From Providencia zhijiangensis (GTDB taxonomy: Bacteria; Pseudomonadota; Gammaproteobacteria; Enterobacterales; Enterobacteriaceae): DNA of 64,000 nt. Both the position numbers and the translations under genes were made by a program. A model generated the notes under the pieces. The model searched no databases. It was not told the DNA's origin and saw only the letters and a program-made list of their open reading frames with translations. Every line of letters begins with the position of its first letter. The stretch's first letter is position 1. The stretch is from the NCBI RefSeq assembly GCF_030315915.2, contig NZ_CP135990.1, forward strand, positions 1,798,001-1,862,000, in the 5' to 3' direction. This document shows, piece by piece, positions 1 to 64,000 of the stretch.

Positions 1-1
1 T

Positions 2-1105
2 ATTGAGCAAGATGTCGCTAAAAATACATTAGACCTGAATTTCAGTTATCCGATTGCGAAAGAACAAACCAAACTATTACGGGAATCGTTACGGGAAATA
101 GCGGTTGGGGGTGATTTGGAAGGAATTCTTTATTATCAACAGCATACAGGGCGAGAGCATGAAAGGCAGACAGTCGCTAAATACTTAAAACAGCGTGGAT
201 TAACTCATGCAACGGCAGATACCGTCGCTTTAGTCAGTGGTGGGCAACATGGTTTAGCAACCATTATTTTAGGTATGTTCAGTCCTGGAGATATTATTGC
301 CGTCGATGCTTTAACTTATCCGGGGTTTAAAGCTCTAGCGAAAATCTACCATTTAGAGCTTATATCCGTGCCTACGGCAGAAAATGGTCCAAACTTACAA
401 GCGTTGGATAAGCTATGCCAACAGAGAAAAATTCGAGCCTACTATGCGATGCCGACACTGCATAATCCGCTAGGTTGGGTGATGAGTTTATCGGAACGTA
501 AAAAGCTGGTGGACTTAGCTAGGCAGCACCAATTTTTCTTAATTGAAGACGGGTCTTATGCCTTTTTGCAGCGACCAGCAGTTGTCCCATTAGCAACGCT
601 TGCACCTGAAATTACATTTTATACAACAGGTTTTTCGAAGAATATTGCAACTGGCTTACGTGTCGGTGCGGTACTGGCACCCCAGCAATATATTGAAAAT
701 ATCGAGCGTATCATCCGAATTACAACATGGAATACACCGGCAATAACCACTGCTATCCTCTGTGATTGGATCGAAAAAGGTGAGGTCGATAGCATTGAAA
801 AAGATAAGCGGCGAGATGCAAAGATCCGGCAAAAAATAGTCCAGAAAATTTTCACTGATATACCCTATATTGCGCATCCAGCCAGCTATTTTGTTTGGCT
901 ACCCTTACCGGAAGGTGTGCGCGCAGATGTAGTGGTCAGTGAATTAAAAAAACAAAATATCGCGACTAGCAGTGCGGAGTCTTACAGCACATCAAACGCG
1001 GTACCGCAGGCGTTAAGAATAGCAATTAGCACCTTAACCCATGAAGAGTTGGCAGTGGCAATCGAAGCAATTAGGCGCGTTGTATTGTATTTGATTGATT
1101 TATAA
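2..1105 (+). CDS. MocR-type regulator, C-terminal aminotransferase-fold part (5' truncated by window edge)
   Basis: The reading frame is open from base 2, so the gene starts outside the window; the first in-window start codon (TTG at 116) is internal. The visible part is a fold-type I PLP aminotransferase domain of the kind fused behind a GntR winged helix in MocR regulators. It has a TTGFSKN segment holding the PLP lysine, an NPLG motif in the cofactor-binding region, and an ALRIAIS segment near the C-terminus. Inference: a transcription factor whose effector is an amine, amino acid or PLP aldimine. Its stop lies 28 bases before the start of a NUDIX gene in the same direction, which suggests co-transcription. 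A true aminotransferase cannot be excluded, because the N-terminus is not visible. Confidence 0.8.
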   Translation: MEQDVAKNTLDLNFSYPIAKEQTKLLRESLREIAVGGDLEGILYYQQHTGREHERQTVAKYLKQRGLTHATADTVALVSGGQHGLATIILGMFSPGDIIAVDALTYPGFKALAKIYHLELISVPTAENGPNLQALDKLCQQRKIRAYYAMPTLHNPLGWVMSLSERKKLVDLARQHQFFLIEDGSYAFLQRPAVVPLATLAPEITFYTTGFSKNIATGLRVGAVLAPQQYIENIERIIRITTWNTPAITTAILCDWIEKGEVDSIEKDKRRDAKIRQKIVQKIFTDIPYIAHPASYFVWLPLPEGVRADVVVSELKKQNIATSSAESYSTSNAVPQALRIAISTLTHEELAVAIEAIRRVVLYLIDL

Positions 1106-1133
1106 AGATGATAAGTATGAAGGAATAAAAATA

Positions 1134-1613
1134 GTGGAACATATCAAACATTTTACTGCGACAGCGATGATCTGTAATGCTCGTGGGGAGTTTCTATTAC
1201 ATGAGCACCCTAAGCTAGGTATTTGGCTACCGCCTGGTGGCCACGTTGACCCAAATGAAGAACCACAAGATACCGTTGTTCGTGAAGTGTTTGAAGAAAC
1301 AGGTTTACGGTGCCGAGTGATTGACTGTCGCTATCCGTTATACTCGAAGGTTAATGATTCAAAGAATACACTCTCTTTAGCTATTCCTTTAGCTATTTTA
1401 AAAGAATTCATTGCTGATAAACACCAAGGAGATCATTGGCATATCGATATGGTTTATCTCTGTGAGCTAATAGATGAAGAAACCCAATGCAATGCGAATT
1501 TTCATTGGGTTTCTCTGAATAAAATGAATGACTTAAATCTTCCTAAAGATGTGTATGAACTCGCTATTATGGTTAATGAATACTTTCAAAATGGTTCGGC
1601 TCATTCGAAATGA
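1134..1613 (+). CDS. NUDIX hydrolase
   Basis: A 159-residue protein with a complete Nudix box, GG-x4-E-x7-REVFEETGL, starting near residue 35 and ending near residue 58. Such enzymes hydrolyse nucleoside diphosphates linked to another moiety, using Mg2+ held by the Nudix glutamates. The substrate cannot be read from the sequence. I chose GTG at 1134 because AAGGA lies 9 bases upstream. A TTG at 1095 would add 13 residues and overlap the previous gene, but it has no ribosome-binding site. It is probably co-transcribed with the MocR-type gene upstream, and meets a convergent LysE-family gene just after its stop. Confidence 0.85.
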   Translation: MEHIKHFTATAMICNARGEFLLHEHPKLGIWLPPGGHVDPNEEPQDTVVREVFEETGLRCRVIDCRYPLYSKVNDSKNTLSLAIPLAILKEFIADKHQGDHWHIDMVYLCELIDEETQCNANFHWVSLNKMNDLNLPKDVYELAIMVNEYFQNGSAHSK

Positions 1614-1619
1614 ATTCAG

Positions 1620-2243
1620 TCATGATGAAATATTAAAAAAGAGCAAAGAGATACCTAGCATAATTAATAAGGCACCAATAACTCTATCCATAATGAATTG
1701 ATATTTAAGAATTTTATTTCTAATCAACGGTGCTGCAAAGAATAGAGCAATTAAACTAAACCAAACCCAATGTGCAAAAGAAATAAATAATCCGTAGCTG
1801 AAGTTTAACCATTGAGAGTTACCAGCTTGGATCACTTGGGTGTAGACCGAAACAACGAAAAACATCGTCTTAGGGTTGAGTGCATTAGTTAAAAAACCCA
1901 TTTTAAATGCGGAAAATGAAGAGGGTATTGATGCCGGATTAAGGTCATCGCTGGCGTTAATTGCTGTTTTGTTTGTTAAGGATTTAAAACCAATATACAC
2001 CAAGTAAGCGACACCAAGGAGTTTGGCTGTCATAAATAATGTAGGGGAACTCATAATGATTAGAGTTACGCCAAAAATGGTATACAGCACATGAACTTGT
2101 ACTCCAGCAGCAATACCAAGGGCGCTGAGTAAACCCGTTTTGGTGCCGTAGGAGTAGCTATTTCTGGTGACCATAGCGAAGTCGGGACCAGGGCTAATAA
2201 CCGCCAAAATAGTGATGGTGGCAACGGCGATAATTTCATTCAT
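1620..2243 (-). CDS. LysE/RhtB-family amino-acid exporter
   Basis: A 207-residue inner-membrane protein with about six hydrophobic segments. It carries the N-terminal family motif PGPDFAMVTRNS near residues 18-29 and a G-rich second segment (ALGIAAGVQVH). RhtB/LysE proteins export amino acids or their analogues by proton antiport; the substrate is not readable here. It is divergent from a LysR-family gene across about 200 bases, the usual arrangement of an exporter and its own activator. Its 3' end almost touches the NUDIX stop on the other strand. Confidence 0.88.
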   Translation of the reverse strand: MNEIIAVATITILAVISPGPDFAMVTRNSYSYGTKTGLLSALGIAAGVQVHVLYTIFGVTLIIMSSPTLFMTAKLLGVAYLVYIGFKSLTNKTAINASDDLNPASIPSSFSAFKMGFLTNALNPKTMFFVVSVYTQVIQAGNSQWLNFSYGLFISFAHWVWFSLIALFFAAPLIRNKILKYQFIMDRVIGALLIMLGISLLFFNISS

Positions 2244-2445
2244 AGTGAGATCCTAATGGTAATAAAAACTGACTTAATTTCTGGATGGAAAATGGATTTG
2301 ATTAACTTGAAGTGTTGATTATCAATAGATTGTAAATAGAGGAAAAGCGATTTATTCTCAATGAAACCTGTCAGTTTTCGTTACCTATTTAATTGTGAAG
2401 CTACTCATTTTATAAGCCCCTTAATTTTATGAAGACATTAATTCT

Positions 2446-3321
2446 ATGAAACTGCCTCCATTAACATCGTTACGGTTTTTTGATGTTGCTGCACGCTATG
2501 AAAGTATTATTAAAGCCGCGCAAGAGCTGCATGTAACGCACAGTGCAATTAGCCGCCAGATAAAATTACTTGAGGAGCATCTTGGGGTTTTACTGTTTGA
2601 ACGACGTAACCGAGCTATCTTTTTAACAGAAGAAGGTAAATTGTTATTTCAAACGACGACGCATTTATTCCAACAACTTTCTGATACCGTCGAAATAATT
2701 ACTCAGCGTCCTCATAACCGAGTTGTTAGTTTATCGTGTGAGCCGACCATCGCTATGAAATGGCTGATCCCTCGTTTAACCAGTTTTTATCAGCAATATC
2801 CTGAAATTACCGTGCATTTAATCGCCGCTGGTGGTCCGATTGATTTTAATAAGGCGGGAGTTGATCTTGCTCTTCGCCGTAATGATTTCACGTGGGATGA
2901 CAATATTTATGCGAAGAAAATATGCGCGGAATGGATGGGTATCATCAAGAAAAATGATAGCCAGCCTTATCATGAGATGAACTTGCTTGTACCGGCCTCA
3001 CGGCCAAATGTTTGGCGTACATGGCAAGCCCGTAGTGGCATTAATTTACAACATAATAAACAAATTAATTTCGAACATTTCTACCTGTGTTTGCAGGCTG
3101 CATTAGCAGGACAGGGTGTTGCTATCGCATCGTTCCTAATGGTTGCTGATGAAATGAACACACAACAATTAATGGCTCCAGAAGGTTTTATTGAAGATGG
3201 TTCGGCATATTACTTGCTTTCACCTAAAGAAATAAAAGCAGACACCCCAGCAGCTATTTTTATGGAATGGTTGGAAACAAACGTGAATCAAAGCCTATTG
3301 TTGACTCAGCAATCGGCATAA
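2446..3321 (+). CDS. LysR-family regulator (GcvA/AmpR-like)
   Basis: A 291-residue protein. The N-terminal winged helix reads SLRFFDVAARYES then HVTHSAISRQIKLLEE, the GcvA/AmpR style of LysR helix-turn-helix; residues from about 90 onward form the periplasmic-binding-like effector domain. It is divergent from the LysE/RhtB exporter at 1620-2243, so by the usual LysR logic it probably controls that exporter and itself. The next gene, ddlA, follows in the same direction after 135 bases with its own Shine-Dalgarno sequence and looks independent. Confidence 0.87.
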   Translation: MKLPPLTSLRFFDVAARYESIIKAAQELHVTHSAISRQIKLLEEHLGVLLFERRNRAIFLTEEGKLLFQTTTHLFQQLSDTVEIITQRPHNRVVSLSCEPTIAMKWLIPRLTSFYQQYPEITVHLIAAGGPIDFNKAGVDLALRRNDFTWDDNIYAKKICAEWMGIIKKNDSQPYHEMNLLVPASRPNVWRTWQARSGINLQHNKQINFEHFYLCLQAALAGQGVAIASFLMVADEMNTQQLMAPEGFIEDGSAYYLLSPKEIKADTPAAIFMEWLETNVNQSLLLTQQSA

Positions 3322-3456
3322 AATTTGTATAATTTTAAGGGTTTGGTTATTTAATCACCGAACCTACTTGCGTAGTGAAGTTTTTATGCCCTAACTATTT
3401 CGCTGCGTGCTATATTTCCCAGAATCGTTTTTGATGTCTTTATGTTGGAGTAAATA

Positions 3457-4560
3457 ATGAGCAAAATTCGGGTTGGTGTCATTTTTGGTGGTAAATCCAC
3501 TGAGCATGAAGTTTCGTTGCAATCAGCTAAAAATATTATTAATGGATTAGATCGTAGTAAGTTTGATGTTTGTCTCATCGGTATCAATAAAGAAGGGCAA
3601 TGGCATGAGTATGATGAAGCAAACTTCCTGTTACATGGCGATGATCCCGCTCATATCGCGTTAAATACTCCAAAGCGCAGCATTGCCGTTGTTCCGGGCA
3701 AACAAAGTGAACAATTCATTTCTCTAGAAGATGCTAAACCTCTCCCGCAAATTGATGTTATTTTCCCAATTGTCCACGGTAATTTAGGTGAAGATGGCTC
3801 TTTACAAGGTTTACTGCGTATGGTGAATCTGCCGTTTGTTGGACCGGGTGTTCTAGGCTCATCAGCTTGCATGGATAAAGATGTCACCAAACGCCTTTTA
3901 AGGGATGCAGGGCTGCACATTGCACCATTTATTACGCTGCTGAAAAGCAGTCGTGGTGAAATAAGCTATGCTGCAACGGTTGAGAAACTGGGCTTACCAT
4001 TATTTATTAAACCAGCTAACCAAGGTTCATCGGTTGGGATCAGTAAAGTTAATAATGAAAGCGAGTTTAACGTGGCATTAGATTTTGCATTCTTATTCGA
4101 CGTAAAAGTGCTGATTGAAAGCGCAGTAAAAGGGCGTGAAATCGAGTGTGCTGTTCTTGGAAATGAACATCCATTAGCTAGCCCATGCGGTGAAATCGTA
4201 CTGCATGACAGCTTCTATGCATATCACACTAAATACATTGATGAAAATGGCGCGTCTGTTGTTGCTCCAGCGGATTTAGAGCAAGATGTGAGTGAAAAGA
4301 TCCGTACAATTGCGCTTGAAGCTTATCAAGCTTTAAACTGCAGCGGTATGTCTCGTGTTGATGTATTTTTAACTGAAAAAAATGATGTTGTGATTAATGA
4401 AATCAACACATTACCGGGGTTCACTAATATCAGTATGTACCCGAAACTGTGGCAACAAGGCGGTATGACTTATCAAGAATTGATCAGTCGTTTAATTGAA
4501 CTTGGGATTGAAAAATTCCAGCAAACAGCCGCATTAAAAACAGCCTGTGATGACATTTAA
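3457..4560 (+). CDS. ddlA: D-alanine--D-alanine ligase A
   Basis: A 367-residue cytoplasmic ligase that joins two D-alanines using ATP, for the peptidoglycan stem peptide. It has the N-terminal VIFGGKSTEHEVSL signature, a central KPANQGSSVGISKV ATP-grasp segment and the C-terminal metal-binding VINEINTLPGFT motif. The length matches DdlA; DdlB is about 60 residues shorter. The start ATG has GGAG 8 bases upstream. It appears monocistronic, with a LysR gene before it and a hairpin after the stop facing a convergent acetyltransferase gene. Confidence 0.96.
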   Translation: MSKIRVGVIFGGKSTEHEVSLQSAKNIINGLDRSKFDVCLIGINKEGQWHEYDEANFLLHGDDPAHIALNTPKRSIAVVPGKQSEQFISLEDAKPLPQIDVIFPIVHGNLGEDGSLQGLLRMVNLPFVGPGVLGSSACMDKDVTKRLLRDAGLHIAPFITLLKSSRGEISYAATVEKLGLPLFIKPANQGSSVGISKVNNESEFNVALDFAFLFDVKVLIESAVKGREIECAVLGNEHPLASPCGEIVLHDSFYAYHTKYIDENGASVVAPADLEQDVSEKIRTIALEAYQALNCSGMSRVDVFLTEKNDVVINEINTLPGFTNISMYPKLWQQGGMTYQELISRLIELGIEKFQQTAALKTACDDI

Positions 4561-4582
4561 TCTCTGATATTTCTCGAAAACT

Positions 4583-4609
4583 TTGCCGATAGCAGGCTGC
4601 TGTCGGCAA
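4583..4609. terminator. Hairpin between convergent ddlA and acetyltransferase genes
   Basis: TTGCCGATAGCAG can pair with CTGCTGTCGGCAA across a single T.G wobble, giving a stem of about 11-13 base pairs with a tiny loop. The T-run is weak on the + side; on the minus strand the hairpin is followed by AGTTTTCG. It sits between two convergent stops, so it probably serves both genes. Confidence 0.6.
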
Positions 4610-4630
4610 TATCACGCTAAAGCTAACGCA

Positions 4631-5419
4631 TTAATTCACAACGTTTTTATTACACCAAACATAATTGATGTAACGGAATAACGGCTCAAATCCAAATTTT
4701 TTATATAAATCAAAGCCTGCTTCTGAAGCATCTAAGAAGCAATGTTCGACTCGTTGTTGACGACAAAATGCGAGAGCATAATCAATAAGCTGAGAAGCAT
4801 AACCTTTACCCTGAAACTTAGGTTCAGTACCGATATCGTCGAAACGCGCCAATTCTCCTTCAATGGTCACTGTCATGGATGTTGCGGGTTCTCCATTGAC
4901 CAATAAGACGAAATGGAACTGTGGTGCGCCTTGCTGCAGGGCATCTTCATGGTAGCGAACATACTCTTGGATCACCGTATCGTGTTCTTCTGAAAGATAG
5001 AACGCAGAAACTAATGGTTTAGCCCAAAGGGATAAATCATGGTTTGCGAGCACGATATCTACCTGATTATCAGGCAAATCAACTTCTTTTTGCTGCGACA
5101 AAGTTAGCGCCATGGCTGTCGTGACGCTGTCACGTTTATAGTTAAGTGCTTCAATATCTTTGACGACTTTTGGCAGCATCTCTTCGGGGATCACCAAAGT
5201 GTGGTTCTTTTTCTGCGATACGAACAGGTTGTATGCTTGCATAAAAGCATGATGAGTAGAGTCGGGTTGCAGATAGATAAAATTGAACGCCGGGGAATTT
5301 AATGGCGTTAAATAACAAATTGTATGTTGTGCAATCTGGATACTGTGCTCACAAATCGAAGTCCAAAACGTCTTTTCGATCGATTGGTAATGTCGTAAAT
5401 AGTAGAGCGGTATATTCAT
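4631..5419 (-). CDS. GNAT-family N-acetyltransferase (paralogue 1)
   Basis: A 262-residue protein with a C-terminal GNAT fold. The acetyl-CoA pyrophosphate loop is Q-GKGYA near residue 205, after the DDIGTEPKF strand, followed by the FLDASEAGFDLYKKFGF stretch typical of motif B. The N-terminal half (about residues 1-130) is not a standard GNAT segment and is shared with the paralogue at 6921-7703. The two proteins align over their full length. The substrate is unknown. It is divergent from, and separated by about 520 bases from, a secreted hydrolase gene. Confidence 0.82.
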   Translation of the reverse strand: MNIPLYYLRHYQSIEKTFWTSICEHSIQIAQHTICYLTPLNSPAFNFIYLQPDSTHHAFMQAYNLFVSQKKNHTLVIPEEMLPKVVKDIEALNYKRDSVTTAMALTLSQQKEVDLPDNQVDIVLANHDLSLWAKPLVSAFYLSEEHDTVIQEYVRYHEDALQQGAPQFHFVLLVNGEPATSMTVTIEGELARFDDIGTEPKFQGKGYASQLIDYALAFCRQQRVEHCFLDASEAGFDLYKKFGFEPLFRYINYVWCNKNVVN

Positions 5420-5941
5420 TAGTCAGTTACCTGATACAAAATGTGTTAGTCAAAATGGAGCAAATAACAAATCTAACCCCATGTAAAATTTTGTTAACTT
5501 ATTGGCAGTAAAGCCTTTGTGAACTATCTATTGATAATAACTAAACCTTTAAAATCAGCAACCGTTGCGGCAGTTGTCATCTTATCTTTGGCCTGAGCTC
5601 TCACTCTTATGCAACGTTTTCAGTGTCATTAATCAATATCTATAAAGTAAATTTAAAGATGAATTAAGGCGTTTCGTGCGATATGCAGATAGATTGTCAT
5701 TTAATGCTATCTTACATTGCACATTTACTCTATAAAATGTCATGTAAATTTATAAAAAGCTTTGTAACTCAATGAGATTATCTTATGAAATTCTCCATTA
5801 TGATAGTAGAAATAAAGAGATCGTACCTGCATAAATATGCTAAATAGAGTGACGTAAATAAGATAAATAGAGTTGTAAACGTTATATTTTTCAATGTATT
5901 GTTTTTGAAAAATAAAAGATGACTGAGGTTACGTTAAGGTA
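5420..5941. other. 522-base intergenic region with an inverted repeat
   Basis: No convincing gene on either strand. It is very A+T rich and separates the divergent acetyltransferase and secreted-hydrolase genes. The clearest structure is a perfect 9-base inverted repeat, ATTTTTCAA (5886-5894) and TTGAAAAAT (5905-5913), with a 10-base spacer, about 28 bases before the hydrolase start. It could be an operator or an mRNA leader hairpin. The length suggests a regulated promoter region. Confidence 0.5.
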
Positions 5942-6871
5942 ATGCAAAAATTTATATTAGGCGCCCTGTGTTTAGTGAGTTATTCAGTGTTTGCCGAATC
6001 AGCTGAAAATCCTTTTGATAGACAAATACTGAAACACGATGGCAAAGAAACTCATTATTACCTGCTTAAAAGTGACTCTAACCCCTCTAAAGAATTATTG
6101 GTATTAATCCAAGGCTCCGACTGCAAAAGTGTCGTTAATAACCAAAATATGATTAAGAATTTTAGGGGAGTATTACCTAATAGTGATGTGCTTTTAGTAG
6201 AAAAAACAGGCTTAACACCTGATGTGGGGCTAGATGATCCAAATGCCTTAGAAGAGGATTGCCCTGTAGAATATATGAAGAGCGACTCTTATTTTGAAAG
6301 AGTGGATAACTATATTGCTGTGCTGAACCAGTTGAAAAATCAGTATCAGCATATTGTTATATTGGGTGGTAGTGAAGGGGCGATAGTGACGAATATTATT
6401 GCGTCTAAAGTTGATTTTATTGATGCTGCTATTTCGCTAAATGGTGGCGGACAATTTTTTATTAATGATGTGATTTACAGCATTAATAAAAGTTTACCTG
6501 CTGAAGAAGCGCAAGGTGCAATAGAAGGGTTTAACCAGTTTGCAGATGCGGTTTTGCATGACCATTTAGACGATGACCAATTCCCCAGTAATCACGGGCA
6601 AAATTGGTGGTATGAAGCCTTAACGATAGATAATAAAAAACTACTTCAAGGTGTTCGTAAACCCCATTTAGTGATCCAAACGCTCACCGATATTAATGTG
6701 GACGTGGAAGGTTCACAAAAAATGATGAGTGAGGTTAATAACCCAAATATTACGTATAAAACATATTCCACATTAGACCATTATTTTAAAGATGGTCAGG
6801 ACAATAATCAGACAGCCGTGGTTATTGCTGATATTCAGGATTGGTATACAAACTTAAATATTAAAAGATAG
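5942..6871 (+). CDS. Secreted alpha/beta-hydrolase-fold protein
   Basis: A 309-residue protein with a Sec signal peptide (MQK, hydrophobic core, cleavage after VFA at about residue 18). The mature part has an alpha/beta-hydrolase layout: a nucleophile elbow GGSEGA with Ser144, a likely acid Asp250 in TLTD, and His280 in LDHYF. Cys61 and Cys107 are the main mature cysteines and may form a disulfide in the periplasm. It is probably an esterase, lipase or peptidase; the substrate is not readable. AAGG precedes the ATG. A strong hairpin follows, so it is likely monocistronic. It lies between two paralogous acetyltransferase genes. Confidence 0.72.
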   Translation: MQKFILGALCLVSYSVFAESAENPFDRQILKHDGKETHYYLLKSDSNPSKELLVLIQGSDCKSVVNNQNMIKNFRGVLPNSDVLLVEKTGLTPDVGLDDPNALEEDCPVEYMKSDSYFERVDNYIAVLNQLKNQYQHIVILGGSEGAIVTNIIASKVDFIDAAISLNGGGQFFINDVIYSINKSLPAEEAQGAIEGFNQFADAVLHDHLDDDQFPSNHGQNWWYEALTIDNKKLLQGVRKPHLVIQTLTDINVDVEGSQKMMSEVNNPNITYKTYSTLDHYFKDGQDNNQTAVVIADIQDWYTNLNIKR

Positions 6872-6881
6872 GTTGGGTAGA

Positions 6882-6910
6882 TACCCAGCTAAAGAATTCT
6901 TAGTTGGGTA
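6882..6910. terminator. Bidirectional terminator hairpin
   Basis: TACCCAGCTAA pairs with TTAGTTGGGTA (11 pairs, one G.T wobble) around a 7-base loop. It lies midway between the convergent stops of the secreted hydrolase (6871) and acetyltransferase paralogue 2 (6921). Confidence 0.72.
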
Positions 6911-6920
6911 TTTAGGGATT

Positions 6921-7703
6921 CTATTCTGAAATGTAGCTGTGATATTTAAAAATCGGTTTAAAGCCTAGTTTTTGATAAACCGACAAACCATCGCTAGACG
7001 CTTCCAAATAACACTGCTTGATTTTATGTTGAAGACAAACCTCTAAGGCATGTTTAATCAATGCCGTGGCAAATCCTAGTCTCTGGAATTCAATATCTGT
7101 ACCAATATCATCTAAGCGCGCAACGTCATTGTGTAGCGTGAGTGTTAGTGATGATACAGGGGTCTGCTGATTAAATAAGACAAAATGCATGATATTAGTT
7201 TGCTTGTCTAACGCACGCTGGTGATAGCGAATATATTCATCAATGATGGATTCATCATTATCACAATCAAGTTCATTGACTACAGGAAACGCAGTAATAA
7301 GCGGTTTCGACCAGTCAGAGAGATTATGATTGCTAAGCTTTATGTGATAGCCATCTGGTAACTGATTTCCCGTTTTGAGTTCATTTCCCGTAAGGTCAAA
7401 GACCATCGCTGTTGATTCACCATCATCAATAAGATCATGTTGTTGTATACAATTTGAAAACTTGGGTAATTCATCGGTGTGAACAACTAAAATATAGGGT
7501 TTTGATTGTTGTTGAAACAATGTATTTGCCGCTTCAAAGCCAGCAATAGTTGCTCCTGAATGCAAGTAAATATAATTAAAAGCGGGAGTTTTTAGCTCAG
7601 TAAAATAGGCAAACGTATTTGGCTCTACATGATGAGTCCTTAGGCAAATAGCAGACCAAAAAATATCTTCTAATGAGTAAAAACACGCTTCGTTGTGAGT
7701 CAT
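6921..7703 (-). CDS. GNAT-family N-acetyltransferase (paralogue 2)
   Basis: A 260-residue paralogue of the protein at 4631-5419. Shared landmarks include an N-terminal EDIFWSAIC block (TFWTSIC in paralogue 1), HNLSDWSKPLITAF in the middle, and RLDDIGTDIEFQRLGFA with the acetyl-CoA loop Q-RLGFA near residue 205. The C-terminus has YLEASSDGLSVYQKLGF. The two copies have diverged clearly, so this is an old duplication or two separate acquisitions. They flank one secreted hydrolase, and both point away from or into it. The substrate is unknown. Confidence 0.82.
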   Translation of the reverse strand: MTHNEACFYSLEDIFWSAICLRTHHVEPNTFAYFTELKTPAFNYIYLHSGATIAGFEAANTLFQQQSKPYILVVHTDELPKFSNCIQQHDLIDDGESTAMVFDLTGNELKTGNQLPDGYHIKLSNHNLSDWSKPLITAFPVVNELDCDNDESIIDEYIRYHQRALDKQTNIMHFVLFNQQTPVSSLTLTLHNDVARLDDIGTDIEFQRLGFATALIKHALEVCLQHKIKQCYLEASSDGLSVYQKLGFKPIFKYHSYISE

Positions 7704-7821
7704 TTCATGGTGTCCTAATAAATTAACTGAACGTTCCTAGTCTATTGAGGAAATTGAGATTGCTGTCACCATGGTACATGGGATAGCATTTGTTTAATTA
7801 AGAAAAGATTAAGGAATATCT

Positions 7822-8151
7822 GTGAATAATATCCCCGAAACCATCACGTTCTTTGAGCGTTTATTACCGCTAGTTGTTTCCGGTGAAAAAGTGATCACCA
7901 TTCGTGATGAAAGCGAGAGTCACTACGTACCAGGCTCGGTTGTCAAAGTACATGCTTTAGAAACAGGCAAGTACTATACCGACATTGAAATACTTTCTGT
8001 TGAGCCACTAAACTACGATGATATTTCCGAATATCACGCAACTCAAGAAGCGATGACATTAGAGACGTTGAAAGCCTTAATTCGTGAAATTTATCCCACT
8101 GAAAACTGCCTGTATGTTATTCATTATCGATTAACAACCGCAAGCGCTTAA
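7822..8151 (+). CDS. yqfB: ASCH-domain N4-acetylcytidine amidohydrolase
   Basis: A 109-residue single ASCH domain close to E. coli YqfB, which cleaves N4-acetylcytidine to cytidine and acetate. The EKVITIRDESESHYVPGSVV block aligns with the E. coli motif, placing Lys23 and Thr26 at the positions of the known catalytic Lys/Thr pair; a glutamate in the TLETLKALIREIYP helix region is the probable third residue. It starts at GTG 7822 with AAGGA 6 bases upstream. It is convergent with a LysR gene whose stop is only 2 bases away. Confidence 0.9.
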   Translation: MNNIPETITFFERLLPLVVSGEKVITIRDESESHYVPGSVVKVHALETGKYYTDIEILSVEPLNYDDISEYHATQEAMTLETLKALIREIYPTENCLYVIHYRLTTASA

Positions 8152-8152
8152 A

Positions 8153-9019
8153 TCACGATAATTGTTTTTTCACTAGTTTGATAAATGCTTTTGTGGCTGG
8201 AGACGCATCACTGTAATTATTAACAGCGAAGGCAATATCCCGAGTTACGCTGGGAATTAATGGTTTTACGACGATGTTGTTAATATTTTCGGGGATTGCG
8301 AGTTGAGCCACAATCGATACGGCTTCATTTCGTGCAACCAATGAAAAAGTGCTAAGAAGCTGGCGAGTTCTAAATTGAATTTTAGGTGTCAGCTTTTGTG
8401 CAGAAAATAGTCCCATCACAATTTTACCTGAGCCGGCTTGAGTTAAGTTGAAAGGGTACTCACACAATTGTTTTAGTGTAACCCCGTTGTACTGAGTCAA
8501 TGGATGGTTTAGCGGCAAAATAGCCACATATTGGTCGTGCTTTATGGGAAAAGTATCAAACCGTTCGTCTGGCAAGACCACAACACCAATATCTATGCGC
8601 TTTTCTTGTAACCATTGAGCCACGCTCTCATCATCGCCCTCATCAACAATAATTTCAATGCTGGGGTATTGCTGACGAAAGACCTTTAATAATGGGGGCA
8701 GAATACCTGTTGAAGAGCCGGGGCCGAAAGATCCTATCCGTAAAACACCTTTCTTTAATCCATTGGATGCTAGCGCTTCTTGCCGCATTGCTTCTTGAAG
8801 GCTCAGTATATGTTGGGCGCGATTTAACAGCGTATTACCAATTTCGGTCAGAGTGACTCGATTTTGTTCCCGCGTAAATAGACTGACATTGAAATCTTTT
8901 TCGAGAGATTTAATGGCATGTGAAACCGCAGATTGGGAAATACTCAAAAACATTGCCGCTAAGGTAAAACTTTTTAGCTCAGCAACACGGGTAAATATTT
9001 CCAGTTGGCTTAGTGTCAT
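8153..9019 (-). CDS. LysR-family regulator
   Basis: A 288-residue LysR protein. The helix-turn-helix covers residues 1-65 (SQLEIFTRVAELKSF, then SISQSAVSHAIKSLEK), and an effector-binding domain fills the rest. It is divergent from the EamA-family exporter at 9127-10050 across about 107 bases and is probably its regulator. The ligand is unknown. Confidence 0.88.
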   Translation of the reverse strand: MTLSQLEIFTRVAELKSFTLAAMFLSISQSAVSHAIKSLEKDFNVSLFTREQNRVTLTEIGNTLLNRAQHILSLQEAMRQEALASNGLKKGVLRIGSFGPGSSTGILPPLLKVFRQQYPSIEIIVDEGDDESVAQWLQEKRIDIGVVVLPDERFDTFPIKHDQYVAILPLNHPLTQYNGVTLKQLCEYPFNLTQAGSGKIVMGLFSAQKLTPKIQFRTRQLLSTFSLVARNEAVSIVAQLAIPENINNIVVKPLIPSVTRDIAFAVNNYSDASPATKAFIKLVKKQLS

Positions 9020-9126
9020 GAGTGAATACTCATTTGATTATGATCTTCGATAACAAATACCTTATCTGTATCGAATGATTGAGTCAATAAAGCGCACAAT
9101 ATCTGATCTGGATGGGGAATATCGCG

Positions 9127-10050
9127 ATGGAATTAAAAATAACAAAAAGGCAAGTTCAACAAAAGTCAGTCAATATTGTTGTTCTGAAAATGATTTGTGT
9201 CTCGATTTTATGGGGGGGAACGTTCATTGCTGGTAGGGTGTTACAAACCGATATATCACCATTATTTTCAGCGACGGTTCGCTTTATTTTTGCGAGTGTT
9301 TCATTGGTTATTTTGCTGAGCTGCACTCGTATTGGTTGGGTTAGAGTGAATTCGCATCAGTTTTTTCAAATTCTAATATTGGGATGTAGTGGCGTATTTG
9401 TCTATCAGGTATTTTTCTTCTATGGATTACAGCTTATTCCGGCATCACGAGCAGCATTATTAGTTGCAATAAACCCCGCAATGATTGCACTAATTTCCTA
9501 CCTATTATGGCGCGAAAAAATCACGAAAATTAAAGGGGTGGGCATTAGTTGCTGTGTATTAGGCGCCATCATATTACTCTCAGGGAAGAATTCAGATGCG
9601 AGTGACTTTTTAATAAACCAAGGGGATCTTGCCATATTGGGCTGCGTGGTGAGTTGGGGTATTTATACTGTGGCGGGTAAAAATGTGATCCGTGAAATTG
9701 GCGCTATACATACGGTTGCTTATGCTGTGCTATTAGGAACCGCATTATTGGTTATCGCGTCAAGTATCACGGGGCAATTAACACTTAGCGCGATTACATA
9801 TTTAACAAATATCGATGTTATGAGCCTGTTATACCTTGGTGTATTAGGCTCTGCATTAGCTTATATTTGGTATTACCAAGGTGTTGACCTGTTAGGTGCA
9901 GCTGGGGCTGGTTCATTTATTGCACTTAATCCGTTGACGGCGGTAATAATAGGAACGTTGTTTTTAAATGAAGAAATTACATTCTCTGCGCTATTAGGTG
10001 GAGTGGTGATTATCTTCGGGTTATGGCTAACCAATAAACCTCGAGTATAA
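9127..10050 (+). CDS. EamA/DMT-superfamily transporter
   Basis: A 307-residue inner-membrane protein with ten predicted membrane segments in two EamA repeats. The first repeat holds the SILWGGTFIAGR motif, and the second repeat the SWGIYTVAGK motif near residue 180. Family members export amino acids, metabolites or drugs. I prefer ATG 9127, since GGGGA lies 7 bases upstream, over ATG 9112. It is divergent from the LysR gene at 8153-9019. A perfect terminator hairpin follows. Confidence 0.87.
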   Translation: MELKITKRQVQQKSVNIVVLKMICVSILWGGTFIAGRVLQTDISPLFSATVRFIFASVSLVILLSCTRIGWVRVNSHQFFQILILGCSGVFVYQVFFFYGLQLIPASRAALLVAINPAMIALISYLLWREKITKIKGVGISCCVLGAIILLSGKNSDASDFLINQGDLAILGCVVSWGIYTVAGKNVIREIGAIHTVAYAVLLGTALLVIASSITGQLTLSAITYLTNIDVMSLLYLGVLGSALAYIWYYQGVDLLGAAGAGSFIALNPLTAVIIGTLFLNEEITFSALLGGVVIIFGLWLTNKPRV

Positions 10051-10056
10051 AATAGG

Positions 10057-10088
10057 CGCTCTATGGAAATAATTGACTCCATAGAGCG
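10057..10088. terminator. Bidirectional terminator
   Basis: CGCTCTATGGA and TCCATAGAGCG form a perfect 11-base-pair stem with a 10-base loop, between the convergent stops of the EamA gene (10050) and dcyD (10096). Confidence 0.78.
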
Positions 10089-10095
10089 ATATTCA

Positions 10096-11085
10096 TTATT
10101 TAATGGTTTTGTTGATTTCTGAATAAGCGAACAGGGCTTGAGCTCCGCCAGTATGGACAAATAATACCGGTGTTTTTTCAGTGGAGTTGTCTAAATAATC
10201 AATTAAACCTGCCATCGCTTTTCCCGTATAAACTGGGTCAAGAAGGATCCCTTCTTTTTGAGCTAATAGCGCTATTGCATCTAAACCACCGCGGTTTGGC
10301 ATGCCATACATTGGTGCGAAAAAATCATCCCAAAGTGTAATGTCAGGTGTTTTTTTAATTTGCAGTAATTCTGCTAATTCATTTTGCAGTTTTTCAACTT
10401 TTGGTGCCTGATCTTGCTGTTTACGAGAAACGGTGACACCAATGAGTTGTGAAGTAGGGAGTAATTCTTGTAAGCCAATCGCTAAGCCAGCGTGAGTTCC
10501 GGCACTGCCGGAAGCTACAATCACTTTATCGAACTCAATATTGGCCGGTTTTTGTTGGGCAATTTCAATCGCACATTGAACATAACCTAATGCGCCCAGA
10601 CCGTTGGAACCGCCGACAGGGACGATATAAGCATCTTGCAAGTCTAACGATTTAATTAACTCTGCCATTTGTGCTTGTGGATCGGTTAATTCGTCACACA
10701 TGACGCATTGAGTGCCAAATAAATCGGTCAGTAATTTATTTCCATTATGCAGGAAATTACTGTCTTCGCTTTGAATAGGGTTTTCTAATAGAGCGACACA
10801 TTTTAGCCCATACATGGCAGCAACAGCAGCAGTTTGACGCACATGGTTTGATTGAATCGCGCCCGCTGTCACGATAATCTTTGCATTTTGGGCTAAGGCA
10901 TCTGCCATTAAAAACTCAAGTTTACGCAGTTTATTTCCGCCCATTGCTAACGGTGTCATATCATCGCGTTTAATGTAGATTTCTCGACCATATAAACGCG
11001 ATAAATTATCGAGTCGATTCAATGGGGTCGATGCTTTAAGCAAGTCAACTTTTGCGAATTGAGTTAATTTTTGTTGAAGAGACAT
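10096..11085 (-). CDS. dcyD: D-cysteine desulfhydrase
   Basis: A 329-residue PLP enzyme of the ACC deaminase/D-cysteine desulfhydrase family. It breaks D-cysteine into pyruvate, ammonia and sulfide. The cofactor lysine is Lys52 in [22 protein letters not shown] and the [13 protein letters not shown] phosphate-binding loop are family signatures. It lies 15 bases downstream of an NhaC-family carrier gene and is clearly in one operon with it. In E. coli dcyD sits instead with the cystine ABC transporter genes, so the partner here is different. An activity on other D-amino acids is possible. Confidence 0.9.
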
Positions 11086-11100
11086 CTAAATTCCCCTGTA

Positions 11101-12528
11101 TTAATTGGTAAAGCCTAAATAGAGATAAATGGCAAGTACGAAGCTTGCTGTTACTAATGCATAAGGCATTTGAGTACGGATATGTTCAATATGATCACAA
11201 TCAGTGGCCATAGAGGCAACAATGGCATCTGCAGAAATAGGTGAGGTCATGTCACCGAAAATAGATCCTGAAATGGCTGCGCCAATCATATATTCAATTG
11301 GCATACCGACGGATAACCCTAATTGGACACCAATCGGGATCATAATGGCAAAGGTTCCCCATGAGGTGCCCGTAGCCAGTGACATAATGGCGCTAATGAT
11401 AAAGATAAAACCGATAGAAAAACCGGGTGCCATAATACCTTGGGTAACCTCAGCAATATAGGCACCAGTATTCAGTTCAGAAGATACATTTCCCATTAGG
11501 AAAGCTAAAATCATAATTGAACTGATTTTTAACATGCTGGCATAGCCAACAAATAGCTCTTTAAAGAAGTTATCAATATTTAATAGCCTTCTTCCGATAA
11601 ACCAACAAAAAGAAACTGCGGTACCGAACATAACGCCCCAATAAACGGACGTTGAGCCGCTCCCTTTACTGAAATCTCCATCACCTGTGATATATAAGGC
11701 GACTGGAACCATTAAAACAGTCGAAAGAATAGGGATAAAAAAGTTTAAGGCCGAATGGGCATTTGGGTGCTCAATAATCTCTTCCTCTTCATTTTTACGT
11801 GAAGATTCGGCTAATTTTCCTGCTATGAAATTCTCTTGATATTTCATTTCGGCTTTTTTCATTGGCCCCCACGAAATATTGGTGAACACATAGAATAAAA
11901 TGGTGGCCAATGATAGCCATGCCATTAAGTTGTAGCCGATAGATTTAATTAAAATATCGAAGGGTTCACCCGAAATAAGACCTTGGGAAATTTGCACACC
12001 AATGAGGCCCATAATCACCGCACCCCAACCATTTATAATGGCGGATGAACAAACAGAAACGCAGGCGGTTTGAATAAGATAGGACATTTTTTCTGGGGCA
12101 ACGCCATATTGTCTGGCTAAATTCTTAGTGGATGCTCCCGCAACTAGTTGGTTAATGGAACTTTCAATAAAAATTAAGGCCGTGATGACAATGGCGAGTA
12201 ATTGCGTCGCGGTTCTATTCTTAATTAATTTTGTTTTATTTGTCAGTAACTGAACTAATGCACGAACGCCACCTGTGACGACGACTAGGCGCATGATCCC
12301 ACCAATCATGACCATAAAGACGATGGTGCGAGTATTGCCAGCAGAAGAAAATGTATCGATGATGCCATCCACCGTTCCGCGAATACCGAGTAATACATTG
12401 TGATCATTAATGACGGTAAAACCGACTAAAATACCGAGCATTAATGAAAGCATCACCTGTCGAGTGAGAATTGCCAAAAGGATAGTGACAATTGGCGTAA
12501 TAATTGTCCAAATACCATAGTCGTGCAT
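11101..12528 (-). CDS. NhaC-family Na+/H+ antiporter-like carrier
   Basis: A 475-residue inner-membrane protein with about eleven hydrophobic segments and the NhaC-family features: SINQLVAGAS in the middle, SAIINGWGAV, a TGTSWGTFAIMIPIG segment and SGSIFGDMTSPISADAI near the C-terminus. NhaC relatives exchange Na+ or H+ for cations or small organic acids. It is the first gene of a two-gene operon with dcyD (15-base gap). Inference: it may import a D-amino acid or thiol substrate for DcyD, or export a product, rather than act only in pH homeostasis. Confidence 0.85.
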   Translation of the reverse strand: MHDYGIWTIITPIVTILLAILTRQVMLSLMLGILVGFTVINDHNVLLGIRGTVDGIIDTFSSAGNTRTIVFMVMIGGIMRLVVVTGGVRALVQLLTNKTKLIKNRTATQLLAIVITALIFIESSINQLVAGASTKNLARQYGVAPEKMSYLIQTACVSVCSSAIINGWGAVIMGLIGVQISQGLISGEPFDILIKSIGYNLMAWLSLATILFYVFTNISWGPMKKAEMKYQENFIAGKLAESSRKNEEEEIIEHPNAHSALNFFIPILSTVLMVPVALYITGDGDFSKGSGSTSVYWGVMFGTAVSFCWFIGRRLLNIDNFFKELFVGYASMLKISSIMILAFLMGNVSSELNTGAYIAEVTQGIMAPGFSIGFIFIISAIMSLATGTSWGTFAIMIPIGVQLGLSVGMPIEYMIGAAISGSIFGDMTSPISADAIVASMATDCDHIEHIRTQMPYALVTASFVLAIYLYLGFTN

Positions 12529-12694
12529 GTGTTTACCTTGGATATTTTTATTGTATGACGTGTAGTTTGTAAGTATCAGGAAATCATAGCATTGATGGAA
12601 GTGGGCTGTCGGATATTTTCATTGTATTGCAGTAGATTGTTACAAAATCCATGCTAAAAGTCAGATAAACTGCAAGATTATGGTATTGAAGGGG

Positions 12695-12717
12695 ACGCTA
12701 TCCTTTTGAGATAGCGT
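12695..12717 (-). terminator. Hairpin downstream of acetyltransferase gene
   Basis: ACGCTATC and GATAGCGT form a perfect 8-base-pair stem with a 7-base loop, just past the 3' end of the minus-strand gene 12729-13271. There is no good T-run, so this is a tentative terminator. Confidence 0.5.
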
Positions 12718-12728
12718 AGTAAGGGTTA

Positions 12729-13271
12729 TTAAGCTTGTGATTGCCACTGCTGATAAGTGATACGACTAATTTCTTCTGTCTTTGTCTCGCCAATAAGCTC
12801 AATAAATTGTGGAGCTAATGTTGCGTAATATTGGAAACCGCATTTTTCTTGAGCAATTTTAGATTGTTGATTGCCTTGGAAATAACCGCACCATAAATTA
12901 TCCAGTTTGAGATTTTTAAATCCATGTCGCATGATTTCTCTGATAGCTTCAGGAATAAAACCTTTTCCCCAAAACGGTACGCCTATCCAATAACTCACTT
13001 CTGCATCGTTGTCCCCAATTGAAAAATTACTCTCTTTTCCGATAGATAAACCAATCAAGCCAATGGCTTTATTATCTTCTTTTAGCGCAACGGCAAATAC
13101 ACCATCACGCATGAAAATGGATTGAATAATTTCCGCACTTTCTTCGACGCTCTGGTGAGGCGGCCAGCCTGCAATAGGGCCGATACGTTCATCTTTTGCA
13201 TAATGATAAAGGTCTGCCGCGTCAGTAATATTCCAAGGGCGTAAAATCAGCCTTTGTGTATATAAAATCAT
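12729..13271 (-). CDS. RimJ/RimL-type GNAT acetyltransferase
   Basis: A 180-residue protein of the ribosomal-protein-acetyltransferase type. It opens with TQRLILRPWNITDA and has the EVSYWIGVPFWGKGFIPEAI acetyl-CoA loop region and a terminal EKCGFQYYATL segment. Such enzymes acetylate protein N-termini, antibiotics or small amines; the substrate is unknown. It stands alone, divergent from the AraC-family gene at 13481. Confidence 0.86.
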   Translation of the reverse strand: MILYTQRLILRPWNITDAADLYHYAKDERIGPIAGWPPHQSVEESAEIIQSIFMRDGVFAVALKEDNKAIGLIGLSIGKESNFSIGDNDAEVSYWIGVPFWGKGFIPEAIREIMRHGFKNLKLDNLWCGYFQGNQQSKIAQEKCGFQYYATLAPQFIELIGETKTEEISRITYQQWQSQA

Positions 13272-13365
13272 GTTATTTTCTCTTCATTGCCTTGATAGTT
13301 ATGCCACTTATTTTAGGTATTTATTTGCTTCAGGTAAGGGTAAAATCTAGGGGATTTAGGTACTT

Positions 13366-13421
13366 TTGAAAACTAATGTTTTGAAAATAGATATTATTGA
13401 AAATAGATATTATTGAAAATA
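13366..13421. repeat. Phased TTGAAAA direct repeats upstream of AraC-family gene
   Basis: TTGAAAA occurs at 13366, 13381, 13397 and 13413, at spacings of 15, 16 and 16 bases. The second and third copies belong to an exact 16-base tandem repeat (TTGAAAATAGATATTA). The block lies 60-115 bases before the AraC-family start and between divergent genes. Inference: direct-repeat operator sites, perhaps for the AraC protein itself. Confidence 0.6.
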
Positions 13422-13480
13422 ACTGCGTAGAACCGGTCAATAAAGCGAGTGATGTGGGTGACGCGAAGGTGGATTAAGTC

Positions 13481-14323
13481 ATGAAAGAGCTGCAGCAGGA
13501 TCAATCTGTATGGGAAGGGGTAGTCAGCATTGGTTCGACGACACTGGAAAAATTGCAAAATACAGTATTGTCTCCAGACTATGTGACGCTATGTATTTGT
13601 AGGAAAGGGGTTGGGGTTTTCAATATTAATTTTAAGCGCTATGCCTTACGCAGAAATGAGCTCTTTGTTTTGTATGACGACACTTTTGTTATGCTACAGA
13701 AGCGTTCTCGGAATTTTATTATTGATTACATCCATATTGATAAGACGTTTGCCACCGATATCGCATTTGTTTTACCTAATTCATTGTTTGCCTATTTTAA
13801 TTTTCAACCACGTTTATCGATGTCACTGGTACAATCCATACTATTTTCACATTGGTATCAGCTATTTTTATATTACCAACAAGAACGTGCGGAGTATGGG
13901 AAATTACAATTACGCCAACATTTACAAAATCTCTTTTTAGAAATTGCTAATCAAGTCAATCATGAACAATCCCATTTTTCAGATGAACGTAGCCGTAAAT
14001 CACAATTATGTTGGCAATTTTGGGCATTAATAACCCAACATTGTAAACAGCAAAGAGAGGTTAAGTTCTATGCGAATCAACTTGCGATTACACCGTTTTA
14101 TTTATCGCAAATTGTGAAGGACTTCTTCAATGACCCACCCAAGGCACTGATTGATAGACAAGTGGTTTTAGAAATTAAAGCCCTGTTAGAGAGAGGAACG
14201 TTCACCATTCAAGGTATTGCTGATGAATTAAATTTTGAAGACACCTCGTATTTATGCCGCTATTTTAAGCGGCATACTGGCGCGACATTAAGTGAGTTTA
14301 GAAAACGAGTGAATAAGCATTAA
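13481..14323 (+). CDS. AraC-family transcriptional regulator
   Basis: A 280-residue regulator. The N-terminal part (about 1-170) looks like a cupin-like sensor. The C-terminal part (about 180-280) has the two AraC helix-turn-helix units: VKFYANQLAITPFYLSQIVKDFF, then IQGIADELNFEDTSYLCRYFKRHTG. The ligand is unknown. Its stop overlaps by 4 bases the stop of a convergent LysR gene. Phased repeats upstream may be its operator. Confidence 0.87.
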   Translation: MKELQQDQSVWEGVVSIGSTTLEKLQNTVLSPDYVTLCICRKGVGVFNINFKRYALRRNELFVLYDDTFVMLQKRSRNFIIDYIHIDKTFATDIAFVLPNSLFAYFNFQPRLSMSLVQSILFSHWYQLFLYYQQERAEYGKLQLRQHLQNLFLEIANQVNHEQSHFSDERSRKSQLCWQFWALITQHCKQQREVKFYANQLAITPFYLSQIVKDFFNDPPKALIDRQVVLEIKALLERGTFTIQGIADELNFEDTSYLCRYFKRHTGATLSEFRKRVNKH

Positions 14324-15219
14324 CTAGGATCGATTTTTGTCGAATGCTTTTTAATAAAATCAATAAAACAGCGAAGCCTTGGTGAAACGGCTTGGTTACG
14401 ATAATAGACAGCATTAATCGGCTGTTTCATTGTTATTGTTTTTTGTTCGAGCACCTTCACGAGTCCACCATTGGCAAAAGCATCTAAGCTTACAAAGTCG
14501 GAAGAAGAGAGAATACCCGTTCCTTGCAGCGCTAAATGATGGAGAACTTCACCACTGGCGCAGGCGATATGGGGGGTAATTTTGAGTAAGCTGCCATCGG
14601 TGTTTTCGAGTGGCCAATAATTTAATGACTCTGGTGTTGTGAAACCCAGTAAACAATGCTTATGGAGATCCTCTATCGTTTCCGGTATTCCATATTTTTC
14701 TAGGTAAGCGGGGCTAGCAACTAACCTTTTTTGGGTATAACCCAATAGTGTTGCACTGAGTGAAGAATCCTTTAACGTACCAATTCTAAACGCGACATCC
14801 GTTTTTTTCTCTAATAGGTTTGTCACGCCTTCATAGTTATTTATTTCTAACTCAACTTGGGGATACCGTTCATAAAATAGTGGGATCAGCGGAGCGATTA
14901 CATGGGTTAAAAATGGGGTTGAAGCATCAATGCGTAGCTTGCCTGATGGAATCGATTGGCGAGCGGATAGCAAATCTTCGGCTTCTTGAGCTAGCCGGAC
15001 TATTTCTCGCGCTTTTTGCAAAAATGCGGCACCTTCATCACTGAGTTTGATGGCGCGAGTGGTTCGGTAAAGTAGCGTGGTTTTGACTTTCTCTTCTAAA
15101 CGCAATAATGCGCGACTCACGGTGGATATCGTCATGCATTGCTGGTCGGCTGCCGCTGTAATAGAGCCGTAATCGACTACGCTGATAAATGTTTGGAGCT
15201 CTTCTAATGTGATTTTCAT
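14320..15219 (-). CDS. LysR-family regulator
   Basis: A 299-residue LysR protein beginning MKITLEELQTFISVVDYGS, with the recognition segment MTISTVSRALLRLEEK. An upstream in-frame extension of 50 residues, starting at 15369, would run into the divergent MFS gene and has no LysR-like content, so I chose ATG at 15219. It faces the MFS transporter at 15327-16511 across 107 bases and probably controls it. Confidence 0.88.
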   Translation of the reverse strand: MKITLEELQTFISVVDYGSITAAADQQCMTISTVSRALLRLEEKVKTTLLYRTTRAIKLSDEGAAFLQKAREIVRLAQEAEDLLSARQSIPSGKLRIDASTPFLTHVIAPLIPLFYERYPQVELEINNYEGVTNLLEKKTDVAFRIGTLKDSSLSATLLGYTQKRLVASPAYLEKYGIPETIEDLHKHCLLGFTTPESLNYWPLENTDGSLLKITPHIACASGEVLHHLALQGTGILSSSDFVSLDAFANGGLVKVLEQKTITMKQPINAVYYRNQAVSPRLRCFIDFIKKHSTKIDPS

Positions 15220-15326
15220 TATTGCATTTCTCGCAAAAGTTATTCTCACCATAATGGGTTTTTCAACCTCTTTCAATATGGAAGAATTGCCGCCGGTCAA
15301 TTGAGATTGGTTTATAAGGCATAAAA

Positions 15327-16511
15327 ATGAGAATAAACACAGCATTGCTCGCGTTATCCGTTGGCGCATTCGCCATTGGTATTACCGAATTTTCTCCGAT
15401 GGGAATGCTTCCCTATATCGCTGAAAATCTTAATGAAAGCATTCCTTCTGTCGGTGCGATTGTGGTGATTTATGCGCTGGGAGTGATGATTGGAGCGCCG
15501 ATCATGACGCTATTATTAGTGAGTAAACGTCCAAAGGTTGCGTTGGTTTTTTTAATGGCTATTTTTACGGTGGGGAATTTATTATCGGGTTTAGCGCCTA
15601 ACTTGGTGACGTTGTCACTTTCAAGGTTAATTACTAGCCTAAATCACGGAGCATTTTTTGGTTTAGGTGCCATTGTGGCGGCCAGTGTAGTTCCAGCAGG
15701 TAAACAAGCGAGTGCGATTGCAGCGATGTTTATGGGATTGACCATTGCGGGTATTGGTGGAGTTCCATTAGTCACTAAAATAACGCAATTAATCGGTTGG
15801 CGTGAAGCATTCTATTTAATTTCGGGTATTGGATTGCTCACGATCGCCAGTTTAATTTTTGCTATTCCTGCGCATTTACAAGGTAGCCAGGTTAACGTTA
15901 AAAATGAATTGCGTATTTTAAGACGCCCATTAGTGATGTTAGGTATGTTATCGACGGTACTCGGAGCAAGTGCAATGTTTACCTTGTATACGTTTATAAC
16001 ACCAATGTTGATGAATATCATTCAGGCATCGGACCAGACAATTACAATGATGTTAATGGTCATTGGTGTTGGTTTTAGTATCGGTAATTATCTTGGTGGT
16101 TATTTTGCGGATAAGAACTTATATCCAACGTTATTAACTTTGTTTGTATTATCGGCAATAAGCATGGTGATATTCCCAATAATTGCGACAAATATCGCTG
16201 GGGCTACCGTGGGTTTATTATTCTGGAGTATTGTTAGTTTTGCACTTGTTCCACCCATTCAAATTTTAGTGATGAATGCGGCTGTTGGCGCACAAGCGCT
16301 AGCATCTTCCGTGAATATTGGCGCATTTAATTTGGGAAATGCCATTGGAGCGGCTGTTGGTGCGGCGATTTTATCCCATGGTTACAGCTACACGACGATG
16401 AGTTTTATGGGAGCATTATTGGCGATAGTCGGGTTTATAGTGATTTTGCTGATCGTACGTCGGAAAAATAGCGAAACACAAACGCAGGACGTAATGTGTA
16501 GTGCGAATTAA
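15327..16511 (+). CDS. MFS exporter (AraJ/YdhP-like, 12 segments)
   Basis: A 394-residue major-facilitator protein. It opens with LALSVGAFAIGITEFSPMG, the typical start of AraJ/SotB/YdhP-like DHA1 exporters, and has twelve hydrophobic segments with a central loop near residue 195. These proteins export sugars, nucleosides or drugs; the substrate is unknown. AAGG precedes the ATG by 7-8 bases. It is divergent from a LysR gene. Its stop codon overlaps an Ada-box-like site belonging to the next gene. Confidence 0.87.
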   Translation: MRINTALLALSVGAFAIGITEFSPMGMLPYIAENLNESIPSVGAIVVIYALGVMIGAPIMTLLLVSKRPKVALVFLMAIFTVGNLLSGLAPNLVTLSLSRLITSLNHGAFFGLGAIVAASVVPAGKQASAIAAMFMGLTIAGIGGVPLVTKITQLIGWREAFYLISGIGLLTIASLIFAIPAHLQGSQVNVKNELRILRRPLVMLGMLSTVLGASAMFTLYTFITPMLMNIIQASDQTITMMLMVIGVGFSIGNYLGGYFADKNLYPTLLTLFVLSAISMVIFPIIATNIAGATVGLLFWSIVSFALVPPIQILVMNAAVGAQALASSVNIGAFNLGNAIGAAVGAAILSHGYSYTTMSFMGALLAIVGFIVILLIVRRKNSETQTQDVMCSAN

Positions 16512-16542
16512 AAAGCAAGGTTTGGAGTGTTCGACATATAAT
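16506..16542 (+). promoter_or_regulatory. Candidate Ada-box promoter of ada
   Basis: AATTAAAAAGCAA (16506-16518) matches the Ada-box pattern AAT-N6-GCAA known from the E. coli ada promoter. A consensus TATAAT follows at 16537-16542, and the GCAA part sits where a -35 element would be, the arrangement expected for Ada activation. The motif is short and A-rich, so chance is possible. Confidence 0.5.
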
Positions 16543-16587
16543 AACCAGAGATACTGATCACGGTGAAATCAGTAAAGGGTTAAATAT

Positions 16588-17652
16588 ATGTCGACGAAAA
16601 ATCAATGGGTCACAGATGAGCAGCGCTGGAATGCGCTGAAACTACGAGATAAAACCGCAGATGGTTATTTTGTGTATGGTGTGAAAACATCGAAACTTTA
16701 TAACCATCCATCCGCTGCGGGACGATTACCGAAGAGAGATAATGTGCTGTTTTTTGATAATGAACAGCAAGCGATAGCGCAGGGATTTCATTCGGGAAAA
16801 CGTCGTCGTCATGAAATGTCACAGCAAGCTCAGTTTTATCAAGAAAAAATTGAACTTGCTTGTCGGTATATTGAGCAAAATACCCAGAAATATACATTGG
16901 CTGAGTTAGCTGATTATGTCGGAATAAGCCCGTTCCATTTTCATCGATTATTTAAATTACAAACTGGATTAACGCCTAAAGCCTATCGCGATGCTTATCT
17001 TCATCAAAAAGTACAAACGCAATTGCAGGAAAATGAGCGGATCACTGATGCCATTTATGATGCGGGTTTTCATTCGAACAGTCGTTTTTATGAAACAGCT
17101 AATTCGCGATTGGGGATGACGCCGACAGCATGGAAATCAGGTGGTGAAGGGAGCCAAATCTATTTTGCTCTGGCTGTTTGCTCGCTAGGAAATGTACTGG
17201 TTGCACAAAGTCCGATAGGCATTTGTGCGATTTTATTCGGAGATGACCCTGAGCAATTGCTAAATAACTTACAAGATAAATTTCCCTATGCTCAGTTGAT
17301 TGGTGGAAATAAAGCATTCGACCAAGTGGTTTCTAAAGTTATTGGGTTTATTGAAGCCCCAGAAATAGGTTTTGATCTTCCTTTGGATATTCGAGGAACT
17401 GCATTTCAGCAACGAGTGTGGCAAATATTAAGAAACATTCCTGTTGGGGAAACGGTGAGCTATCGTGAAATTGCAGAAAAGATGGGTGCACCTAAATCGT
17501 ATAGAGCAGTGGCGAATGCATGTGGTGCGAACATGCTAGCGGTGGCGATCCCATGCCATCGAGTGGTGAGAACGGATGGTGGGTTATCGGGATATCGCTG
17601 GGGGATCGATCGCAAGCGCGCATTATTGCTAAAAGAATCGGCGAAAAAATAA
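16588..17652 (+). CDS. ada: Ada-like protein with degenerate sensor domain, AraC and methyltransferase domains
   Basis: A 354-residue protein with the Ada domain order: N-terminal Ada domain (about 5-80), AraC helix-turn-helix (about 85-185) and C-terminal O6-methylguanine methyltransferase (about 195-350). The C-terminal acceptor is intact: Cys323 in AIPCHRVVR. The N-terminal domain aligns well (ADGYFVYGVKTSKLY), but all four zinc-binding cysteines are replaced. The positions of E. coli Cys38, Cys42, Cys69 and Cys72 are Asn39, Ala43, Gly70 and Arg73. Cys38 is the methylphosphotriester acceptor that turns Ada into an activator. So direct repair of O6-methylguanine should be kept, and classical methyl sensing lost. 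alkB is not next to it; it lies about 28 kb away. A hairpin terminator follows. Confidence 0.9.
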   Translation: MSTKNQWVTDEQRWNALKLRDKTADGYFVYGVKTSKLYNHPSAAGRLPKRDNVLFFDNEQQAIAQGFHSGKRRRHEMSQQAQFYQEKIELACRYIEQNTQKYTLAELADYVGISPFHFHRLFKLQTGLTPKAYRDAYLHQKVQTQLQENERITDAIYDAGFHSNSRFYETANSRLGMTPTAWKSGGEGSQIYFALAVCSLGNVLVAQSPIGICAILFGDDPEQLLNNLQDKFPYAQLIGGNKAFDQVVSKVIGFIEAPEIGFDLPLDIRGTAFQQRVWQILRNIPVGETVSYREIAEKMGAPKSYRAVANACGANMLAVAIPCHRVVRTDGGLSGYRWGIDRKRALLLKESAKK

Positions 17653-17678
17653 TAAAGCCTGTTTTGAAAAAGAATAAA

Positions 17679-17713
17679 GCTGCGCCAAGATTGCTATTGT
17701 CGCAGCAATTTTT
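17679..17713 (+). terminator. Terminator of ada
   Basis: GCTGCG...CGCAGC (6 pairs) extended by CAA/TTG after one mismatch, loop of 8, followed by AATTTTTAAT. It begins 27 bases after the ada stop. Confidence 0.72.
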
Positions 17714-17775
17714 AATATAAAAAGCATATATATTCTCTAATTAGATAGTTTGTTTTGAAATTAAATTATATTTTG

Positions 17776-17889
17776 CTATTTATTATAGTATGCAGTTTCT
17801 GTTTTATATCCTTCAAAAATTAATTTAATTAAAATCGTTTTGGTTTTTTTAAATAAACCCTTAGATTTTTTGGTTTTTATATTTTTCAT
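17776..17889 (-). CDS. Candidate 37-residue highly basic small protein
   Basis: ATG at 17889 has AAGGA 6 bases upstream, and the frame runs to TAG at 17776. The product starts MKNIKTKKSKGLFKKTK, has a short hydrophobic stretch TILIKLIF, and ends EGYKTETAYYNK; about one residue in three is Lys. I do not recognise it. Its start lies inside the 3' end of another small ORF (17861-17998), overlapping by 29 bases, which would allow translational coupling. It lies between the ada terminator and a MocR gene on the other strand. Coding status is uncertain because the region is A+T rich. Confidence 0.4.
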   Translation of the reverse strand: MKNIKTKKSKGLFKKTKTILIKLIFEGYKTETAYYNK

Positions 17890-17998
17890 GTTTTTTCCTT
17901 ATAAATAATGATGTTACCCACCGAAAGATGAAAGTGATTGGTTGGGCTAATATAAATTTTGGGTATGGTTTGCCCTTTATGTTTTTTTCATATTCCAT
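17861..17998 (-). CDS. Candidate 45-residue small protein, overlapping the next small ORF
   Basis: ATG at 17998 has AGGA about 8 bases upstream; stop at 17861. The product begins MEYEKNIKGKPYPKF, contains a hydrophobic middle (ILAQPITFIFRWVTSLF) and ends in a basic tail (IRKKHEKYKNQKI), the layout of a single-pass small membrane protein. No family is recognised. It is divergent from the MocR gene at 18155 and could be that regulator's target. Evidence is limited to the Shine-Dalgarno match, frame and position. Confidence 0.35.
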   Translation of the reverse strand: MEYEKNIKGKPYPKFILAQPITFIFRWVTSLFIRKKHEKYKNQKI

Positions 17999-18063
17999 AA
18001 ATGAAATCCTATTGCTGTATTTTGTTTATTTAGCTTCGCATGAGAAATTGACTTAAAAAAGTG

Positions 18064-18124
18064 ACAGATTGGCTTTTTTGTAAAATACAGATCATCTCGG
18101 CAAAATCTGTATTACATTACAGAT
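18064..18124. promoter_or_regulatory. ACAGAT-type operator cluster upstream of MocR gene
   Basis: ACAGAT occurs at 18064, 18087 and 18119 on the + strand and its complement ATCTGT at 18105. The central pair is a perfect 9-base inverted repeat, AATACAGAT (18084-18092) and ATCTGTATT (18105-18113), with centres 21 bases apart, two helical turns. It lies 31-91 bases before the MocR start. MocR regulators usually bind repeated sites of this kind near their own promoter, so an autoregulatory operator is likely. Confidence 0.65.
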
Positions 18125-18154
18125 ACGGGATTCGATTTTAAGGAAATGAGTGCG

Positions 18155-19561
18155 ATGCTCTATAAACAAATAGCTCAAATGCTGCAGAGCAAAATCCATC
18201 GAGGGGAGTTTCTTGGTGGGGAGAAAATGCCGTCGGTACGTGATATTAGTCGCTGCCATGATGTGAGCATCACCACGGCTCAACTGGCTTATCGTGAACT
18301 GGAACGGTGTCAGCTCATTTATGCAGTACCGAAATCGGGTTATTTTGTGATCCCTGAAAAGGCCACGGCACCATTGCCTAAAGTGGCTAACTATATTCAA
18401 AAGCCTGTTCATATTGATAAATGGAACCCGACGATGGACTTCCTGCGTGTTGAAGAGCGTGCAGGAGTCACATCATTATCGTGTGCGGTACCTAATATTG
18501 CAGATAAAACCTTAGAACCGCTATGGCAAGAAATGAATATGGTGGCGCGACGTCGTAATCCGCTAACACTTGAGTATGATAGCTTACAAGGGTTAGCAGC
18601 ACTCAGGGAGCAAATCTATCATGTGTCCGATTATCGTCAGTCATTTACCCCCGATGATATCGTGACAACTACCAGTGCCCATCAATCACTTTCTATTGCA
18701 GTTCAAGCATGTACACAAGCTAATGATGTGGTTGCTGTTGAATCACCGACGTTTCCCGGATTATTGCAAACGCTTTATGGGCTGGGCCGTAAAATCATCG
18801 AAATTCCAGTTGATCCCCAAACAGGGATTAACTTGGATAGGTTAGAAGAAGCTTTCCAATGTTGGCAGGTCAAAGCGGTGGTGGTCACGCCGACGTGCAA
18901 TAACCCGATGGGCAGTATTATGCCGGAAAAGAATAAGCAAAGGTTGCTCGAGATGACTAATCGATATCAAGGTACAGTTATCGAGAATGATTGCCTAGCA
19001 CCTCTTGCTTATGCCTATCCGCGACCGTCAACGATCCAATCTCTGGATACCGAAGGTCATGTGATTCTGTGCAGTTCATTTTCTAAAACCGTTGCACCGG
19101 GAACACGGACGGGGTGGATCATCCCCGGTAAATACAAAGAGAAAGTTATGCACTTAAAATACTTATCGCATTGTTCTGGCGAAGTTTTTATGCAGCAAGT
19201 GATGAGTAATTTCTTAAAAGAAGGACACTATTTTTTGCATTTACGCCGAATGCGTCAGCAATATCGTGAATTACAGTGCCAATATCGAGAATTAGTTGAA
19301 ACACATTTTCCTGCTAATACTCGAATTTCTCGCCCTCAAGGTGGATTTTCATTATGGGTCGAGCATCCTGCCACAGATACGTCGAAATTGATGGAGATTT
19401 TGCATCGCAATAAAGTGACGGTATTGACGGGGGCCCACTTTGCTACAGGCGATTGTTACCCAAACCATCTGCGTATTAACTATGCTTTAGAACTGATCCC
19501 AAGACGGCGCAATGCGATAAAAATTCTCGGGGAAACTTTAAAAATGAGCATGCTGAAATAG
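18155..19561 (+). CDS. MocR-type GntR/aminotransferase regulator
   Basis: A 468-residue fusion. The GntR winged helix (about 1-75) begins MLYKQIAQMLQSKIHRGEF and holds MPSVRDISRCHDVSITTAQ. It is followed by a fold-type I aminotransferase domain (about 110-465), with the PLP lysine expected in SSFSKTVAPGTRTGW and the NNPMGS motif. I chose ATG 18155 because AGGA is 10 bases upstream; for ATG 18146 it would be too close. Inference: it senses PLP or an amino compound and binds the ACAGAT repeats upstream. It is convergent with ydeE, and two small ORFs lie divergently. Confidence 0.87.
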   Translation: MLYKQIAQMLQSKIHRGEFLGGEKMPSVRDISRCHDVSITTAQLAYRELERCQLIYAVPKSGYFVIPEKATAPLPKVANYIQKPVHIDKWNPTMDFLRVEERAGVTSLSCAVPNIADKTLEPLWQEMNMVARRRNPLTLEYDSLQGLAALREQIYHVSDYRQSFTPDDIVTTTSAHQSLSIAVQACTQANDVVAVESPTFPGLLQTLYGLGRKIIEIPVDPQTGINLDRLEEAFQCWQVKAVVVTPTCNNPMGSIMPEKNKQRLLEMTNRYQGTVIENDCLAPLAYAYPRPSTIQSLDTEGHVILCSSFSKTVAPGTRTGWIIPGKYKEKVMHLKYLSHCSGEVFMQQVMSNFLKEGHYFLHLRRMRQQYRELQCQYRELVETHFPANTRISRPQGGFSLWVEHPATDTSKLMEILHRNKVTVLTGAHFATGDCYPNHLRINYALELIPRRRNAIKILGETLKMSMLK

Positions 19562-19581
19562 GGCGGAAATAGAAAAAAGAA

Positions 19582-19608
19582 ACCCGCTAATAATAGCTAT
19601 TAGCGGGT
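19582..19608. terminator. Terminator between MocR gene and ydeE
   Basis: ACCCGCTAATA and TATTAGCGGGT form a perfect 11-base-pair stem with a 5-base loop. Read on the minus strand it is followed by TTTCTTTTTTC, a good T-run, so it mainly terminates ydeE. Confidence 0.8.
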
Positions 19609-19658
19609 AATTAAACATAAGGAATATTATTTATACAGCAAACTACGTTTACTGCAGT

Positions 19659-20852
19659 TTATATTGCCAATGCGAGAGTTTGTTTATTTTTAATTCGCAT
19701 GCCGTTGAGCATACTTAACCATGCCAGCACTGTCACCACCATTAAGATAATAAATATAAAATACGGAGGAAGTTCAGTCAGAACGAAACCCGTCATCATA
19801 GGGTTAAATGCCCCGCCAAGTAATCCTAGCGCCTGAGCAGAAAAATAGCTGGATTTCATGCCTTCAGGGGCAATGCTATCAATTAGCATATATTCCCCCG
19901 GTGCGTAAATGAGTTCGCCCAAAGTGAAGATAAATGAGCCTAGCGCCCATAAATAGAGGTTATCTCCAGATCCCATAAAGACAGCTAATCCCCCTAAAAA
20001 GAATATGCTACCAATGGTCATTAAGCGTCTTAAGTTATCCGGCGTAATACGTTTGCCTACCGTATATTGCAAAGTGACAACGACGATGGCGTTGACGGGT
20101 AAAATCACACCAATTACCGCTTGTGCAAAATCACTGTTGGCTACAGTGATCACATATTGGGAGATCCACGTGGTAAAAGAGCCAAATACGAGTGAACCAA
20201 GAAAAGTGGAGAGAATAAACCAAGCCAATGCACGGTCGTTGAGCATTGCTTTGGGATTCCACACTCGAGGTTGACCATCAACATGGCTAGCAGGTTTGGT
20301 GCTTTGAACAAACCGCTGAATAAAAAAGATTGGAGCGGCTGCGGAGACCGCCGCCAGCCAAAATGGCAAATTAATGCTGTACATTAATAACCATGTGCCC
20401 ATTGGTGGCCCGACCGTCCAACCGATATTAATAAAGGTGTAGTTGAGCGAAAATACTTTAGTCTTTAAGGAAAATGACAAAGTATCTGCAAAATAGCCTT
20501 TTAAAACAGTTGAAAAAACCGAATAAGAGCAGTTAATTAGTGAGAAAAATATAATCACCAATAGTGCATTGTTCATGAGCGGAATTGCGATAAATCCACA
20601 AATAAAGGCGATCACGGCAATAAGCATGCAGCGTTTTTTGTCGACTTTATCCGCCAACATGCCAAATCCCATACTGAATAACACACCGACCGTTAAGGCG
20701 ATAGTCATAGCAACACCGACGATATCGATCGCCATATGGTATTGGCGTGTCAGATAGATCGCCATAAATGGTAATGTGGCGCCGCGTCCGATGGTTAATA
20801 GCAGCGAAGACGCGAGCAGGGCAGTATTCGAGATATTGGATTTAGAAAACAT
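19659..20852 (-). CDS. ydeE: MFS transporter YdeE
   Basis: A 397-residue, twelve-segment major-facilitator protein. SALLASSLLLTIGRGATLPFM-like and GEIIYAPGEYMLID-like blocks of E. coli YdeE are matched closely here (LLLTIGRGATLPFMAIYL; LGELIYAPGEYMLIDSIAP). E. coli YdeE has been linked to dipeptide export. The leader carries four 15-base tandem repeats about 25-84 bases upstream of the start. The gene is convergent with the MocR gene and ends at a strong hairpin. Confidence 0.85.
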   Translation of the reverse strand: MFSKSNISNTALLASSLLLTIGRGATLPFMAIYLTRQYHMAIDIVGVAMTIALTVGVLFSMGFGMLADKVDKKRCMLIAVIAFICGFIAIPLMNNALLVIIFFSLINCSYSVFSTVLKGYFADTLSFSLKTKVFSLNYTFINIGWTVGPPMGTWLLMYSINLPFWLAAVSAAAPIFFIQRFVQSTKPASHVDGQPRVWNPKAMLNDRALAWFILSTFLGSLVFGSFTTWISQYVITVANSDFAQAVIGVILPVNAIVVVTLQYTVGKRITPDNLRRLMTIGSIFFLGGLAVFMGSGDNLYLWALGSFIFTLGELIYAPGEYMLIDSIAPEGMKSSYFSAQALGLLGGAFNPMMTGFVLTELPPYFIFIILMVVTVLAWLSMLNGMRIKNKQTLALAI

Positions 20853-20876
20853 GGCTCACGACCTAGGAGTACATTG

Positions 20877-20936
20877 TTGTTATAAAAATGGTTGTTATAA
20901 AAATGATAGCTATAAAAACGATTGTTATAAAAATGT
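20877..20936. repeat. Four 15-base tandem repeats in the ydeE leader
   Basis: Units begin at 20877, 20892, 20907 and 20922. Three read TTGTTATAAAAATG plus one base; the third is TAGCTATAAAAACGA. On the ydeE strand each unit carries TTTTTATAACAA. They start 25 bases upstream of the ydeE ATG, so they sit in the promoter or 5' leader. The copy number may vary by slippage and so affect expression. They are too short and too tightly packed for a CRISPR array. Confidence 0.75.
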
Positions 20937-21118
20937 TTTATGTGATTTTGTTATATAAAATACATAAAATTACGGCACCAAGAAACGGGTTATTAGGGCG
21001 GGAAATCAAAACAATATTTTGATCATGCTATTGTGCCATTGCCAACCAATTATCTGGCTAAAGATAGCGACGGCACAGATAGTAGAGTTATCTGCTATCA
21101 GCTTAACTGCATAAAAAA

Positions 21119-21931
21119 TCAATTAATTATTGACTCATCATCCGATTTAATCGGCATATAAACCAAGAGTCGGTTGCCTTTCTCAATATCAAAAGTTAGC
21201 GAGGTATAATCATATTGCTGAGCGCGACCTTGATAAATAATATCTCGGACTCCAGTACACGGCTGGTAAATCTCATGGCGATGCCATAAATCATAGAATG
21301 TCGATGATTCCGTACTTAACGTTTCAATGAGTTTTTTAATATTAGGATCGTGTTTGGTGCGTGCATAATCTCGGCGGAAACTGGCTAATAGTTGCTGTGC
21401 GACCTGTGACCAGTTTGCAAATCGCTCTTGATAACGCGGCTCCATAAACAATAAATACAAAAAATTACGGTAGTAAGGTTCGGCTTGTGAGAAATGGAAA
21501 TGTTCGTCTGCTTGTGAGTTATAGGCCAATACATCCCAGTGCAGATTGAGCACATAGCATAAATAGTGACTCGGAAAATCTGCGATTAATCGTGAAATTG
21601 CAGGAGGAACCGTATGCTCAGTATTCGCTGAAACGCTAGGTTCACGGTTTTGAGTAAGCAGATATAAATGTTGGCGTTCTGCGCTATTCAAACGTAATGC
21701 CTGAGAAAGACTGTCTAAAAATTGATTAGAAACGCCAATTTCACGTCCTTGTTCTAGCCACGTATACCAAGTTAGCCCAACTCCCGCTAATGCAGCGACT
21801 TCTTCTCGACGTAATCCTGGAGTACGGCGGCGCGTCGAGCAGGGTAAACCTACCTGTTCTGGCGATACGCTTTCACGTTTGTTTTTTAAAAAATTGGCGA
21901 GTTCAGGACGAGTTCGTTGTCTATTTTTCAT
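21119..21931 (-). CDS. XRE-family regulator with MmyB-like ligand domain
   Basis: A 270-residue regulator. Residues about 10-85 form an XRE helix-turn-helix, including the family signature RRRTPGLRREEVAALAGVGLTWYTWLEQGR. Residues about 110-265 are a PAS-like MmyB ligand-binding domain (ISRLIADFPSHYLCYVLNLHWDVLAYN). Such regulators often control neighbouring oxidoreductases or exporters. Here it is divergent from a 14-segment MFS exporter across about 100 bases. Confidence 0.87.
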   Translation of the reverse strand: MKNRQRTRPELANFLKNKRESVSPEQVGLPCSTRRRTPGLRREEVAALAGVGLTWYTWLEQGREIGVSNQFLDSLSQALRLNSAERQHLYLLTQNREPSVSANTEHTVPPAISRLIADFPSHYLCYVLNLHWDVLAYNSQADEHFHFSQAEPYYRNFLYLLFMEPRYQERFANWSQVAQQLLASFRRDYARTKHDPNIKKLIETLSTESSTFYDLWHRHEIYQPCTGVRDIIYQGRAQQYDYTSLTFDIEKGNRLLVYMPIKSDDESIIN

Positions 21932-21937
21932 AGCCTA

Positions 21938-21956
21938 ATACTTTTAGTAATAGTAT
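21938..21956. promoter_or_regulatory. Dyad between divergent XRE and MFS genes
   Basis: ATACT (21938-21942) and AGTAT (21952-21956) are inverted across 9 bases, with a tighter TACT-N3-AGTA dyad inside. It lies 7 bases before the XRE start codon and about 80 bases before the MFS start. A candidate operator for the XRE protein; the site is short. Confidence 0.35.
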
Positions 21957-22033
21957 AAGTGGTTAAATTGTAACAGGATAATAGGTTGATTATAGTCCTC
22001 ATTTATTCATCTGTCTTGGTTAATGAGTGTACT

Positions 22034-23452
22034 ATGAATCAACAACAAAGAGCGGCATTAGGTGTTTTATTATTGGCCGGGTTTGTCACCATATTTGACC
22101 TGTTTGTGGTGAATGTCGCCATCGTGAGTATCGAGAAATCGTTAAATGCTAATTTGACAGAATTAACGCTAATTATTGTCGGCTATGAGCTGGCTTTCGG
22201 TTTATTGCTGATTACGGGGGGACGACTGGGGGATATTTTTGGTAAGCGAACGCTATATCGGGTTGGAATGTTTTGGTTTGTATTTTCATCATTATTATGT
22301 GCGATTGCGCCGACTGCTTTATTACTCGTTGCAGCACGTCTCATTCAAGGATTATCTGCCGCGCTACTTTTCCCGCAGGTGTATTCCAGCATTCGGATTA
22401 ACTTTACAGAATACCAAGCTAAAAAAGCGTTTGGTTATTTAGGTATGACATTAGGTTTAGCTGCAATTGCGGGGCAGGCATTGGGTGGTTGGTTAATTAC
22501 GCTTGATCTTTTTGGGCTAGGATGGCGAACTATTTTTCTGGTTAACTTACCGATTGGCGTTATTGCATTAGGGTTTTCCCGTTATTTACTCGAAGGGGAT
22601 AAATTGCAAATTAATCTTGATTGGTTGGGTGTGCTGTTATCCAGTGTTGGCATTGGTTGTGGATTATTGCCGTTTTTAATGCTGCCAGTATGGGGCTGGA
22701 ATATGATGAGTAGCGGGTTATTCGCAGTGGGTTGTTTGGTTTTAGGTGGCTTTGTTTATTACGAAATTGAGCGAGAAAAACGCCAATTAACACCTTTATT
22801 CAGTATGCGAATTTTGCTCAATATACCTTTTATTATTGGGCTAATGGTCGTCATGAGCGTGTATGCAACATCATCAGCATTTCCTTTGTTACTTTCTATT
22901 CTGCTGCAAAATGGGTTTGGCTTAACGCCACTTACTGCAGGGTTGGTGTTTGTTCCTTCCAGCATTGGATTCGTTGTATCGTCTTTTTTGACACCAAAAT
23001 GGGTTTACCGCTGGGGAGATAAAACCCTGTTATGGGGAGCTATCCTGTATGGGGCAAGCTATCTTTTGTTAATCGTCGCGTTAAGTGGTGGCCAATTTGG
23101 TGCCGGAATTTGGGCGTTATCACCCATTTTATGTGCGATTGGTTTTACTCAAGGCATGATTATGACGCCAATGCTTAATTTAGTCCTTTCCAAAGTGTCT
23201 CACAGAGAAACGGGAATGGCTTCAGGTTTGACTGCGACACTCCAGCAAATAGGTGCAGCGGTTGGTGCTACGGTCGCTTCGGTGATCTTGCAGTATGGAT
23301 TGATTCATTTCGAAGATGGAAATTCTCTGGAAACTTTACGTCAAGCAACATGTTTAAGCTTGAGTTTCAATGTATTAATGGCGATATGCGCGGCGTTGTT
23401 GCTGAAGTGGTTGGTTGCGAAAGTGAACTTCAAACCCTGTTCGAATCATTAA
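22034..23452 (+). CDS. MFS exporter of the DHA2 (14-segment, EmrB/QacA-like) type
   Basis: A 472-residue inner-membrane drug:H+ antiporter-like protein. It has motif A GGRLGDIFGKRTLYR near residue 70, a motif-C-like LGLAAIAGQALGGWL region and fourteen hydrophobic segments. I chose ATG 22034 over an in-frame TTG at 21986, because MNQQQRAALGVLLLAGF is a normal MFS N-terminus. The divergent XRE-family gene is the likely regulator. A strong terminator overlaps the stop. Confidence 0.87.
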   Translation: MNQQQRAALGVLLLAGFVTIFDLFVVNVAIVSIEKSLNANLTELTLIIVGYELAFGLLLITGGRLGDIFGKRTLYRVGMFWFVFSSLLCAIAPTALLLVAARLIQGLSAALLFPQVYSSIRINFTEYQAKKAFGYLGMTLGLAAIAGQALGGWLITLDLFGLGWRTIFLVNLPIGVIALGFSRYLLEGDKLQINLDWLGVLLSSVGIGCGLLPFLMLPVWGWNMMSSGLFAVGCLVLGGFVYYEIEREKRQLTPLFSMRILLNIPFIIGLMVVMSVYATSSAFPLLLSILLQNGFGLTPLTAGLVFVPSSIGFVVSSFLTPKWVYRWGDKTLLWGAILYGASYLLLIVALSGGQFGAGIWALSPILCAIGFTQGMIMTPMLNLVLSKVSHRETGMASGLTATLQQIGAAVGATVASVILQYGLIHFEDGNSLETLRQATCLSLSFNVLMAICAALLLKWLVAKVNFKPCSNH

Positions 23453-23479
23453 AAAGAGCGCAAGGGAATGCGCTCTTTT
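23452..23479. terminator. Bidirectional terminator
   Basis: AAAAGAGCGCA and TGCGCTCTTTT form a perfect 11-base-pair stem with a 6-base loop and A/T runs on both sides, between convergent stops of the MFS gene and yqhD. Confidence 0.85.
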
Positions 23480-23494
23480 GATAATACACGGGCG

Positions 23495-24652
23495 TTATAA
23501 TGAAGCGAGATAAATTCGGCGGCTCACTTCAGGGGTAATATCACGATGTTCTCCGAGTGTCACCATGCTATGTGCCACAAGGCTTTCGACTAAAGGCTCT
23601 ACGATTTCTTGGTTGAGCTGATAATCTTTAAAGCGTGTTTTTACTTGCATTGATTCGAAAAAGTCTCTTGTTAATTCAATGGCTTTTAGTGCTTTTTCTT
23701 TTTCGCTGCCTTCACGGATATCCCAGACACGTTCCGCATACTGCGCCATTTTCGCTTGTTTCTGAGGCAGTTTTTCTTCCATTAAGGAAGGCAGGATGAT
23801 AGCTAAGGTTTGGGCATGATCTAAACCGTAGAGAACGGTGATTTCATGACCTAACATGTGGGTTGCCCAGTCTTGCGGTACGCCAACACCAATTAAACCA
23901 TTTAACGCTAATGTTGCTGTCCACATTAAATTGGCGCGAACATCGTAATTGGTTGGATTTGCTAAGGCTTTCGGACCAATATCGATCAAAGTTCTCAGTA
24001 GACCTTCAGCAAATGCGTCTTGAACATTGGCATTCACAGGGTAGGTGAGGTACTGCTCGATAACGTGTACAAACGCATCCACAACCCCATTACTGATTTG
24101 GCGAGGCGGTAATGTGTAGGTTTTAACGGGGTCTAAAATAGAAAATTGTGGGAAAACTTTATCACTCATAAAGGCTAATTTTGCATGTAATTCCTCACGG
24201 GTGATCACAGAACCTTTGTTCATTTCAGAGCCAGTTGCAGGGAGGGTCAACACTGTACCAAAAGGTAATGCGTGTTTAATAGTGGCACCACCGCTGGTCA
24301 CTACTTCCCATTTATCTCCTGCGTAATTGACTGCTGCCGCGATAAATTTAGTGCCATCAATGACGGATCCACCGCCAACGGCCAGTAAAAAATCATAACC
24401 TTCGCGTTCAATCTGCGCGACAGCTTTGATTAAGGTTTCATAGCGAGGGTTGGCTTCAATCCCACCAAAATAGCCAATTTGGCGATTTTTCAATGCGCTA
24501 GCAACTTCATCGAGGGTGCCATTCTTGCGAGCACTTTCACCGCCAAATAGCACAAGGACTTTTGCATTCGCGGGAACCAATCGGTCCAATTCACTTATTT
24601 TACCTTCACCAAAAACAATGCGCGTTGGGTTGTAAAACTCAAAATTATTCAT
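23495..24652 (-). CDS. yqhD: NADPH-dependent aldehyde reductase / iron-containing alcohol dehydrogenase
   Basis: A 385-residue group III metal-dependent alcohol dehydrogenase close to E. coli YqhD, which reduces short-chain and lipid-peroxidation aldehydes with NADPH. It has GGGSVIDGTKFIAAA (NADP-binding), TLPATGSEMN, and the metal ligands in NGVVDAFVHVIEQYL, MLGHEI and GLDHAQTLA. I chose ATG 24652, with AAAGG 7 bases upstream, rather than TTG 24658. In E. coli an AraC protein, YqhC, controls it; here a TetR-type gene is divergent instead and may take that role. Confidence 0.93.
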   Translation of the reverse strand: MNNFEFYNPTRIVFGEGKISELDRLVPANAKVLVLFGGESARKNGTLDEVASALKNRQIGYFGGIEANPRYETLIKAVAQIEREGYDFLLAVGGGSVIDGTKFIAAAVNYAGDKWEVVTSGGATIKHALPFGTVLTLPATGSEMNKGSVITREELHAKLAFMSDKVFPQFSILDPVKTYTLPPRQISNGVVDAFVHVIEQYLTYPVNANVQDAFAEGLLRTLIDIGPKALANPTNYDVRANLMWTATLALNGLIGVGVPQDWATHMLGHEITVLYGLDHAQTLAIILPSLMEEKLPQKQAKMAQYAERVWDIREGSEKEKALKAIELTRDFFESMQVKTRFKDYQLNQEIVEPLVESLVAHSMVTLGEHRDITPEVSRRIYLASL

Positions 24653-24934
24653 ATACAAACCTTTGGTTGGGAATGGTAGGGGATGTCATTTGGCATCGGT
24701 TAGGGTTAAAAACGTTGAGATCACATTAGTATACACTCGAAACTATTCAAAGGATGATCAAAAAGTTTGATTGGGACTTGGTTTATTTATCGCTGTATTT
24801 TCAATTTACTATCTTAGGCGGTACCGTGATTGTGGGAAAAGATAAGGGGATAGAATTAAATAATAATTCGACACATTTAATGCGTGCCGACGTATAATAT
24901 GACTCATTTAGTGTAATTAGGGTTTCAGCTGCAT

Positions 24935-25597
24935 ATGACAGAAATAAATAAGAACACACTCTCTTCGGAGTTGACGAAAGAAAAATTAATCAATGAAGGC
25001 ATCAAACAGTTTGCTCTTTATGGTATTAATGGCGTAAGAACTCGTCAACTGGCTGAAAGTGCGGGAGTTAACCAATCTGCCATCCCTTATCATATGGGAG
25101 GAAAGATGGGGGTCTATGCCGCTGTTATCCATAAAATTGCGGCAGATCTTGCCCAAATGAGCAATGTGAACGTATTTGATGTGCAGTTTGAGCAATTAAA
25201 AGCACAGGCAAGTCATGAGGCAATAGAAGCTGAATCATTACTCCGGTTATTAATAAAAGGGCTGGGGTTGGCGTTGTTGTCACCGGGGCATGAATATTAT
25301 TCCATATTAATCCTAAGAGAGCAGTTGGAGCCTACCGAAAACGCCGAGATTATTTTTAAAGAGTTTATTGAGCCTTTTCATTCTCGATTAACGTCACTTG
25401 TTCAATTTATTACGAATGAAGATCGGGCGACGGCGATTATTTCTGCACATGCTTTAATTGGGCAAGTTTTGGGATTCGTGATTGCGAAAAAATCACTATT
25501 AAAACGATTGAATCAAGAAAATATTGATAAAGATTTATTGGATAAAATCCTAGAGCAAGTGAGTGTATTTGCGTGTAATGCCATCATATCTCGTTAA
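24935..25597 (+). CDS. TetR-family regulator (CecR/YbiH-like)
   Basis: A 220-residue regulator. The TetR helix-turn-helix lies at about 15-65 (INEGIKQFALYGINGVRTRQLAESAGVN), with AIPYHMGGKMGVY, the form seen in the CecR (YbiH) subgroup, and an all-helical ligand domain after it. A consensus TATAAT stands at 24893-24898, 37 bases before the start. It is divergent from yqhD across about 280 bases and may regulate that aldehyde reductase. Confidence 0.85.
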   Translation: MTEINKNTLSSELTKEKLINEGIKQFALYGINGVRTRQLAESAGVNQSAIPYHMGGKMGVYAAVIHKIAADLAQMSNVNVFDVQFEQLKAQASHEAIEAESLLRLLIKGLGLALLSPGHEYYSILILREQLEPTENAEIIFKEFIEPFHSRLTSLVQFITNEDRATAIISAHALIGQVLGFVIAKKSLLKRLNQENIDKDLLDKILEQVSVFACNAIISR

Positions 25598-25665
25598 TTT
25601 TTAATTTATGTCATGTTAATTTTAAGCCGTTGCATTAAGATGATAGAAAGCGATTAAGCTTAATC

Positions 25666-25691
25666 ATCAAAGGTAAACATCAAAGGTAAAC
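25666..25691 (+). repeat. 13-base tandem duplication carrying two Shine-Dalgarno copies
   Basis: ATCAAAGGTAAAC is repeated twice head to tail (25666-25678, 25679-25691), immediately before the ferredoxin gene. The second AAAGG lies 14 bases before the ATG, a long spacing. A recent slippage duplication is the simplest explanation. Confidence 0.7.
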
Positions 25692-25700
25692 GAATAGATT

Positions 25701-26585
25701 ATGCGGCGGTTCATTCAATTAGATCTTCCTCCAGAACCTGTTATTAATGAAAAGTGTGTCCATAAGCGCTTGAAAAATAGTGTTTGTGACAACTGTGCGA
25801 GCAGTTGTCCAGTGGGTGCGATTTCTTTTGGTTTTATGGATGCTAAAATTGATAATGAACTGTGTTATCAATGCGGTAACTGCCTGTTTACCTGTCCAGT
25901 CGATGCCATTGAGAATATTCAACCTCATGAACGAACCTACCAAAATGGTTTTTTGGTTATCCGCCATGATGAACCTCTCGCCAGTCCTGAAGAACTGATT
26001 GTTTGGCATCGCCAATATGCTATTCGAGGTATGCAAATTCCTGAACCGCTGGTGGACAAATGGTTGCCAGCCTTAGCTGCATTAAATTTAAAATTGGAAG
26101 CATTACAAGAGCCTATTTGGAGTTTGACCATCACCAAACCTGCGGAAGTGGACAGTGGGCGTCGTAGAATGCTTTTTCGTCAAAAATTGGATAGTCAGCC
26201 ATTAGACAGTGGCAAGGTCAAAACGGGATTGAATGCCAGAAAACAGTTTTATCCTGAAGATAGCTGGTTCCATATTGCATTAGATACGGCGAGCTGTATT
26301 TTATGTGGTGCGTGCGCGAAAGTGTGCGATGAGCAGGCGATAGAGCTTGAAGACCATCAATTTAGTTTAGACGATAAGCGTTGTACAGGCTGTATGAGTT
26401 GCCAAGTGGTCTGTTTCCCAAAATCAATTCAAGTTCATCCTCATGTTGCAAAAAATAGCGAACCACAGAATTTCCATTATTTCGATGGAACATGCCAAAA
26501 ATGCCAATTACCTTTTTCGGCATGGACTGCGGAAGAAACTCTGTGTCCAATTTGCGCACAACATAAACAGCAAGGCTGGTTATAA
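25701..26585 (+). CDS. Polyferredoxin-like protein with four 4Fe-4S motifs and a zinc ribbon
   Basis: A 294-residue cytoplasmic protein. It has two cluster motifs at the N-terminus: Cys19-x9-Cys29-x2-Cys32-x3-Cys36, which is atypical in its first spacing, and Cys55-x2-Cys58-x2-Cys61-x3-Cys65. Two more lie in the C-terminal half (Cys199/202/205/209 and Cys228/231/234/238). At the end is a CxxC...CxxC knuckle (Cys265/268/282/285). About 130 residues without cysteines separate the pairs. An electron carrier or reductase subunit is likely, but no partner oxidoreductase is nearby. Its stop and the next start touch (TAAATG), so the ClbS-like gene is translationally coupled. Confidence 0.8.
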   Translation: MRRFIQLDLPPEPVINEKCVHKRLKNSVCDNCASSCPVGAISFGFMDAKIDNELCYQCGNCLFTCPVDAIENIQPHERTYQNGFLVIRHDEPLASPEELIVWHRQYAIRGMQIPEPLVDKWLPALAALNLKLEALQEPIWSLTITKPAEVDSGRRRMLFRQKLDSQPLDSGKVKTGLNARKQFYPEDSWFHIALDTASCILCGACAKVCDEQAIELEDHQFSLDDKRCTGCMSCQVVCFPKSIQVHPHVAKNSEPQNFHYFDGTCQKCQLPFSAWTAEETLCPICAQHKQQGWL

Positions 26586-27104
26586 ATGAGTGTGCCGCAA
26601 ACAAAAGCTGAACTGCTTTTAACTATTGATAAAAACTTTAGTAAATTAATTAGTTACCTCAACTCAATCCCGCCAAAAATGACCTCAGATAACTCAATGG
26701 ATGGACATGCCAAAGGAACGGAAATGAGTGTTCGTGACCTCGTTTCGTATCTGATTGGATGGAATGCACTTGTTGTAAAGTGGATCACTTCTGATGCTAA
26801 AGGCCAGCCTGTCGATTTTCCAGAAACTGACTATAAGTGGAATCAGCTTGGTCTTCTTGCTCAAAAGTTTTACTCAGATTACCGTGAGTTAAGTTATGAA
26901 TTGTTAGTGGTTGAACTTCAAGCTGTAAAAAATGAAGTTGTGAAGCTTATTGATGAGCGTACCGATGATGTTTTATATGGAAGATCATGGTACACAAAAT
27001 GGACGATGGGGCGAATGATCTCATTCAACACATCTTCGCCGTATGCCAACGCTAATGGAAGATTAAGAAAGTGGGCAAAAAATAATAATATCAGTTTAAA
27101 GTAA
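26586..27104 (+). CDS. ClbS/DfsB-family (DUF1706) four-helix protein
   Basis: A 172-residue protein. The opening PQTKAELLLTIDKNFSKLISYLNSIPP and the later VRDLVSYLIGWN and WTMGRMISFNTSSPYANANGRLRKW segments are the family pattern. ClbS protects colibactin producers by opening the warhead cyclopropane; DfsB is a related DinB-like protein. No colibactin genes are visible, so the role here is unknown, perhaps protection from an electrophile. It begins directly after the polyferredoxin stop, and the two should be co-expressed. Confidence 0.82.
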   Translation: MSVPQTKAELLLTIDKNFSKLISYLNSIPPKMTSDNSMDGHAKGTEMSVRDLVSYLIGWNALVVKWITSDAKGQPVDFPETDYKWNQLGLLAQKFYSDYRELSYELLVVELQAVKNEVVKLIDERTDDVLYGRSWYTKWTMGRMISFNTSSPYANANGRLRKWAKNNNISLK

Positions 27105-27184
27105 GAATCAGAGTGAAATTATATGGACGAAAAATCGCTCTATGCCTAAATTGTTAACCTGACTACTTTTAATGTATAAAATAA

Positions 27185-27202
27185 GCGCCTTTATTCAGGC
27201 GC
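27185..27202 (-). terminator. Short hairpin terminator
   Basis: GCGCCT/AGGCGC, perfect 6-base-pair stem with a 6-base loop. On the minus strand it is followed by TTATTTTATAC, so it best fits the hydrolase gene ending at 27224; it may also serve the + strand gene. Confidence 0.55.
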
Positions 27203-27223
27203 GTATTTACAAACTTAACGTTA

Positions 27224-28117
27224 TTAATTCACTTCACTCTCTCGCATATTCTCAATAATCATTTCAGCAATTTGAGGGTTTAATGCGGCTGGCGTATCGT
27301 GCCCCATACCTTCAATCACTTCTAATTTTGCTGTTTCAATATTATCAAAAATATCCTGACCTGAAGTGACGGGGAATAATGGGTCAATAGAACCGTGGAT
27401 CACCAGCGTTGGGGCAGTGATAGCACCGAGGAGAGGTCTTAGATCACCCGTTACTGCAACGGCAGCTAACTGACGTTTAGTACCTTCAGGGGAGTAATTA
27501 CGCTGGAATGCTTGTGTAATATAGTCACGGCAATTTTCTTCATCGAACGGCACGCACGTTGAACCAATACGACGATAAAATGCGAGTTGCCCAGCAACGT
27601 ATCCGTCAAAATCTTGTTTAGGATCTACACTAGGAGACATTAGCATTTTCATGACATCCGGCTCGCTTTGCGGCAATTGAGGATTGCCAGTTGATGACAT
27701 AATTGGGCAAAGTGAAAGAGTGCGGTTCGGAACTTTTGATGCAACCACTTGCGCTATCATTCCTCCCATCGAACGCCCTACAATATGGGCTTTCTCAATG
27801 GATAAGCTATCTAGCAAGGCGATAATATCATCGGCCATTTCAAATAAGGTGTAGGGAACATCGACATGCTCGCCGTTTTGTAAGCGCTCAGCCATTTCTC
27901 CGATATTTAGTGGCGGGTAATTATCTAAATGTGGCGATAAACCCGCATCACGGTTATCGGGACGAATAATATAAAAACCTGCATCGGCAATTTGTTGGCA
28001 AAATTCTGATGTCCAACTAATGTTATGTCCACCTAACCCTGCAATAAGTACGATTGCAGGGTGTTCTGGCTGACCAAAGGTATCGTAATACAGTGTTAAT
28101 GGTGCTGTTTTTGTCAT
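27224..28117 (-). CDS. Alpha/beta hydrolase
   Basis: A 297-residue cytoplasmic alpha/beta hydrolase with an oxyanion-hole segment IAGLGGHNISW, nucleophile elbow GRSMGG (Ser116), acid in VIHGSIDPLFP and His in GMGHDTP near the C-terminus. It resembles esterases and the 3-oxoadipate enol-lactonase group; the substrate is unknown. A separate MFS gene lies upstream on the same strand, 136 bases away. Confidence 0.85.
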   Translation of the reverse strand: MTKTAPLTLYYDTFGQPEHPAIVLIAGLGGHNISWTSEFCQQIADAGFYIIRPDNRDAGLSPHLDNYPPLNIGEMAERLQNGEHVDVPYTLFEMADDIIALLDSLSIEKAHIVGRSMGGMIAQVVASKVPNRTLSLCPIMSSTGNPQLPQSEPDVMKMLMSPSVDPKQDFDGYVAGQLAFYRRIGSTCVPFDEENCRDYITQAFQRNYSPEGTKRQLAAVAVTGDLRPLLGAITAPTLVIHGSIDPLFPVTSGQDIFDNIETAKLEVIEGMGHDTPAALNPQIAEMIIENMRESEVN

Positions 28118-28253
28118 TTTATTTCCCTATTTTTGGCGATAGCTATTTATGCAATAACTCAGCAAGAAAGGCTAGCGCTAAAAAAAACAATCGTTACCAA
28201 TTTAAACGCCATTTACTTTAGTTATTAATAATAAATCGACTTTGTTAGAGAAC

Positions 28254-29441
28254 TTAGAGAGCTTTTTTCTGGTAATAATTGATCCCTAACAGCGCAAGCG
28301 CAGCCACAAATGACAATACCGCGACATGTAAATTGCCCATTAATCCATACAGAGAGACGAAAACACCACCAAGCGCAGAGCCTAAGGCGATTCCGCTATT
28401 AAAAAAGGCAATATACAGGGAGCTTGTGGCTTCAATATTGTGGGCGCTGTAACGCATCATCCAAGTCATTAAGGCGACAGATACGCCACCATAAGCAATT
28501 CCCCAAAGCACCATAGTGGACAATACCATCCATACACTCATTGGAAAGAATATATATGCGCCTAAACTTAAGATAAGACCGCTGGCTATCATCACGACCA
28601 CAAAATTTAAGTGTTTGTTGGCGGTGAGCCCAAATAGAAAGTTACCTACGATACCTGCCAACCCGTAAATCAGTAAGATGCCCCCTAAAAGGTCGTTTGA
28701 AATCAAACCATTACTGGATAGCAGCGCACGAATATAGGTAAACGCCATAAAATGCCCGGATACAATAAGCAGCGTTATCAGCAGCCCATTGATAATGATG
28801 GGACGCTTAATTTGAGTGATAAACGTTTTAAATGTGGGAGACGTCATCGCGGGAAGAGAAGGCAATTGTGTGAGCAAAGAGAATAAAAGTAACAATGAAA
28901 TAAAGGACATTGAGGCAAATGCGGCACGCCAGCCTAGCCATTCGCCCATTAAAATGCCGAAAGGTACGCCCAGTACAGACGCTGCTGCCACGCCACCAAA
29001 AACTAACGAAGTTGCTAGCGCGACAGAGGGGGCTGCCACTAAGCGAGGCACTAACCCGCCTGCTAATGCCCAAATAATGCCAATACAAACGCCAACAAAA
29101 AGACGACTGATCAAGAGTAGCCAATAATACGGTGTTAAAGCCGCCACTAAGTTACAAAGGGTCAGTAAAATTGCTCCAATCAATAACAGTGTTTTGCGGT
29201 CAACAGAACGCGTAAATAACACAATCAGCGGTGAGCTGATGGCGGCGGTGATAGCAGGAAGTGTCATTAAGAAACCGGTGGTTGCTAAGGAAACAGAAAA
29301 ATCCTCCACAATTGGCGTTAATAGCCCTACGGGGATCATCTCGGTTGTCACCACACTGAAGGTCGCCAACATGAGCGTCAGAATAGCCCCCCATCGCTGT
29401 TGAAAAGTTGCATTGCCTTCAATCGTTATTGTGTTCGTCAT
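28254..29441 (-). CDS. MFS exporter (DHA1, 12 segments)
   Basis: A 395-residue major-facilitator protein with twelve hydrophobic segments; TTEMIPVGLLTPI and MTLPAITAAISSPL are typical of AraJ/SotB-like exporters. I chose ATG 29441, with GGAA 7 bases upstream, over an in-frame codon at 29525 that adds 28 non-membrane residues. It is divergent from a LysR gene that probably controls it. Confidence 0.86.
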   Translation of the reverse strand: MTNTITIEGNATFQQRWGAILTLMLATFSVVTTEMIPVGLLTPIVEDFSVSLATTGFLMTLPAITAAISSPLIVLFTRSVDRKTLLLIGAILLTLCNLVAALTPYYWLLLISRLFVGVCIGIIWALAGGLVPRLVAAPSVALATSLVFGGVAAASVLGVPFGILMGEWLGWRAAFASMSFISLLLLFSLLTQLPSLPAMTSPTFKTFITQIKRPIIINGLLITLLIVSGHFMAFTYIRALLSSNGLISNDLLGGILLIYGLAGIVGNFLFGLTANKHLNFVVVMIASGLILSLGAYIFFPMSVWMVLSTMVLWGIAYGGVSVALMTWMMRYSAHNIEATSSLYIAFFNSGIALGSALGGVFVSLYGLMGNLHVAVLSFVAALALLGINYYQKKAL

Positions 29442-29551
29442 ATAAAGTTCCAAATAATTGCGGTCAGTAAATAGTTTCAAGCGTGAATTGATCTTATCTG
29501 GGACATTATTGATAATAAATATCACTTCTGTGGCTTCATTGGGGACAAATC

Positions 29552-30478
29552 GTGTCTAATTCAGCGTCATTATTGATGGATAATTTATTGGATTTAAAAG
29601 TCTTTGTGGATGTGGTCGAAACGGGAAGCTTTACGCATTCAGCGGAAAGGTTGGGTATTTCACGTTCGGCCGTGGGGAAATGTGTCGCGCGATTAGAAAG
29701 CCGGCTACAAATTCGCTTATTGCATCGTACGACCCGCAGCCTTCGCTTAAGTGATGAAGGGCAAACCGTATATGAAGGGGCGCTCAAGATTTTACGTGAA
29801 GTCGCCGATATCGAAAATGAACTGAGTCAGGGACAACTACAACCAAAAGGATTATTGCGTATTACGGTTCCAGTCATATTTGGGCGTTTGTACATCATGC
29901 CTATCGTTAAAGAATATGTACGGCGCTGGCCTGATGTGGAGGTAGATGTTCATTTCTCGGATGACTATAGCGATATTGTCGGGGAAGGGTTTGACCTTGC
30001 TATTCGTATTGGGGGAAATGATGATAACCGGCTGATCCGCAAAGTCTTAGCGCCGCATCGACTGATCACTTGCGCATCCCCAGCCTATTTACAACAGTAT
30101 GGCACTCCACAGAGCATTTCAGAGTTAGTGAAGCATCAAAAGTTGGTATTTAAACATCGGGGTAGTGCTGTTCCATGGCAATTTCATACCCCGCATGGAA
30201 AGCAATTATTACCCGTCTCTGGGCGCATGACATTGAATGACACACAGGCAATTTTGGATGCCAGTATTGAAGGCGAGGGAATTTGCCAATTAGGGGCTTT
30301 CTTAGTGGGAAACGCTATCCAGCAAGGGCGACTGATCCCAATATTGAGTGAATTTTCTCGTCAAGAATCCTCGATTTGTGCGTTATATCCGACAAAACGT
30401 TATTTGCCGCTCAAAGTGAGCTACTTCTTAACGTTGATCGAGGAATGCTGGCAAGGAAAAGCGATTTGGGACATTTAA
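29552..30478 (+). CDS. LysR-family regulator
   Basis: A 308-residue LysR protein: DLKVFVDVVETGSFTHSAERLG, then the recognition segment ISRSAVGKCVARLESRL. It starts at GTG 29552 with GGGGA 6 bases upstream; ATG 29576 is the alternative. It is divergent from the MFS gene at 28254-29441. Its stop overlaps by 4 bases that of the convergent DauR-like gene. Confidence 0.87.
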   Translation: MSNSASLLMDNLLDLKVFVDVVETGSFTHSAERLGISRSAVGKCVARLESRLQIRLLHRTTRSLRLSDEGQTVYEGALKILREVADIENELSQGQLQPKGLLRITVPVIFGRLYIMPIVKEYVRRWPDVEVDVHFSDDYSDIVGEGFDLAIRIGGNDDNRLIRKVLAPHRLITCASPAYLQQYGTPQSISELVKHQKLVFKHRGSAVPWQFHTPHGKQLLPVSGRMTLNDTQAILDASIEGEGICQLGAFLVGNAIQQGRLIPILSEFSRQESSICALYPTKRYLPLKVSYFLTLIEECWQGKAIWDI

Positions 30479-31104
30479 CTGTCTTTCTTGGCATATAAAT
30501 AGACCGAAGCCCGAGAAACCCCAAGGTGTTGCGCGATGGTATCCATGGATTTTTTAATATCAAGAAGGCCTTCTTTGCGTAAAATTTCGATTAAAGCAAC
30601 GCGGTCATCCGCCTTCAAGGTACGCGGAGTGGCGGCGATAGAAGCGGCGTATTGATCGATGCGAGTACGGATTGCTTCGCTGCCATTAGGTTCCAGATGC
30701 TCTTTAACGGGGCTGCATCCCACTTCTGTAAATTGTGACAGCATGCTTTGCATACTGCGAAACTGGGTCATATCTAAATTGAGGCACAATGCGGCAACAT
30801 ATTGCCCAGTTTCATCTTTGATACCGATGGATGTACTTTTGGCTGGGCGTCCATCTGGAAATTGATTGGCATAATTGGAGATGATATTGGGGAAATCGGC
30901 AGATTCAATACGGGCGAGACCCAATTCGGTTGTTGGTTGACCCTCTTTGCGCCCAGAGAGGTTGTTATGAATCGAAATAATCGAATGCTCAGGGTTTTTC
31001 AGATCATGGACCACCACTTCACAGAAAGGGGCAAATGTTTCACTTAGCCCTTGTGCTATGGCTTCAATTTGTGCCAATAAACTGTTTTCTTGTGGTTTTG
31101 CCAT
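30475..31104 (-). CDS. YheO/DauR-like PAS-domain regulator
   Basis: A 209-residue regulator with a YheO-like PAS domain (about 5-125; FAPFCEVVVHDLKNPEHSII) and a C-terminal helix-turn-helix (about 165-205; DTIAQHLGVSRASVYLYAK). DauR represses D-arginine catabolism in Pseudomonas; members usually control amino-acid catabolic operons next to them. Here it is the third gene of an operon with RidA and a PLP dehydratase. Its Shine-Dalgarno sequence, GAAGGGG, can be paired by an upstream GCCCCTTC (see 31112-31179). Confidence 0.86.
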   Translation of the reverse strand: MAKPQENSLLAQIEAIAQGLSETFAPFCEVVVHDLKNPEHSIISIHNNLSGRKEGQPTTELGLARIESADFPNIISNYANQFPDGRPAKSTSIGIKDETGQYVAALCLNLDMTQFRSMQSMLSQFTEVGCSPVKEHLEPNGSEAIRTRIDQYAASIAATPRTLKADDRVALIEILRKEGLLDIKKSMDTIAQHLGVSRASVYLYAKKDS

Positions 31105-31111
31105 AACTCTA

Positions 31112-31179
31112 CCCCTTCATCTATTTTGGATATCTCTTTAAATATTAAACTATTTTTTTCAATTCTAATAGAGAAGGGG
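31112..31179 (-). promoter_or_regulatory. Leader hairpin that can sequester the regulator gene's ribosome-binding site
   Basis: On the transcribed strand, CCCCTTC (31179-31173) then CTATT can pair with AATAG and GAAGGGG (31118-31112). That is 7 plus 5 base pairs around a loop of about 35 bases. The second arm is the Shine-Dalgarno sequence, 7 bases before the ATG at 31104. Inference: translation of the regulator is tuned by this structure, perhaps through ribosomes finishing the upstream gene. Confidence 0.5.
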
Positions 31180-31189
31180 CATAAATTGC

Positions 31190-32158
31190 TTAAGCTAACA
31201 TTAATTCTGCGAAGCGCTTAATGTCCACATTTCCGCCGCTGATAATAATCCCAACGCGTTTGCCGTGCAGCTGTCCTTTCATTTTCAAGGCGGCAGCGAA
31301 AGAGAGGCAACCGGTCGGCTCCACAATCATTTTCATGCGTTCAGCATAGAACTTCATGCGATCGACTAATTGCGCATCGGTCACGGTTAAAATGTCATCC
31401 ACATTCTGTTTGATCAGCTCAAATGTGTAGTTCCCAACATGTTGAGTTTGAGCGCCATCCGCGATAGTTTTCGGAGTTTCAATATGCACGATTTTCCCAC
31501 TACGGAAAGATTGTTGCGCATCATTGCCCGCTTCAGGTTCCACACCGTAGATTTTGCAGTTTGGTGATAAAGCTCGTGCTGCCAACGCACAACCAGACAG
31601 TAATCCACCACCGCCGAGACAAACAAATAGGGCATCAAGCTCGCCAACTTCCTCGAACAGCTCTTTCGCGGCAGTACCTTGACCCGCAATAATGTCCACA
31701 TGGTCGTAAGGTGGGATGATGGTCAGCCCTTCTTTTTCTGCAAGATCGCGACAAAGTTGCTCTCTATCTTGGGTATAGCGGTCAAATCTAATCACTTTAG
31801 CGCCATAGCCTTGGGTGGCGGCAACTTTGACTTCTGGAGAGTCAATCGGCATCAATATGGTGGCTGGAATCTTCAACATTTGCGCCGCCAGCGCGATACC
31901 TTGCGCATGGTTTCCTGACGAAAATGCGATAACTCCCGCTTTCTTTTGCGCAGGGGTGAGCTGTGAAAGGGCGTTTAACGCGCCGCGAAATTTAAATGCC
32001 CCCATACGTTGGAAGTTTTCACATTTAAAGAATAACTCAGCGCCAAACTCATTGTTGACTGTCGTGGACGTCATCACTGGGGTTTTGTGTGCAATACCTG
32101 CAATGCGCTGTGCTGCGGCTTCGACATCTTGATAGGTCGGTAATGTTAATTCAGACAT
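31190..32158 (-). CDS. PLP-dependent threo-3-hydroxyaspartate ammonia-lyase / serine-threonine dehydratase
   Basis: A 322-residue fold-type II PLP enzyme. The cofactor lysine is Lys56 in GAFKFRGA. SSGNHAQGIA and the CLGGGGLLSGCA phosphate loop are present, and IISGGNVD stands near the C-terminus. The length and absence of an ACT domain fit the serine racemase/threo-3-hydroxyaspartate dehydratase group rather than biosynthetic IlvA. I chose ATG 32158, with GGGG 6 bases upstream. RidA is just upstream, 44 bases away, and a DauR-like regulator downstream. RidA would clear the reactive enamine made by this enzyme. Confidence 0.87.
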   Translation of the reverse strand: MSELTLPTYQDVEAAAQRIAGIAHKTPVMTSTTVNNEFGAELFFKCENFQRMGAFKFRGALNALSQLTPAQKKAGVIAFSSGNHAQGIALAAQMLKIPATILMPIDSPEVKVAATQGYGAKVIRFDRYTQDREQLCRDLAEKEGLTIIPPYDHVDIIAGQGTAAKELFEEVGELDALFVCLGGGGLLSGCALAARALSPNCKIYGVEPEAGNDAQQSFRSGKIVHIETPKTIADGAQTQHVGNYTFELIKQNVDDILTVTDAQLVDRMKFYAERMKMIVEPTGCLSFAAALKMKGQLHGKRVGIIISGGNVDIKRFAELMLA

Positions 32159-32202
32159 GATATACCCCATTATTAAATGGCTGATTGGTAATAACTTGAT
32201 TT

Positions 32203-32634
32203 TTATAACAATGAACTAGCCGCTACAGCGGTTGCTTCAATTTCGATCCCCGCACCAAAATGCAGTTTACTGACACCCGCAACAGCGCGAGCAGGACGAA
32301 ACTCGCCAATCCAATTGGCATAAATTTGATTAAATACCGGCCAATTGTCCATGTCCGCGATATACACCCGAACTTGAACCAATTGTTGCCGACCGACACC
32401 ACTGGCAGATAAGCAAGCCTCTAAATTTGCTAATACAAGTTCAGCTTGCTCGGCAAAGGGAGCATCTGCATGGACATTTCCTTGGCTATCTGTGGGTAAT
32501 TGTCCCGATATAAACACGAAACCATTCGCCGTGACGGTGTGGGAATAGTGCCCTCTTGGTGGAACCAACTGGGAAGCATTAGTGTAAACAATATTGCTGC
32601 AAACGATATTGGTAGAAACGGTATTTTGGCTCAT
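32203..32634 (-). CDS. RidA-family enamine/imine deaminase
   Basis: A 143-residue protein with the RidA signatures FISGQLPTD, the substrate-binding Arg116 in RPARAVAGV, and a terminal GAGIEIEATAVA. RidA proteins hydrolyse 2-aminoacrylate and similar imines released by PLP dehydratases. The N-terminal 18 residues are an unusual extension with NTVS-TNIV-SNIV-type repetition. It is the first gene of the operon with the dehydratase and the DauR-like regulator. Confidence 0.88.
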   Translation of the reverse strand: MSQNTVSTNIVCSNIVYTNASQLVPPRGHYSHTVTANGFVFISGQLPTDSQGNVHADAPFAEQAELVLANLEACLSASGVGRQQLVQVRVYIADMDNWPVFNQIYANWIGEFRPARAVAGVSKLHFGAGIEIEATAVAASSLL

Positions 32635-33022
32635 TGTTTTTCCTCATTCGGAAATTTAATTTATACAATTAGTCTAATATTGGACCATGTGTTTAGTCAA
32701 TGGCTTTTTTGCTGTTTAAATGAACTAAAAATTTTCGTCAAATTGCCGATGATATCTGTGCAGATCAGTCTAAAACTGAGAAAAATTGTTATAGACGGTA
32801 TTTTGCTCACGACTTTATACATTGCTGGCCAATCTTCCATAATTAGGGGGATTTGGCGCAAGAATTGGGAAAATAGCGGGGGAATATTTAAATTATTGGT
32901 ATTTAATTCCAGATGAATAATTAAGCAGTAAAGTTAAATAATCAGGAATAAGAATAATCAAATTGAGATGAATAACTAAAAATGATAAGAAGTTGTTATA
33001 TAACTACATTTAGGAAATTAAC
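32635..33022. other. Intergenic region between ridA-type operon and the yehI-type operon
   Basis: About 390 bases with no supported gene. It must hold two divergent promoters. Visible structure: a near-palindrome GTCTAATATTGGAC (32672-32685, one mismatch) close to the ridA-type start, TTAGTC repeated at 32669 and 32693, and a perfect 10-base palindrome GTTATATAAC (32995-33004) just before the DUF4132 gene. The first may be an operator for the DauR-like regulator. Confidence 0.45.
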
Positions 33023-36000
33023 ATGGCTAAAATTACCTTTGACCTTCTGGCTATTTATGGCGAAAAAGGGGACACTGCAGGATTACAATATTTACAAGAA
33101 TCCCTGCTTCCTTTCGCTGCATTTGAAGAAAGCTTACCCAAATCGCTCTTTGATTATGTGATGGAGAGTAAATCCCCTGAAATTCTTATGAAACTGGGGC
33201 AGTTGGACAAAGAAAAAGCCACAATTTTGTTAGACAAACCGGGAACGGTGGATTGGTGGTGGGGAAGCCACAGTTTTGATGCCGGCTCGTATAGCAAAGT
33301 GATCCGCCAAGGTAAAAATGCTCGCCATAAACTGTATTCCAAAGTGGGTGATGATATTACGCCAGCGCAGATCGCGCGTTTTGCAAAAGTGGTCGCGGCG
33401 GCTTGCCAAGAGGTGAATATCAAAATTCTGACGCCAGAATTGCCGTCTTGGATGCTGTATTTACTGTGTGATGCGTTTGTAACCACCTTTGAAAATTCAC
33501 GCCATGCTAAATATGAACACCGTAAACACTGGAACTACGATCTGCTCAGTCAGTTAGTGGAAAATGAAGCCGAACAACCGGGTAACACCGTGCTATACGG
33601 TATTTTTGATAGACAAAACCTGTCTGATTATCACTACGAAAATATGGCGTTATTATTCGCTATCCCAGGTTTAAAAGAATACTTAATTGCTGAGCAAGAT
33701 TTTATTCGCCAAAGCCTGCTGAGCAATTTATCCGCCAGTGGTCAGATCCAATTGATCGATATCCTGAGAAAAGACGAGGCGCTGTATAGCGTGTTTGCCG
33801 ATATTTTAGTGCTATTGGCAACCAGTTCACTGAAAACCGTGCGCTCAGCGGCTGAGCCAGTAATGTCTATTCTGCCGGAAGAGGCGGTTAAAACCCACTT
33901 AACCAAAGTACTGCTTGAAGGAACGCCAAAACAGCGTACGCAAGCGGCGGATCTGTTTGCCCGTATTGGTAAAGATAGAGATATTCTTGAAGCAGCATTG
34001 AAAGGGGAAACCAACAAAACTGTCCTCAAGAGTATTGAAAGTGCTATTTCTCGTTTTGATGTGATGGATTGTGCGAGCGAAGTGGAAGCGGTAGAAATTC
34101 CAGACGTTATCCCGATGGAAGATACGCCATTGCCAGCAAGTGCCGTCGATATTTTGGTATCTAACTTCCGTGAAATGCTGCAAAAAGCCAAAGAAAATGC
34201 TGAGCGTGAACTGGAAGAAAATAAGCAAGAAAAGCATAAATACACGTGGTCACAACGCCATTACAAAGAGTTCAGTCAACACAGTGAAGACGAGTGTGCT
34301 GGCTTATTAGCTAAATTAAACTCGGGCGTTGGGGTGATCACTGATCATGAATACAATGTCATCAAGCACAAAGAGCGCATTAATAATTTACCGGAATTCA
34401 CGCTATTCCACGCGTTGCGTTTACTGAGTCATAACCGTTCTGATGTTGAGCATTTTTCTCACTATCAACTCACTCGTGAAGTTCCCGTTCGCATCCTGTC
34501 GCAGCTCGATTTACGTCAATTAGAAAAAGGGCTTGAGCAGTGCAATTTTAAAAATGCGAGCCGCTTAATTGCTGACTTATGCCTGCGTTCATACAGTGAT
34601 GGATTAGGGCTATTTAGAGCGCCGGAACAAATTTGGCCGTTCTTTATGCAGTATCCTGATTTCTTAAGTGAAGCGCTGGGTCTTATCCCGCAGCACCAAG
34701 GGCATCGTTATTACCAAGAGTATGATGCGTCTAACGCGGTAACCATTTTGGGTAAATACCCGACCATTCCAGCGCGATTCATTCCTCGCATTATGGAGTT
34801 GGCGCTGGGTGAAAACAAAACCCACCGTTTAAGCGCTCAAAAATTGCTGGAAACCTTACCAAGCATTCACGTGAATGCGGCAGAAGGCCTTGATTCTGGT
34901 AAACAAGAGATCCGCGTGACTGCCATCGAATGGTTAGCTCGATTAAAACATCCAGATTCCCTAAAACCGCTGTACGCGTTGCTGAAAAAAGAGAAACGTG
35001 AAGTGGTAAGAGCCGCATTATTAACGGCATTAGAGCAATTTGGCGAAGATATTTCCGGTTACTTAGCACCAAAAGTTTTGCTAGCAGAAGCGCAAAAAGG
35101 CTTAAAAGCCAAAGCACCGGCGAGTATGGCATGGTTTGATCTGGACGCTATTCCAGCCATGACCTGGCAAGATAATAAAAAGGTGGACGCGGACATCATC
35201 CGCTGGTGGATCATTCTGGCGGTGAAGTTAAAAATGCCTGCGGGTAATGGGCTATTACAGCGCTATATCAGCTTATTATCATTAGACAGCCAGCGTAAGT
35301 TAGGTAGCTTTATTCTGAACAGTTTTATTAGCCAAGATGTGGCGGGACCGTCACTGGAAGCGGCGATGGCGGAAGCGGAAAGAGACGCGCCATCACGCTT
35401 GAAAAACTACCAAGATTGGCTAAAACGCTGGCCTGAATACTATGCCAAGTATGAAAACTTCACCCTTGAGCAGACCATCAACGAGATCAAAAACGAAGTA
35501 TTAGGTCGTTATTTAGGCTCGGCTATCAGTGAAAAAGGGATGCTTGCGCTGATTTGTGGTGTGGAGGGACATGTTGCCGTAACCATGCTGCGTAACTATA
35601 TGCGAGACCATTACCAGCGTCGCGCTCAAATTGAAGCGATGATTGACGCGATTGCCGTCAGTAACGACCCGCTGATCATCCAGCTTTTATTATCACTATC
35701 GCGTCGTTATCGTACCGCATCGGTCCAAGAAAAAGCTCGTGGATTAGTCTCTGATATTGCGCAGCGTAACGGTTGGAGCGCGGATGAACTGGCAGACAGA
35801 ACCATCCCAACGGCAGGTATGGACGAAACTGGCACCTTAGTACTGGAATATGGCGATCGCACGTTTACCGCCAAACTCGATGCTCAGCAAAAACTGGTGT
35901 TATTTAACCCAGAAGGCAAAGAGATCAAAGCACTGCCAGCGGCACGCAAGACTGATAATGAAGAGCTGATTAAAGAGTCGAAAAAACTCCTGACATCCAG

Positions 36001-36757
36001 CAAAAAAGAGCTTAAGCAAGTTATTGAATTACAGACTGCGCGTCTGTATGAAGCGATGTGTGCAGAGCGTCTGTGGAGTACGGCAGATTGGCAGGAATAC
36101 ATTCAAAATCACCCAGTGATGCGTGGTCTGATTGAACGACTGGTTTGGTTAGAAGTGAAAGATGGCAAAGTGATCAACCAATTCCGCCCATCCGATGATG
36201 GTTGCTTATTGAACCTCGATGATGATGAAGTCGAATTAAGCGCAGACTCCAGCATCAAGTTGGGTCATGCGGCGTTACTGTCTGATGCAGACCGTAAAGC
36301 GTGGATTGCCCACTTTAAAGATTACAAAGTTAAATTCCTATTCTCGCAGATGGATCACACCATTCCAGATCTGGCGTTAACATTAACCGAAATCGAAGAT
36401 AGAAAAGGCTGGCTAACGGATACCTTCACCTTACGCGGCGTGTTAACCAAAATGGGGTATCAGCGCGGTCAAGCGGAAGACGGCGGAAGCTTCTGTCATT
36501 ACTTCAAATATTTCTCCAGCCTAGATTGCTATGTGTATATGGAATTCAGTGGTAGCTATGTCCCAGAAGAAAATATCCCTGCGGTGTTGTACTCCTTGAG
36601 TTTCGACCAAGCACAAAAAAGCTCGTGGGATAGAGGCTATGTGGAACTGAAGAACGTGCCGCCGATCCTGTTAGCCGAAAGCTATGCTGACTACCTGAAA
36701 GTCGCGGATGCCTGTAGCGGTTTTGACCCTGAATGGGAAAAGAAAACCCCGTGGTAA
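33023..36757 (+). CDS. yehI: DUF4132 protein (YehI family)
   Basis: A 1244-residue protein, no signal peptide and no membrane segments. Much of the middle (about 250-720) looks like helical HEAT-type repeats, for example the TVRSAAEPVMSILPEEAVKTHL and EIRVTAIEWLARLKHPDSL blocks. A charged linker lies near residue 390. The C-terminal DUF4132 region starts with RKAWIAHFKDYKVKFLFSQ at about 1090 and ends near 1230. The family (E. coli YehI) has no established function; a scaffold is plausible. First gene of a five-gene operon; the next start is 38 bases on, with an almost identical leader (TTTAGGAAA...CATGGCTAA). Confidence 0.85.
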   Translation: MAKITFDLLAIYGEKGDTAGLQYLQESLLPFAAFEESLPKSLFDYVMESKSPEILMKLGQLDKEKATILLDKPGTVDWWWGSHSFDAGSYSKVIRQGKNARHKLYSKVGDDITPAQIARFAKVVAAACQEVNIKILTPELPSWMLYLLCDAFVTTFENSRHAKYEHRKHWNYDLLSQLVENEAEQPGNTVLYGIFDRQNLSDYHYENMALLFAIPGLKEYLIAEQDFIRQSLLSNLSASGQIQLIDILRKDEALYSVFADILVLLATSSLKTVRSAAEPVMSILPEEAVKTHLTKVLLEGTPKQRTQAADLFARIGKDRDILEAALKGETNKTVLKSIESAISRFDVMDCASEVEAVEIPDVIPMEDTPLPASAVDILVSNFREMLQKAKENAERELEENKQEKHKYTWSQRHYKEFSQHSEDECAGLLAKLNSGVGVITDHEYNVIKHKERINNLPEFTLFHALRLLSHNRSDVEHFSHYQLTREVPVRILSQLDLRQLEKGLEQCNFKNASRLIADLCLRSYSDGLGLFRAPEQIWPFFMQYPDFLSEALGLIPQHQGHRYYQEYDASNAVTILGKYPTIPARFIPRIMELALGENKTHRLSAQKLLETLPSIHVNAAEGLDSGKQEIRVTAIEWLARLKHPDSLKPLYALLKKEKREVVRAALLTALEQFGEDISGYLAPKVLLAEAQKGLKAKAPASMAWFDLDAIPAMTWQDNKKVDADIIRWWIILAVKLKMPAGNGLLQRYISLLSLDSQRKLGSFILNSFISQDVAGPSLEAAMAEAERDAPSRLKNYQDWLKRWPEYYAKYENFTLEQTINEIKNEVLGRYLGSAISEKGMLALICGVEGHVAVTMLRNYMRDHYQRRAQIEAMIDAIAVSNDPLIIQLLLSLSRRYRTASVQEKARGLVSDIAQRNGWSADELADRTIPTAGMDETGTLVLEYGDRTFTAKLDAQQKLVLFNPEGKEIKALPAARKTDNEELIKESKKLLTSSKKELKQVIELQTARLYEAMCAERLWSTADWQEYIQNHPVMRGLIERLVWLEVKDGKVINQFRPSDDGCLLNLDDDEVELSADSSIKLGHAALLSDADRKAWIAHFKDYKVKFLFSQMDHTIPDLALTLTEIEDRKGWLTDTFTLRGVLTKMGYQRGQAEDGGSFCHYFKYFSSLDCYVYMEFSGSYVPEENIPAVLYSLSFDQAQKSSWDRGYVELKNVPPILLAESYADYLKVADACSGFDPEWEKKTPW

Positions 36758-36794
36758 TCATTGAGTAATCGACGCATAAATTTAGGAAACCAAC

Positions 36795-37904
36795 ATGGCT
36801 AAGGCGAAAAAAGTAACAGAAGGCGTTCTGCGTGAAAGCGCAGAAGTGCGCTTTGCGGATGAATTAGAGCGATTAACCCAAGCGGATAAAGCCAACCCAA
36901 AACCACAAGGTTGGCTACGTTCCCCACGAGCGGTGCGACAATTTATTCTTGGGGATGAAGCGCTGCAAATTACCCCCAAGTTTTTTGGTGACGATGCGCT
37001 AGTAGATCGCGCCATTGTGACCTTACTGGGTAAACAAGGGTTAATGCTGGTAGGGGAGCCGGGTACGGCGAAATCCATGCTGTCCGAGTTATTAGCGGCG
37101 GCGATCAGCGGTGACTCCGGTTTAACCATTCAAGGCACGGCGGGTACCACGGAAGATCATATTAAATATTCGTGGAACTACGCGCTGTTACTGGCGGAAG
37201 GTCCAACTGAGAAAGCATTAGTGAGTTCACCGCTCTACCAAGGAATGCAACAAGGCAAAATTGTGCGTTTTGAAGAGATCACTCGCTGCCCACCTGAAAT
37301 TCAGGACGTGCTGGTCAGTATGATGTCTGAGAAGCAAATGATGATCCCTGAAATGAAAGATAATGCGCGGATCAGCGCCAAATCAGGCTTTAACTTGATT
37401 GGTACTGCCAACTTACGTGACCGCGGTGTGCATGAAATGTCATCGGCACTTAAGCGTCGATTTAATTTCGAAACCGTCAAACCCATCCAAGATCCGGCAT
37501 TTGAAATTGAACTGATCAACAAACAATTGACCGTTGAACTTGGCGAGCTGGATGGCAAAGTGACTGTCCCAACAGATGTGATCGAATTATTAGTCACGAC
37601 GTTCCAAGAATTACGTTCAGGCAATACCAAAGATGGTGGGAGTATTAAAACCCCAGATGCGGTGATGTCTACGGCGGAAGCGGTTAACATCGCTTATGCC
37701 TGTGCATTGGAAGCGCATTATTTAGGGGATGGCACGCTGAGCGCAGGCGCGGTCGCGCGCCAGTTGATTGGTGTGGTACTCAAAGATAATGCGGATGATA
37801 TCAAACGGATGCGTTATTACATTGATAACGTTGCCCGCGAACGTGCGAAACAGAGCGAAGCATGGAAAGCCTTTTTCGATGCATCCCGTGAATTCTGGCA
37901 ATAA
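36795..37904 (+). CDS. yehL: MoxR-family AAA+ ATPase (YehL)
   Basis: A 369-residue MoxR ATPase. Walker A is GEPGTAKS (87-94); the Walker B strand is IVRFEE (156-161), so the usual Asp-Glu pair reads Glu-Glu; sensor 1 is GTANLRD (Asn206); arginines Arg221/Arg222 follow in LKRRFNFE. MoxR ATPases act as chaperones that load metal or remodel partners bound by VWA proteins. It belongs with the VWA gene at 40519. The Glu in place of the Walker B Asp may slow ATP turnover or be the subgroup norm. A 10-base-pair hairpin lies between it and the next gene. Confidence 0.9.
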   Translation: MAKAKKVTEGVLRESAEVRFADELERLTQADKANPKPQGWLRSPRAVRQFILGDEALQITPKFFGDDALVDRAIVTLLGKQGLMLVGEPGTAKSMLSELLAAAISGDSGLTIQGTAGTTEDHIKYSWNYALLLAEGPTEKALVSSPLYQGMQQGKIVRFEEITRCPPEIQDVLVSMMSEKQMMIPEMKDNARISAKSGFNLIGTANLRDRGVHEMSSALKRRFNFETVKPIQDPAFEIELINKQLTVELGELDGKVTVPTDVIELLVTTFQELRSGNTKDGGSIKTPDAVMSTAEAVNIAYACALEAHYLGDGTLSAGAVARQLIGVVLKDNADDIKRMRYYIDNVARERAKQSEAWKAFFDASREFWQ

Positions 37905-37916
37905 TATCCGTCGTCG

Positions 37917-37946
37917 CAGTGTGGTGGTAAATACATCACCACACTG
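37917..37946 (+). other. Intra-operon hairpin between yehL and yehM
   Basis: CAGTGTGGTG and CACCACACTG form a perfect 10-base-pair stem with a 10-base loop. No T-run follows, so it is unlikely to terminate; more likely it affects mRNA processing or the relative yield of the ATPase and downstream genes. Confidence 0.6.
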
Positions 37947-37967
37947 TCCCTATGAGAGACATCATCG

Positions 37968-40526
37968 GTGAGTTTATCAAACATCACATTGCCAGAACGG
38001 CTACAGCAGGCGCTTGAACAGTGGAAAACACTGGGGGATCAACAGCTCTATTTTGCCCCCGTTCGTCACCATAGTCCCGCCTGTGCTTATAGCGTATTGA
38101 GCTTAATTGAACAGGTTAAGCCTGATTACGTGCTGATAGAAGGTCCCGACAGTTTTAACCCATTAATCGCGGGTTTATTGGATAAAGAGACTCGGCCACC
38201 AGTGGCGATTATGGGGCAAACTACCCTGAAAAGTGCGCCCACTGAACAAGATGAAAGTGACGCTGTCACGAGGTCGGCTTATTTCCCATTTTGTGAATAT
38301 TCCCCTGAGTGGCAAGCGTTACACGTAGGGCAGCAGCATCAAGCTCAACTGCGTTTTATTGACTTGCCATGGACAGCGCAGGTGGAACTTGACTTAGAAG
38401 GCGAGAATCAGCATCAAAGCTTGCAACGGGAACGTTATCTTGCCCATAGCTTATTTATTGCTCAGCTAGCGAAAAAGTGTGGGTGCCGTGATCACGATGA
38501 GCTGTGGGAACATCTGTTTGAGTTGCGCCCATTAACCTCGGTTGCCAATTGGGTTGATTTCTTCCGTGATACCTTTATTTGGTGTGCCTTGGCACGATTG
38601 GATTATGAGCCGGAAGTGCTTGCTTCTGAAGGATCAATTCAGCGTGAAGCCCATATGCAGGCGCATATTCAAGCGATTAAATCCGCAGAGCCAAACGCGA
38701 AAATTGTGGTCGTGACGGGCGGTTTTCATACCCTGGCACTGCTTGAAGGGCTTGGGGATGGGGCGGCGCAGCAATTTAAACTCTCTTCCGAGCAACAAAA
38801 GCAATTTACGGCTCAGCAAAAGTTGGCAGAACGCGACAGCGCTTGGCTTATCCGTTATAGCTTTGACCGGCTCGATGCATTAAATGGTTACGCCTCCGGC
38901 ATGCCTTCTCCCGCATTTTATCAAAAAGTGTGGGAAGGGTTGTTGGCGCAGCGAGCGGATCAGGCAGTGCAAAAAGTGGCAGCGACGGCTGCATATCGAA
39001 ATCAGCTCGGTATTCAGTTTTTGGCTTACGTGGCTGAAGTATTACGAGAAAAGCAATTTGATGCAGCGCCGGGATTCTTATCCGTCAAACTCGCCGCAGA
39101 ACAGAGCTTGAGACTTGCCGCATTTCGTGGGCACACGGGGGCGGGTCGCTATGATTTATTAGATGGGCTGCAAAGTGCGTTTATCAAAGGCAGCTTAGAT
39201 GAAAGCCAAGATGAGCTGTGGCAGCAAATCAAAACCTGTTTTTCTGGCTTTACCTTGGGGCAGATCCCCAAAGGCACCATCACACCGCCATTGGTGTCTG
39301 AAACCTATTCATTGGCGAAAGGCTTTCGCTTTAAATTGGATGATACGTTAGCCAAAGTTAGCCGCTTAGATGTGTACCGTAATAAGCAACATCGCTTACG
39401 TAGCCGTTTTCTGCATCTTTTGAGTTTCTTAGAGATCCACTTCGCCAAACCGCTTTCTGGACCTAATTTTCTTTCAGGCAACCAGATGGATTTACTGTTT
39501 GAAGAGTGGCAATACGCGTGGACGCCGAATGTAGAAGGGGAGCTGATCGCGCTTTCAGAAAAAGGCACCCAATTAAAAGCCATTGCGCTGAATAAAATTT
39601 TGGCAATGGAAAAACAGCTTGAAGAGCAAGGCATCAGCCGTTCAAGCCAAAGCGCGGTGACGTTGTTGATGCAGGCAGCGTTGATTGGACTTCACCAACG
39701 CATTCCAAGGCTGTTTACCTTGTTAGACCGTTATATTCAGCACGATAGCCAGTTTGAATCATTAGTGGCCTGTGGCCATAAGCTGGTGCATCTATGGCGC
39801 GGGCGTAGCTTTTTTGATCTTGAAGAAGAAACGGGCATCAAACGGCGGATTGATAAAGTACTCTCTCAGGCTTTTTTCTGCTTAGATCAGGTGGCTCAAG
39901 GGGATGAACAGCAGCAAGAACACTATTTTAATGCGTTACTATCTTGCCGTGAATTAATTACCTTTATGCCGGAAATAAGCCGCAATACGGATTATTCCAC
40001 AGAATTTTATGCACAATTGAGCCGGTTGGATGGGCGCCTTAATCACGCGCCGCTGATTAAAGGGGCGGTTGATGCTATTCGTTATCTTGGTGGCCAAATT
40101 GATGAATCGGTACTGACCCAGGAAATTCAGCGGACGTTCAGTTTAGGTAGCGACCCGGAACTGGCTATCGGCTACTTCATTGGCATTATGCGTACTGCAC
40201 CGGAATTGGTTGTGCGTTTACCCCTATTAATAGAGTTACTCAATGAACTGTTGGGTGAGTGGGATGATGGACGTTTCTTGCAAGTGTTACCGGATCTGCG
40301 CTTTGCGTTTAGCCAATTAACCCCGAAACAGAATGCGCAAATGGCGCGGGTGGTCGCGCAAAAACTATCGATGGATACCCAAGATTTAACTCTCCATCAG
40401 ACACAATTTAATCAGCAACAATTACTCCAAGCCATGGAATTAGAACAAAAAATTCAGCATCAGATTGAAAATCAAGGGTTAACCGAATGGTTTGCGCTGC
40501 AAAATGAGGGGCTATCTCATGGATAA
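37968..40526 (+). CDS. yehM: DUF5682 protein (YehM family)
   Basis: An 852-residue protein starting at GTG 37968 (GAGAG upstream). The N-terminal 260 residues resemble the TraB/TIKI/EreA-like hydrolase layout: a strand then VRHHSP (Arg33, His34, His35), IEGPD with Glu58 at the next strand, and VVTGGFHT with His254 at the end. The remainder is mostly helical, with no recognised domain and no membrane segment. Family function is unknown. The hydrolase comparison is my inference from motif order. It overlaps the VWA gene by 8 bases, so the two are translationally coupled. Confidence 0.82.
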   Translation: MSLSNITLPERLQQALEQWKTLGDQQLYFAPVRHHSPACAYSVLSLIEQVKPDYVLIEGPDSFNPLIAGLLDKETRPPVAIMGQTTLKSAPTEQDESDAVTRSAYFPFCEYSPEWQALHVGQQHQAQLRFIDLPWTAQVELDLEGENQHQSLQRERYLAHSLFIAQLAKKCGCRDHDELWEHLFELRPLTSVANWVDFFRDTFIWCALARLDYEPEVLASEGSIQREAHMQAHIQAIKSAEPNAKIVVVTGGFHTLALLEGLGDGAAQQFKLSSEQQKQFTAQQKLAERDSAWLIRYSFDRLDALNGYASGMPSPAFYQKVWEGLLAQRADQAVQKVAATAAYRNQLGIQFLAYVAEVLREKQFDAAPGFLSVKLAAEQSLRLAAFRGHTGAGRYDLLDGLQSAFIKGSLDESQDELWQQIKTCFSGFTLGQIPKGTITPPLVSETYSLAKGFRFKLDDTLAKVSRLDVYRNKQHRLRSRFLHLLSFLEIHFAKPLSGPNFLSGNQMDLLFEEWQYAWTPNVEGELIALSEKGTQLKAIALNKILAMEKQLEEQGISRSSQSAVTLLMQAALIGLHQRIPRLFTLLDRYIQHDSQFESLVACGHKLVHLWRGRSFFDLEEETGIKRRIDKVLSQAFFCLDQVAQGDEQQQEHYFNALLSCRELITFMPEISRNTDYSTEFYAQLSRLDGRLNHAPLIKGAVDAIRYLGGQIDESVLTQEIQRTFSLGSDPELAIGYFIGIMRTAPELVVRLPLLIELLNELLGEWDDGRFLQVLPDLRFAFSQLTPKQNAQMARVVAQKLSMDTQDLTLHQTQFNQQQLLQAMELEQKIQHQIENQGLTEWFALQNEGLSHG

Positions 40527-41679
40527 GCAGCCAGAAGATGCGCAATTAACCGAAGAACAGCTTCAATTAGCAAAACGCTGGCGTCTTATTTTAGGTCAAT
40601 ATGCGGATGGTGCACTGGGGCAAGCGGCGCTAAATGGCGATGAGCTTAAAATCGAACGGTCATTGGATTTTTTATATCGTCGTGAATATCAACGTCGCGG
40701 TTTACGTCAGGAAGGTGGCCGTCATGGATCGCTAGATGCGTCCCAACTGACAGCGGTTAACTGGCTGAACCAAGCCCGTAAATTGTTCCCAAACAGCACC
40801 TTTGAGCGAATGCAGTCGCAGGCATTAGAGCGTTATGAAATCAGTAGCTTATTAAAAAGTCCGCAAGCCTTGAATGCGATGGAGCCCACCAAAGCCTTAG
40901 CCAAATCGTTATTAAGTTTGCGCGGTAAAATGAGTGAGGAGACGCGGGATGCGGTGAAGAATATTATTCGCAAAGTGGTGGATGATATTTTAAGCCAGAT
41001 GCGTAATCAGTTTCGCCAAGCGCTAACGGGACGTCGTAACCGTTTTAAGCGATCGTTACTCCCCAATAGTCGTAATTTTGATTGGCGAGCTACTATTGCC
41101 GCGAATTTAAAGAATTATGATCAACAAAATCAGCGCTTAGTGATTAAAACTCCGCATTTTAACTCCCGCCAGCAACAGCATTTGCCGTGGGATGTGATTT
41201 TGTGCGTCGACCAAAGTGGCTCGATGGCGAGTTCGATTATGTATGCGGCGGTGTGTGCCAGTATTTTAGCGGCATTACCGACGGTACGTGTCTCTTTGGT
41301 GGTGTTTGATACTCAGGTGGTCGATCTCAGCCATTTAGCCCACGATCCGGTAGAAGTACTAATGACCGTGCAGCTCGGCGGGGGTACTGATATTGCGAAA
41401 GCGATGCATTATTGTGAGAGCTTGATCCGTAACCCGAAACGCACGGTGATTTCGTTGATCAGCGACTTTGAAGAAGGCGGGGCGTTGAATAACCTGCTCA
41501 ATTGCACGGAGCGCTTGAATAGCCAGCAAGTGAAATTGTTGGGATTAGCTGCTTTAGATGATGATGCATTGCCAGTTTATGATACGGAGATTGCTCAGAA
41601 GCTGGCGGATCGCGGTATGAGTGTGGCGGCGTTAACCCCAGAGCATTTCGCTCACTGGTTGGCTGAGGTGATGCAATGA
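40519..41679 (+). CDS. yehP: VWA-domain protein (YehP)
   Basis: A 386-residue protein. The N-terminal 215 residues are helical and basic. The von Willebrand A domain (about 223-385) has a complete metal-ion site: Asp231-x-Ser233-x-Ser235 in CVDQSGSM, Thr290 in GGGTDI, and Asp316 in ISDFEEGG. VWA proteins of this type are MoxR partners. ATG 40519 has GAGGGG 7 bases upstream; the longer TTG start at 40492 was rejected. It overlaps the upstream stop by 8 bases and the downstream start by 4 (ATGA). Confidence 0.9.
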   Translation: MDKQPEDAQLTEEQLQLAKRWRLILGQYADGALGQAALNGDELKIERSLDFLYRREYQRRGLRQEGGRHGSLDASQLTAVNWLNQARKLFPNSTFERMQSQALERYEISSLLKSPQALNAMEPTKALAKSLLSLRGKMSEETRDAVKNIIRKVVDDILSQMRNQFRQALTGRRNRFKRSLLPNSRNFDWRATIAANLKNYDQQNQRLVIKTPHFNSRQQQHLPWDVILCVDQSGSMASSIMYAAVCASILAALPTVRVSLVVFDTQVVDLSHLAHDPVEVLMTVQLGGGTDIAKAMHYCESLIRNPKRTVISLISDFEEGGALNNLLNCTERLNSQQVKLLGLAALDDDALPVYDTEIAQKLADRGMSVAALTPEHFAHWLAEVMQ

Positions 41680-43745
41680 GTTGGAAAACCGTTTATTTAC
41701 ATTATGATGATGACGCATTGGCTGTATTTGCCAACGTCGGATTGCTGCGCCGAGCTCGTAAGGATCTGGAAAGTAGTAAAGTTTCTCCGGTTTGTTTAGC
41801 GGATGGAACTTTTACCAGCGATGGCCAGAACGTCACATTAGATCCTCAAGGGGTTCAAAAAGCCAGCTGCGACTGTTCGGCTTCGGGTTGCTGCAAACAT
41901 ATTCTGGCGGCGGTACTTTGGGTACAAACAAACAGCGATGAACAATCGATTGATTCTACAGAAGATAGTTCGGAGTCTGTCGATATTGAACCACTATTAC
42001 CTGAGCTGTTGGCATTCGATGTTCCCACATTAATCAAGCAAAACAGTAAGCCCGATTGCCGCTTGGCGGTGAAGATCTTACAGGATTGGCAAGATCACAC
42101 CGTGATCTTAGACGACCAAGCTAACCAACTGAAAATCACGATCCCTCAGTACGACGAGCCAATTATCTATATTCGGGGTAATGGTTTTCAAGGGATGCTG
42201 TCGTCACTACCTGAGAAGCAGCAAAAAGCCCTACATTTGGCCGCGATCGCTAAGGTCTTTCTTCAGCATAATCAGCCGTGGAATTGGCCTGACGATCTGA
42301 TGCCTAACCGCGAGGCCACGCTAGCATTGAGCGACGATGAGCAAGCGGTGATTGCGACTATCCAGCGTTTTATTCACGATATGCTGCGTCAGGGGCTTTC
42401 CCATATAAGCCAAAGCAGCGCCACGCAGTTGCATTTATTGAATATGTCTGCGCGTGCGGAAGGTTTGCCTCGCTTAGCCAATTATTTAAAGCGTTTAAGC
42501 TATCAAGTGAAATTATTAGCCCAGCGCCATTTCACGATGGATGAAGGGCCGGTTTTGCGGTTTATCGCGCAGATCAGTGGCTATCTTTACCAATTAACTC
42601 ACGCCAGCGACGATAAAATTGCACAATTGCGCGCCTTTGGTCGTCGCCAATATGACAGTAAAACGGACATTCTTTCTTTGATCCCGATTCATGCCGAGTG
42701 GTGGCAAACTCAAAGTGGCGCCATCGGGGGAACATTTAGTTTTTGGGATAACCAAGAGAAAAAAGTGGTGCAGTGTAGTCAAGCGCGGGCCAATACCCTC
42801 GACCCGAATTTCACCCGTCACACTGTCTGGCAAACGCTAGCCATTTGGAAACAAACGGCAGATAGCCTGATGCGCAGTGGTTTTGAATTGCACAATCCAC
42901 GCTTATCCGATGAGGGTAAACTTGCGGCTAGCGGCGATAGTTATGCCGTCAGTAGCAGTGCAGTTAGCCAAGCACCGCACATTTCATTCGATGATTACCA
43001 AGCATTGAAAAGTGAGCTGGGGTTTGATGATTGGAAATCGGCAACGGCCTATTTCAATGCGCTCACTGATGATGCCCAGTTTGAACCGGTTGTGCTGCAT
43101 ATCGACAGCTACGAACCGCTGCATTGGAATGAAATCGAGCAGTGCGTCAGTTGGGCGGTGCTGGATGGGAACCAGAATCGGGCATTTTTGCGATTAAATT
43201 GGCAAGGTACAGAAAACCACAAAATTGAAGAACTGCGTTTTATCACTCAGAAAGGTTGGGAAATTAGTGCGGTATCCGTTCAAGTCAGCGTGTCTCAGCA
43301 GCAATTACAGCTTACGCCGAAAACGCTTTGGTTGAAAAAAGAGCAGGGTATTGAGCTATTTTACCTCGACTTTGAATCGGTACCTCGGAAAAAACAGTCA
43401 TCCAAGTTTATGACGTCGATTGCTGAATATATGGCGAAAAAGCAGCAAGACCGCACGGCATTTGCGCCAGTGCCAACACTGGCACAGCAGATTACCCGCC
43501 CAATCTTGGCGGTATTGGAAACACAAAGTTGCACAGGGCGCACACAATTATCAGCGAGTCAAATTGACGAGTTAAACTTTGTGGTCAGGACATTGCAGGA
43601 TTTGGGGATGCTATGGTTTGCTAAGCAACTGGCACATTACTTAACGCGGGAAAATCAAACCGCCGAGAATTTACTGCGTTTGGTGTATCTTTGCGACCAA
43701 TTTGAGCGTTCGCAAAAATTGATGCCTTTTGAGTTGAATAGCTAA
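41676..43745 (+). CDS. yehQ: SWIM zinc-finger protein (YehQ family)
   Basis: A 689-residue protein with an N-terminal SWIM finger, Cys65-x-Cys67-x5-Cys73-x-His75 (CDCSASGCCKH). SWIM fingers bind zinc and often nucleic acid or protein. The rest, about 600 residues, has no recognised domain. The start overlaps the VWA stop (ATGA), so it is translationally coupled. It is the last gene of the operon and is full length here. A short hairpin follows. Confidence 0.88.
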   Translation: MSWKTVYLHYDDDALAVFANVGLLRRARKDLESSKVSPVCLADGTFTSDGQNVTLDPQGVQKASCDCSASGCCKHILAAVLWVQTNSDEQSIDSTEDSSESVDIEPLLPELLAFDVPTLIKQNSKPDCRLAVKILQDWQDHTVILDDQANQLKITIPQYDEPIIYIRGNGFQGMLSSLPEKQQKALHLAAIAKVFLQHNQPWNWPDDLMPNREATLALSDDEQAVIATIQRFIHDMLRQGLSHISQSSATQLHLLNMSARAEGLPRLANYLKRLSYQVKLLAQRHFTMDEGPVLRFIAQISGYLYQLTHASDDKIAQLRAFGRRQYDSKTDILSLIPIHAEWWQTQSGAIGGTFSFWDNQEKKVVQCSQARANTLDPNFTRHTVWQTLAIWKQTADSLMRSGFELHNPRLSDEGKLAASGDSYAVSSSAVSQAPHISFDDYQALKSELGFDDWKSATAYFNALTDDAQFEPVVLHIDSYEPLHWNEIEQCVSWAVLDGNQNRAFLRLNWQGTENHKIEELRFITQKGWEISAVSVQVSVSQQQLQLTPKTLWLKKEQGIELFYLDFESVPRKKQSSKFMTSIAEYMAKKQQDRTAFAPVPTLAQQITRPILAVLETQSCTGRTQLSASQIDELNFVVRTLQDLGMLWFAKQLAHYLTRENQTAENLLRLVYLCDQFERSQKLMPFELNS

Positions 43746-43766
43746 TTTAGCTCGTAAAAATAGAAC

Positions 43767-43784
43767 GGGGAAAAGGAATTCCCC
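43767..43784. terminator. Short hairpin between yehQ and the MarR gene
   Basis: GGGGAA/TTCCCC with a 6-base loop. On the minus strand it is followed by GTTCTATTTTT, so it can end the MarR transcript; it also lies just after the yehQ stop. Confidence 0.6.
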
Positions 43785-43794
43785 TCTCTACATT

Positions 43795-44280
43795 CTATGA
43801 TTCTAAATGACCTAGAAACGTCCGTAGTAGCTGATTCAGCGCTTGTTGCTCTTCATTCGTCAGTGACGCCACCAAACGGGATTGATTTTCGGTATGGGCT
43901 GTCACTACGCGGTTGATCAAATCCAACCCTTCAGTTGTTAAGCTCACCAAAAAACCACGGCCATCATCCGGATTGACATGACGCGCGACATAACCGGCTT
44001 TCTCGAGCTGATCGATGCGGTTGGTCATCGTGCCAGATGTCACCATCAAGGTCGCTAGCATATCGCTGGGTGATAGTGTGTAAGGGGAACCTGCACGGCG
44101 CAAAGTGGCGAGCACGTCAAAACTTGATCGGTTTAGACCAAATTGGGTAAATACCTTTTCCATTTCACGGGTCAGGTGATGGGCAACGTTACCTAAGCGA
44201 CCAATCAGCCCCATGGCGCTGATATCAAGGTCGGGGCGTTCACGTTCCCACTGTTGAGTGATTTTATCGATTCTATCCAT
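43795..44280 (-). CDS. PecS-like MarR-family regulator
   Basis: A 161-residue MarR protein. It has the PecS-type opening (ITQQWERERPDLDISAM) before the winged helix (SSFDVLATLRRAGSPYTLSPSDM and NRIDQLEKAGYVARHV). PecS in Dickeya responds to urate or redox and represses the divergent EamA-type exporter gene pecM. Here too an EamA gene is divergent, and two matching palindromes fill the gap. ATG 44280 is preferred over TTG 44295. Confidence 0.85.
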   Translation of the reverse strand: MDRIDKITQQWERERPDLDISAMGLIGRLGNVAHHLTREMEKVFTQFGLNRSSFDVLATLRRAGSPYTLSPSDMLATLMVTSGTMTNRIDQLEKAGYVARHVNPDDGRGFLVSLTTEGLDLINRVVTAHTENQSRLVASLTNEEQQALNQLLRTFLGHLES

Positions 44281-44300
44281 AGGCAAATCATACAATAATC

Positions 44301-44346
44301 TATCTTGACGTCAAGGTAGTTTGAATTTATCTTGACCTCAAGATAA
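44301..44346. promoter_or_regulatory. Twin MarR-type operators
   Basis: TATCTTGACGTCAAGGTA (44301-44318) and TTATCTTGACCTCAAGATAA (44327-44346). Both are near-perfect palindromes on the core ATCTTGA-N2-TCAAGAT, with centres 27 bases apart, and fill the gap between the divergent MarR and EamA genes. They would let one repressor shut both promoters. Confidence 0.8.
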
Positions 44347-44364
44347 ATCAACGTGAGTGTATTC

Positions 44365-45243
44365 ATGAATAGATATTGGGTTCTGTTTTTAACGGCATTA
44401 GCACCGATAGTCTGGGGAAGTACCTATTTGGTGACCACGGAAATGCTGCCTGCGGGTATGCCTCTGACGTTAGCCATGCTCCGCGCCTTGCCGGCGGGTT
44501 TGCTGTTGTTGCTATTTTTACGCAAATTGCCTCAGGGGATTTGGTGGGGACGAGTACTGATTCTCGGCATTTTAAATTTTTCGCTATTTTGGTGGTTGTT
44601 GTTTATCTCCGCATACCGTTTACCGGGTGGCGTGGCGGCAACGGTGGGAGCGATTCAACCGCTGATTGTGTTATTTCTTAGCCGTTGGCTATTAAGCAGC
44701 CCGCTATCGAGTATTTCGATATTTGCCGCACTGAGCGGTATTTTCGGGGTGGCTATTTTATTATTGACGCCAAGTGCTGCGTTAGATTTAACGGGGATTA
44801 TTGCGGGCTTAGCTGGGGCATTTTCTATGGCTGCAGGAACGGTACTGAGCCGTCGTTGGCAGCCTCCAGTCTCAGCATTGACCTTTACCTCGTGGCAATT
44901 AACCGCAGGTGGGTTAGTCTTACTGCCTTTCGCCCTATTACTTGAACCTACGTTACCTTCCTTGAGTTTGTTAAATATCGCGGGTCTGAGTTATTTAACT
45001 TTGATCGGTGGCGCACTGACTTATGCATTATGGTTTCGTGGTCTCGCTATCTTAGGACCCAGCTCAGTAGCATCGCTGGGATTCTTAAGCCCGATGAGCG
45101 CTGTTATCCTCGGGTGGCTGTGGCTAGACCAACAACTCAGTCCATTACAGTTACTCGGCATGTTGGTGATTTTACTCAGTGTTTGGGGTAGCCAAAAAGC
45201 AGAGCGTCAATTGGCCTTGAAAAGGCAGCAACAAGCCGTTTAA
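44365..45243 (+). CDS. PecM-like EamA-family exporter
   Basis: A 292-residue, ten-segment DMT transporter with the opening APIVWGSTYLVTTEMLP and a second repeat SMAAGTVLSRRWQPP. Together with the divergent PecS-like gene it forms a PecS/PecM pair; Dickeya PecM exports indigoidine. No indigoidine synthase is seen here, so the substrate is unknown. ATG 44365 chosen over GTG 44353. A strong terminator follows. Confidence 0.86.
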   Translation: MNRYWVLFLTALAPIVWGSTYLVTTEMLPAGMPLTLAMLRALPAGLLLLLFLRKLPQGIWWGRVLILGILNFSLFWWLLFISAYRLPGGVAATVGAIQPLIVLFLSRWLLSSPLSSISIFAALSGIFGVAILLLTPSAALDLTGIIAGLAGAFSMAAGTVLSRRWQPPVSALTFTSWQLTAGGLVLLPFALLLEPTLPSLSLLNIAGLSYLTLIGGALTYALWFRGLAILGPSSVASLGFLSPMSAVILGWLWLDQQLSPLQLLGMLVILLSVWGSQKAERQLALKRQQQAV

Positions 45244-45250
45244 ATATCAA

Positions 45251-45275
45251 GGGCACTTCTAGGTGCCCATTTTTA
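45251..45275 (+). terminator. Terminator of the EamA gene
   Basis: GGGCAC/GTGCCC perfect stem, 6-base loop, followed by ATTTTTAA; it starts 8 bases after the stop at 45243. Confidence 0.85.
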
Positions 45276-45303
45276 ATGCGTGGTGACTATATGTGTGGTG
45301 ACA

Positions 45304-45945
45304 ATGTTATTTCCTGATGAAGAAAATACGATTGAGATTGCGCCTGATGCTTATCTCCTTAAAGGCTTTTTGCTTGGGCAAGTGGAGCCGCTATTGGCTG
45401 CATTGTTTGAGGTGATTGCTCAAGCGCCTTTGCGTCATATGGAAACCCCAGGCGGGTACGCCATGTCTGTGGCAATGACCAATTGCGGTGATTGGGGCTG
45501 GGTTACGGATAATAAAGGTTATCGCTATTCTGCCGTCGACCCGATGACTCAGCGGCCATGGCCCATGATGCCCGCGCTATTTAAACAGCTGTCGGAGAAT
45601 GCCGCTGAAAAAGTGGGTTTCTCTCATTTCGATCCCGATGCTTGCCTTGTTAACCGCTATGGTGTCGGGGCTAAAATGTCGTTACATCAAGATAAAGATG
45701 AAGCAGATTTCTCCCAACCGATTGTTTCTTTTTCATTAGGATTGCCCACTATCTTTGATTTTGGAGGAAAGACGCGAAAGTCTCCACGTCAAGCTGTTCC
45801 ATTGGAGCATGGCGATGTTCTGGTATGGGGCGGGCGTTCGCGGCTCAATTATCACGGTGTACGACAAATCAAATCAGGCGTTCATCCTCAACTTGGGGCT
45901 TACCGCTTTAATCTGACCTTTCGTCGTTCGCAACCTAAGAAGTGA
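45304..45945 (+). CDS. alkB: Alpha-ketoglutarate-dependent DNA dioxygenase AlkB
   Basis: A 213-residue enzyme that oxidatively removes alkyl groups from 1-methyladenine and 3-methylcytosine. Iron ligands are His128 and Asp130 (SLHQDKDE) and His184 (YHGVR); oxoglutarate is bound by Arg201 and Arg207 (RFNLTFR). TPGGYAMSVAMTNCG is the nucleotide-recognition segment. I chose ATG 45304; a GTG 24 bases upstream is weaker. A terminator separates it from the upstream exporter, so it has its own promoter, and no Ada box is visible there. In E. coli it is co-transcribed with ada; here it is about 28 kb away. Confidence 0.93.
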   Translation: MLFPDEENTIEIAPDAYLLKGFLLGQVEPLLAALFEVIAQAPLRHMETPGGYAMSVAMTNCGDWGWVTDNKGYRYSAVDPMTQRPWPMMPALFKQLSENAAEKVGFSHFDPDACLVNRYGVGAKMSLHQDKDEADFSQPIVSFSLGLPTIFDFGGKTRKSPRQAVPLEHGDVLVWGGRSRLNYHGVRQIKSGVHPQLGAYRFNLTFRRSQPKK

Positions 45946-46036
45946 CTCGTTTCTGCAAGCCAAAAAATATCATTGAATATTGAATAATATCCGCATATAA
46001 CTGTTGGCTTGTTTTTAACTTAACGGTAGGTTGCCA

Positions 46037-47062
46037 ATGTACAGCTTTATTAATGATTATAATGAAATAGCGCACCCAGCAGTGATGGAAGAACTGAATA
46101 GTTTAGCGGGGAAGCGTTTTGAAGGGTATGGTACCGACACGTTATGCGCCAGTGTGGCTGAGCAAGTGAAACAGCGCATTGGACGCCCAGATGCAGATAT
46201 CCATTTCTTTAATGGTGGCACGATCACCAATTTAACCACCATCTCCCATGTATTAAGACCTCATCAGGCGGCTATCGCGGTAGATTCAGGGCATATCGCG
46301 GTACATGAGACGGGGGCAATTGAAGCCACTGGGCATAAAGTTTTTACCGTTCCTTCAGCGTCGGGTAAATTAACGCCAGCACTGATTGAGCAAGTTTTGG
46401 CGCATCATACCGATGAACACTGTGTACAGCCAAAATTGGTGTATATCAGTAACTCGACAGAGATTGGTACGGTATACCGTAAAGATGAGCTGGTTGCGTT
46501 GCGTAAAGTATGTGATGAGCATGGCTTATGGTTATTTATGGATGGCGCGCGTTTAGCTTCTGGCTTGATGTCCCATGCGAGCGACGTAACGATTGAAGAT
46601 ATCGCTCAGTTGACGGATATTTTTTATATCGGAGGCACTAAGATTGGCGCATTGACCGGTGAAATCCTCGTGATTTTAAACCCAAGCTTGAAGTCTGATT
46701 TCCGCTTTAGCATCAAGCAAAAAGGGGGGTTACAGGCGAAAGGTTGGTTATTAGCGGCTCAATTTAAAGCGCTGTTTAAAGATGACCTTTATTTCAAACT
46801 GGGTAAGCATCTCAATGAGATGGCGATGCACTTAGCGGCATTCTTTACTCAGCAAGGTTTTGAGTTCTTAGCGCCTGTTGAATCAAACCAAGTGTTTGTG
46901 GTGCTACCGGATGATTTGGCGAAAAAATTGCTGAAACATTATGTTTTAAGCAGTATGCCAGCGCCGGAAGCGGGTAAAACCTGTGTGCGTCTGTGTACTT
47001 CATGGTCCACAAGCGAACAAGATGTCGAAAAATTTATAAGTGTATTTAAATCACTGCGTTAA
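46037..47062 (+). CDS. Threonine-aldolase-like PLP enzyme (beta-eliminating lyase family)
   Basis: A 341-residue fold-type I PLP enzyme. Lys202 in GGTKIGALTGE is the cofactor lysine; Asp169 and Arg172 in MDGARL bind the cofactor. The opening YSFINDYNEIAHP marks the second low-specificity threonine aldolase group, distinct from E. coli LtaE. It probably cleaves L-threonine or other 3-hydroxy amino acids to glycine plus an aldehyde. ATG 46037 has GGTAGG 6 bases upstream. It appears monocistronic, with a strong terminator. Confidence 0.87.
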   Translation: MYSFINDYNEIAHPAVMEELNSLAGKRFEGYGTDTLCASVAEQVKQRIGRPDADIHFFNGGTITNLTTISHVLRPHQAAIAVDSGHIAVHETGAIEATGHKVFTVPSASGKLTPALIEQVLAHHTDEHCVQPKLVYISNSTEIGTVYRKDELVALRKVCDEHGLWLFMDGARLASGLMSHASDVTIEDIAQLTDIFYIGGTKIGALTGEILVILNPSLKSDFRFSIKQKGGLQAKGWLLAAQFKALFKDDLYFKLGKHLNEMAMHLAAFFTQQGFEFLAPVESNQVFVVLPDDLAKKLLKHYVLSSMPAPEAGKTCVRLCTSWSTSEQDVEKFISVFKSLR

Positions 47063-47078
47063 TCTCAAGTCAATAACG

Positions 47079-47106
47079 GTAAGCCCATATAGCGGGCTTA
47101 CTTTTG
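47079..47106 (+). terminator. Rho-independent terminator
   Basis: GTAAGCCC/GGGCTTAC perfect 8-base-pair stem, 7-base loop, followed by TTTTGTTATT. It also lies just past the 3' end of the minus-strand TetR gene. Confidence 0.87.
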
Positions 47107-47109
47107 TTA

Positions 47110-47697
47110 TTATTCTGCTGGTTTTTTTAATCCGTTCAGAAGTATATCGATACTGGCAATACTCTGTTTTAGCCGTATTTCACTCTTATCTTGCGCTATC
47201 CAGTACGCCGCTTCGGATAAGCCCCCATTCAGTAACGCAGCGAGGGCGCGAGGCTCTACGTTGGCAATGGTTTTATCTTCCACCAGTTTGGTGATGATCT
47301 TTTCAATGGCATCCGCACACTGTAAGTTAGATTTCGCGATGGCTTCCCCTAATACCGCTTTAGCATCCCGTAAAATTACTTGCTGATATTCAGGCTCGAG
47401 CGCCATTTCTAAATAGGCATGACAGCGGCGTTGAAAGCTTGACCACAGGTCATCGCTGTTGTCCGTGATTGTCTGTAAACGTTGGTTCATTTCAGCATCT
47501 ATTTGTTCGACAACCGCCAAGAATAATCCCTGTTTGTCTCCAAAATGGTGATATAGCGCGCCGCGAGTCAGTTCAACACTGGCCGTTAAATCATCCATTG
47601 ATGTTTCTGCATAGCCTAAACGGCAGAAGAAATCTCGTGCCGTCGCCAGTAATAGGGCGCGAGTTTGTTCCATTTGGGCTTGTGTTCGTCTTGCCAT
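47110..47697 (-). CDS. TetR/AcrR-family regulator
   Basis: A 195-residue regulator. The helix-turn-helix (about 10-57) reads TRALLLATARDFFCRLGYAETSMDDLTASVELTRGALYHHFGDK, and a helical ligand domain follows. ATG 47697 has AGAGG just upstream; an in-frame start at 47715 adds only MYVRGF. It is divergent from the MFS exporter at 47809, with operator-like repeats between. Confidence 0.87.
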   Translation of the reverse strand: MARRTQAQMEQTRALLLATARDFFCRLGYAETSMDDLTASVELTRGALYHHFGDKQGLFLAVVEQIDAEMNQRLQTITDNSDDLWSSFQRRCHAYLEMALEPEYQQVILRDAKAVLGEAIAKSNLQCADAIEKIITKLVEDKTIANVEPRALAALLNGGLSEAAYWIAQDKSEIRLKQSIASIDILLNGLKKPAE

Positions 47698-47709
47698 AAA
47701 ACCTCTTAC

Positions 47710-47777
47710 ATACATTGCGTATGATTATTTACATTCATCTCGTATCAATATATCATTTTTATACATACACACCGTAT
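47710..47777. promoter_or_regulatory. Paired ATACA-N3-CGTAT operator sites
   Basis: ATACATTGCGTAT (47710-47722) and ATACACACCGTAT (47765-47777) share ATACA-N3-CGTAT and lie 55 bases apart, one next to each divergent start. Likely TetR binding sites, similar in style to AcrR operators. Confidence 0.6.
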
Positions 47778-47808
47778 ATATGTTGAATTTTTATTATGGA
47801 GATACTGC

Positions 47809-49014
47809 ATGCTGAGCCGTTACCAACAACTTTTCCACGCTTCAGGAAGCTTCCAATTTGCTTTGGCAGGGCTTTTGGCTCGCTTAGCGTTACCCATGAT
47901 GGGGATTGGGATTATTACCATGCTGTCAATGTTGCAAGGAAGTTATGCACTGGCAGGTGGCGTTTCAGCTACTTTTGTGCTGACTTACGCCTTATTATCG
48001 CCGCAAATTTCTCGCCAAGTGGATAGCCATGGTCAGTTTCGCGTATTGCCGTTAGTGACTTTTATTAGTGTTCTGGGTATGGGGCTAATAGTGGCGTCTA
48101 CGTGGTTAGGGCTTTCTTATATTTGGCTATTTTTAGGGGCATTTCTGTCGGGCTTTATGCCGAGCATGTCCGCTATGATCCGTGCAAGATGGACGCAGAT
48201 CTACAAAGGGGATCCGCTGCTGCAAACGGCTTATTCATTGGAAACTGTCTTCGATGATTTGACGTTTATTGCGGGGCCTCCGCTATCCGTCGGGCTGACT
48301 GTGGCTCTGTTTCCCCAAGCGGGAATTATGATTGCGGGTATTTTATTATTGTTGGGCGTTTTACTCTTAGTTTCTCAACGTAAAACGGAACCTACCTTAA
48401 TCGATAATCACCAGATGATGAGCGAAAAGACGTCTATTTTGCGTCTACCTAGCTTGCAGTTGCTGATTATTCTCATGATTTCGTTGGGCGTAATTGTGGG
48501 AACGGTGGATATTTTGAGTGTGACGTTGGCGCAGATTCAAGGACAGCCCGCGATGGCGAGTTTAGTGTTATCTCTGTATGCCATTGGTTCTTGTGTGATG
48601 GGGGTGGTATTTGGAGGAATGCGTATATCAATGCCTTTGCCGCGTATGTTGCTAATCAGCGGGGTTCTGACATTGCTATCGATTATTCCTTTGCTTTGGG
48701 TTACGGGTATTTGGTCGCTGGCGATTGTGATGTTTATTTCAGGATTATTTTTTGCACCAACGATGATTATCGGTATGTCGCTGGTGGAGAATATTGTTCC
48801 CGATCACCGTTTAACGGAAGGGATGACATGGCTGCTGGCGGGACTGAATATTGGAGTGGCATTTGGTGCGATGCTTTCAGGTAAAATGGTGGATGAGCTC
48901 GGAATATATGCAGGATATTGGGTTGCTATTGTTGGCGGTATTTTGGTGGTGCTGTGTTCGCTACTGAGCTATGGAATATTGATGCGCCAAGAAACGGCAG
49001 TTTGTTCCTCCTAA
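47809..49014 (+). CDS. MFS exporter
   Basis: A 401-residue, twelve-segment major-facilitator protein (FALAGLLARLALPMMGIG near the start; GSYALAGGVSATFVLTYALLSP). GGAG lies 7 bases before the ATG. It is of the SetA-like/uncharacterised exporter kind; the substrate is unknown. The divergent TetR gene is its likely repressor. Confidence 0.85.
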   Translation: MLSRYQQLFHASGSFQFALAGLLARLALPMMGIGIITMLSMLQGSYALAGGVSATFVLTYALLSPQISRQVDSHGQFRVLPLVTFISVLGMGLIVASTWLGLSYIWLFLGAFLSGFMPSMSAMIRARWTQIYKGDPLLQTAYSLETVFDDLTFIAGPPLSVGLTVALFPQAGIMIAGILLLLGVLLLVSQRKTEPTLIDNHQMMSEKTSILRLPSLQLLIILMISLGVIVGTVDILSVTLAQIQGQPAMASLVLSLYAIGSCVMGVVFGGMRISMPLPRMLLISGVLTLLSIIPLLWVTGIWSLAIVMFISGLFFAPTMIIGMSLVENIVPDHRLTEGMTWLLAGLNIGVAFGAMLSGKMVDELGIYAGYWVAIVGGILVVLCSLLSYGILMRQETAVCSS

Positions 49015-49083
49015 GGGATGGATGACATGCTATGATGTGCTGCAATTCATTCCTAGAAATAAAATCGATAGGTTAACGTCAAT

Positions 49084-49542
49084 ATGGTGATTTGGGTGGA
49101 TGCGGATGCGTGTCCGAAAGTGATTAAAGAAGTGTTATATCGCGCGGCCGATAGAGAAAAAGTGCAAATTACATTTGTGGCGAACCAGCGTTTGTCGGTT
49201 CCTCCTTCTTTATTTTTAAAGACACTGCAAGTTCCTGCAGGGTTTGATGTCGCAGATAATGAAATTGTTTTACGTGCACAGGCCGGTGATTTAGTGATTA
49301 CAGCTGATATTCCATTGGCGGCGGAAGTGATGGAAAAGGGCGCGGTGGCATTGAACCCTCGAGGTGAACGTTACAGTGAAGCGACCATTCGTGAAAGACT
49401 GACAATTAGAGACTTTATGGACACGATGCGAGCTAGCGGTGTACAAACTGGGGGGCCTGCTAGCTTAAATCAACGTGATCGCCAACAATTTGCTAATGAG
49501 TTAGATAAGTGGTTGCTGCAACGTCGAAAATCATTGGGATAG
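49084..49542 (+). CDS. yaiI: UPF0178 protein YaiI
   Basis: A 152-residue conserved protein of the YaiI/YqxD family. The [15 protein letters not shown] opening, [26 protein letters not shown] centre and [19 protein letters not shown] tail are the family pattern. The acidic DADACP and DIPLA motifs suggest a metal-dependent nuclease-like (PIN-related) fold, but no function is established. Confidence 0.92.
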
Positions 49543-49651
49543 TTTTTTAGTTCGTTCACATACGGTGGATTTTCAATAACCTGACGTAGGTTGCATCCCG
49601 AAGGGTTATCCCTGTCTATAATAAAAAAATCCTCCGATAATGTGAGACACC

Positions 49652-50299
49652 ATGATGGATCCACTACACAGTATTCTGATCACCTTGTTTTTGTTTGTTT
49701 TGACCTTTTTTAACCCCGGTGCCAACCTATTTACGGTAGTTCAAACGACATTAAGTTCAGGTAAAAAAGCCGGATTAACTTGTGGTTATGGGGTTGTTCT
49801 GGGGGATGCGATTTATTCAGGGTTAGGGCTATTTGGGCTGGTGGCATTAATGACGCAGTTTGAATCGCTATTTTCCCTGATTAAGATTCTAGGTGGATTA
49901 TATTTATTGTATTACGCGATCAGTGTCTTTCGAAATAAAACGCAACTGTCCCTTGCTACCGAAAAAAATACAGAAAATTTCCCAACAGGTGTTTATTTTC
50001 GTCGAGGGTTAATTGCTGACTTATCTAACCCTCAAACTGTTCTATTTTTCATGAGTATTTTCTCTACTACTATTTCACCTTCGACACCATTGTGGACTAA
50101 GCTGGTGATTTGGTTAGGAATTGTGGTGGCTTCTTTAGTTTGGCGTATTATCTTATGCCAGACATTTTCACTCTCTTCTGTAAGACGAACATATTCCCGT
50201 ATCCATAAAGTGATAGGCAAAGTGGTCGGATTGATTTTAGGCGGGTTAGCTTCTAAATTAATTTACCAAGGTATTACTGAGCTTGCCTTTAAAAAATAA
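49652..50299 (+). CDS. LysE/RhtB-family exporter
   Basis: A 215-residue, six-segment exporter with FFNPGANLFTVVQTTLSSGKKAG in place of the usual PGP motif (NPGA). It resembles the RhtC-like subgroup. The start is ATG 49652 or 49655. It is followed after 21 bases by a small membrane-protein gene and is probably co-transcribed with it. Confidence 0.86.
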   Translation: MMDPLHSILITLFLFVLTFFNPGANLFTVVQTTLSSGKKAGLTCGYGVVLGDAIYSGLGLFGLVALMTQFESLFSLIKILGGLYLLYYAISVFRNKTQLSLATEKNTENFPTGVYFRRGLIADLSNPQTVLFFMSIFSTTISPSTPLWTKLVIWLGIVVASLVWRIILCQTFSLSSVRRTYSRIHKVIGKVVGLILGGLASKLIYQGITELAFKK

Positions 50300-50320
50300 A
50301 CCTCACTGAAAGGACCATAA

Positions 50321-50731
50321 ATGGGAATAACTGCATTGTATTTGGCGGCTGTGCTGACATGGATTGTTGCACTATTGCATTTTGCGTGTCTAGTTTGGGG
50401 TGCGGCTGGATTTAAGTGGCTCGGAGCAGGGGAACGGATCGTTAAACAGGCTCAAGAAGGGCATTGGTATCCACCATTTACGGCGATTTTTGTCGGAACG
50501 GTATTAACCATTTGGGGGTTGTACGCATTCAGTGCAGCTCAAGGTTCTTTTTCTTTACCTTTTACTCAACCAATCTTAATTGCCATTGCTGCTGTATTTT
50601 TAATTAGAGCGGCGATATTTCCACTGATCAAAAGCCGCTTTAAAGGCAATAGCGACCTATTTTGGTATGTCAGTTCCGGGTGCTGTTTGATATTGGGCAC
50701 ATTATTTTTAGTCGGTGCACTATTTTACTAA
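50321..50731 (+). CDS. Small four-segment membrane protein of unknown function
   Basis: A 136-residue protein with four hydrophobic segments (about 4-30, 53-75, 79-103 and 113-135). AAAGGA lies 8 bases before the ATG. I do not recognise its family with confidence. Its position, 21 bases after a LysE-type exporter gene, suggests a shared transcript and perhaps an accessory role. Confidence 0.72.
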   Translation: MGITALYLAAVLTWIVALLHFACLVWGAAGFKWLGAGERIVKQAQEGHWYPPFTAIFVGTVLTIWGLYAFSAAQGSFSLPFTQPILIAIAAVFLIRAAIFPLIKSRFKGNSDLFWYVSSGCCLILGTLFLVGALFY

Positions 50732-50751
50732 ATGTGACTGTGTTTAGCATG

Positions 50752-50786
50752 ATTCAGGAAAGGTGACAGTGTCACCCTTCCTGAAT
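50752..50786. terminator. Strong hairpin between convergent genes
   Basis: ATTCAGGAA-x-GGTGAC pairs with GTCACC-x-TTCCTGAAT: 15 pairs with one A/C mismatch, and a 3-base loop. It lies between the small membrane-protein gene and the convergent ADP-ribosyltransferase gene. There is no long T-run. Confidence 0.65.
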
Positions 50787-50805
50787 TAAATGATCATCAA
50801 CAGGA

Positions 50806-52026
50806 TTAATAAGGCAGTAATTTAGCACCTTGTTGTGGTTTTACTTCTTCGAGAGTCACATTGTAAGTATTGTTCTTTGAACTGTGGGTAAGCTTGGTGA
50901 CAGTAAAGTTTGCATGAGGTGAATACAGTACTTCGCTTTCATCATTATTAAAACGTAGCCCACCGGAAACAGCAATTCCACTACCACTATTTCCTTTTAC
51001 CATAAACATTATTTTATGCTCATCTTGGCTTTGGGTAGCAAAGTTTTGAGCAACCTTTGGGTTAGAAGAGGTTGAGAAGAATTGACCTAGCTGATAAGTC
51101 GCTACATTACTGCTATTTTTATCTGCATTAAATTGTTCAACCAATGCCTCTAACCCTTTCTGTGTCATCCCTTGACCACGATAAGTGGTTGTGCTTTTTT
51201 CGGATGGTGTATACCAGTTTTTAGCAGCCGTTTTGACTAATTCGCTTAAATCTTCACTTTTAGATTTTAAGGTGAATTTAAGCTCCTTGTTACCTTTAGA
51301 GAAAATATCTGAACCATGAACACGTTCATATTCAGCAATCACTTTATTGCTACTTAAACTTGCCGCTTGAGTGGATGCTCCAAATAGGTAACGAGCTTGA
51401 GAGTTTATCGCTTTACAGCCAGCATTGCTTTGATAAATAGCGGAAAAATCATTACGCTGATTGGTGAGTTTCTCGGCTGCTTTTTTGTCAGCGGTTTCTT
51501 GCAACTCAATTTTTTTCAATTGGGCAGTAATTGGTTCCAACTCTTTTTTAATATTTTGAATGTTCTGTTTTTCAGTGTTCAATTCTTTGTTTAATGAGAC
51601 AAGCTTCTGCGCTGCTTCATTTTTTTTGCCTTCCAGTATCTTGATTGAATCCGATACGGAAATACTGCCTTTTGTGATGCCTAAGTTTTGGGCCGCTTCT
51701 TTTCTCTCTGATTGATAACGACCACCTGAAAAGATGTTTTTCAAGAAATTGCTACCTTGCCCAACTTTAAAATGCCCATTTTTCAGTCGAACGTGGCTAT
51801 CTTTTCCATGTTGATCAGAAATGCCACCTAATTCATTTAGGAATGAATCCTTTTGATTAATAGAGCGTGTTAACTGCTTAATACCAGAGTTGTAATTATC
51901 AATAGATGAGGTCACTTTACTGAGTTGTGCAGATAACGTATTTTCTTTCGCAATCAGCGATTTTTTCGTCGATATGGGAGTAGTCTGTGCTGAGGCAGAG
52001 ATATTCTGTGTAGATATGTTAGACAT
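50806..52026 (-). CDS. ADP-ribosyltransferase, R-S-E class, probable secreted effector
   Basis: A 406-residue protein. The C-terminal 170 residues hold all marks of an arginine-specific ADP-ribosyltransferase: Arg283 in TYRGQG, Ser318-Thr319-Ser320 in FFSTSS, and the catalytic Glu363-Ser-Glu365 pair (NDESEVLY). The middle (about 125-195) is a heptad-rich, Lys/Glu/Gln-rich coiled coil. The first 45 residues are Ser/Thr/Gln-rich with no Sec signal, as in type III secreted effectors. GGAA precedes the ATG. Inference: a host-targeted toxin such as those related to ExoS or SpvB; no immunity gene, chaperone or secretion gene is adjacent. It stands alone between unrelated housekeeping genes, which suggests acquisition. 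Confidence 0.82.
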   Translation of the reverse strand: MSNISTQNISASAQTTPISTKKSLIAKENTLSAQLSKVTSSIDNYNSGIKQLTRSINQKDSFLNELGGISDQHGKDSHVRLKNGHFKVGQGSNFLKNIFSGGRYQSERKEAAQNLGITKGSISVSDSIKILEGKKNEAAQKLVSLNKELNTEKQNIQNIKKELEPITAQLKKIELQETADKKAAEKLTNQRNDFSAIYQSNAGCKAINSQARYLFGASTQAASLSSNKVIAEYERVHGSDIFSKGNKELKFTLKSKSEDLSELVKTAAKNWYTPSEKSTTTYRGQGMTQKGLEALVEQFNADKNSSNVATYQLGQFFSTSSNPKVAQNFATQSQDEHKIMFMVKGNSGSGIAVSGGLRFNNDESEVLYSPHANFTVTKLTHSSKNNTYNVTLEEVKPQQGAKLLPY

Positions 52027-52180
52027 TGATTTATTCCAGAGTTAATTATGTAGGGTAATTTATCTTTGGATAACATATCAAATGTCTATTGATTAACTTG
52101 TAGAAAGCGATGCTATGATGATTGAGCCTCAGTTATCTAAAAAAACAACTGAGGTTATTGATAATATTTTAAGAAACAGA

Positions 52181-53275
52181 TTAACGAGAGGCAGATTTTA
52201 CCCACTCAGTGACTTCCTCAAATGTCCCTTTGAAAACAATTCGCTCCTGTTTTTTGCTTAACTGATAGCGGTACATCGGATCATAATATTCATGAAGAAG
52301 TGGTGTAAGCCATGAGAAATGAACGTCTGTTTTTTCCGTTTTACGTTGAGCAATCAGCGCATCATCAAGGAGTTTAGTTAGTTCTATCGCTCGCTGGGAA
52401 CCTAAACGTTTACGAATAGCATGTAGACCATGGTGTAGGTATTCGCTGTAGGCATTCCAACCTTGCTCTTCACCAAATGCGGTAAGAAAATCGTGGGTCA
52501 TTCGGTCAAAATATTCCTCTTTTAACCTTTCCATGCGGCGCTCAATGGGGTCTTCGACCACTGCAATTGTTGCTGTTTCCATTGCTTGGCGTAGTGAATC
52601 GGGAAGGCTGTTCACGCCAATGGCTCGCCCTTCATCTTCAAGCACCCACCGGTTGTGATTGGGGGCTTTTTTTAACATAGAAACCGCTAAATGATTTTCA
52701 AACGTCGCCTGTGAAAATTGGGCTTCTAAAGTACGACCAAAGGAGGAACCGCGATGATGGGCAATACCTTCGAGGTCAATACTATCTTCAAGGTTTCGGA
52801 CTAATAGTGTTTTCCCATTACCAGTACAACCGCCAATCAAGATAGTTGGGCGTTGAGCGAGTTCATTAATTGCATCAATTGCAGTTTGGCGTAAATTTTT
52901 ATACCCCCCATTAATAAGCGGATATTCAATGCCAGCATTTTTTAACCATTGTTGAGCAATATGGGAACGCATTCCACCGCGAGCGCAGCAGAGATAGCCT
53001 TCAGGGTGTTGTTGACAAGCCGTTTTCCACGCATTAATTCGATTTTCACGTAATTCACCCGAGACTAATTGATGCCCTAACTCGACCGCTTTGTCGGAGC
53101 CTTTTTGTTTATAACAGATCCCGACGGCAGTGCGTTCATCGTCATTCATTAAGGGTAAATTACGTGCCGACGGCATAGCACCTTGTTGAAATTCAACGGG
53201 AGCACGAACATCAATGATTGGGGTGTCAGAAGCGAGGATCTGGCGAATTTCAGGTGTGGAGAGCGCTAATTCCAT
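52181..53275 (-). CDS. mnmH: tRNA 2-selenouridine/geranyl-2-thiouridine synthase
   Basis: A 364-residue protein, E. coli SelU/YbbB. The rhodanese domain (about 1-125) has the active-site Cys96-Cys97 in [13 protein letters not shown]-loop, GGCTGNGKT (148-156), follows. It replaces sulfur by selenium at the wobble uridine of several tRNAs, through a geranylated intermediate. The selD partner is not in this window. Not operonic with its neighbours. Confidence 0.93.
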
Positions 53276-53419
53276 AATAAATAAAATGATTCATATCAAT
53301 TCGGATTTCGATAAAGGCTACTATACTCCTAAATAGGGATGATGGCACCTTATCTGGGACGAAAAGAGAACGGAGTGCTATATTGGAAGTCGTCTTTCAA
53401 CTTTCGAAGGAGTAATGAC

Positions 53420-53683
53420 ATGAAAACCCTAACACTGCAAGAGATGACTGAAACGCAAAGAATGCGGGTGAGGCAACGACTGGCTCAAGAGCGTAAAAGT
53501 TTAGGGCGCGAGTTGACCAATTCAGAAGAAAGCAAAGTCAAAAAATTGATCATTACCGAAATCTCGGCTGAAGTTGAAAAAGAAGCCAAAGCCTTAAGAA
53601 CCCAGAAGAAAAAAGAGCGTGTAACTGGAAGCAATGCGACCTACAACTGGTCATCTAATAACCATACTCGCGGTTATCGCTAG
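53420..53683 (+). CDS. Small charged protein of unknown function
   Basis: An 87-residue protein. ATG 53420 has AAGGAG 7 bases upstream, which rules out the longer start at 53339. It is rich in Lys, Arg and Glu, largely helical (TETQRMRVRQRLAQERKSLGR; ISAEVEKEAKALRTQ), and ends in a polar tail with NWSSNNHTRGYR. The family is not recognised. It has its own strong terminator, so it is monocistronic and likely well expressed. Confidence 0.72.
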   Translation: MKTLTLQEMTETQRMRVRQRLAQERKSLGRELTNSEESKVKKLIITEISAEVEKEAKALRTQKKKERVTGSNATYNWSSNNHTRGYR

Positions 53684-53718
53684 CAAGTTTTTTGTCGTAA
53701 ATTCAACATCAACACCAC

Positions 53719-53747
53719 AAAGCACCTATTAAGTAGGTGCTTTTTTT
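53719..53747 (+). terminator. Rho-independent terminator
   Basis: AAAGCACCTA/TAGGTGCTTT perfect 10-base-pair stem, 5-base loop, followed by a run of T (to 53747). It ends the small-protein gene at 53683. Confidence 0.92.
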
Positions 53748-53856
53748 ATGTCATGAAAAAACACAGTGTTTTGATTATTACAAGCGTATACTGATTATTA
53801 GCATTCTTATAATTGCAATTTAAATAATATCAGTGAGCTGTAATAGGAGTCTGATC

Positions 53857-55731
53857 ATGGCAGAAGAACACGAACCGTTTGGCACTTTACTTGGCTACGC
53901 CCCCGGTGGTGTTGCAATTTACTCTTCCAATTACAGTTCCATTCCCGATTTAGGTGAACGGGACGATATCTCGTTTCGCAGTTATATCAATAATGAATAT
54001 ATGGGATATAAATGGCAATGCGTTGAATTCGCTCGCCGTTTTCTCTATCTCAATTATGGCGTGGTATTCACCGATGTTGGCATGGCATATGAGATTTTTT
54101 CATTACGTTTCTTACGTCATGTAGTGGATGACGGTATCTTGCCATTGCGCGCGTATCAAAATGGCAGTCAAATGAAACCCACTGCAGGAAGTTTACTGAT
54201 TTGGGCGGAAGGTGGTGAATTTGAGCACACTGGGCATGTTGCTGTAATCACTCATGTGCTTGAGAATAAAGTGCGAATTGTGGAGCAAAATGTTTTACAC
54301 CATAAACTTCCTGCCGGACAGCAGTGGACCCGAGAACTCCCTCTAAGCGTCAATAATGGAAGTTATACATTGTCTGATACATTCACCGATACGACGATCC
54401 TCGGTTGGATGATACAAACGGATAATAACCAGTATGCTTATAAAGAACCTGAAATTAATCCACAATTAATGGAGCTGCACGCGGCTCAGTTGGGTAGCCA
54501 AATCAACTTCAATCAAAGCTGGTTAGATGAATCTAACCCGATTGAATTAGCTTATATAAAGGCTAACCATGGGCATAAATTGAATGCCAATCCTCATGAA
54601 TATTTCACGATTTCCAGTACTGCCGAAAATCAGCTCATGCAGGCAACAAATGAAGTTCATTTGATGTATTTGCATGCGACTGAAAAAGTCCTCAAAGATG
54701 ACAACTTACTGAAACTTTTCAATATCCCCGAAATTCTCTGGCCACGTTTGCGTTTATCATGGCAAAACCGCCGTCATGATATGGTGACGGGTCGCCTTGA
54801 TTTTTGTATGGACCATCGTGGATTGAAAGTTTATGAATACAATGCGGATTCAGCTTCTTGCCATACTGAAACCGGGTTAATTATTCATAAATGGTCAAAA
54901 ATAGGGGGGCTCAGCACTGGCTGGAATCCAGGTGGGCGTCTGCAAGAGTTACTTACGGATACATGGAAACACACTACTGCAAAACCGTTTATTCACATCA
55001 TGCAAGATAAAGATAGTGAAGAGGACTATCACGCGCTATTTATGGCTCAATCCATCACGGCAGCAGGTTTTGAATGCAAAATCATCCATGGTTTGGATGA
55101 GTTGGTTTGGAATGAAACGGGCCAAGTGGTGGATGGTGAAGGGCGAGTGCTTCAATGTGTATGGAAAACATGGGCATGGGAAACCGCTCTGGAGCAGTTA
55201 CGCCAAGAGAGCGAAAGTGACCTTTCTGGTCTACCTATCTTAACCGGTCACCCTCATCATAATGATGTCCGGCTGATTGATGTGCTGTTGCGTCCAGAAA
55301 TTCGTGTTTTTGAACCGTTATGGACGGTGATCCCTGGAAATAAATCAATCCTGCCGATTCTATGGTCACTGTTCCCGCATCATCCATATTTATTGGATAC
55401 GGATTTTGAAATTAACGATGAGCTACGCCAAACAGGGTATGCCGTGAAGCCTATCGCAGGGCGTTGTGGTAATAATATTGGGCTGGTTGATCATCAAGAC
55501 GATATTCTGGATGAAACTTGTGGGCAATTTGCCCATCAAGAGAATGTTTATCAGCAATTATGGTGTTTACCGAAAGTGGTAGAACGTTATATTCAGGTCT
55601 GCACATTCACTGTGGGAGGGCATTATGGTGGTGCATGTTTACGTTCTGATCCTTCTTTAGTCATTAAGAAGGACAGCGACATAGAACCGCTTTGGGTGCT
55701 TGAAGACGATGACTATCTGAAGCAAAACTAA
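53857..55731 (+). CDS. gss: Bifunctional glutathionylspermidine synthetase/amidase
   Basis: A 624-residue enzyme. The N-terminal CHAP-type amidase (about 1-200) has Cys55 in WQCVEFARRF and His127 in HTGHVAVI. The C-terminal ATP-grasp synthetase (about 210-620) joins glutathione and spermidine. KVYEYNADSASCHTETG and RCGNNIGLV are synthetase signatures. ATG 53857 has AGGAG 7 bases upstream. It makes and breaks glutathionylspermidine, a redox-active thiol. Confidence 0.95.
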   Translation: MAEEHEPFGTLLGYAPGGVAIYSSNYSSIPDLGERDDISFRSYINNEYMGYKWQCVEFARRFLYLNYGVVFTDVGMAYEIFSLRFLRHVVDDGILPLRAYQNGSQMKPTAGSLLIWAEGGEFEHTGHVAVITHVLENKVRIVEQNVLHHKLPAGQQWTRELPLSVNNGSYTLSDTFTDTTILGWMIQTDNNQYAYKEPEINPQLMELHAAQLGSQINFNQSWLDESNPIELAYIKANHGHKLNANPHEYFTISSTAENQLMQATNEVHLMYLHATEKVLKDDNLLKLFNIPEILWPRLRLSWQNRRHDMVTGRLDFCMDHRGLKVYEYNADSASCHTETGLIIHKWSKIGGLSTGWNPGGRLQELLTDTWKHTTAKPFIHIMQDKDSEEDYHALFMAQSITAAGFECKIIHGLDELVWNETGQVVDGEGRVLQCVWKTWAWETALEQLRQESESDLSGLPILTGHPHHNDVRLIDVLLRPEIRVFEPLWTVIPGNKSILPILWSLFPHHPYLLDTDFEINDELRQTGYAVKPIAGRCGNNIGLVDHQDDILDETCGQFAHQENVYQQLWCLPKVVERYIQVCTFTVGGHYGGACLRSDPSLVIKKDSDIEPLWVLEDDDYLKQN

Positions 55732-55751
55732 TAAGAATAAAAGCAAAAAAA

Positions 55752-55783
55752 TGGCGCTATCTTTAATACTGAAGATAGCGCCA
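55752..55783. terminator. Bidirectional terminator
   Basis: TGGCGCTATCTT/AAGATAGCGCCA perfect 12-base-pair stem, 8-base loop. On the minus strand it is followed by TTTTTTTGC, so it strongly ends the porin gene, and also gss. Confidence 0.9.
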
Positions 55784-55798
55784 CTTTCGAGATATAGA

Positions 55799-56893
55799 TT
55801 AGAACTGGTACACTAAACCCAGACCTAAGACATTATCAGTATTGATGTTGTGATCACGAGTGAACTCATTTTTATTCAATAAGTTAATTTTGTAATCAAC
55901 GACAGCGGACATGTTGTTGTTGAACTCATAAGCTGCGCCAACAGCCAGGTATTTTACTAAATCTTTGCTGCCATATTCGCCAAGATCTTTCCCTTTAGAT
56001 TGGTTATAACCAATTGAAGGGGTTAAACCGAAATCTAAGGTATAAGTCGCAACAACTTCTAAGTTTTCTGTTTTATTAGCAACGGCTTCGGCATCATCTT
56101 CTCCGTAGCGAGTTGCATTCAGTGCTTGACCATACATAGCTGCGATGTAAAGGTCTTCCCACTCAAATTTACCCCCGACGTTCCACACTTGCGCGCGTTC
56201 GCCTTTTGCTCCAATAGCACCATCACGCTGGCTTGGTGTACGACTTGAGTTTGCATAGCTTCCCCCTAAGGTGACGCCGTAACCTAATTCATAAGCAGTT
56301 GATAAACCATAACCATCACCGTTATTTTTTAGTGCATCTTCACCAGAGGATTTATTCTGATCGCCATTTTTGCCTTGGTATTGCAAGGCAAAGCTTAAAC
56401 CATCAACATAGCCGAACATGTTATTGTTACGATAAGTCAACAAGTTACGGTTGCGTCCCATCATGAAATTATCTTCTTGATCCATGGTATCCGCGCCCCA
56501 AAGTGGGAGAACATCAGTCCATGCATTGACATCGTAGTTCACACCGTAATTACGACCGTAATCCAAAGAACCAAAATCAGCGAATTTTAAACCGGCATAA
56601 GCTAAACGGTTTTGATTTTCATGGTCACTTTCTGATTTGTTGGTTGGAGTTTCCCATTCAAAACGGCCATAACCTGTGAGTTGGTCGTTGATTTGAGTAT
56701 CACCACGGAATCCTAAACGAACGCGTGAATCATCACCATCTTCACCACTTTTTGAGTCGGCGATATAGTGGCGAACATCAACTTGTCCATAGATATCAAA
56801 CTTGTTGCCGTCTTTGTTATAAACTTCTGCCGCGTTAGCTACGCCTGCGACTGCCAGAGTTGTGATAAGTGTTGCTAATTTACTGTATTTCAT
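55799..56893 (-). CDS. General outer-membrane porin (OmpC/OmpF family)
   Basis: A 364-residue trimeric porin precursor. Signal peptide residues 1-21 ([21 protein letters not shown]), mature start AEVYNKDGN, sixteen-strand barrel, final YQF with terminal Phe. ATG 56893 has AAGGG upstream; the longer start at 56968 was rejected. In the constriction loop the OmpC/OmpF motif TDVLPEFGGDT reads [11 protein letters not shown]. The glutamate lining the pore is thus Leu131 of the precursor (about mature 110), next to a Trp. This would change charge and size at the narrowest point. The promoter at 56989-57016 overlaps a Fur-like box. Confidence 0.92.
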
Positions 56894-56988
56894 ATAAAAA
56901 CCCTTTAAACCACGTATAAAACAGTTGATTTTGTGTATGCATAGGAAATAAACCGCGCTTATTATCAATGGAAGGTATCAATTCAGGC

Positions 56989-57016
56989 AATATATAATTA
57001 AATGAGAATCATTCAA
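56989..57016 (-). promoter_or_regulatory. Porin promoter with overlapping Fur-like box
   Basis: On the minus strand, TTGAAT (57016-57011) and TATATT (56994-56989) are separated by 16 bases. AATGAGAATCATT (57001-57013 on the + strand) matches the centre of the Fur consensus at 12 of 13 positions and covers the spacer and part of the -35 element. Expected effect: repression by Fur with iron. The leader would be about 90 bases. Confidence 0.65.
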
Positions 57017-57185
57017 TAAGTCGATTCCACTGAACTAAATGTAATTACTCGCAAATTATTTCGTAAAACCGCTATTTGGAGAGTGCGGATGAAGGAGGGG
57101 GATTTCAGGATTATCGTATAGTGAACTGGAACGGCAACATTTAGAATGTGATGCATACCAGATGGTCATAGAAGGATAATAATTG

Positions 57186-57935
57186 ATGCCATGGACGTTT
57201 TCTCATCCTGCTGTTGTTTTTCCTATTAAACATTCTTTCTTGGGAAAATGGCTAAGTTTACCTGCGATGATCCTTGGGAGTTTGAGCCCAGATTTATTAT
57301 ATTCGTTTGGATTGTATCGATTAGCTTCAGAAACCCATCATATTGTAGGATGGCTATCTATTGGATTACCTCTTTGTTTTATTATTTATGTCATTATTCT
57401 GAAGCTGGCTTTACCATTATCAACCGTTATACCTTTTGTGATTAAAAAAACACAGGGCTGGTCTATCCTCAGTATTTGTATTCTCGCTATATCTTTCTTT
57501 ATTGGTGCATTAACGCACATTGTTTGGGATTCTTTTACTCATGATACGGGCACGATGGTGCGGTCATGGTCATTTTTGCAATTCAATTTATCCATGTCCG
57601 ATAAACAAGAAATTGCTATCTATAAAATTTTACAACATTCAGGTTCATTATTAGGTTTGCTCTATTTAAGTTATCAATATTGGCGATATTATCGAAAGCA
57701 GACAAAAGTACAGCAAAACATTGATAACCAAAAACTCAAAAAGATAATAGGGATTGGGACTGCTTCCTTACTATTCGCACTGCCGATTGCCTATTACCTC
57801 ACACCCAAATTACCCAATTTTCACTTTAACCGCTTCGTTTATTTAGAACTTACCATGGCGGTGCCATTTTTCTTTGGTGGTTTAGTTATTTATGGGATGT
57901 GGGTAAATTTCCATCAGTACGGTAAACAGTCTTAA
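57186..57935 (+). CDS. DUF4184 membrane protein
   Basis: A 249-residue membrane protein with about six hydrophobic segments and the DUF4184 histidine/aspartate pattern: PWTFSHPAVVFP, SPDLLY, ETHHIVGW, GALTHIVWDSFTHDTG, QHSGSLLG. Such residues suggest a membrane-embedded metal-dependent hydrolase, like the YdjM/DUF457 group. Function unknown. ATG 57186, one codon after a TTG. Divergent from the porin. Confidence 0.85.
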   Translation: MPWTFSHPAVVFPIKHSFLGKWLSLPAMILGSLSPDLLYSFGLYRLASETHHIVGWLSIGLPLCFIIYVIILKLALPLSTVIPFVIKKTQGWSILSICILAISFFIGALTHIVWDSFTHDTGTMVRSWSFLQFNLSMSDKQEIAIYKILQHSGSLLGLLYLSYQYWRYYRKQTKVQQNIDNQKLKKIIGIGTASLLFALPIAYYLTPKLPNFHFNRFVYLELTMAVPFFFGGLVIYGMWVNFHQYGKQS

Positions 57936-58025
57936 ATATCACCATTAATTCACACTTATCTGAAATTAATTATTGATTTGTTCCATAATAGAAGCCAATG
58001 AAAACTCAACTAAAGGAATACAAGG

Positions 58026-58724
58026 GTGAAGATTAAAAATATTATATTTACGGTTTTTTTAGTGATTGGGATCCTATTTCTGCTTGGTACCGCATTCTCG
58101 CTCTATTCCAGCATGAATATGACAAAAAATGGGGTAGAAACAACAGGGATTGTGACTGATCTGGATGTCAGTGTTTCAGAGGATAAATCAAAAAGCTATT
58201 TCCCGATTATTGAATTTACGACGCAAGATAATCAAAAAATTGAATTTCGCTCTTCCATGGGTAGCAGTAGCTATCGTGGCAGCATAGGGCAATCTATTGA
58301 TGTGTTGTATGATCCAACTAACCCCCATGATGCGGTGATTAATTCTTTCTTTGGAATTTACGCGTTAAGTATTTTTTGTGGTATTTTCGGCGTTGTATTT
58401 ACATTAATTGGCGGTGTTCCGTTTGCTTTTAGCATGGTAGGTAAAAAGAAAAATACGCGCTTATTACGTGAAGGCACTCCAATCCAAGTAAAAATTACTG
58501 GGGTTGAAGAAAATACGATGATCCAGATAAACAAGCAGTCGCCATACCAAATTTTGGCGGATGTGCATGATAAAAGCACGAATACAATCAAGCGTTATAA
58601 GAGTGAAAATATTTATTTTGACCCATCGCCATATATTGATAGAGAAACAGTCACAATTTACCTCGATAAGAATAATGCCAATAAATATTATATGGATATA
58701 AGCTTCCTACCAAAAATGAAATAG
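58026..58724 (+). CDS. DUF3592 membrane protein
   Basis: A 232-residue protein with an N-terminal membrane segment (about 5-28) and a second one (about 108-135). Two beta-rich extracytoplasmic or cytoplasmic parts carry the DUF3592 pattern (GIVTDLDVSVSEDKS, VLYDPTNPHDAVIN). Function unknown. It starts at GTG 58026 and is followed by a terminator. Confidence 0.82.
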   Translation: MKIKNIIFTVFLVIGILFLLGTAFSLYSSMNMTKNGVETTGIVTDLDVSVSEDKSKSYFPIIEFTTQDNQKIEFRSSMGSSSYRGSIGQSIDVLYDPTNPHDAVINSFFGIYALSIFCGIFGVVFTLIGGVPFAFSMVGKKKNTRLLREGTPIQVKITGVEENTMIQINKQSPYQILADVHDKSTNTIKRYKSENIYFDPSPYIDRETVTIYLDKNNANKYYMDISFLPKMK

Positions 58725-58736
58725 TGAAGGTTAGCG

Positions 58737-58770
58737 GCCTCGATGAATTTAGGTTCGAGGCGGTTATTTT
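58737..58770 (+). terminator. Terminator of the DUF3592 gene
   Basis: GCCTCGA/TCGAGGC stem with an 11-base loop, followed by GGTTATTTTTAC. It lies between convergent genes. Confidence 0.72.
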
Positions 58771-58774
58771 TACA

Positions 58775-59965
58775 CTAAGATTTAGCCAATTCGGGTGTTT
58801 CACTCATACTACGACGAAGCAATAGCATCACGGAAAAAATAGCCAGGCCAACAATAAATCCAATCATATTGGTCACTTGCCAGCCGACAAAATAAAAGGC
58901 GACTCCCGCTAATAAGCTGCCAATAGCACCAAAACCAAAGATAAGAAAATCGGTCATTCCCTGTATTTTACCTCGTTCATGATCGCGGTATGTTCGCGGT
59001 AATAAGTGTGTGGTGCCAATTAAAATACAGTTCCAGGCAAGTCCTACTAGTGTCATTGATATTAAAAAGTGCGTATAACTGGCCCCCGTTAAATTTAATA
59101 AATTCGCCACCATAAGGCAGGCTATTCCCAACCACAAGAAAGGTTTTACGCCAAAGCGACTGATCAAATGTCCTGTAAAAAAGGAAGGGGCAAACATACC
59201 TAAAATATGGCATTGGAAAACAAAGGCGATGGAAGTGAATGTAAAGTCTTGAGCTTTCATTGCCAATGGAAATGCGCCGACCATGTAAACGACCAAGGCA
59301 TAACTTATTGCGCTAACGAAAGCGATTAAAATAAGTAATGGTTGAGAGTAGAGTTTTGAATATGAACGCGCTTGTGGAACATCTGCAGAAAATGTCGTTT
59401 TACGCTGAGCTGTTAACGGGATCATTAATAAAAGTATAAATGCCAAAATATAAATGATCGTCAGTGCCGCGAAGGTGCCCATAAATGGATATTGGGCAAT
59501 AAGTGTGCGTGTTGACATCGCTAATGTAGGCCCTAGTAATACCGCGACAATACCACCACTCATGACTAATCCGATGGCTTTTGCACGCAGAGCAATTGGT
59601 GCTTCTTCTAAAGCGGCGAAGCGATATTGTTGAGCTGTACCAATCGCGATACCTGTAAAAAAAGTTCCCAGAGAAAATAGCCAAAAACTTTGAGTGTAAA
59701 TACCTGAAATAGCGAAAATTGCGCCCATTAATCCACCAATATTTCCCAACATAAAGCCAGCTCGACGGCCAAATCGCATCATGAAATGCGCCATGGGAAT
59801 GGAGGCTAAAATCAAGCCAATATATTGTGACAATAGAGGGATGGTTGCATAGGCTGGGTCATCCGCTAATTGCGAACCAATCAGCACAGCAACAGAAAGA
59901 ACGAGGGCATTACCCGTTGTAAATAATGCGAGAGCGGCGGCGAGCCAAAAAACTGAGCGAGGCAT
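58775..59965 (-). CDS. MFS transporter
   Basis: A 396-residue, twelve-segment major-facilitator protein with a motif-A-like MMRFGRRAGFM near residue 65. ATG 59965 is chosen because AAGGA lies 6 bases upstream; for ATG 59971 it would have no spacing. It is downstream of a MerR gene on the same strand, and a 19-base-spacer promoter lies between them, so expression is probably MerR-controlled. The substrate is unknown. Confidence 0.86.
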   Translation of the reverse strand: MPRSVFWLAAALALFTTGNALVLSVAVLIGSQLADDPAYATIPLLSQYIGLILASIPMAHFMMRFGRRAGFMLGNIGGLMGAIFAISGIYTQSFWLFSLGTFFTGIAIGTAQQYRFAALEEAPIALRAKAIGLVMSGGIVAVLLGPTLAMSTRTLIAQYPFMGTFAALTIIYILAFILLLMIPLTAQRKTTFSADVPQARSYSKLYSQPLLILIAFVSAISYALVVYMVGAFPLAMKAQDFTFTSIAFVFQCHILGMFAPSFFTGHLISRFGVKPFLWLGIACLMVANLLNLTGASYTHFLISMTLVGLAWNCILIGTTHLLPRTYRDHERGKIQGMTDFLIFGFGAIGSLLAGVAFYFVGWQVTNMIGFIVGLAIFSVMLLLRRSMSETPELAKS

Positions 59966-60025
59966 AATCATTCCTTATTGTTCATAAAAATCAACAATAG
60001 TAGAGGGAGAAAACGAATATGCCGG

Positions 60026-60056
60026 ATGATACAACTTCAAGTTAACTTTAAGTCAA
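60026..60056 (-). promoter_or_regulatory. MerR-type promoter with 19-base spacer
   Basis: On the minus strand, TTGACT (60056-60051), a 19-base spacer, and TATCAT (60031-60026). The spacer region holds a dyad centred on GTTAAC (AAGTTAACTT core, ACTT and AAGT at the ends). A 19-base spacer is the hallmark of MerR-activated promoters. The -35 element overlaps the MerR stop codon. It would drive the MFS gene. Confidence 0.8.
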
Positions 60057-60475
60057 GCGAGGTTTTTGGCCAATTTTGCGATATTTTGTTTTAAGCTGGT
60101 AGAGAGAATTTTTTGGAACTTAGGGCACTGTAAATGGTTATCTGCTGAGCACTGTTCGATATGCTGTAACCCTTGTTTAAGCTTTTGGAGTTCTTGGATT
60201 TTCTGATCAATTTCATCTATTTTTTCTCGCAAAATAGGGCGTTCAATTCCATTTTCTGGCAGGCGATTTAGCATGTTTGCTATTTCATCCAGTGAAAATT
60301 GAGCCTGTTTAGCAAGAATAATAAGGGAAAGATGAGTAAGAACTTCAGGGGCATACAACCGAGTTAAACCTTTTCGGCCAATCGGTTGAATCAAACCTTT
60401 GCTTTCATAGAAGCGAATAGTTGCAGAGGTAAGGCCCGTAAGTTTGGATACCTGGTTGATAGAGAGTGTTTTCAT
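60053..60475 (-). CDS. MerR-family regulator
   Basis: A 140-residue MerR protein. The winged helix opens SINQVSKLTGLTSATIRFYESKGLIQPIGR; a coiled-coil dimerisation helix lies at about 80-115 (EKIDEIDQKIQELQKLKQGL). Two cysteines (CSADNHLQC) sit after it, but the metal-binding pattern of CueR or ZntR is absent, so an organic or redox signal is more likely. It is directly upstream of the MFS gene it probably controls. Confidence 0.88.
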   Translation of the reverse strand: MKTLSINQVSKLTGLTSATIRFYESKGLIQPIGRKGLTRLYAPEVLTHLSLIILAKQAQFSLDEIANMLNRLPENGIERPILREKIDEIDQKIQELQKLKQGLQHIEQCSADNHLQCPKFQKILSTSLKQNIAKLAKNLA

Positions 60476-60624
60476 CGTAATTTTGTGCTCTATATAAATA
60501 ACGTTTATTCGCTAACTTATCACCTAACTATGCTGAATTGAATTATGGTTGATGACTTATTTATATCAAGAATGATTAACTCAGCTCATTCCAAGGCAAA
60601 TTGTGTTAAAAATGAAGGAAATAT

Positions 60625-61170
60625 ATGATTAATAATGGACTAAAGATTATTATCACTGGCGGTCCCGGCGCAGGTAAAAGTGCAATTATTGAAAATTTAA
60701 TGGCTAAAAAATACACTTGTTTACCGGAATCGGGTAGGGCCATTATTCAAGATCAAGTCTGTATTGGTGGTAACGCATTGCCATGGCTCGATAGACAATC
60801 ATTTGCTGAGATGATGCTTTGCTGGGAATTACGATCATGGCATTTGGCTAATCATCATAATGAAATCTGTTTTTTTGACCGAGGGCTGCCCGATATTGAG
60901 GGTTATTTGAATTTATGTTCAATTCCAATTCCCAAGTATATAGAACGAGCAATAAGTACGTTTCAGTATAATAAAAACGTATTCATCGCACCGCCATGGC
61001 AAGAAATATATGCGCAAGATAAGGAAAGAAAACAAACATTTGATGAAGCAGTGATGACCTACCATGCGATGGTGGCGACCTATAAAAAATATAATTATGA
61101 ATTAATCGAAATTCCTTGTTTACCCGTTGATGACCGGGTTAATTTCATTCTTTCTTATGTGAATCAATGA
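60625..61170 (+). CDS. P-loop ATPase/kinase-like protein (AAA_28 type)
   Basis: A 181-residue protein with Walker A GGPGAGKS at about 12-19, a Walker B-like EICFFDRGLPDIEGYL (about 79-94), and a C-terminal region like nucleoside or small-molecule kinases. The substrate is unknown. Its stop is one base before the ATG of the DUF523 gene, so the two were translationally coupled. Confidence 0.8.
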   Translation: MINNGLKIIITGGPGAGKSAIIENLMAKKYTCLPESGRAIIQDQVCIGGNALPWLDRQSFAEMMLCWELRSWHLANHHNEICFFDRGLPDIEGYLNLCSIPIPKYIERAISTFQYNKNVFIAPPWQEIYAQDKERKQTFDEAVMTYHAMVATYKKYNYELIEIPCLPVDDRVNFILSYVNQ

Positions 61171-61171
61171 T

Positions 61172-61665
61172 ATGAATAAAAAAATTCTTGTTAGTGCTTG
61201 TTTAATGGGGCATAGCGTTCGTTACAATGGAACAGCAAAGGCGCATTTACAAACAGTTTTAGCCCGTTTGCACGAGGAGCAACGGTTAGTGATTTTTTGT
61301 CCTGAACTAGCAGAGGGCTGCCAACTCCGCGTTTGCCCGTAGAGATTATTTCAGCCACAGGTTATGAAGTTATGCAAGGCAAGGCCAAAATGGTCGAAAA
61401 GACTGGAAATGATGTGACGCAACAATATCAATTGGCGGCATGGCTTGCTTTACGAAGAGCTGAAGAAGAAGGATGTGTTGCTGCGTTATTAACGGGTGGC
61501 AGTCCTACTTGTGGTGTAAATCAGATTTATGATGGCACATTTAGTGGAAAAACCATTCAAGGAATGGGGGTTGCTACTACGTTATTATCTCAGTCAGGGG
61601 TCTCTGTATTTTCTCACTCCGAGATCGATGAGTTAGTGCAGTGGTTAAATAGCTCTGAAAGATGA
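61172..61665 (+). pseudogene. DUF523-family gene with a frameshift
   Basis: The first frame starts at ATG 61172 (MNKKILVSACLMGHSVRYNG...) and ends at TAG 61340-61342 after 56 codons. The family pattern continues in another frame: GLPTPRLPVEI, then residues to 61665 (TGGSPTCGVNQIYDG, GMGVATTLLSQ). Adding one base near 61315-61317 (a GGG run) restores a single frame of normal order and length. So the gene has lost a G, or the sequence has an error there. DUF523 proteins bind an Fe-S cluster and function in thiouracil removal or sulfur metabolism in some members; here the function is inactive if the shift is real. Confidence 0.8.
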
Positions 61666-61799
61666 CAAGACCAGAAATAGTTACTAAATTATCTAGTTAT
61701 ACATCTATTCATTTATTCACTAGCAAGTTCCCGGACATCGCGCCTTGTTGATGAATTTTGATGCTAAAACATAGGGTTATAAACATTTTCGGAGCGATT

Positions 61800-62687
61800 A
61801 TGCGTTTTGATATGGTTGATTTACGGTTATTTGTAAATACCCACAAAGCTGGGAGTATTACAGCGGGGGCTAATCTATCTAATTTAAGTTTGCAATCAGC
61901 CAGTGAACGTATTCGAGGTATGGAAAATGAGCTTGGTGTTTTATTATTGACGCGCTCTTCGTCGGGGATAAAACTGACAAATGCAGGGTTGACACTATTA
62001 AATCATGCGAATCAGGTGCTATTGCAAATCGACCATATGCGCAGTGAATTGCGACAATACAGCCAAGGTCTACGTGGGTATATTGATTTATTATGCAATT
62101 CTTCAGCACAAGCTGGTTTTCTTCCAAAAAAATTAGCGGACTATCTGCAAAAATACGCGAATATTAGCGTTGGGATCCGTGAAATGCCGAGTGAAAAAAT
62201 CATCAGTAGCCTCAATAATCAAATGGCAAACTTAGGGATTGTTGCAAATCCGTCGTCATTATATGACTTGGAATTTAAGTTCTTGTGTGATGACCACTTG
62301 GTTATTTTCGCGCCATTATCTAAATCTAACGATTTAAATGATCAAAGCATCTTTTCACTCAGCCAAATTGACCATCATGATTTTATTGGGCTTTCTCAAG
62401 GCAATGCTTTGCAGGATTATATTGACCATCATGCACAGAACTTGGGGACTACATTAAATTATCGTATGCGTTTAGCAACAATGGATGCGGTGATGCAATT
62501 AGTGAGTGAAGGGCTTGGCTATGCCATTTTACCGAGACAAGTAATATCTCGGTTTATCGGAATATATCCAGGAAATATCATCCCTTTATCTGATGAATGG
62601 GCAAAGCGCAAATTGTATATTTGCGTCCGAAGACTTGATGAATTACCGAGTTATATGGATGAGTTTGTTAAGTTTTTACTTGAATAA
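61800..62687 (+). CDS. LysR-family regulator
   Basis: A 295-residue LysR protein: DMVDLRLFVNTHKAGSI, then LSLQSASERIRGMENELG, with an effector domain after residue 90. ATG 61800 has GGAG 5-6 bases upstream; a start at 61758 adds 14 unrelated residues. Its 3' end overlaps by 12 bases the 3' end of the convergent TauE/SafE gene, which may be its target. Confidence 0.87.
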   Translation: MRFDMVDLRLFVNTHKAGSITAGANLSNLSLQSASERIRGMENELGVLLLTRSSSGIKLTNAGLTLLNHANQVLLQIDHMRSELRQYSQGLRGYIDLLCNSSAQAGFLPKKLADYLQKYANISVGIREMPSEKIISSLNNQMANLGIVANPSSLYDLEFKFLCDDHLVIFAPLSKSNDLNDQSIFSLSQIDHHDFIGLSQGNALQDYIDHHAQNLGTTLNYRMRLATMDAVMQLVSEGLGYAILPRQVISRFIGIYPGNIIPLSDEWAKRKLYICVRRLDELPSYMDEFVKFLLE

Positions 62688-63392
62688 CATATAAACGCCC
62701 AATACGATTAATCCAAAGAAAAAACAGCGTCTAAATATTTTTTCACTAATCAAATTTCTACAATATTGCCCCACATACATGCCAATAATCGACGGAATAA
62801 GTGCAATTGAAGAGGTGTAATAATCTATAGTCTCACTACTATTTTCCCTTATTAATAAGATGGCTAACGCAATTGTTGACGCGGTAAACGCGAGACCTAA
62901 TGTTTGTATTAATTCATTTTTATTAAGATTTAATGATTGTAAATAAGGAACGGCAGGGATAACAAAAACCCCCGTGGCTGCGGTAATAACCCCAGTGATA
63001 TAACCAACTAGTGGGGATAGCCATCGTTCATTTTTACTCGATATTGACGATTTAGGGAGTAACATGGCCACCAGTCCATAAATGATTAATATCAGACCCA
63101 GTACAGGAAATACCCATTCTGATGCTGAGCTCAATTTTGGTAATGGGCTATAAACAGTGCCAATAAAAATCGCGATAATAAATAAGTAAAATCGTCGAGC
63201 TAAGTTTAAAAACTTACCACCAATCATAAGCTGCCATATATTGGTGACGAAAGAGGGAATAATCAGAATACTTGCTGCAACAGCAGGTTCCATGACCGTT
63301 GTTAGCAGGCCCATTGATAGTGTAGGCAAGCCAAGTCCAATGACACCTTTAACAAATCCCGCCAAAAAGAAGATCACTAAAATTAATGCCAT
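62676..63392 (-). CDS. TauE/SafE-family (TSUP) membrane permease
   Basis: A 238-residue protein with about eight hydrophobic segments, an opening FFLAGFVKGVIGLGLPTLSMG and a second repeat VGYITGVITAATGVFVIPAVPYL. This is the duplicated TSUP motif of sulfite or organosulfonate exporters. ATG 63392 is preferred over TTG 63428. Convergent and 3'-overlapping with a LysR gene. Substrate unknown. Confidence 0.86.
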   Translation of the reverse strand: MALILVIFFLAGFVKGVIGLGLPTLSMGLLTTVMEPAVAASILIIPSFVTNIWQLMIGGKFLNLARRFYLFIIAIFIGTVYSPLPKLSSASEWVFPVLGLILIIYGLVAMLLPKSSISSKNERWLSPLVGYITGVITAATGVFVIPAVPYLQSLNLNKNELIQTLGLAFTASTIALAILLIRENSSETIDYYTSSIALIPSIIGMYVGQYCRNLISEKIFRRCFFFGLIVLGVYMLFK

Positions 63393-63613
63393 ATAGGGTT
63401 TACCTTTAAATTGTTGAGTATTGTTCAAAGGGTAATCAATTAAATAACAATAACCTATACGGATTATTTTTAGGGGAGCTCCGGAAAATACAGAGCAAGG
63501 CTTTCAGCAAATTATGGCTATTATTGCGCTCAATGTTTGTCATTTCGATGGTTATCGAAGTGATATTAATACGAGATTGATAACCTATTTAACGGTTAAC
63601 AAGGAGACATAAA

Positions 63614-63874
63614 ATGATCGCAGTGATATTTGAAGCACGTATTGCACCGAATAAACAGGAACGTTATTTATCTTTAGCAGAAAAATTAAAGCCGTTACTG
63701 AGCGATATTGAAGGGTTTATTTCAATCGAGCGTTTTCAAAGCTTATCGAACGAGGGCAAGATGATTTGTAACCCCATTGCGTGCAATAAATTTGAATTAA
63801 TCTGTATAGAATATGAACCGGCTTTTTTGGTTGGTCAAGATTTTTATTATTTTATAATGACTTGTAAAAGTTAG
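63614..63874 (+). pseudogene. Truncated antibiotic-biosynthesis-monooxygenase (ABM) domain gene
   Basis: The 86-residue frame starts well, AAGGAG 7 bases before ATG, and the first 53 residues are a good ABM domain: MIAVIFEARIAP, LAEKLKPLLSDIEGFISIERFQSL, SNEGKM. The usual continuation (LSLSFWEDE-type strand) is missing. From residue 54 the sequence is unrelated (ICNPIACNKF onward) and recognisable ABM sequence does not reappear in the other frames. Inference: the gene lost its 3' half by a rearrangement or decay. Bases 63875-64000 hold nothing I can support. Confidence 0.6.
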
Positions 63875-64000
63875 CGTTTTAGTTGCAAAGATTAACTCGC
63901 GATTGATTTCTATCTAAATATTAAAGTGGAGTAGGCTGGTTTCTTAAATCAAGCTATAAGTTTTTCTATCAGCTACTAAAAATTATCATCATTTGTGAAC

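Follow-up and report, generated by a model that had tools for sequence, protein, structure and literature searches.

The window, the whole stretch of 64,000 nucleotides from Providencia zhijiangensis analysed here, carries five complete open reading frames (ORFs) between positions 33023 and 43745, all on the + strand and in the order DUF4132, MoxR, DUF5682, VWA and SWIM:

33023..36757, + strand: DUF4132 protein, 1244 aa (ORF listing and Pfam)
36795..37904, + strand: MoxR-family AAA+ ATPase of the YehL type, 369 aa (ORF listing and Pfam)
37968..40526, + strand: DUF5682 protein, 852 aa, GTG start (ORF listing and Pfam)
40519..41679, + strand: VWA (CoxE-like) protein, in-frame ATG at 40519 (Pfam)
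41676..43745, + strand: SWIM zinc-finger protein, 689 aa (ORF listing and Pfam)

An initial annotation had described these genes as a tightly packed operon of full-length genes, and both the ORFs and the Pfam names bear this out. The gap of 63 bases between MoxR and DUF5682 and the overlaps of 8 bases (DUF5682/VWA, with the ATG at 40519 as start) and 4 bases (VWA/SWIM, ATGA) agree with that description, while the gap between DUF4132 and MoxR is 37 bases by coordinates and not 38. For the VWA gene, the automatic ORF listing chose an alternative upstream start, a TTG at 40492. Pfam matches were found for the DUF4132 protein (DUF4132, PF13569, 4.2e-32; HEAT_2, 5.5e-9, over the cut-off), MoxR (AAA_5, 1.5e-35), DUF5682 (3.4e-100) and VWA (VWA_CoxE, 5.7e-48), and the SWIM match (3.4e-4) lies barely above the cut-off. 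Scans for promoters (17 versus 18.8 expected) and terminators (16 versus 13.2 expected) stayed near chance level. The 20-base LexA consensus, with up to three mismatches, has no site anywhere in the window, and the looser CTGT-N8-ACAG pattern with up to one mismatch occurs at 12 sites versus 15.4 expected, none of them in the intergenic region 32635-33022. As no LexA-type box was found upstream, SOS control of the operon was rejected.

The question raised by the initial annotation, which neighbours of MoxR always co-occur with it, was addressed in the best 80 of at least 578 confirmed relatives. After 25 of these 80 loci with too short a flank had been set aside, all five families were encoded at 51 of the 55 named loci, which belong to several phyla; an order restricted to the genus, or scattered genes, was thus not what was found. 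Distant DUF5682 genes are under-sampled, because only the best 80 relatives were compared. Outside the operon, no flanking gene cluster recurs at more than seven of the sampled loci, and those outer neighbours in the window that have any match are each matched in at most five comparison loci. For each of the ten possible pairs of proteins, the distance matrices over 57 loci are correlated (r 0.90-0.97; 0/500 permutations per pair), and the same distances reveal that relationships among the operon copies do not track species phylogeny. Among 398 genomes of the phylum, that of the window included, DUF5682 is present in 14 and the SWIM family in nine, and all nine fall among the 14 (hypergeometric 3e-15, kinship ignored). 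DUF4132 was rejected as an operon marker, since 2 of 11 DUF4132 genomes lack DUF5682 and show a DUF4132-DUF7737 architecture. DUF5682 is solitary at three loci (L036, L043 and L076) and may therefore act without the other operon proteins. Within Providencia, the operon is present in 17 of 23 genomes (own genome included) in a variable region, and it is missing from the site in G004. Median dN/dS values in this genus are 0.059 for DUF5682, 0.017 for MoxR and 0.015 for VWA, based on the 10, 15 and 10 usable pairs, respectively, of 66 each, with saturated or too-close pairs left out. The five genes are a conserved unit with co-varying proteins, and the three measured genes are under purifying selection in Providencia.

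The complete set of families is also found, in identical order, in the E. coli operon yehI-yehK-yehL-yehM-yehP-yehQ, which differs by the additional small gene yehK and by a tandem DUF4132 gene upstream in the strains examined. The initial annotation had named YehI/L/M/P/Q as the relatives; they do represent the same system, but a distant version of it, with 25% identity for DUF5682 and 49% for MoxR. The window MoxR is 66% identical to that of Acinetobacter, and the E. coli MoxR is 74% identical to that encoded on a mobilizable Iodobacter plasmid, where one operon copy adjoins type I restriction-modification genes. By these identities, the window operon has a closer relative than that of E. 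coli.

MoxR and VWA are encoded together at the sampled loci, and the initial annotation's view that the five genes form one system around a MoxR-VWA pair is upheld. Among 108 family ORFs, the Walker A pattern and a sensor-1-like motif of MoxR were each found in 105, and the Walker B pattern used matched just 29. Midasin and McrB are the closest solved relatives of MoxR by sequence, and YehL is the name of one of seven MoxR subfamilies (accessible part of PMC3893208). The window VWA protein contains the first MIDAS motif DQSGSM; over the 108 ORFs, DxSGS is present in 100, the Thr pattern in 84 and the later Asp pattern in 105. Judged from its Pfam match and these motifs, MoxR is an AAA+ protein of the MoxR type with a probably intact ATP site (Walker A, sensor 1), and its VWA partner carries a MIDAS.

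DUF5682 had been regarded as having no established role; the protein is, however, not featureless. Its structural model (mean pLDDT 89.1) consists of an N-terminal α/β domain (approximately residues 22-325), in which strands and helices alternate and motifs sit at strand ends, and of a C-terminal remainder that is largely helical. Eight residues (H34, H35, E58, D132, R226, M230, G251 and H254) are invariant in all 57 members. In hhalign comparisons, the DUF5682 N-terminus (57 sequences) matched ChaN with 81% over 185 columns, whereas TraB and ChaN, two known superfamily members that served as benchmark, reached 80%, and DUF5682 versus TraB gave just 46% over 47 columns. All five controls (N-terminus versus VWA, MoxR and SWIM; C-terminus versus TraB and ChaN) remained at or below 0.9%, and four TraB/ChaN control comparisons at or below 2.2%. 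The reference profiles contained 27 TraB sequences (3 of 30 loci dropped) and 22 ChaN sequences (2 of 24 dropped). Residues aligned to conserved ChaN positions are H34, E58, E227 (Asp in ChaN), M230, G251 and H254; in the TraB alignment, the RN..M motif places its R and M at R226 and M230, and R226 stands opposite a Trp in ChaN. Position 32, which corresponds to the first Glu of the 2His/2Glu pattern (E-x-H), is V or I in all 57 members. The equivalent position is Glu in the 22 ChaN sequences and mostly Thr (85%) in the 27 TraB sequences, and superfamily members can therefore be without this Glu. The first Gly of the motif is replaced by Pro in 46 of the 57 members and kept in 11. Weak Pfam matches to ChaN (10 members, best 0.03), TraB (three, best 1e-4) and Erythro_esteras (one, 0.16) were obtained beside single chance-level matches to other families, and in 47 of the 57 members Pfam gave no hit to ChaN. 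A Foldseek search with the full-length model produced no match at E<=0.001 and no protein labelled Tiki among the 50 listed of 295 matches; the helical C-terminus seems to dominate this search. From the profile comparison and the invariant motifs, the N-terminus of DUF5682 looks like a Tiki/ChaN-type hydrolase domain.

The DUF4132 protein contains HEAT repeats at approximately residues 622-675 (Pfam) and the C-terminal DUF4132 domain at 965-1112, and a profile built from 35 relatives hits PDB entries of HEAT-type repeat proteins, artificial as well as natural, suggesting that it is a scaffold or adaptor. In a second version of the operon (SWIM-DUF5691-MoxR-DUF5682-VWA), DUF4132 is absent and DUF5691 is encoded, at L125 by one intact gene. 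DUF5691 was rejected as a DUF4132 homologue, and no homology is claimed because the profile comparison reached only 4.1-4.2%; the HEAT character of DUF5691 is indicated by Pfam matches below the cut-off. The DUF4132/DUF5691 interchange suggests that the scaffold is modular.

In its structural model (mean pLDDT 89.4), the SWIM protein has a zinc finger (approximately residues 65-75) and two OB-like folds, with a helical middle and a helical end; the barrel limits, approximately 325-570, are our own reading of the model. Among 44 relatives, 33 have the Pfam SWIM match and 42 the CxC..CxH pattern. The top Foldseek matches are tandem-OB nucleic-acid binders, i.e., HIN-200, telomere-end proteins and RPA, and, in a second library, baculovirus LEF-3. 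The HIN-200 matches (probability 1.00, E 6e-4 to 4e-3) and the LEF-3 match (E 7e-4) have low TM-scores of approximately 0.4 (by target) and 0.3, respectively. The OB region (325-570) of the window protein has a net charge of -13 and a pI of 4.9, compared to a median pI of 6.2 over the 44 proteins, and OB1 alone has a pI of 5.8 versus a median of 8.9. The acidic net charge of this region in the window protein argues against plain DNA binding.

Taken as one system, the operon is predicted to encode a single ATP-driven remodelling complex of MoxR and VWA, which would hand substrate to its own Tiki-type hydrolase or control access to it; we favour this reading tentatively and give it slightly less than an even chance. 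By analogy to its family, the MoxR ATPase would form a hexameric ring partnered by the VWA protein, whose MIDAS would bind a peptide of a partner (the MoxR-VWA mechanism is described in PMC7159879, section 8). The DUF4132 HEAT protein, or DUF5691 in the second version, may scaffold the complex, and the SWIM/OB protein, judging from its fold, could recognise the target, possibly nucleic acid or nucleoprotein. ATP-driven remodelling would then expose the target or feed it to the Tiki/ChaN-like domain of DUF5682, which, with an active site predicted from its motifs, may hydrolyse a bond of the peptide, ester or amide type. Such a machine would most likely serve in protein quality control, or in maintaining a specific cellular complex under stress, and less likely in defence against phage.

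The defence option of the initial annotation appears unlikely; in that case, the operon would act against phage or in another conflict, with the SWIM/OB protein as sensor and DUF5682 as effector. Patchiness and apparent horizontal movement speak for it: DUF5682 is thinly spread over the phylum sample, operon relationships depart from those of the species, the Iodobacter copy is plasmid-borne beside restriction-modification genes, and the Providencia copies are absent from some genomes; MoxR-vWA conflict systems have moreover been described by Kaur et al. 2020 (PMC7159879). However, none of the five proteins has a significant PADLOC match (best E 0.012). A descriptive scan with heuristic ORF calls and no matched control covered 120 sampled of the 181 nearest flanking ORFs at loci that encode three or more of the core families. 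Fifty-one PADLOC models match flanking ORFs at 1e-10, each of the 25 listed in one ORF, and the Pfam families with more than one ORF, among 25 listed of 89, are metabolic, regulatory or transport families. A defence island was rejected, as no defence family among those listed is recurrent in these ORFs. Furthermore, a comparison with 5426 complete E. coli genomes recovered yehM, the DUF5682 gene, at >=80% coverage in 5166, nearly always on the chromosome (5289 of 5291 places), and a pattern-based scan of viral contigs confirmed no relative. Beyond patchiness and apparent horizontal movement, anti-phage defence thus has little support.

A chaperone for metal or cofactor insertion, in which MoxR-VWA remodels a target enzyme and DUF5682 binds metal or haem like ChaN and does not cut, is about as improbable as defence. 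Metal insertion by MoxR-VWA has been described for CoxD-CoxE and chelatases, and metal-cluster insertion is one role of such pairs (PMC7159879, section 8); the VWA protein of the operon is CoxE-like, and ChaN, the closest profile relative of DUF5682, is named as a haem-binding uptake family. DUF4132/MolR is linked to molybdate in the accessible part of PMC8533742, and yehM is listed in that of PMC12409786 among the genes mutated in copper-exposed E. coli, but as one of many. Against this reading, the operon has no recurrent neighbour, metal-related or other, at more than seven loci, and DUF5682 retains the His/Glu/His residues used by hydrolytic Tiki proteins. The clearing of DNA damage or nucleoprotein, in which SWIM/OB would attach to lesions made of protein and DNA or RNA, and DUF5682 would digest their protein, is the least probable of these explanations. 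It draws on the tandem-OB matches in two libraries and on a Deinococcus DUF4132 gene upregulated on DdrO depletion (PMC8533742, same accessible part), and it is weakened by the low TM-scores, the acidic OB region and the missing LexA-type box. Only a little less doubtful is a previously undescribed AAA+ machine class for protein-DNA/RNA clearance or sensing, in which the motor (MoxR-VWA), the HEAT scaffold (DUF4132 or DUF5691) and a SWIM/tandem-OB sensor of nucleic acid with a HIN-200-like fold would load nucleoprotein onto DUF5682 as a Tiki-fold protease; such a bacterial system would be spread across phyla and carried by E. coli K-12.

New here are the Tiki/ChaN-like assignment of the DUF5682 N-terminus and the model of the SWIM protein as a finger with two OB-like folds, and the accessible portion of the open-access literature yielded no description of the five genes as one system. 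With a likely superfamily and named candidate catalytic residues for DUF5682, a set of DUFs becomes a testable machine, whose reach is illustrated by the prevalence of yehM in E. coli. If the favoured reading of a remodelling complex with a hydrolase is true, the operon would, unlike the chaperone-type pairs described so far, join ATP-driven MoxR-VWA remodelling to a hydrolase of its own.

Several known systems share parts of this architecture. The vWA-MoxR-VMAP ternary conflict systems (Kaur et al. 2020, PMC7159879) likewise combine MoxR and vWA with at least one further protein, but Pfam recognises no such third component in the five proteins, and the window MoxR scores 24.9 bits for bpMoxR, below the cut-off of 27; the terms SWIM and YehL are absent from the main text of that study. 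With the Tiki/TraB/ChaN/erythromycin-esterase superfamily, DUF5682 has in common a His following strand 1, a Glu following strand 2, a Met-containing motif ahead of a late strand, a GxxH where that strand ends and the ChaN profile match, whereas the RHHSP signature, the large helical C-terminus and the co-encoded AAA+/VWA pair set it apart. In RavA-ViaA and other MoxR-VWA chaperone pairs, the MoxR ATPase is likewise encoded together with a VWA partner; RavA-ViaA, however, is a two-protein operon according to the accessible part of its source, whereas the window operon adds three conserved partners, one of them with a hydrolase-like domain.

The operon lies in the window at the following position:
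33023-43745, forward strand: five genes encoding DUF4132, MoxR, DUF5682, VWA and SWIM proteins (E. coli counterparts yehI, yehL, yehM, yehP and yehQ).

An ORF listing recovered all five reading frames that the initial annotation had placed in one operon, and Pfam confirmed each of the five family names; for NCBIfam only sub-threshold matches were obtained. The close packing also held, except that the first gap measures 37 bases and not 38. It is followed by a 63-base gap, an 8-base overlap of DUF5682 and VWA (with the VWA start taken as the ATG at 40519) and a 4-base overlap of VWA and SWIM. The source genome contains a single DUF5682 match. The operon has a G+C content of 46.9%, compared with 40.0% in positions 1-26000 and 39.3% in positions 50001-64000, and the genes flanking it are raised as well.

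The proposal that these genes form a conserved five-gene system was borne out across several phyla. Scanning genome contigs with a DUF5682 alignment yielded at least 578 confirmed relatives, and the best 80 of these provided the loci compared here; judged from organism names, these loci represent Proteobacteria, Actinobacteria, Firmicutes, Planctomycetes, Verrucomicrobia, Acidobacteria-type and Spirochaete bacteria. By domain coordinates, all five families are present in 57 of these 80 loci, and many of the other 23 are cut by contig ends. When only loci with enough flank are considered, 51/55 encode all five (47 by domain coordinates, plus L081, L092, L093 and L096, where the VWA gene was confirmed afterwards). 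The four incomplete loci are L098, which lacks DUF4132, L078, where only DUF5682, VWA and SWIM match, and L036 and L076, with DUF5682 alone. In the domain-coordinate count, DUF4132-MoxR-DUF5682-VWA-SWIM is the commonest order (29 loci), followed by MoxR-DUF5682-VWA-SWIM-DUF4132 (13 loci). As a control, genes of the window at 24-52 kb that are not part of the operon were compared: 13 had any match, each in at most 5 of 84 comparison loci, mostly the two Providencia loci, and the largest cluster of other adjacent genes, LysR-type regulators, comprises 7 loci including the window. When the five proteins are compared by distance matrix over 57 loci, r is 0.90-0.97 for all ten pairs, a value reached in 0 of 500 permutations; species kinship accounts for part of this correlation.

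Several loci depart from the common layout. Lone full-length DUF5682 genes with intact motifs occur in a Blastocatellia bacterium (L036:9929-12376), a Planctomycetaceae bacterium (L043:5628-8177) and an unclassified MAG (L076:9926-12433), the other four families being absent from the flanks fetched; here the putative enzyme may function by itself or with partners encoded elsewhere. Six actinobacterial operons (L079, L080, L087, L089, L092, L095) contain two or three DUF4132-matching ORFs each, which suggests scaffolds of more than one kind. In Xenorhabdus szentirmaii (L024:4461-8771) DUF4132 is divided between two ORFs, which suggests that the gene is interrupted.

Within the phylum of the window, DUF5682 is present in 14/398 genomes including its own. 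The operon-type SWIM protein occurs in nine, all among these 14, and DUF4132 in 11, nine of them among the 14; the two outside are built differently and include DUF7737. In the other five DUF5682 genomes the operon occurs in a second version, SWIM-DUF5691-MoxR-DUF5682-VWA, to which the second DUF5682 copy of genome G249 also belongs. All five of its families were found in 6/6 loci (L120-L125), and the version exists on a Methylosinus plasmid, where the VWA signal is spread over three reading frames (L020:12169-13394), so that this copy looks broken or mis-sequenced. In profile comparisons, the relationship between the SWIM proteins of both versions extends past the finger (87.6% across 134 columns), and none was detectable between DUF5691 and DUF4132.

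Providencia MoxR is 86% identical to that of Proteus, 66% to Acinetobacter, 62% to Massilia and 49% to E. coli, and the E. coli protein shares 74% with MoxR of an Iodobacter plasmid. The other four proteins follow this pattern, except that SWIM is slightly closer to Massilia (33%) than to Acinetobacter (30%). These identities are most simply read as transfer of the complete operon; ancient duplication followed by loss is a possible explanation of the same pattern. On the Iodobacter plasmid pl1, which is mobilizable, the operon (L018:4321-17569) adjoins type I restriction-modification genes; an additional DUF4132 gene and transposase genes lie upstream, and the SWIM protein is split into two ORFs.

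DUF5682 was detected in 17/23 Providencia genomes, including the source genome. The region 26600-46000, extending from a ferredoxin-like protein gene (25701-26585) to AlkB/LtaE-like genes, varies among Providencia species, different parts of it being missing from each of the genomes G002, G004 and G009. Only about 270 bases separate the neighbours RidA and AlkB in G004, which has no operon, MarR or EamA genes there; G002 and G009 retain other parts. Median dN/dS within Providencia is low for the three genes measured: 0.059 for DUF5682, 0.017 for MoxR and 0.015 for VWA (10, 15 and 10 usable pairs, respectively, of 66 each).

Matches to the full yehI-Q stretch occur in 5351/5426 E. coli genomes, counting presence and not intactness; 3976 contain it in a single place with at least 80% coverage, and yehM alone reaches this coverage in 5166. 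In one strain examined, two DUF4132 genes stand in tandem beside metG (L190:5235-12671); the first of them is annotated with an internal stop, and yehQ is frameshifted. The older molR molybdate locus maps nearby. YehL is one of seven named MoxR subfamilies (PMC3893208), and a resistance transposon has been reported to insert in the E. coli DUF4132 region (PMC9334617).

The SWIM finger pattern is present in 42/44 proteins. In searches with the SWIM protein model (pLDDT 89.4, pTM 0.71), the top PDB matches were HIN-200 domains (best E 6e-4, probability 1.00, TM by target about 0.4), followed by telomere-end and RPA proteins, and baculovirus LEF-3 ranked first among viral models. These matches point to two OB folds in the predicted structure. 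Residues 325-570 have a net charge of -13 in the window protein and a median pI of 6.2 over 44 proteins, which argues against simple DNA binding; OB1 alone has a median pI of 8.9 versus 5.8 in the window protein.

Pfam lists DUF5682 (PF18934) as a family of unknown function. Across 57 diverse relatives, R33-H34-H35-S36-P37, E58, S112-P113-E114, D132, R226, M230, G251 and H254 are invariant. Weak Pfam matches to three Tiki-superfamily families were obtained: ChaN in 10/57 members (best 0.03), TraB in 3/57 (best 1e-4) and Erythro_esteras in 1/57 (0.16); DUF5682 itself aside, none of the other families listed matched more than two members. When the profile of residues 22-325 was compared with others, the result was 81% over 185 columns with ChaN (22 sequences) and 46% over 47 columns with TraB (27 sequences); as a yardstick, TraB against ChaN scored 80% and nine controls at most 2.2%. 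Conserved ChaN positions face H34, E58, E227 (Asp in ChaN), M230, G251 and H254, and the TraB RN..M motif faces R226 and M230, with its late His facing H254. The model (pLDDT 89.1, pTM 0.81) predicts an N-terminal alpha/beta domain, in which the invariant residues lie where strands end, followed by a mostly helical part. Foldseek with the full-length model returned no match at E<=0.001, so that the Tiki fold lacks independent structural confirmation. Together, the data suggest that DUF5682 belongs with the Tiki/ChaN families.

An anti-phage defence system would fit the patchy distribution (14/398 genomes), the apparent horizontal transfer and the one plasmid copy beside restriction genes. Against defence, PADLOC returned no significant match for the five operon proteins, the operon flanks, taken descriptively, contain no recurrent defence family, and yehM is near-universal and chromosomal in E. 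coli. Moreover, no relative was confirmed in viral contigs by a pattern-based scan, and among 50,697 records a single one, from a faecal phage and unverified, was found. We consider defence less likely than a maintenance or stress role. Our tentative reading, held with slightly less than even confidence, is that a MoxR-VWA machine feeds or gates a putative Tiki-type hydrolase. The DUF4132 or DUF5691 protein would serve as scaffold, the SWIM/OB protein would select the target, and DUF5682 would hydrolyse it. Open-access full text contained no paper with the term DUF5682 and none with both MoxR and Tiki; among the open-access papers listed for yeh gene names, DUF4132, DUF5691, MoxR, vWA and SWIM, none treated the five genes as a system, and an earlier description is possible.

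In the MoxR-VWA pairs described in section 8 of PMC7159879, a peptide is captured by the VWA protein, and remodelling of the bound partner is the task of the MoxR ring; by analogy, the VWA protein of this operon would capture a partner peptide for remodelling by its MoxR ring. The catalytic set of Tiki proteins is 2His/2Glu (PMC6254334). DUF5682 has three of these four residues, whereas the first Glu is replaced by Val or Ile in DUF5682 and mostly by Thr in TraB.
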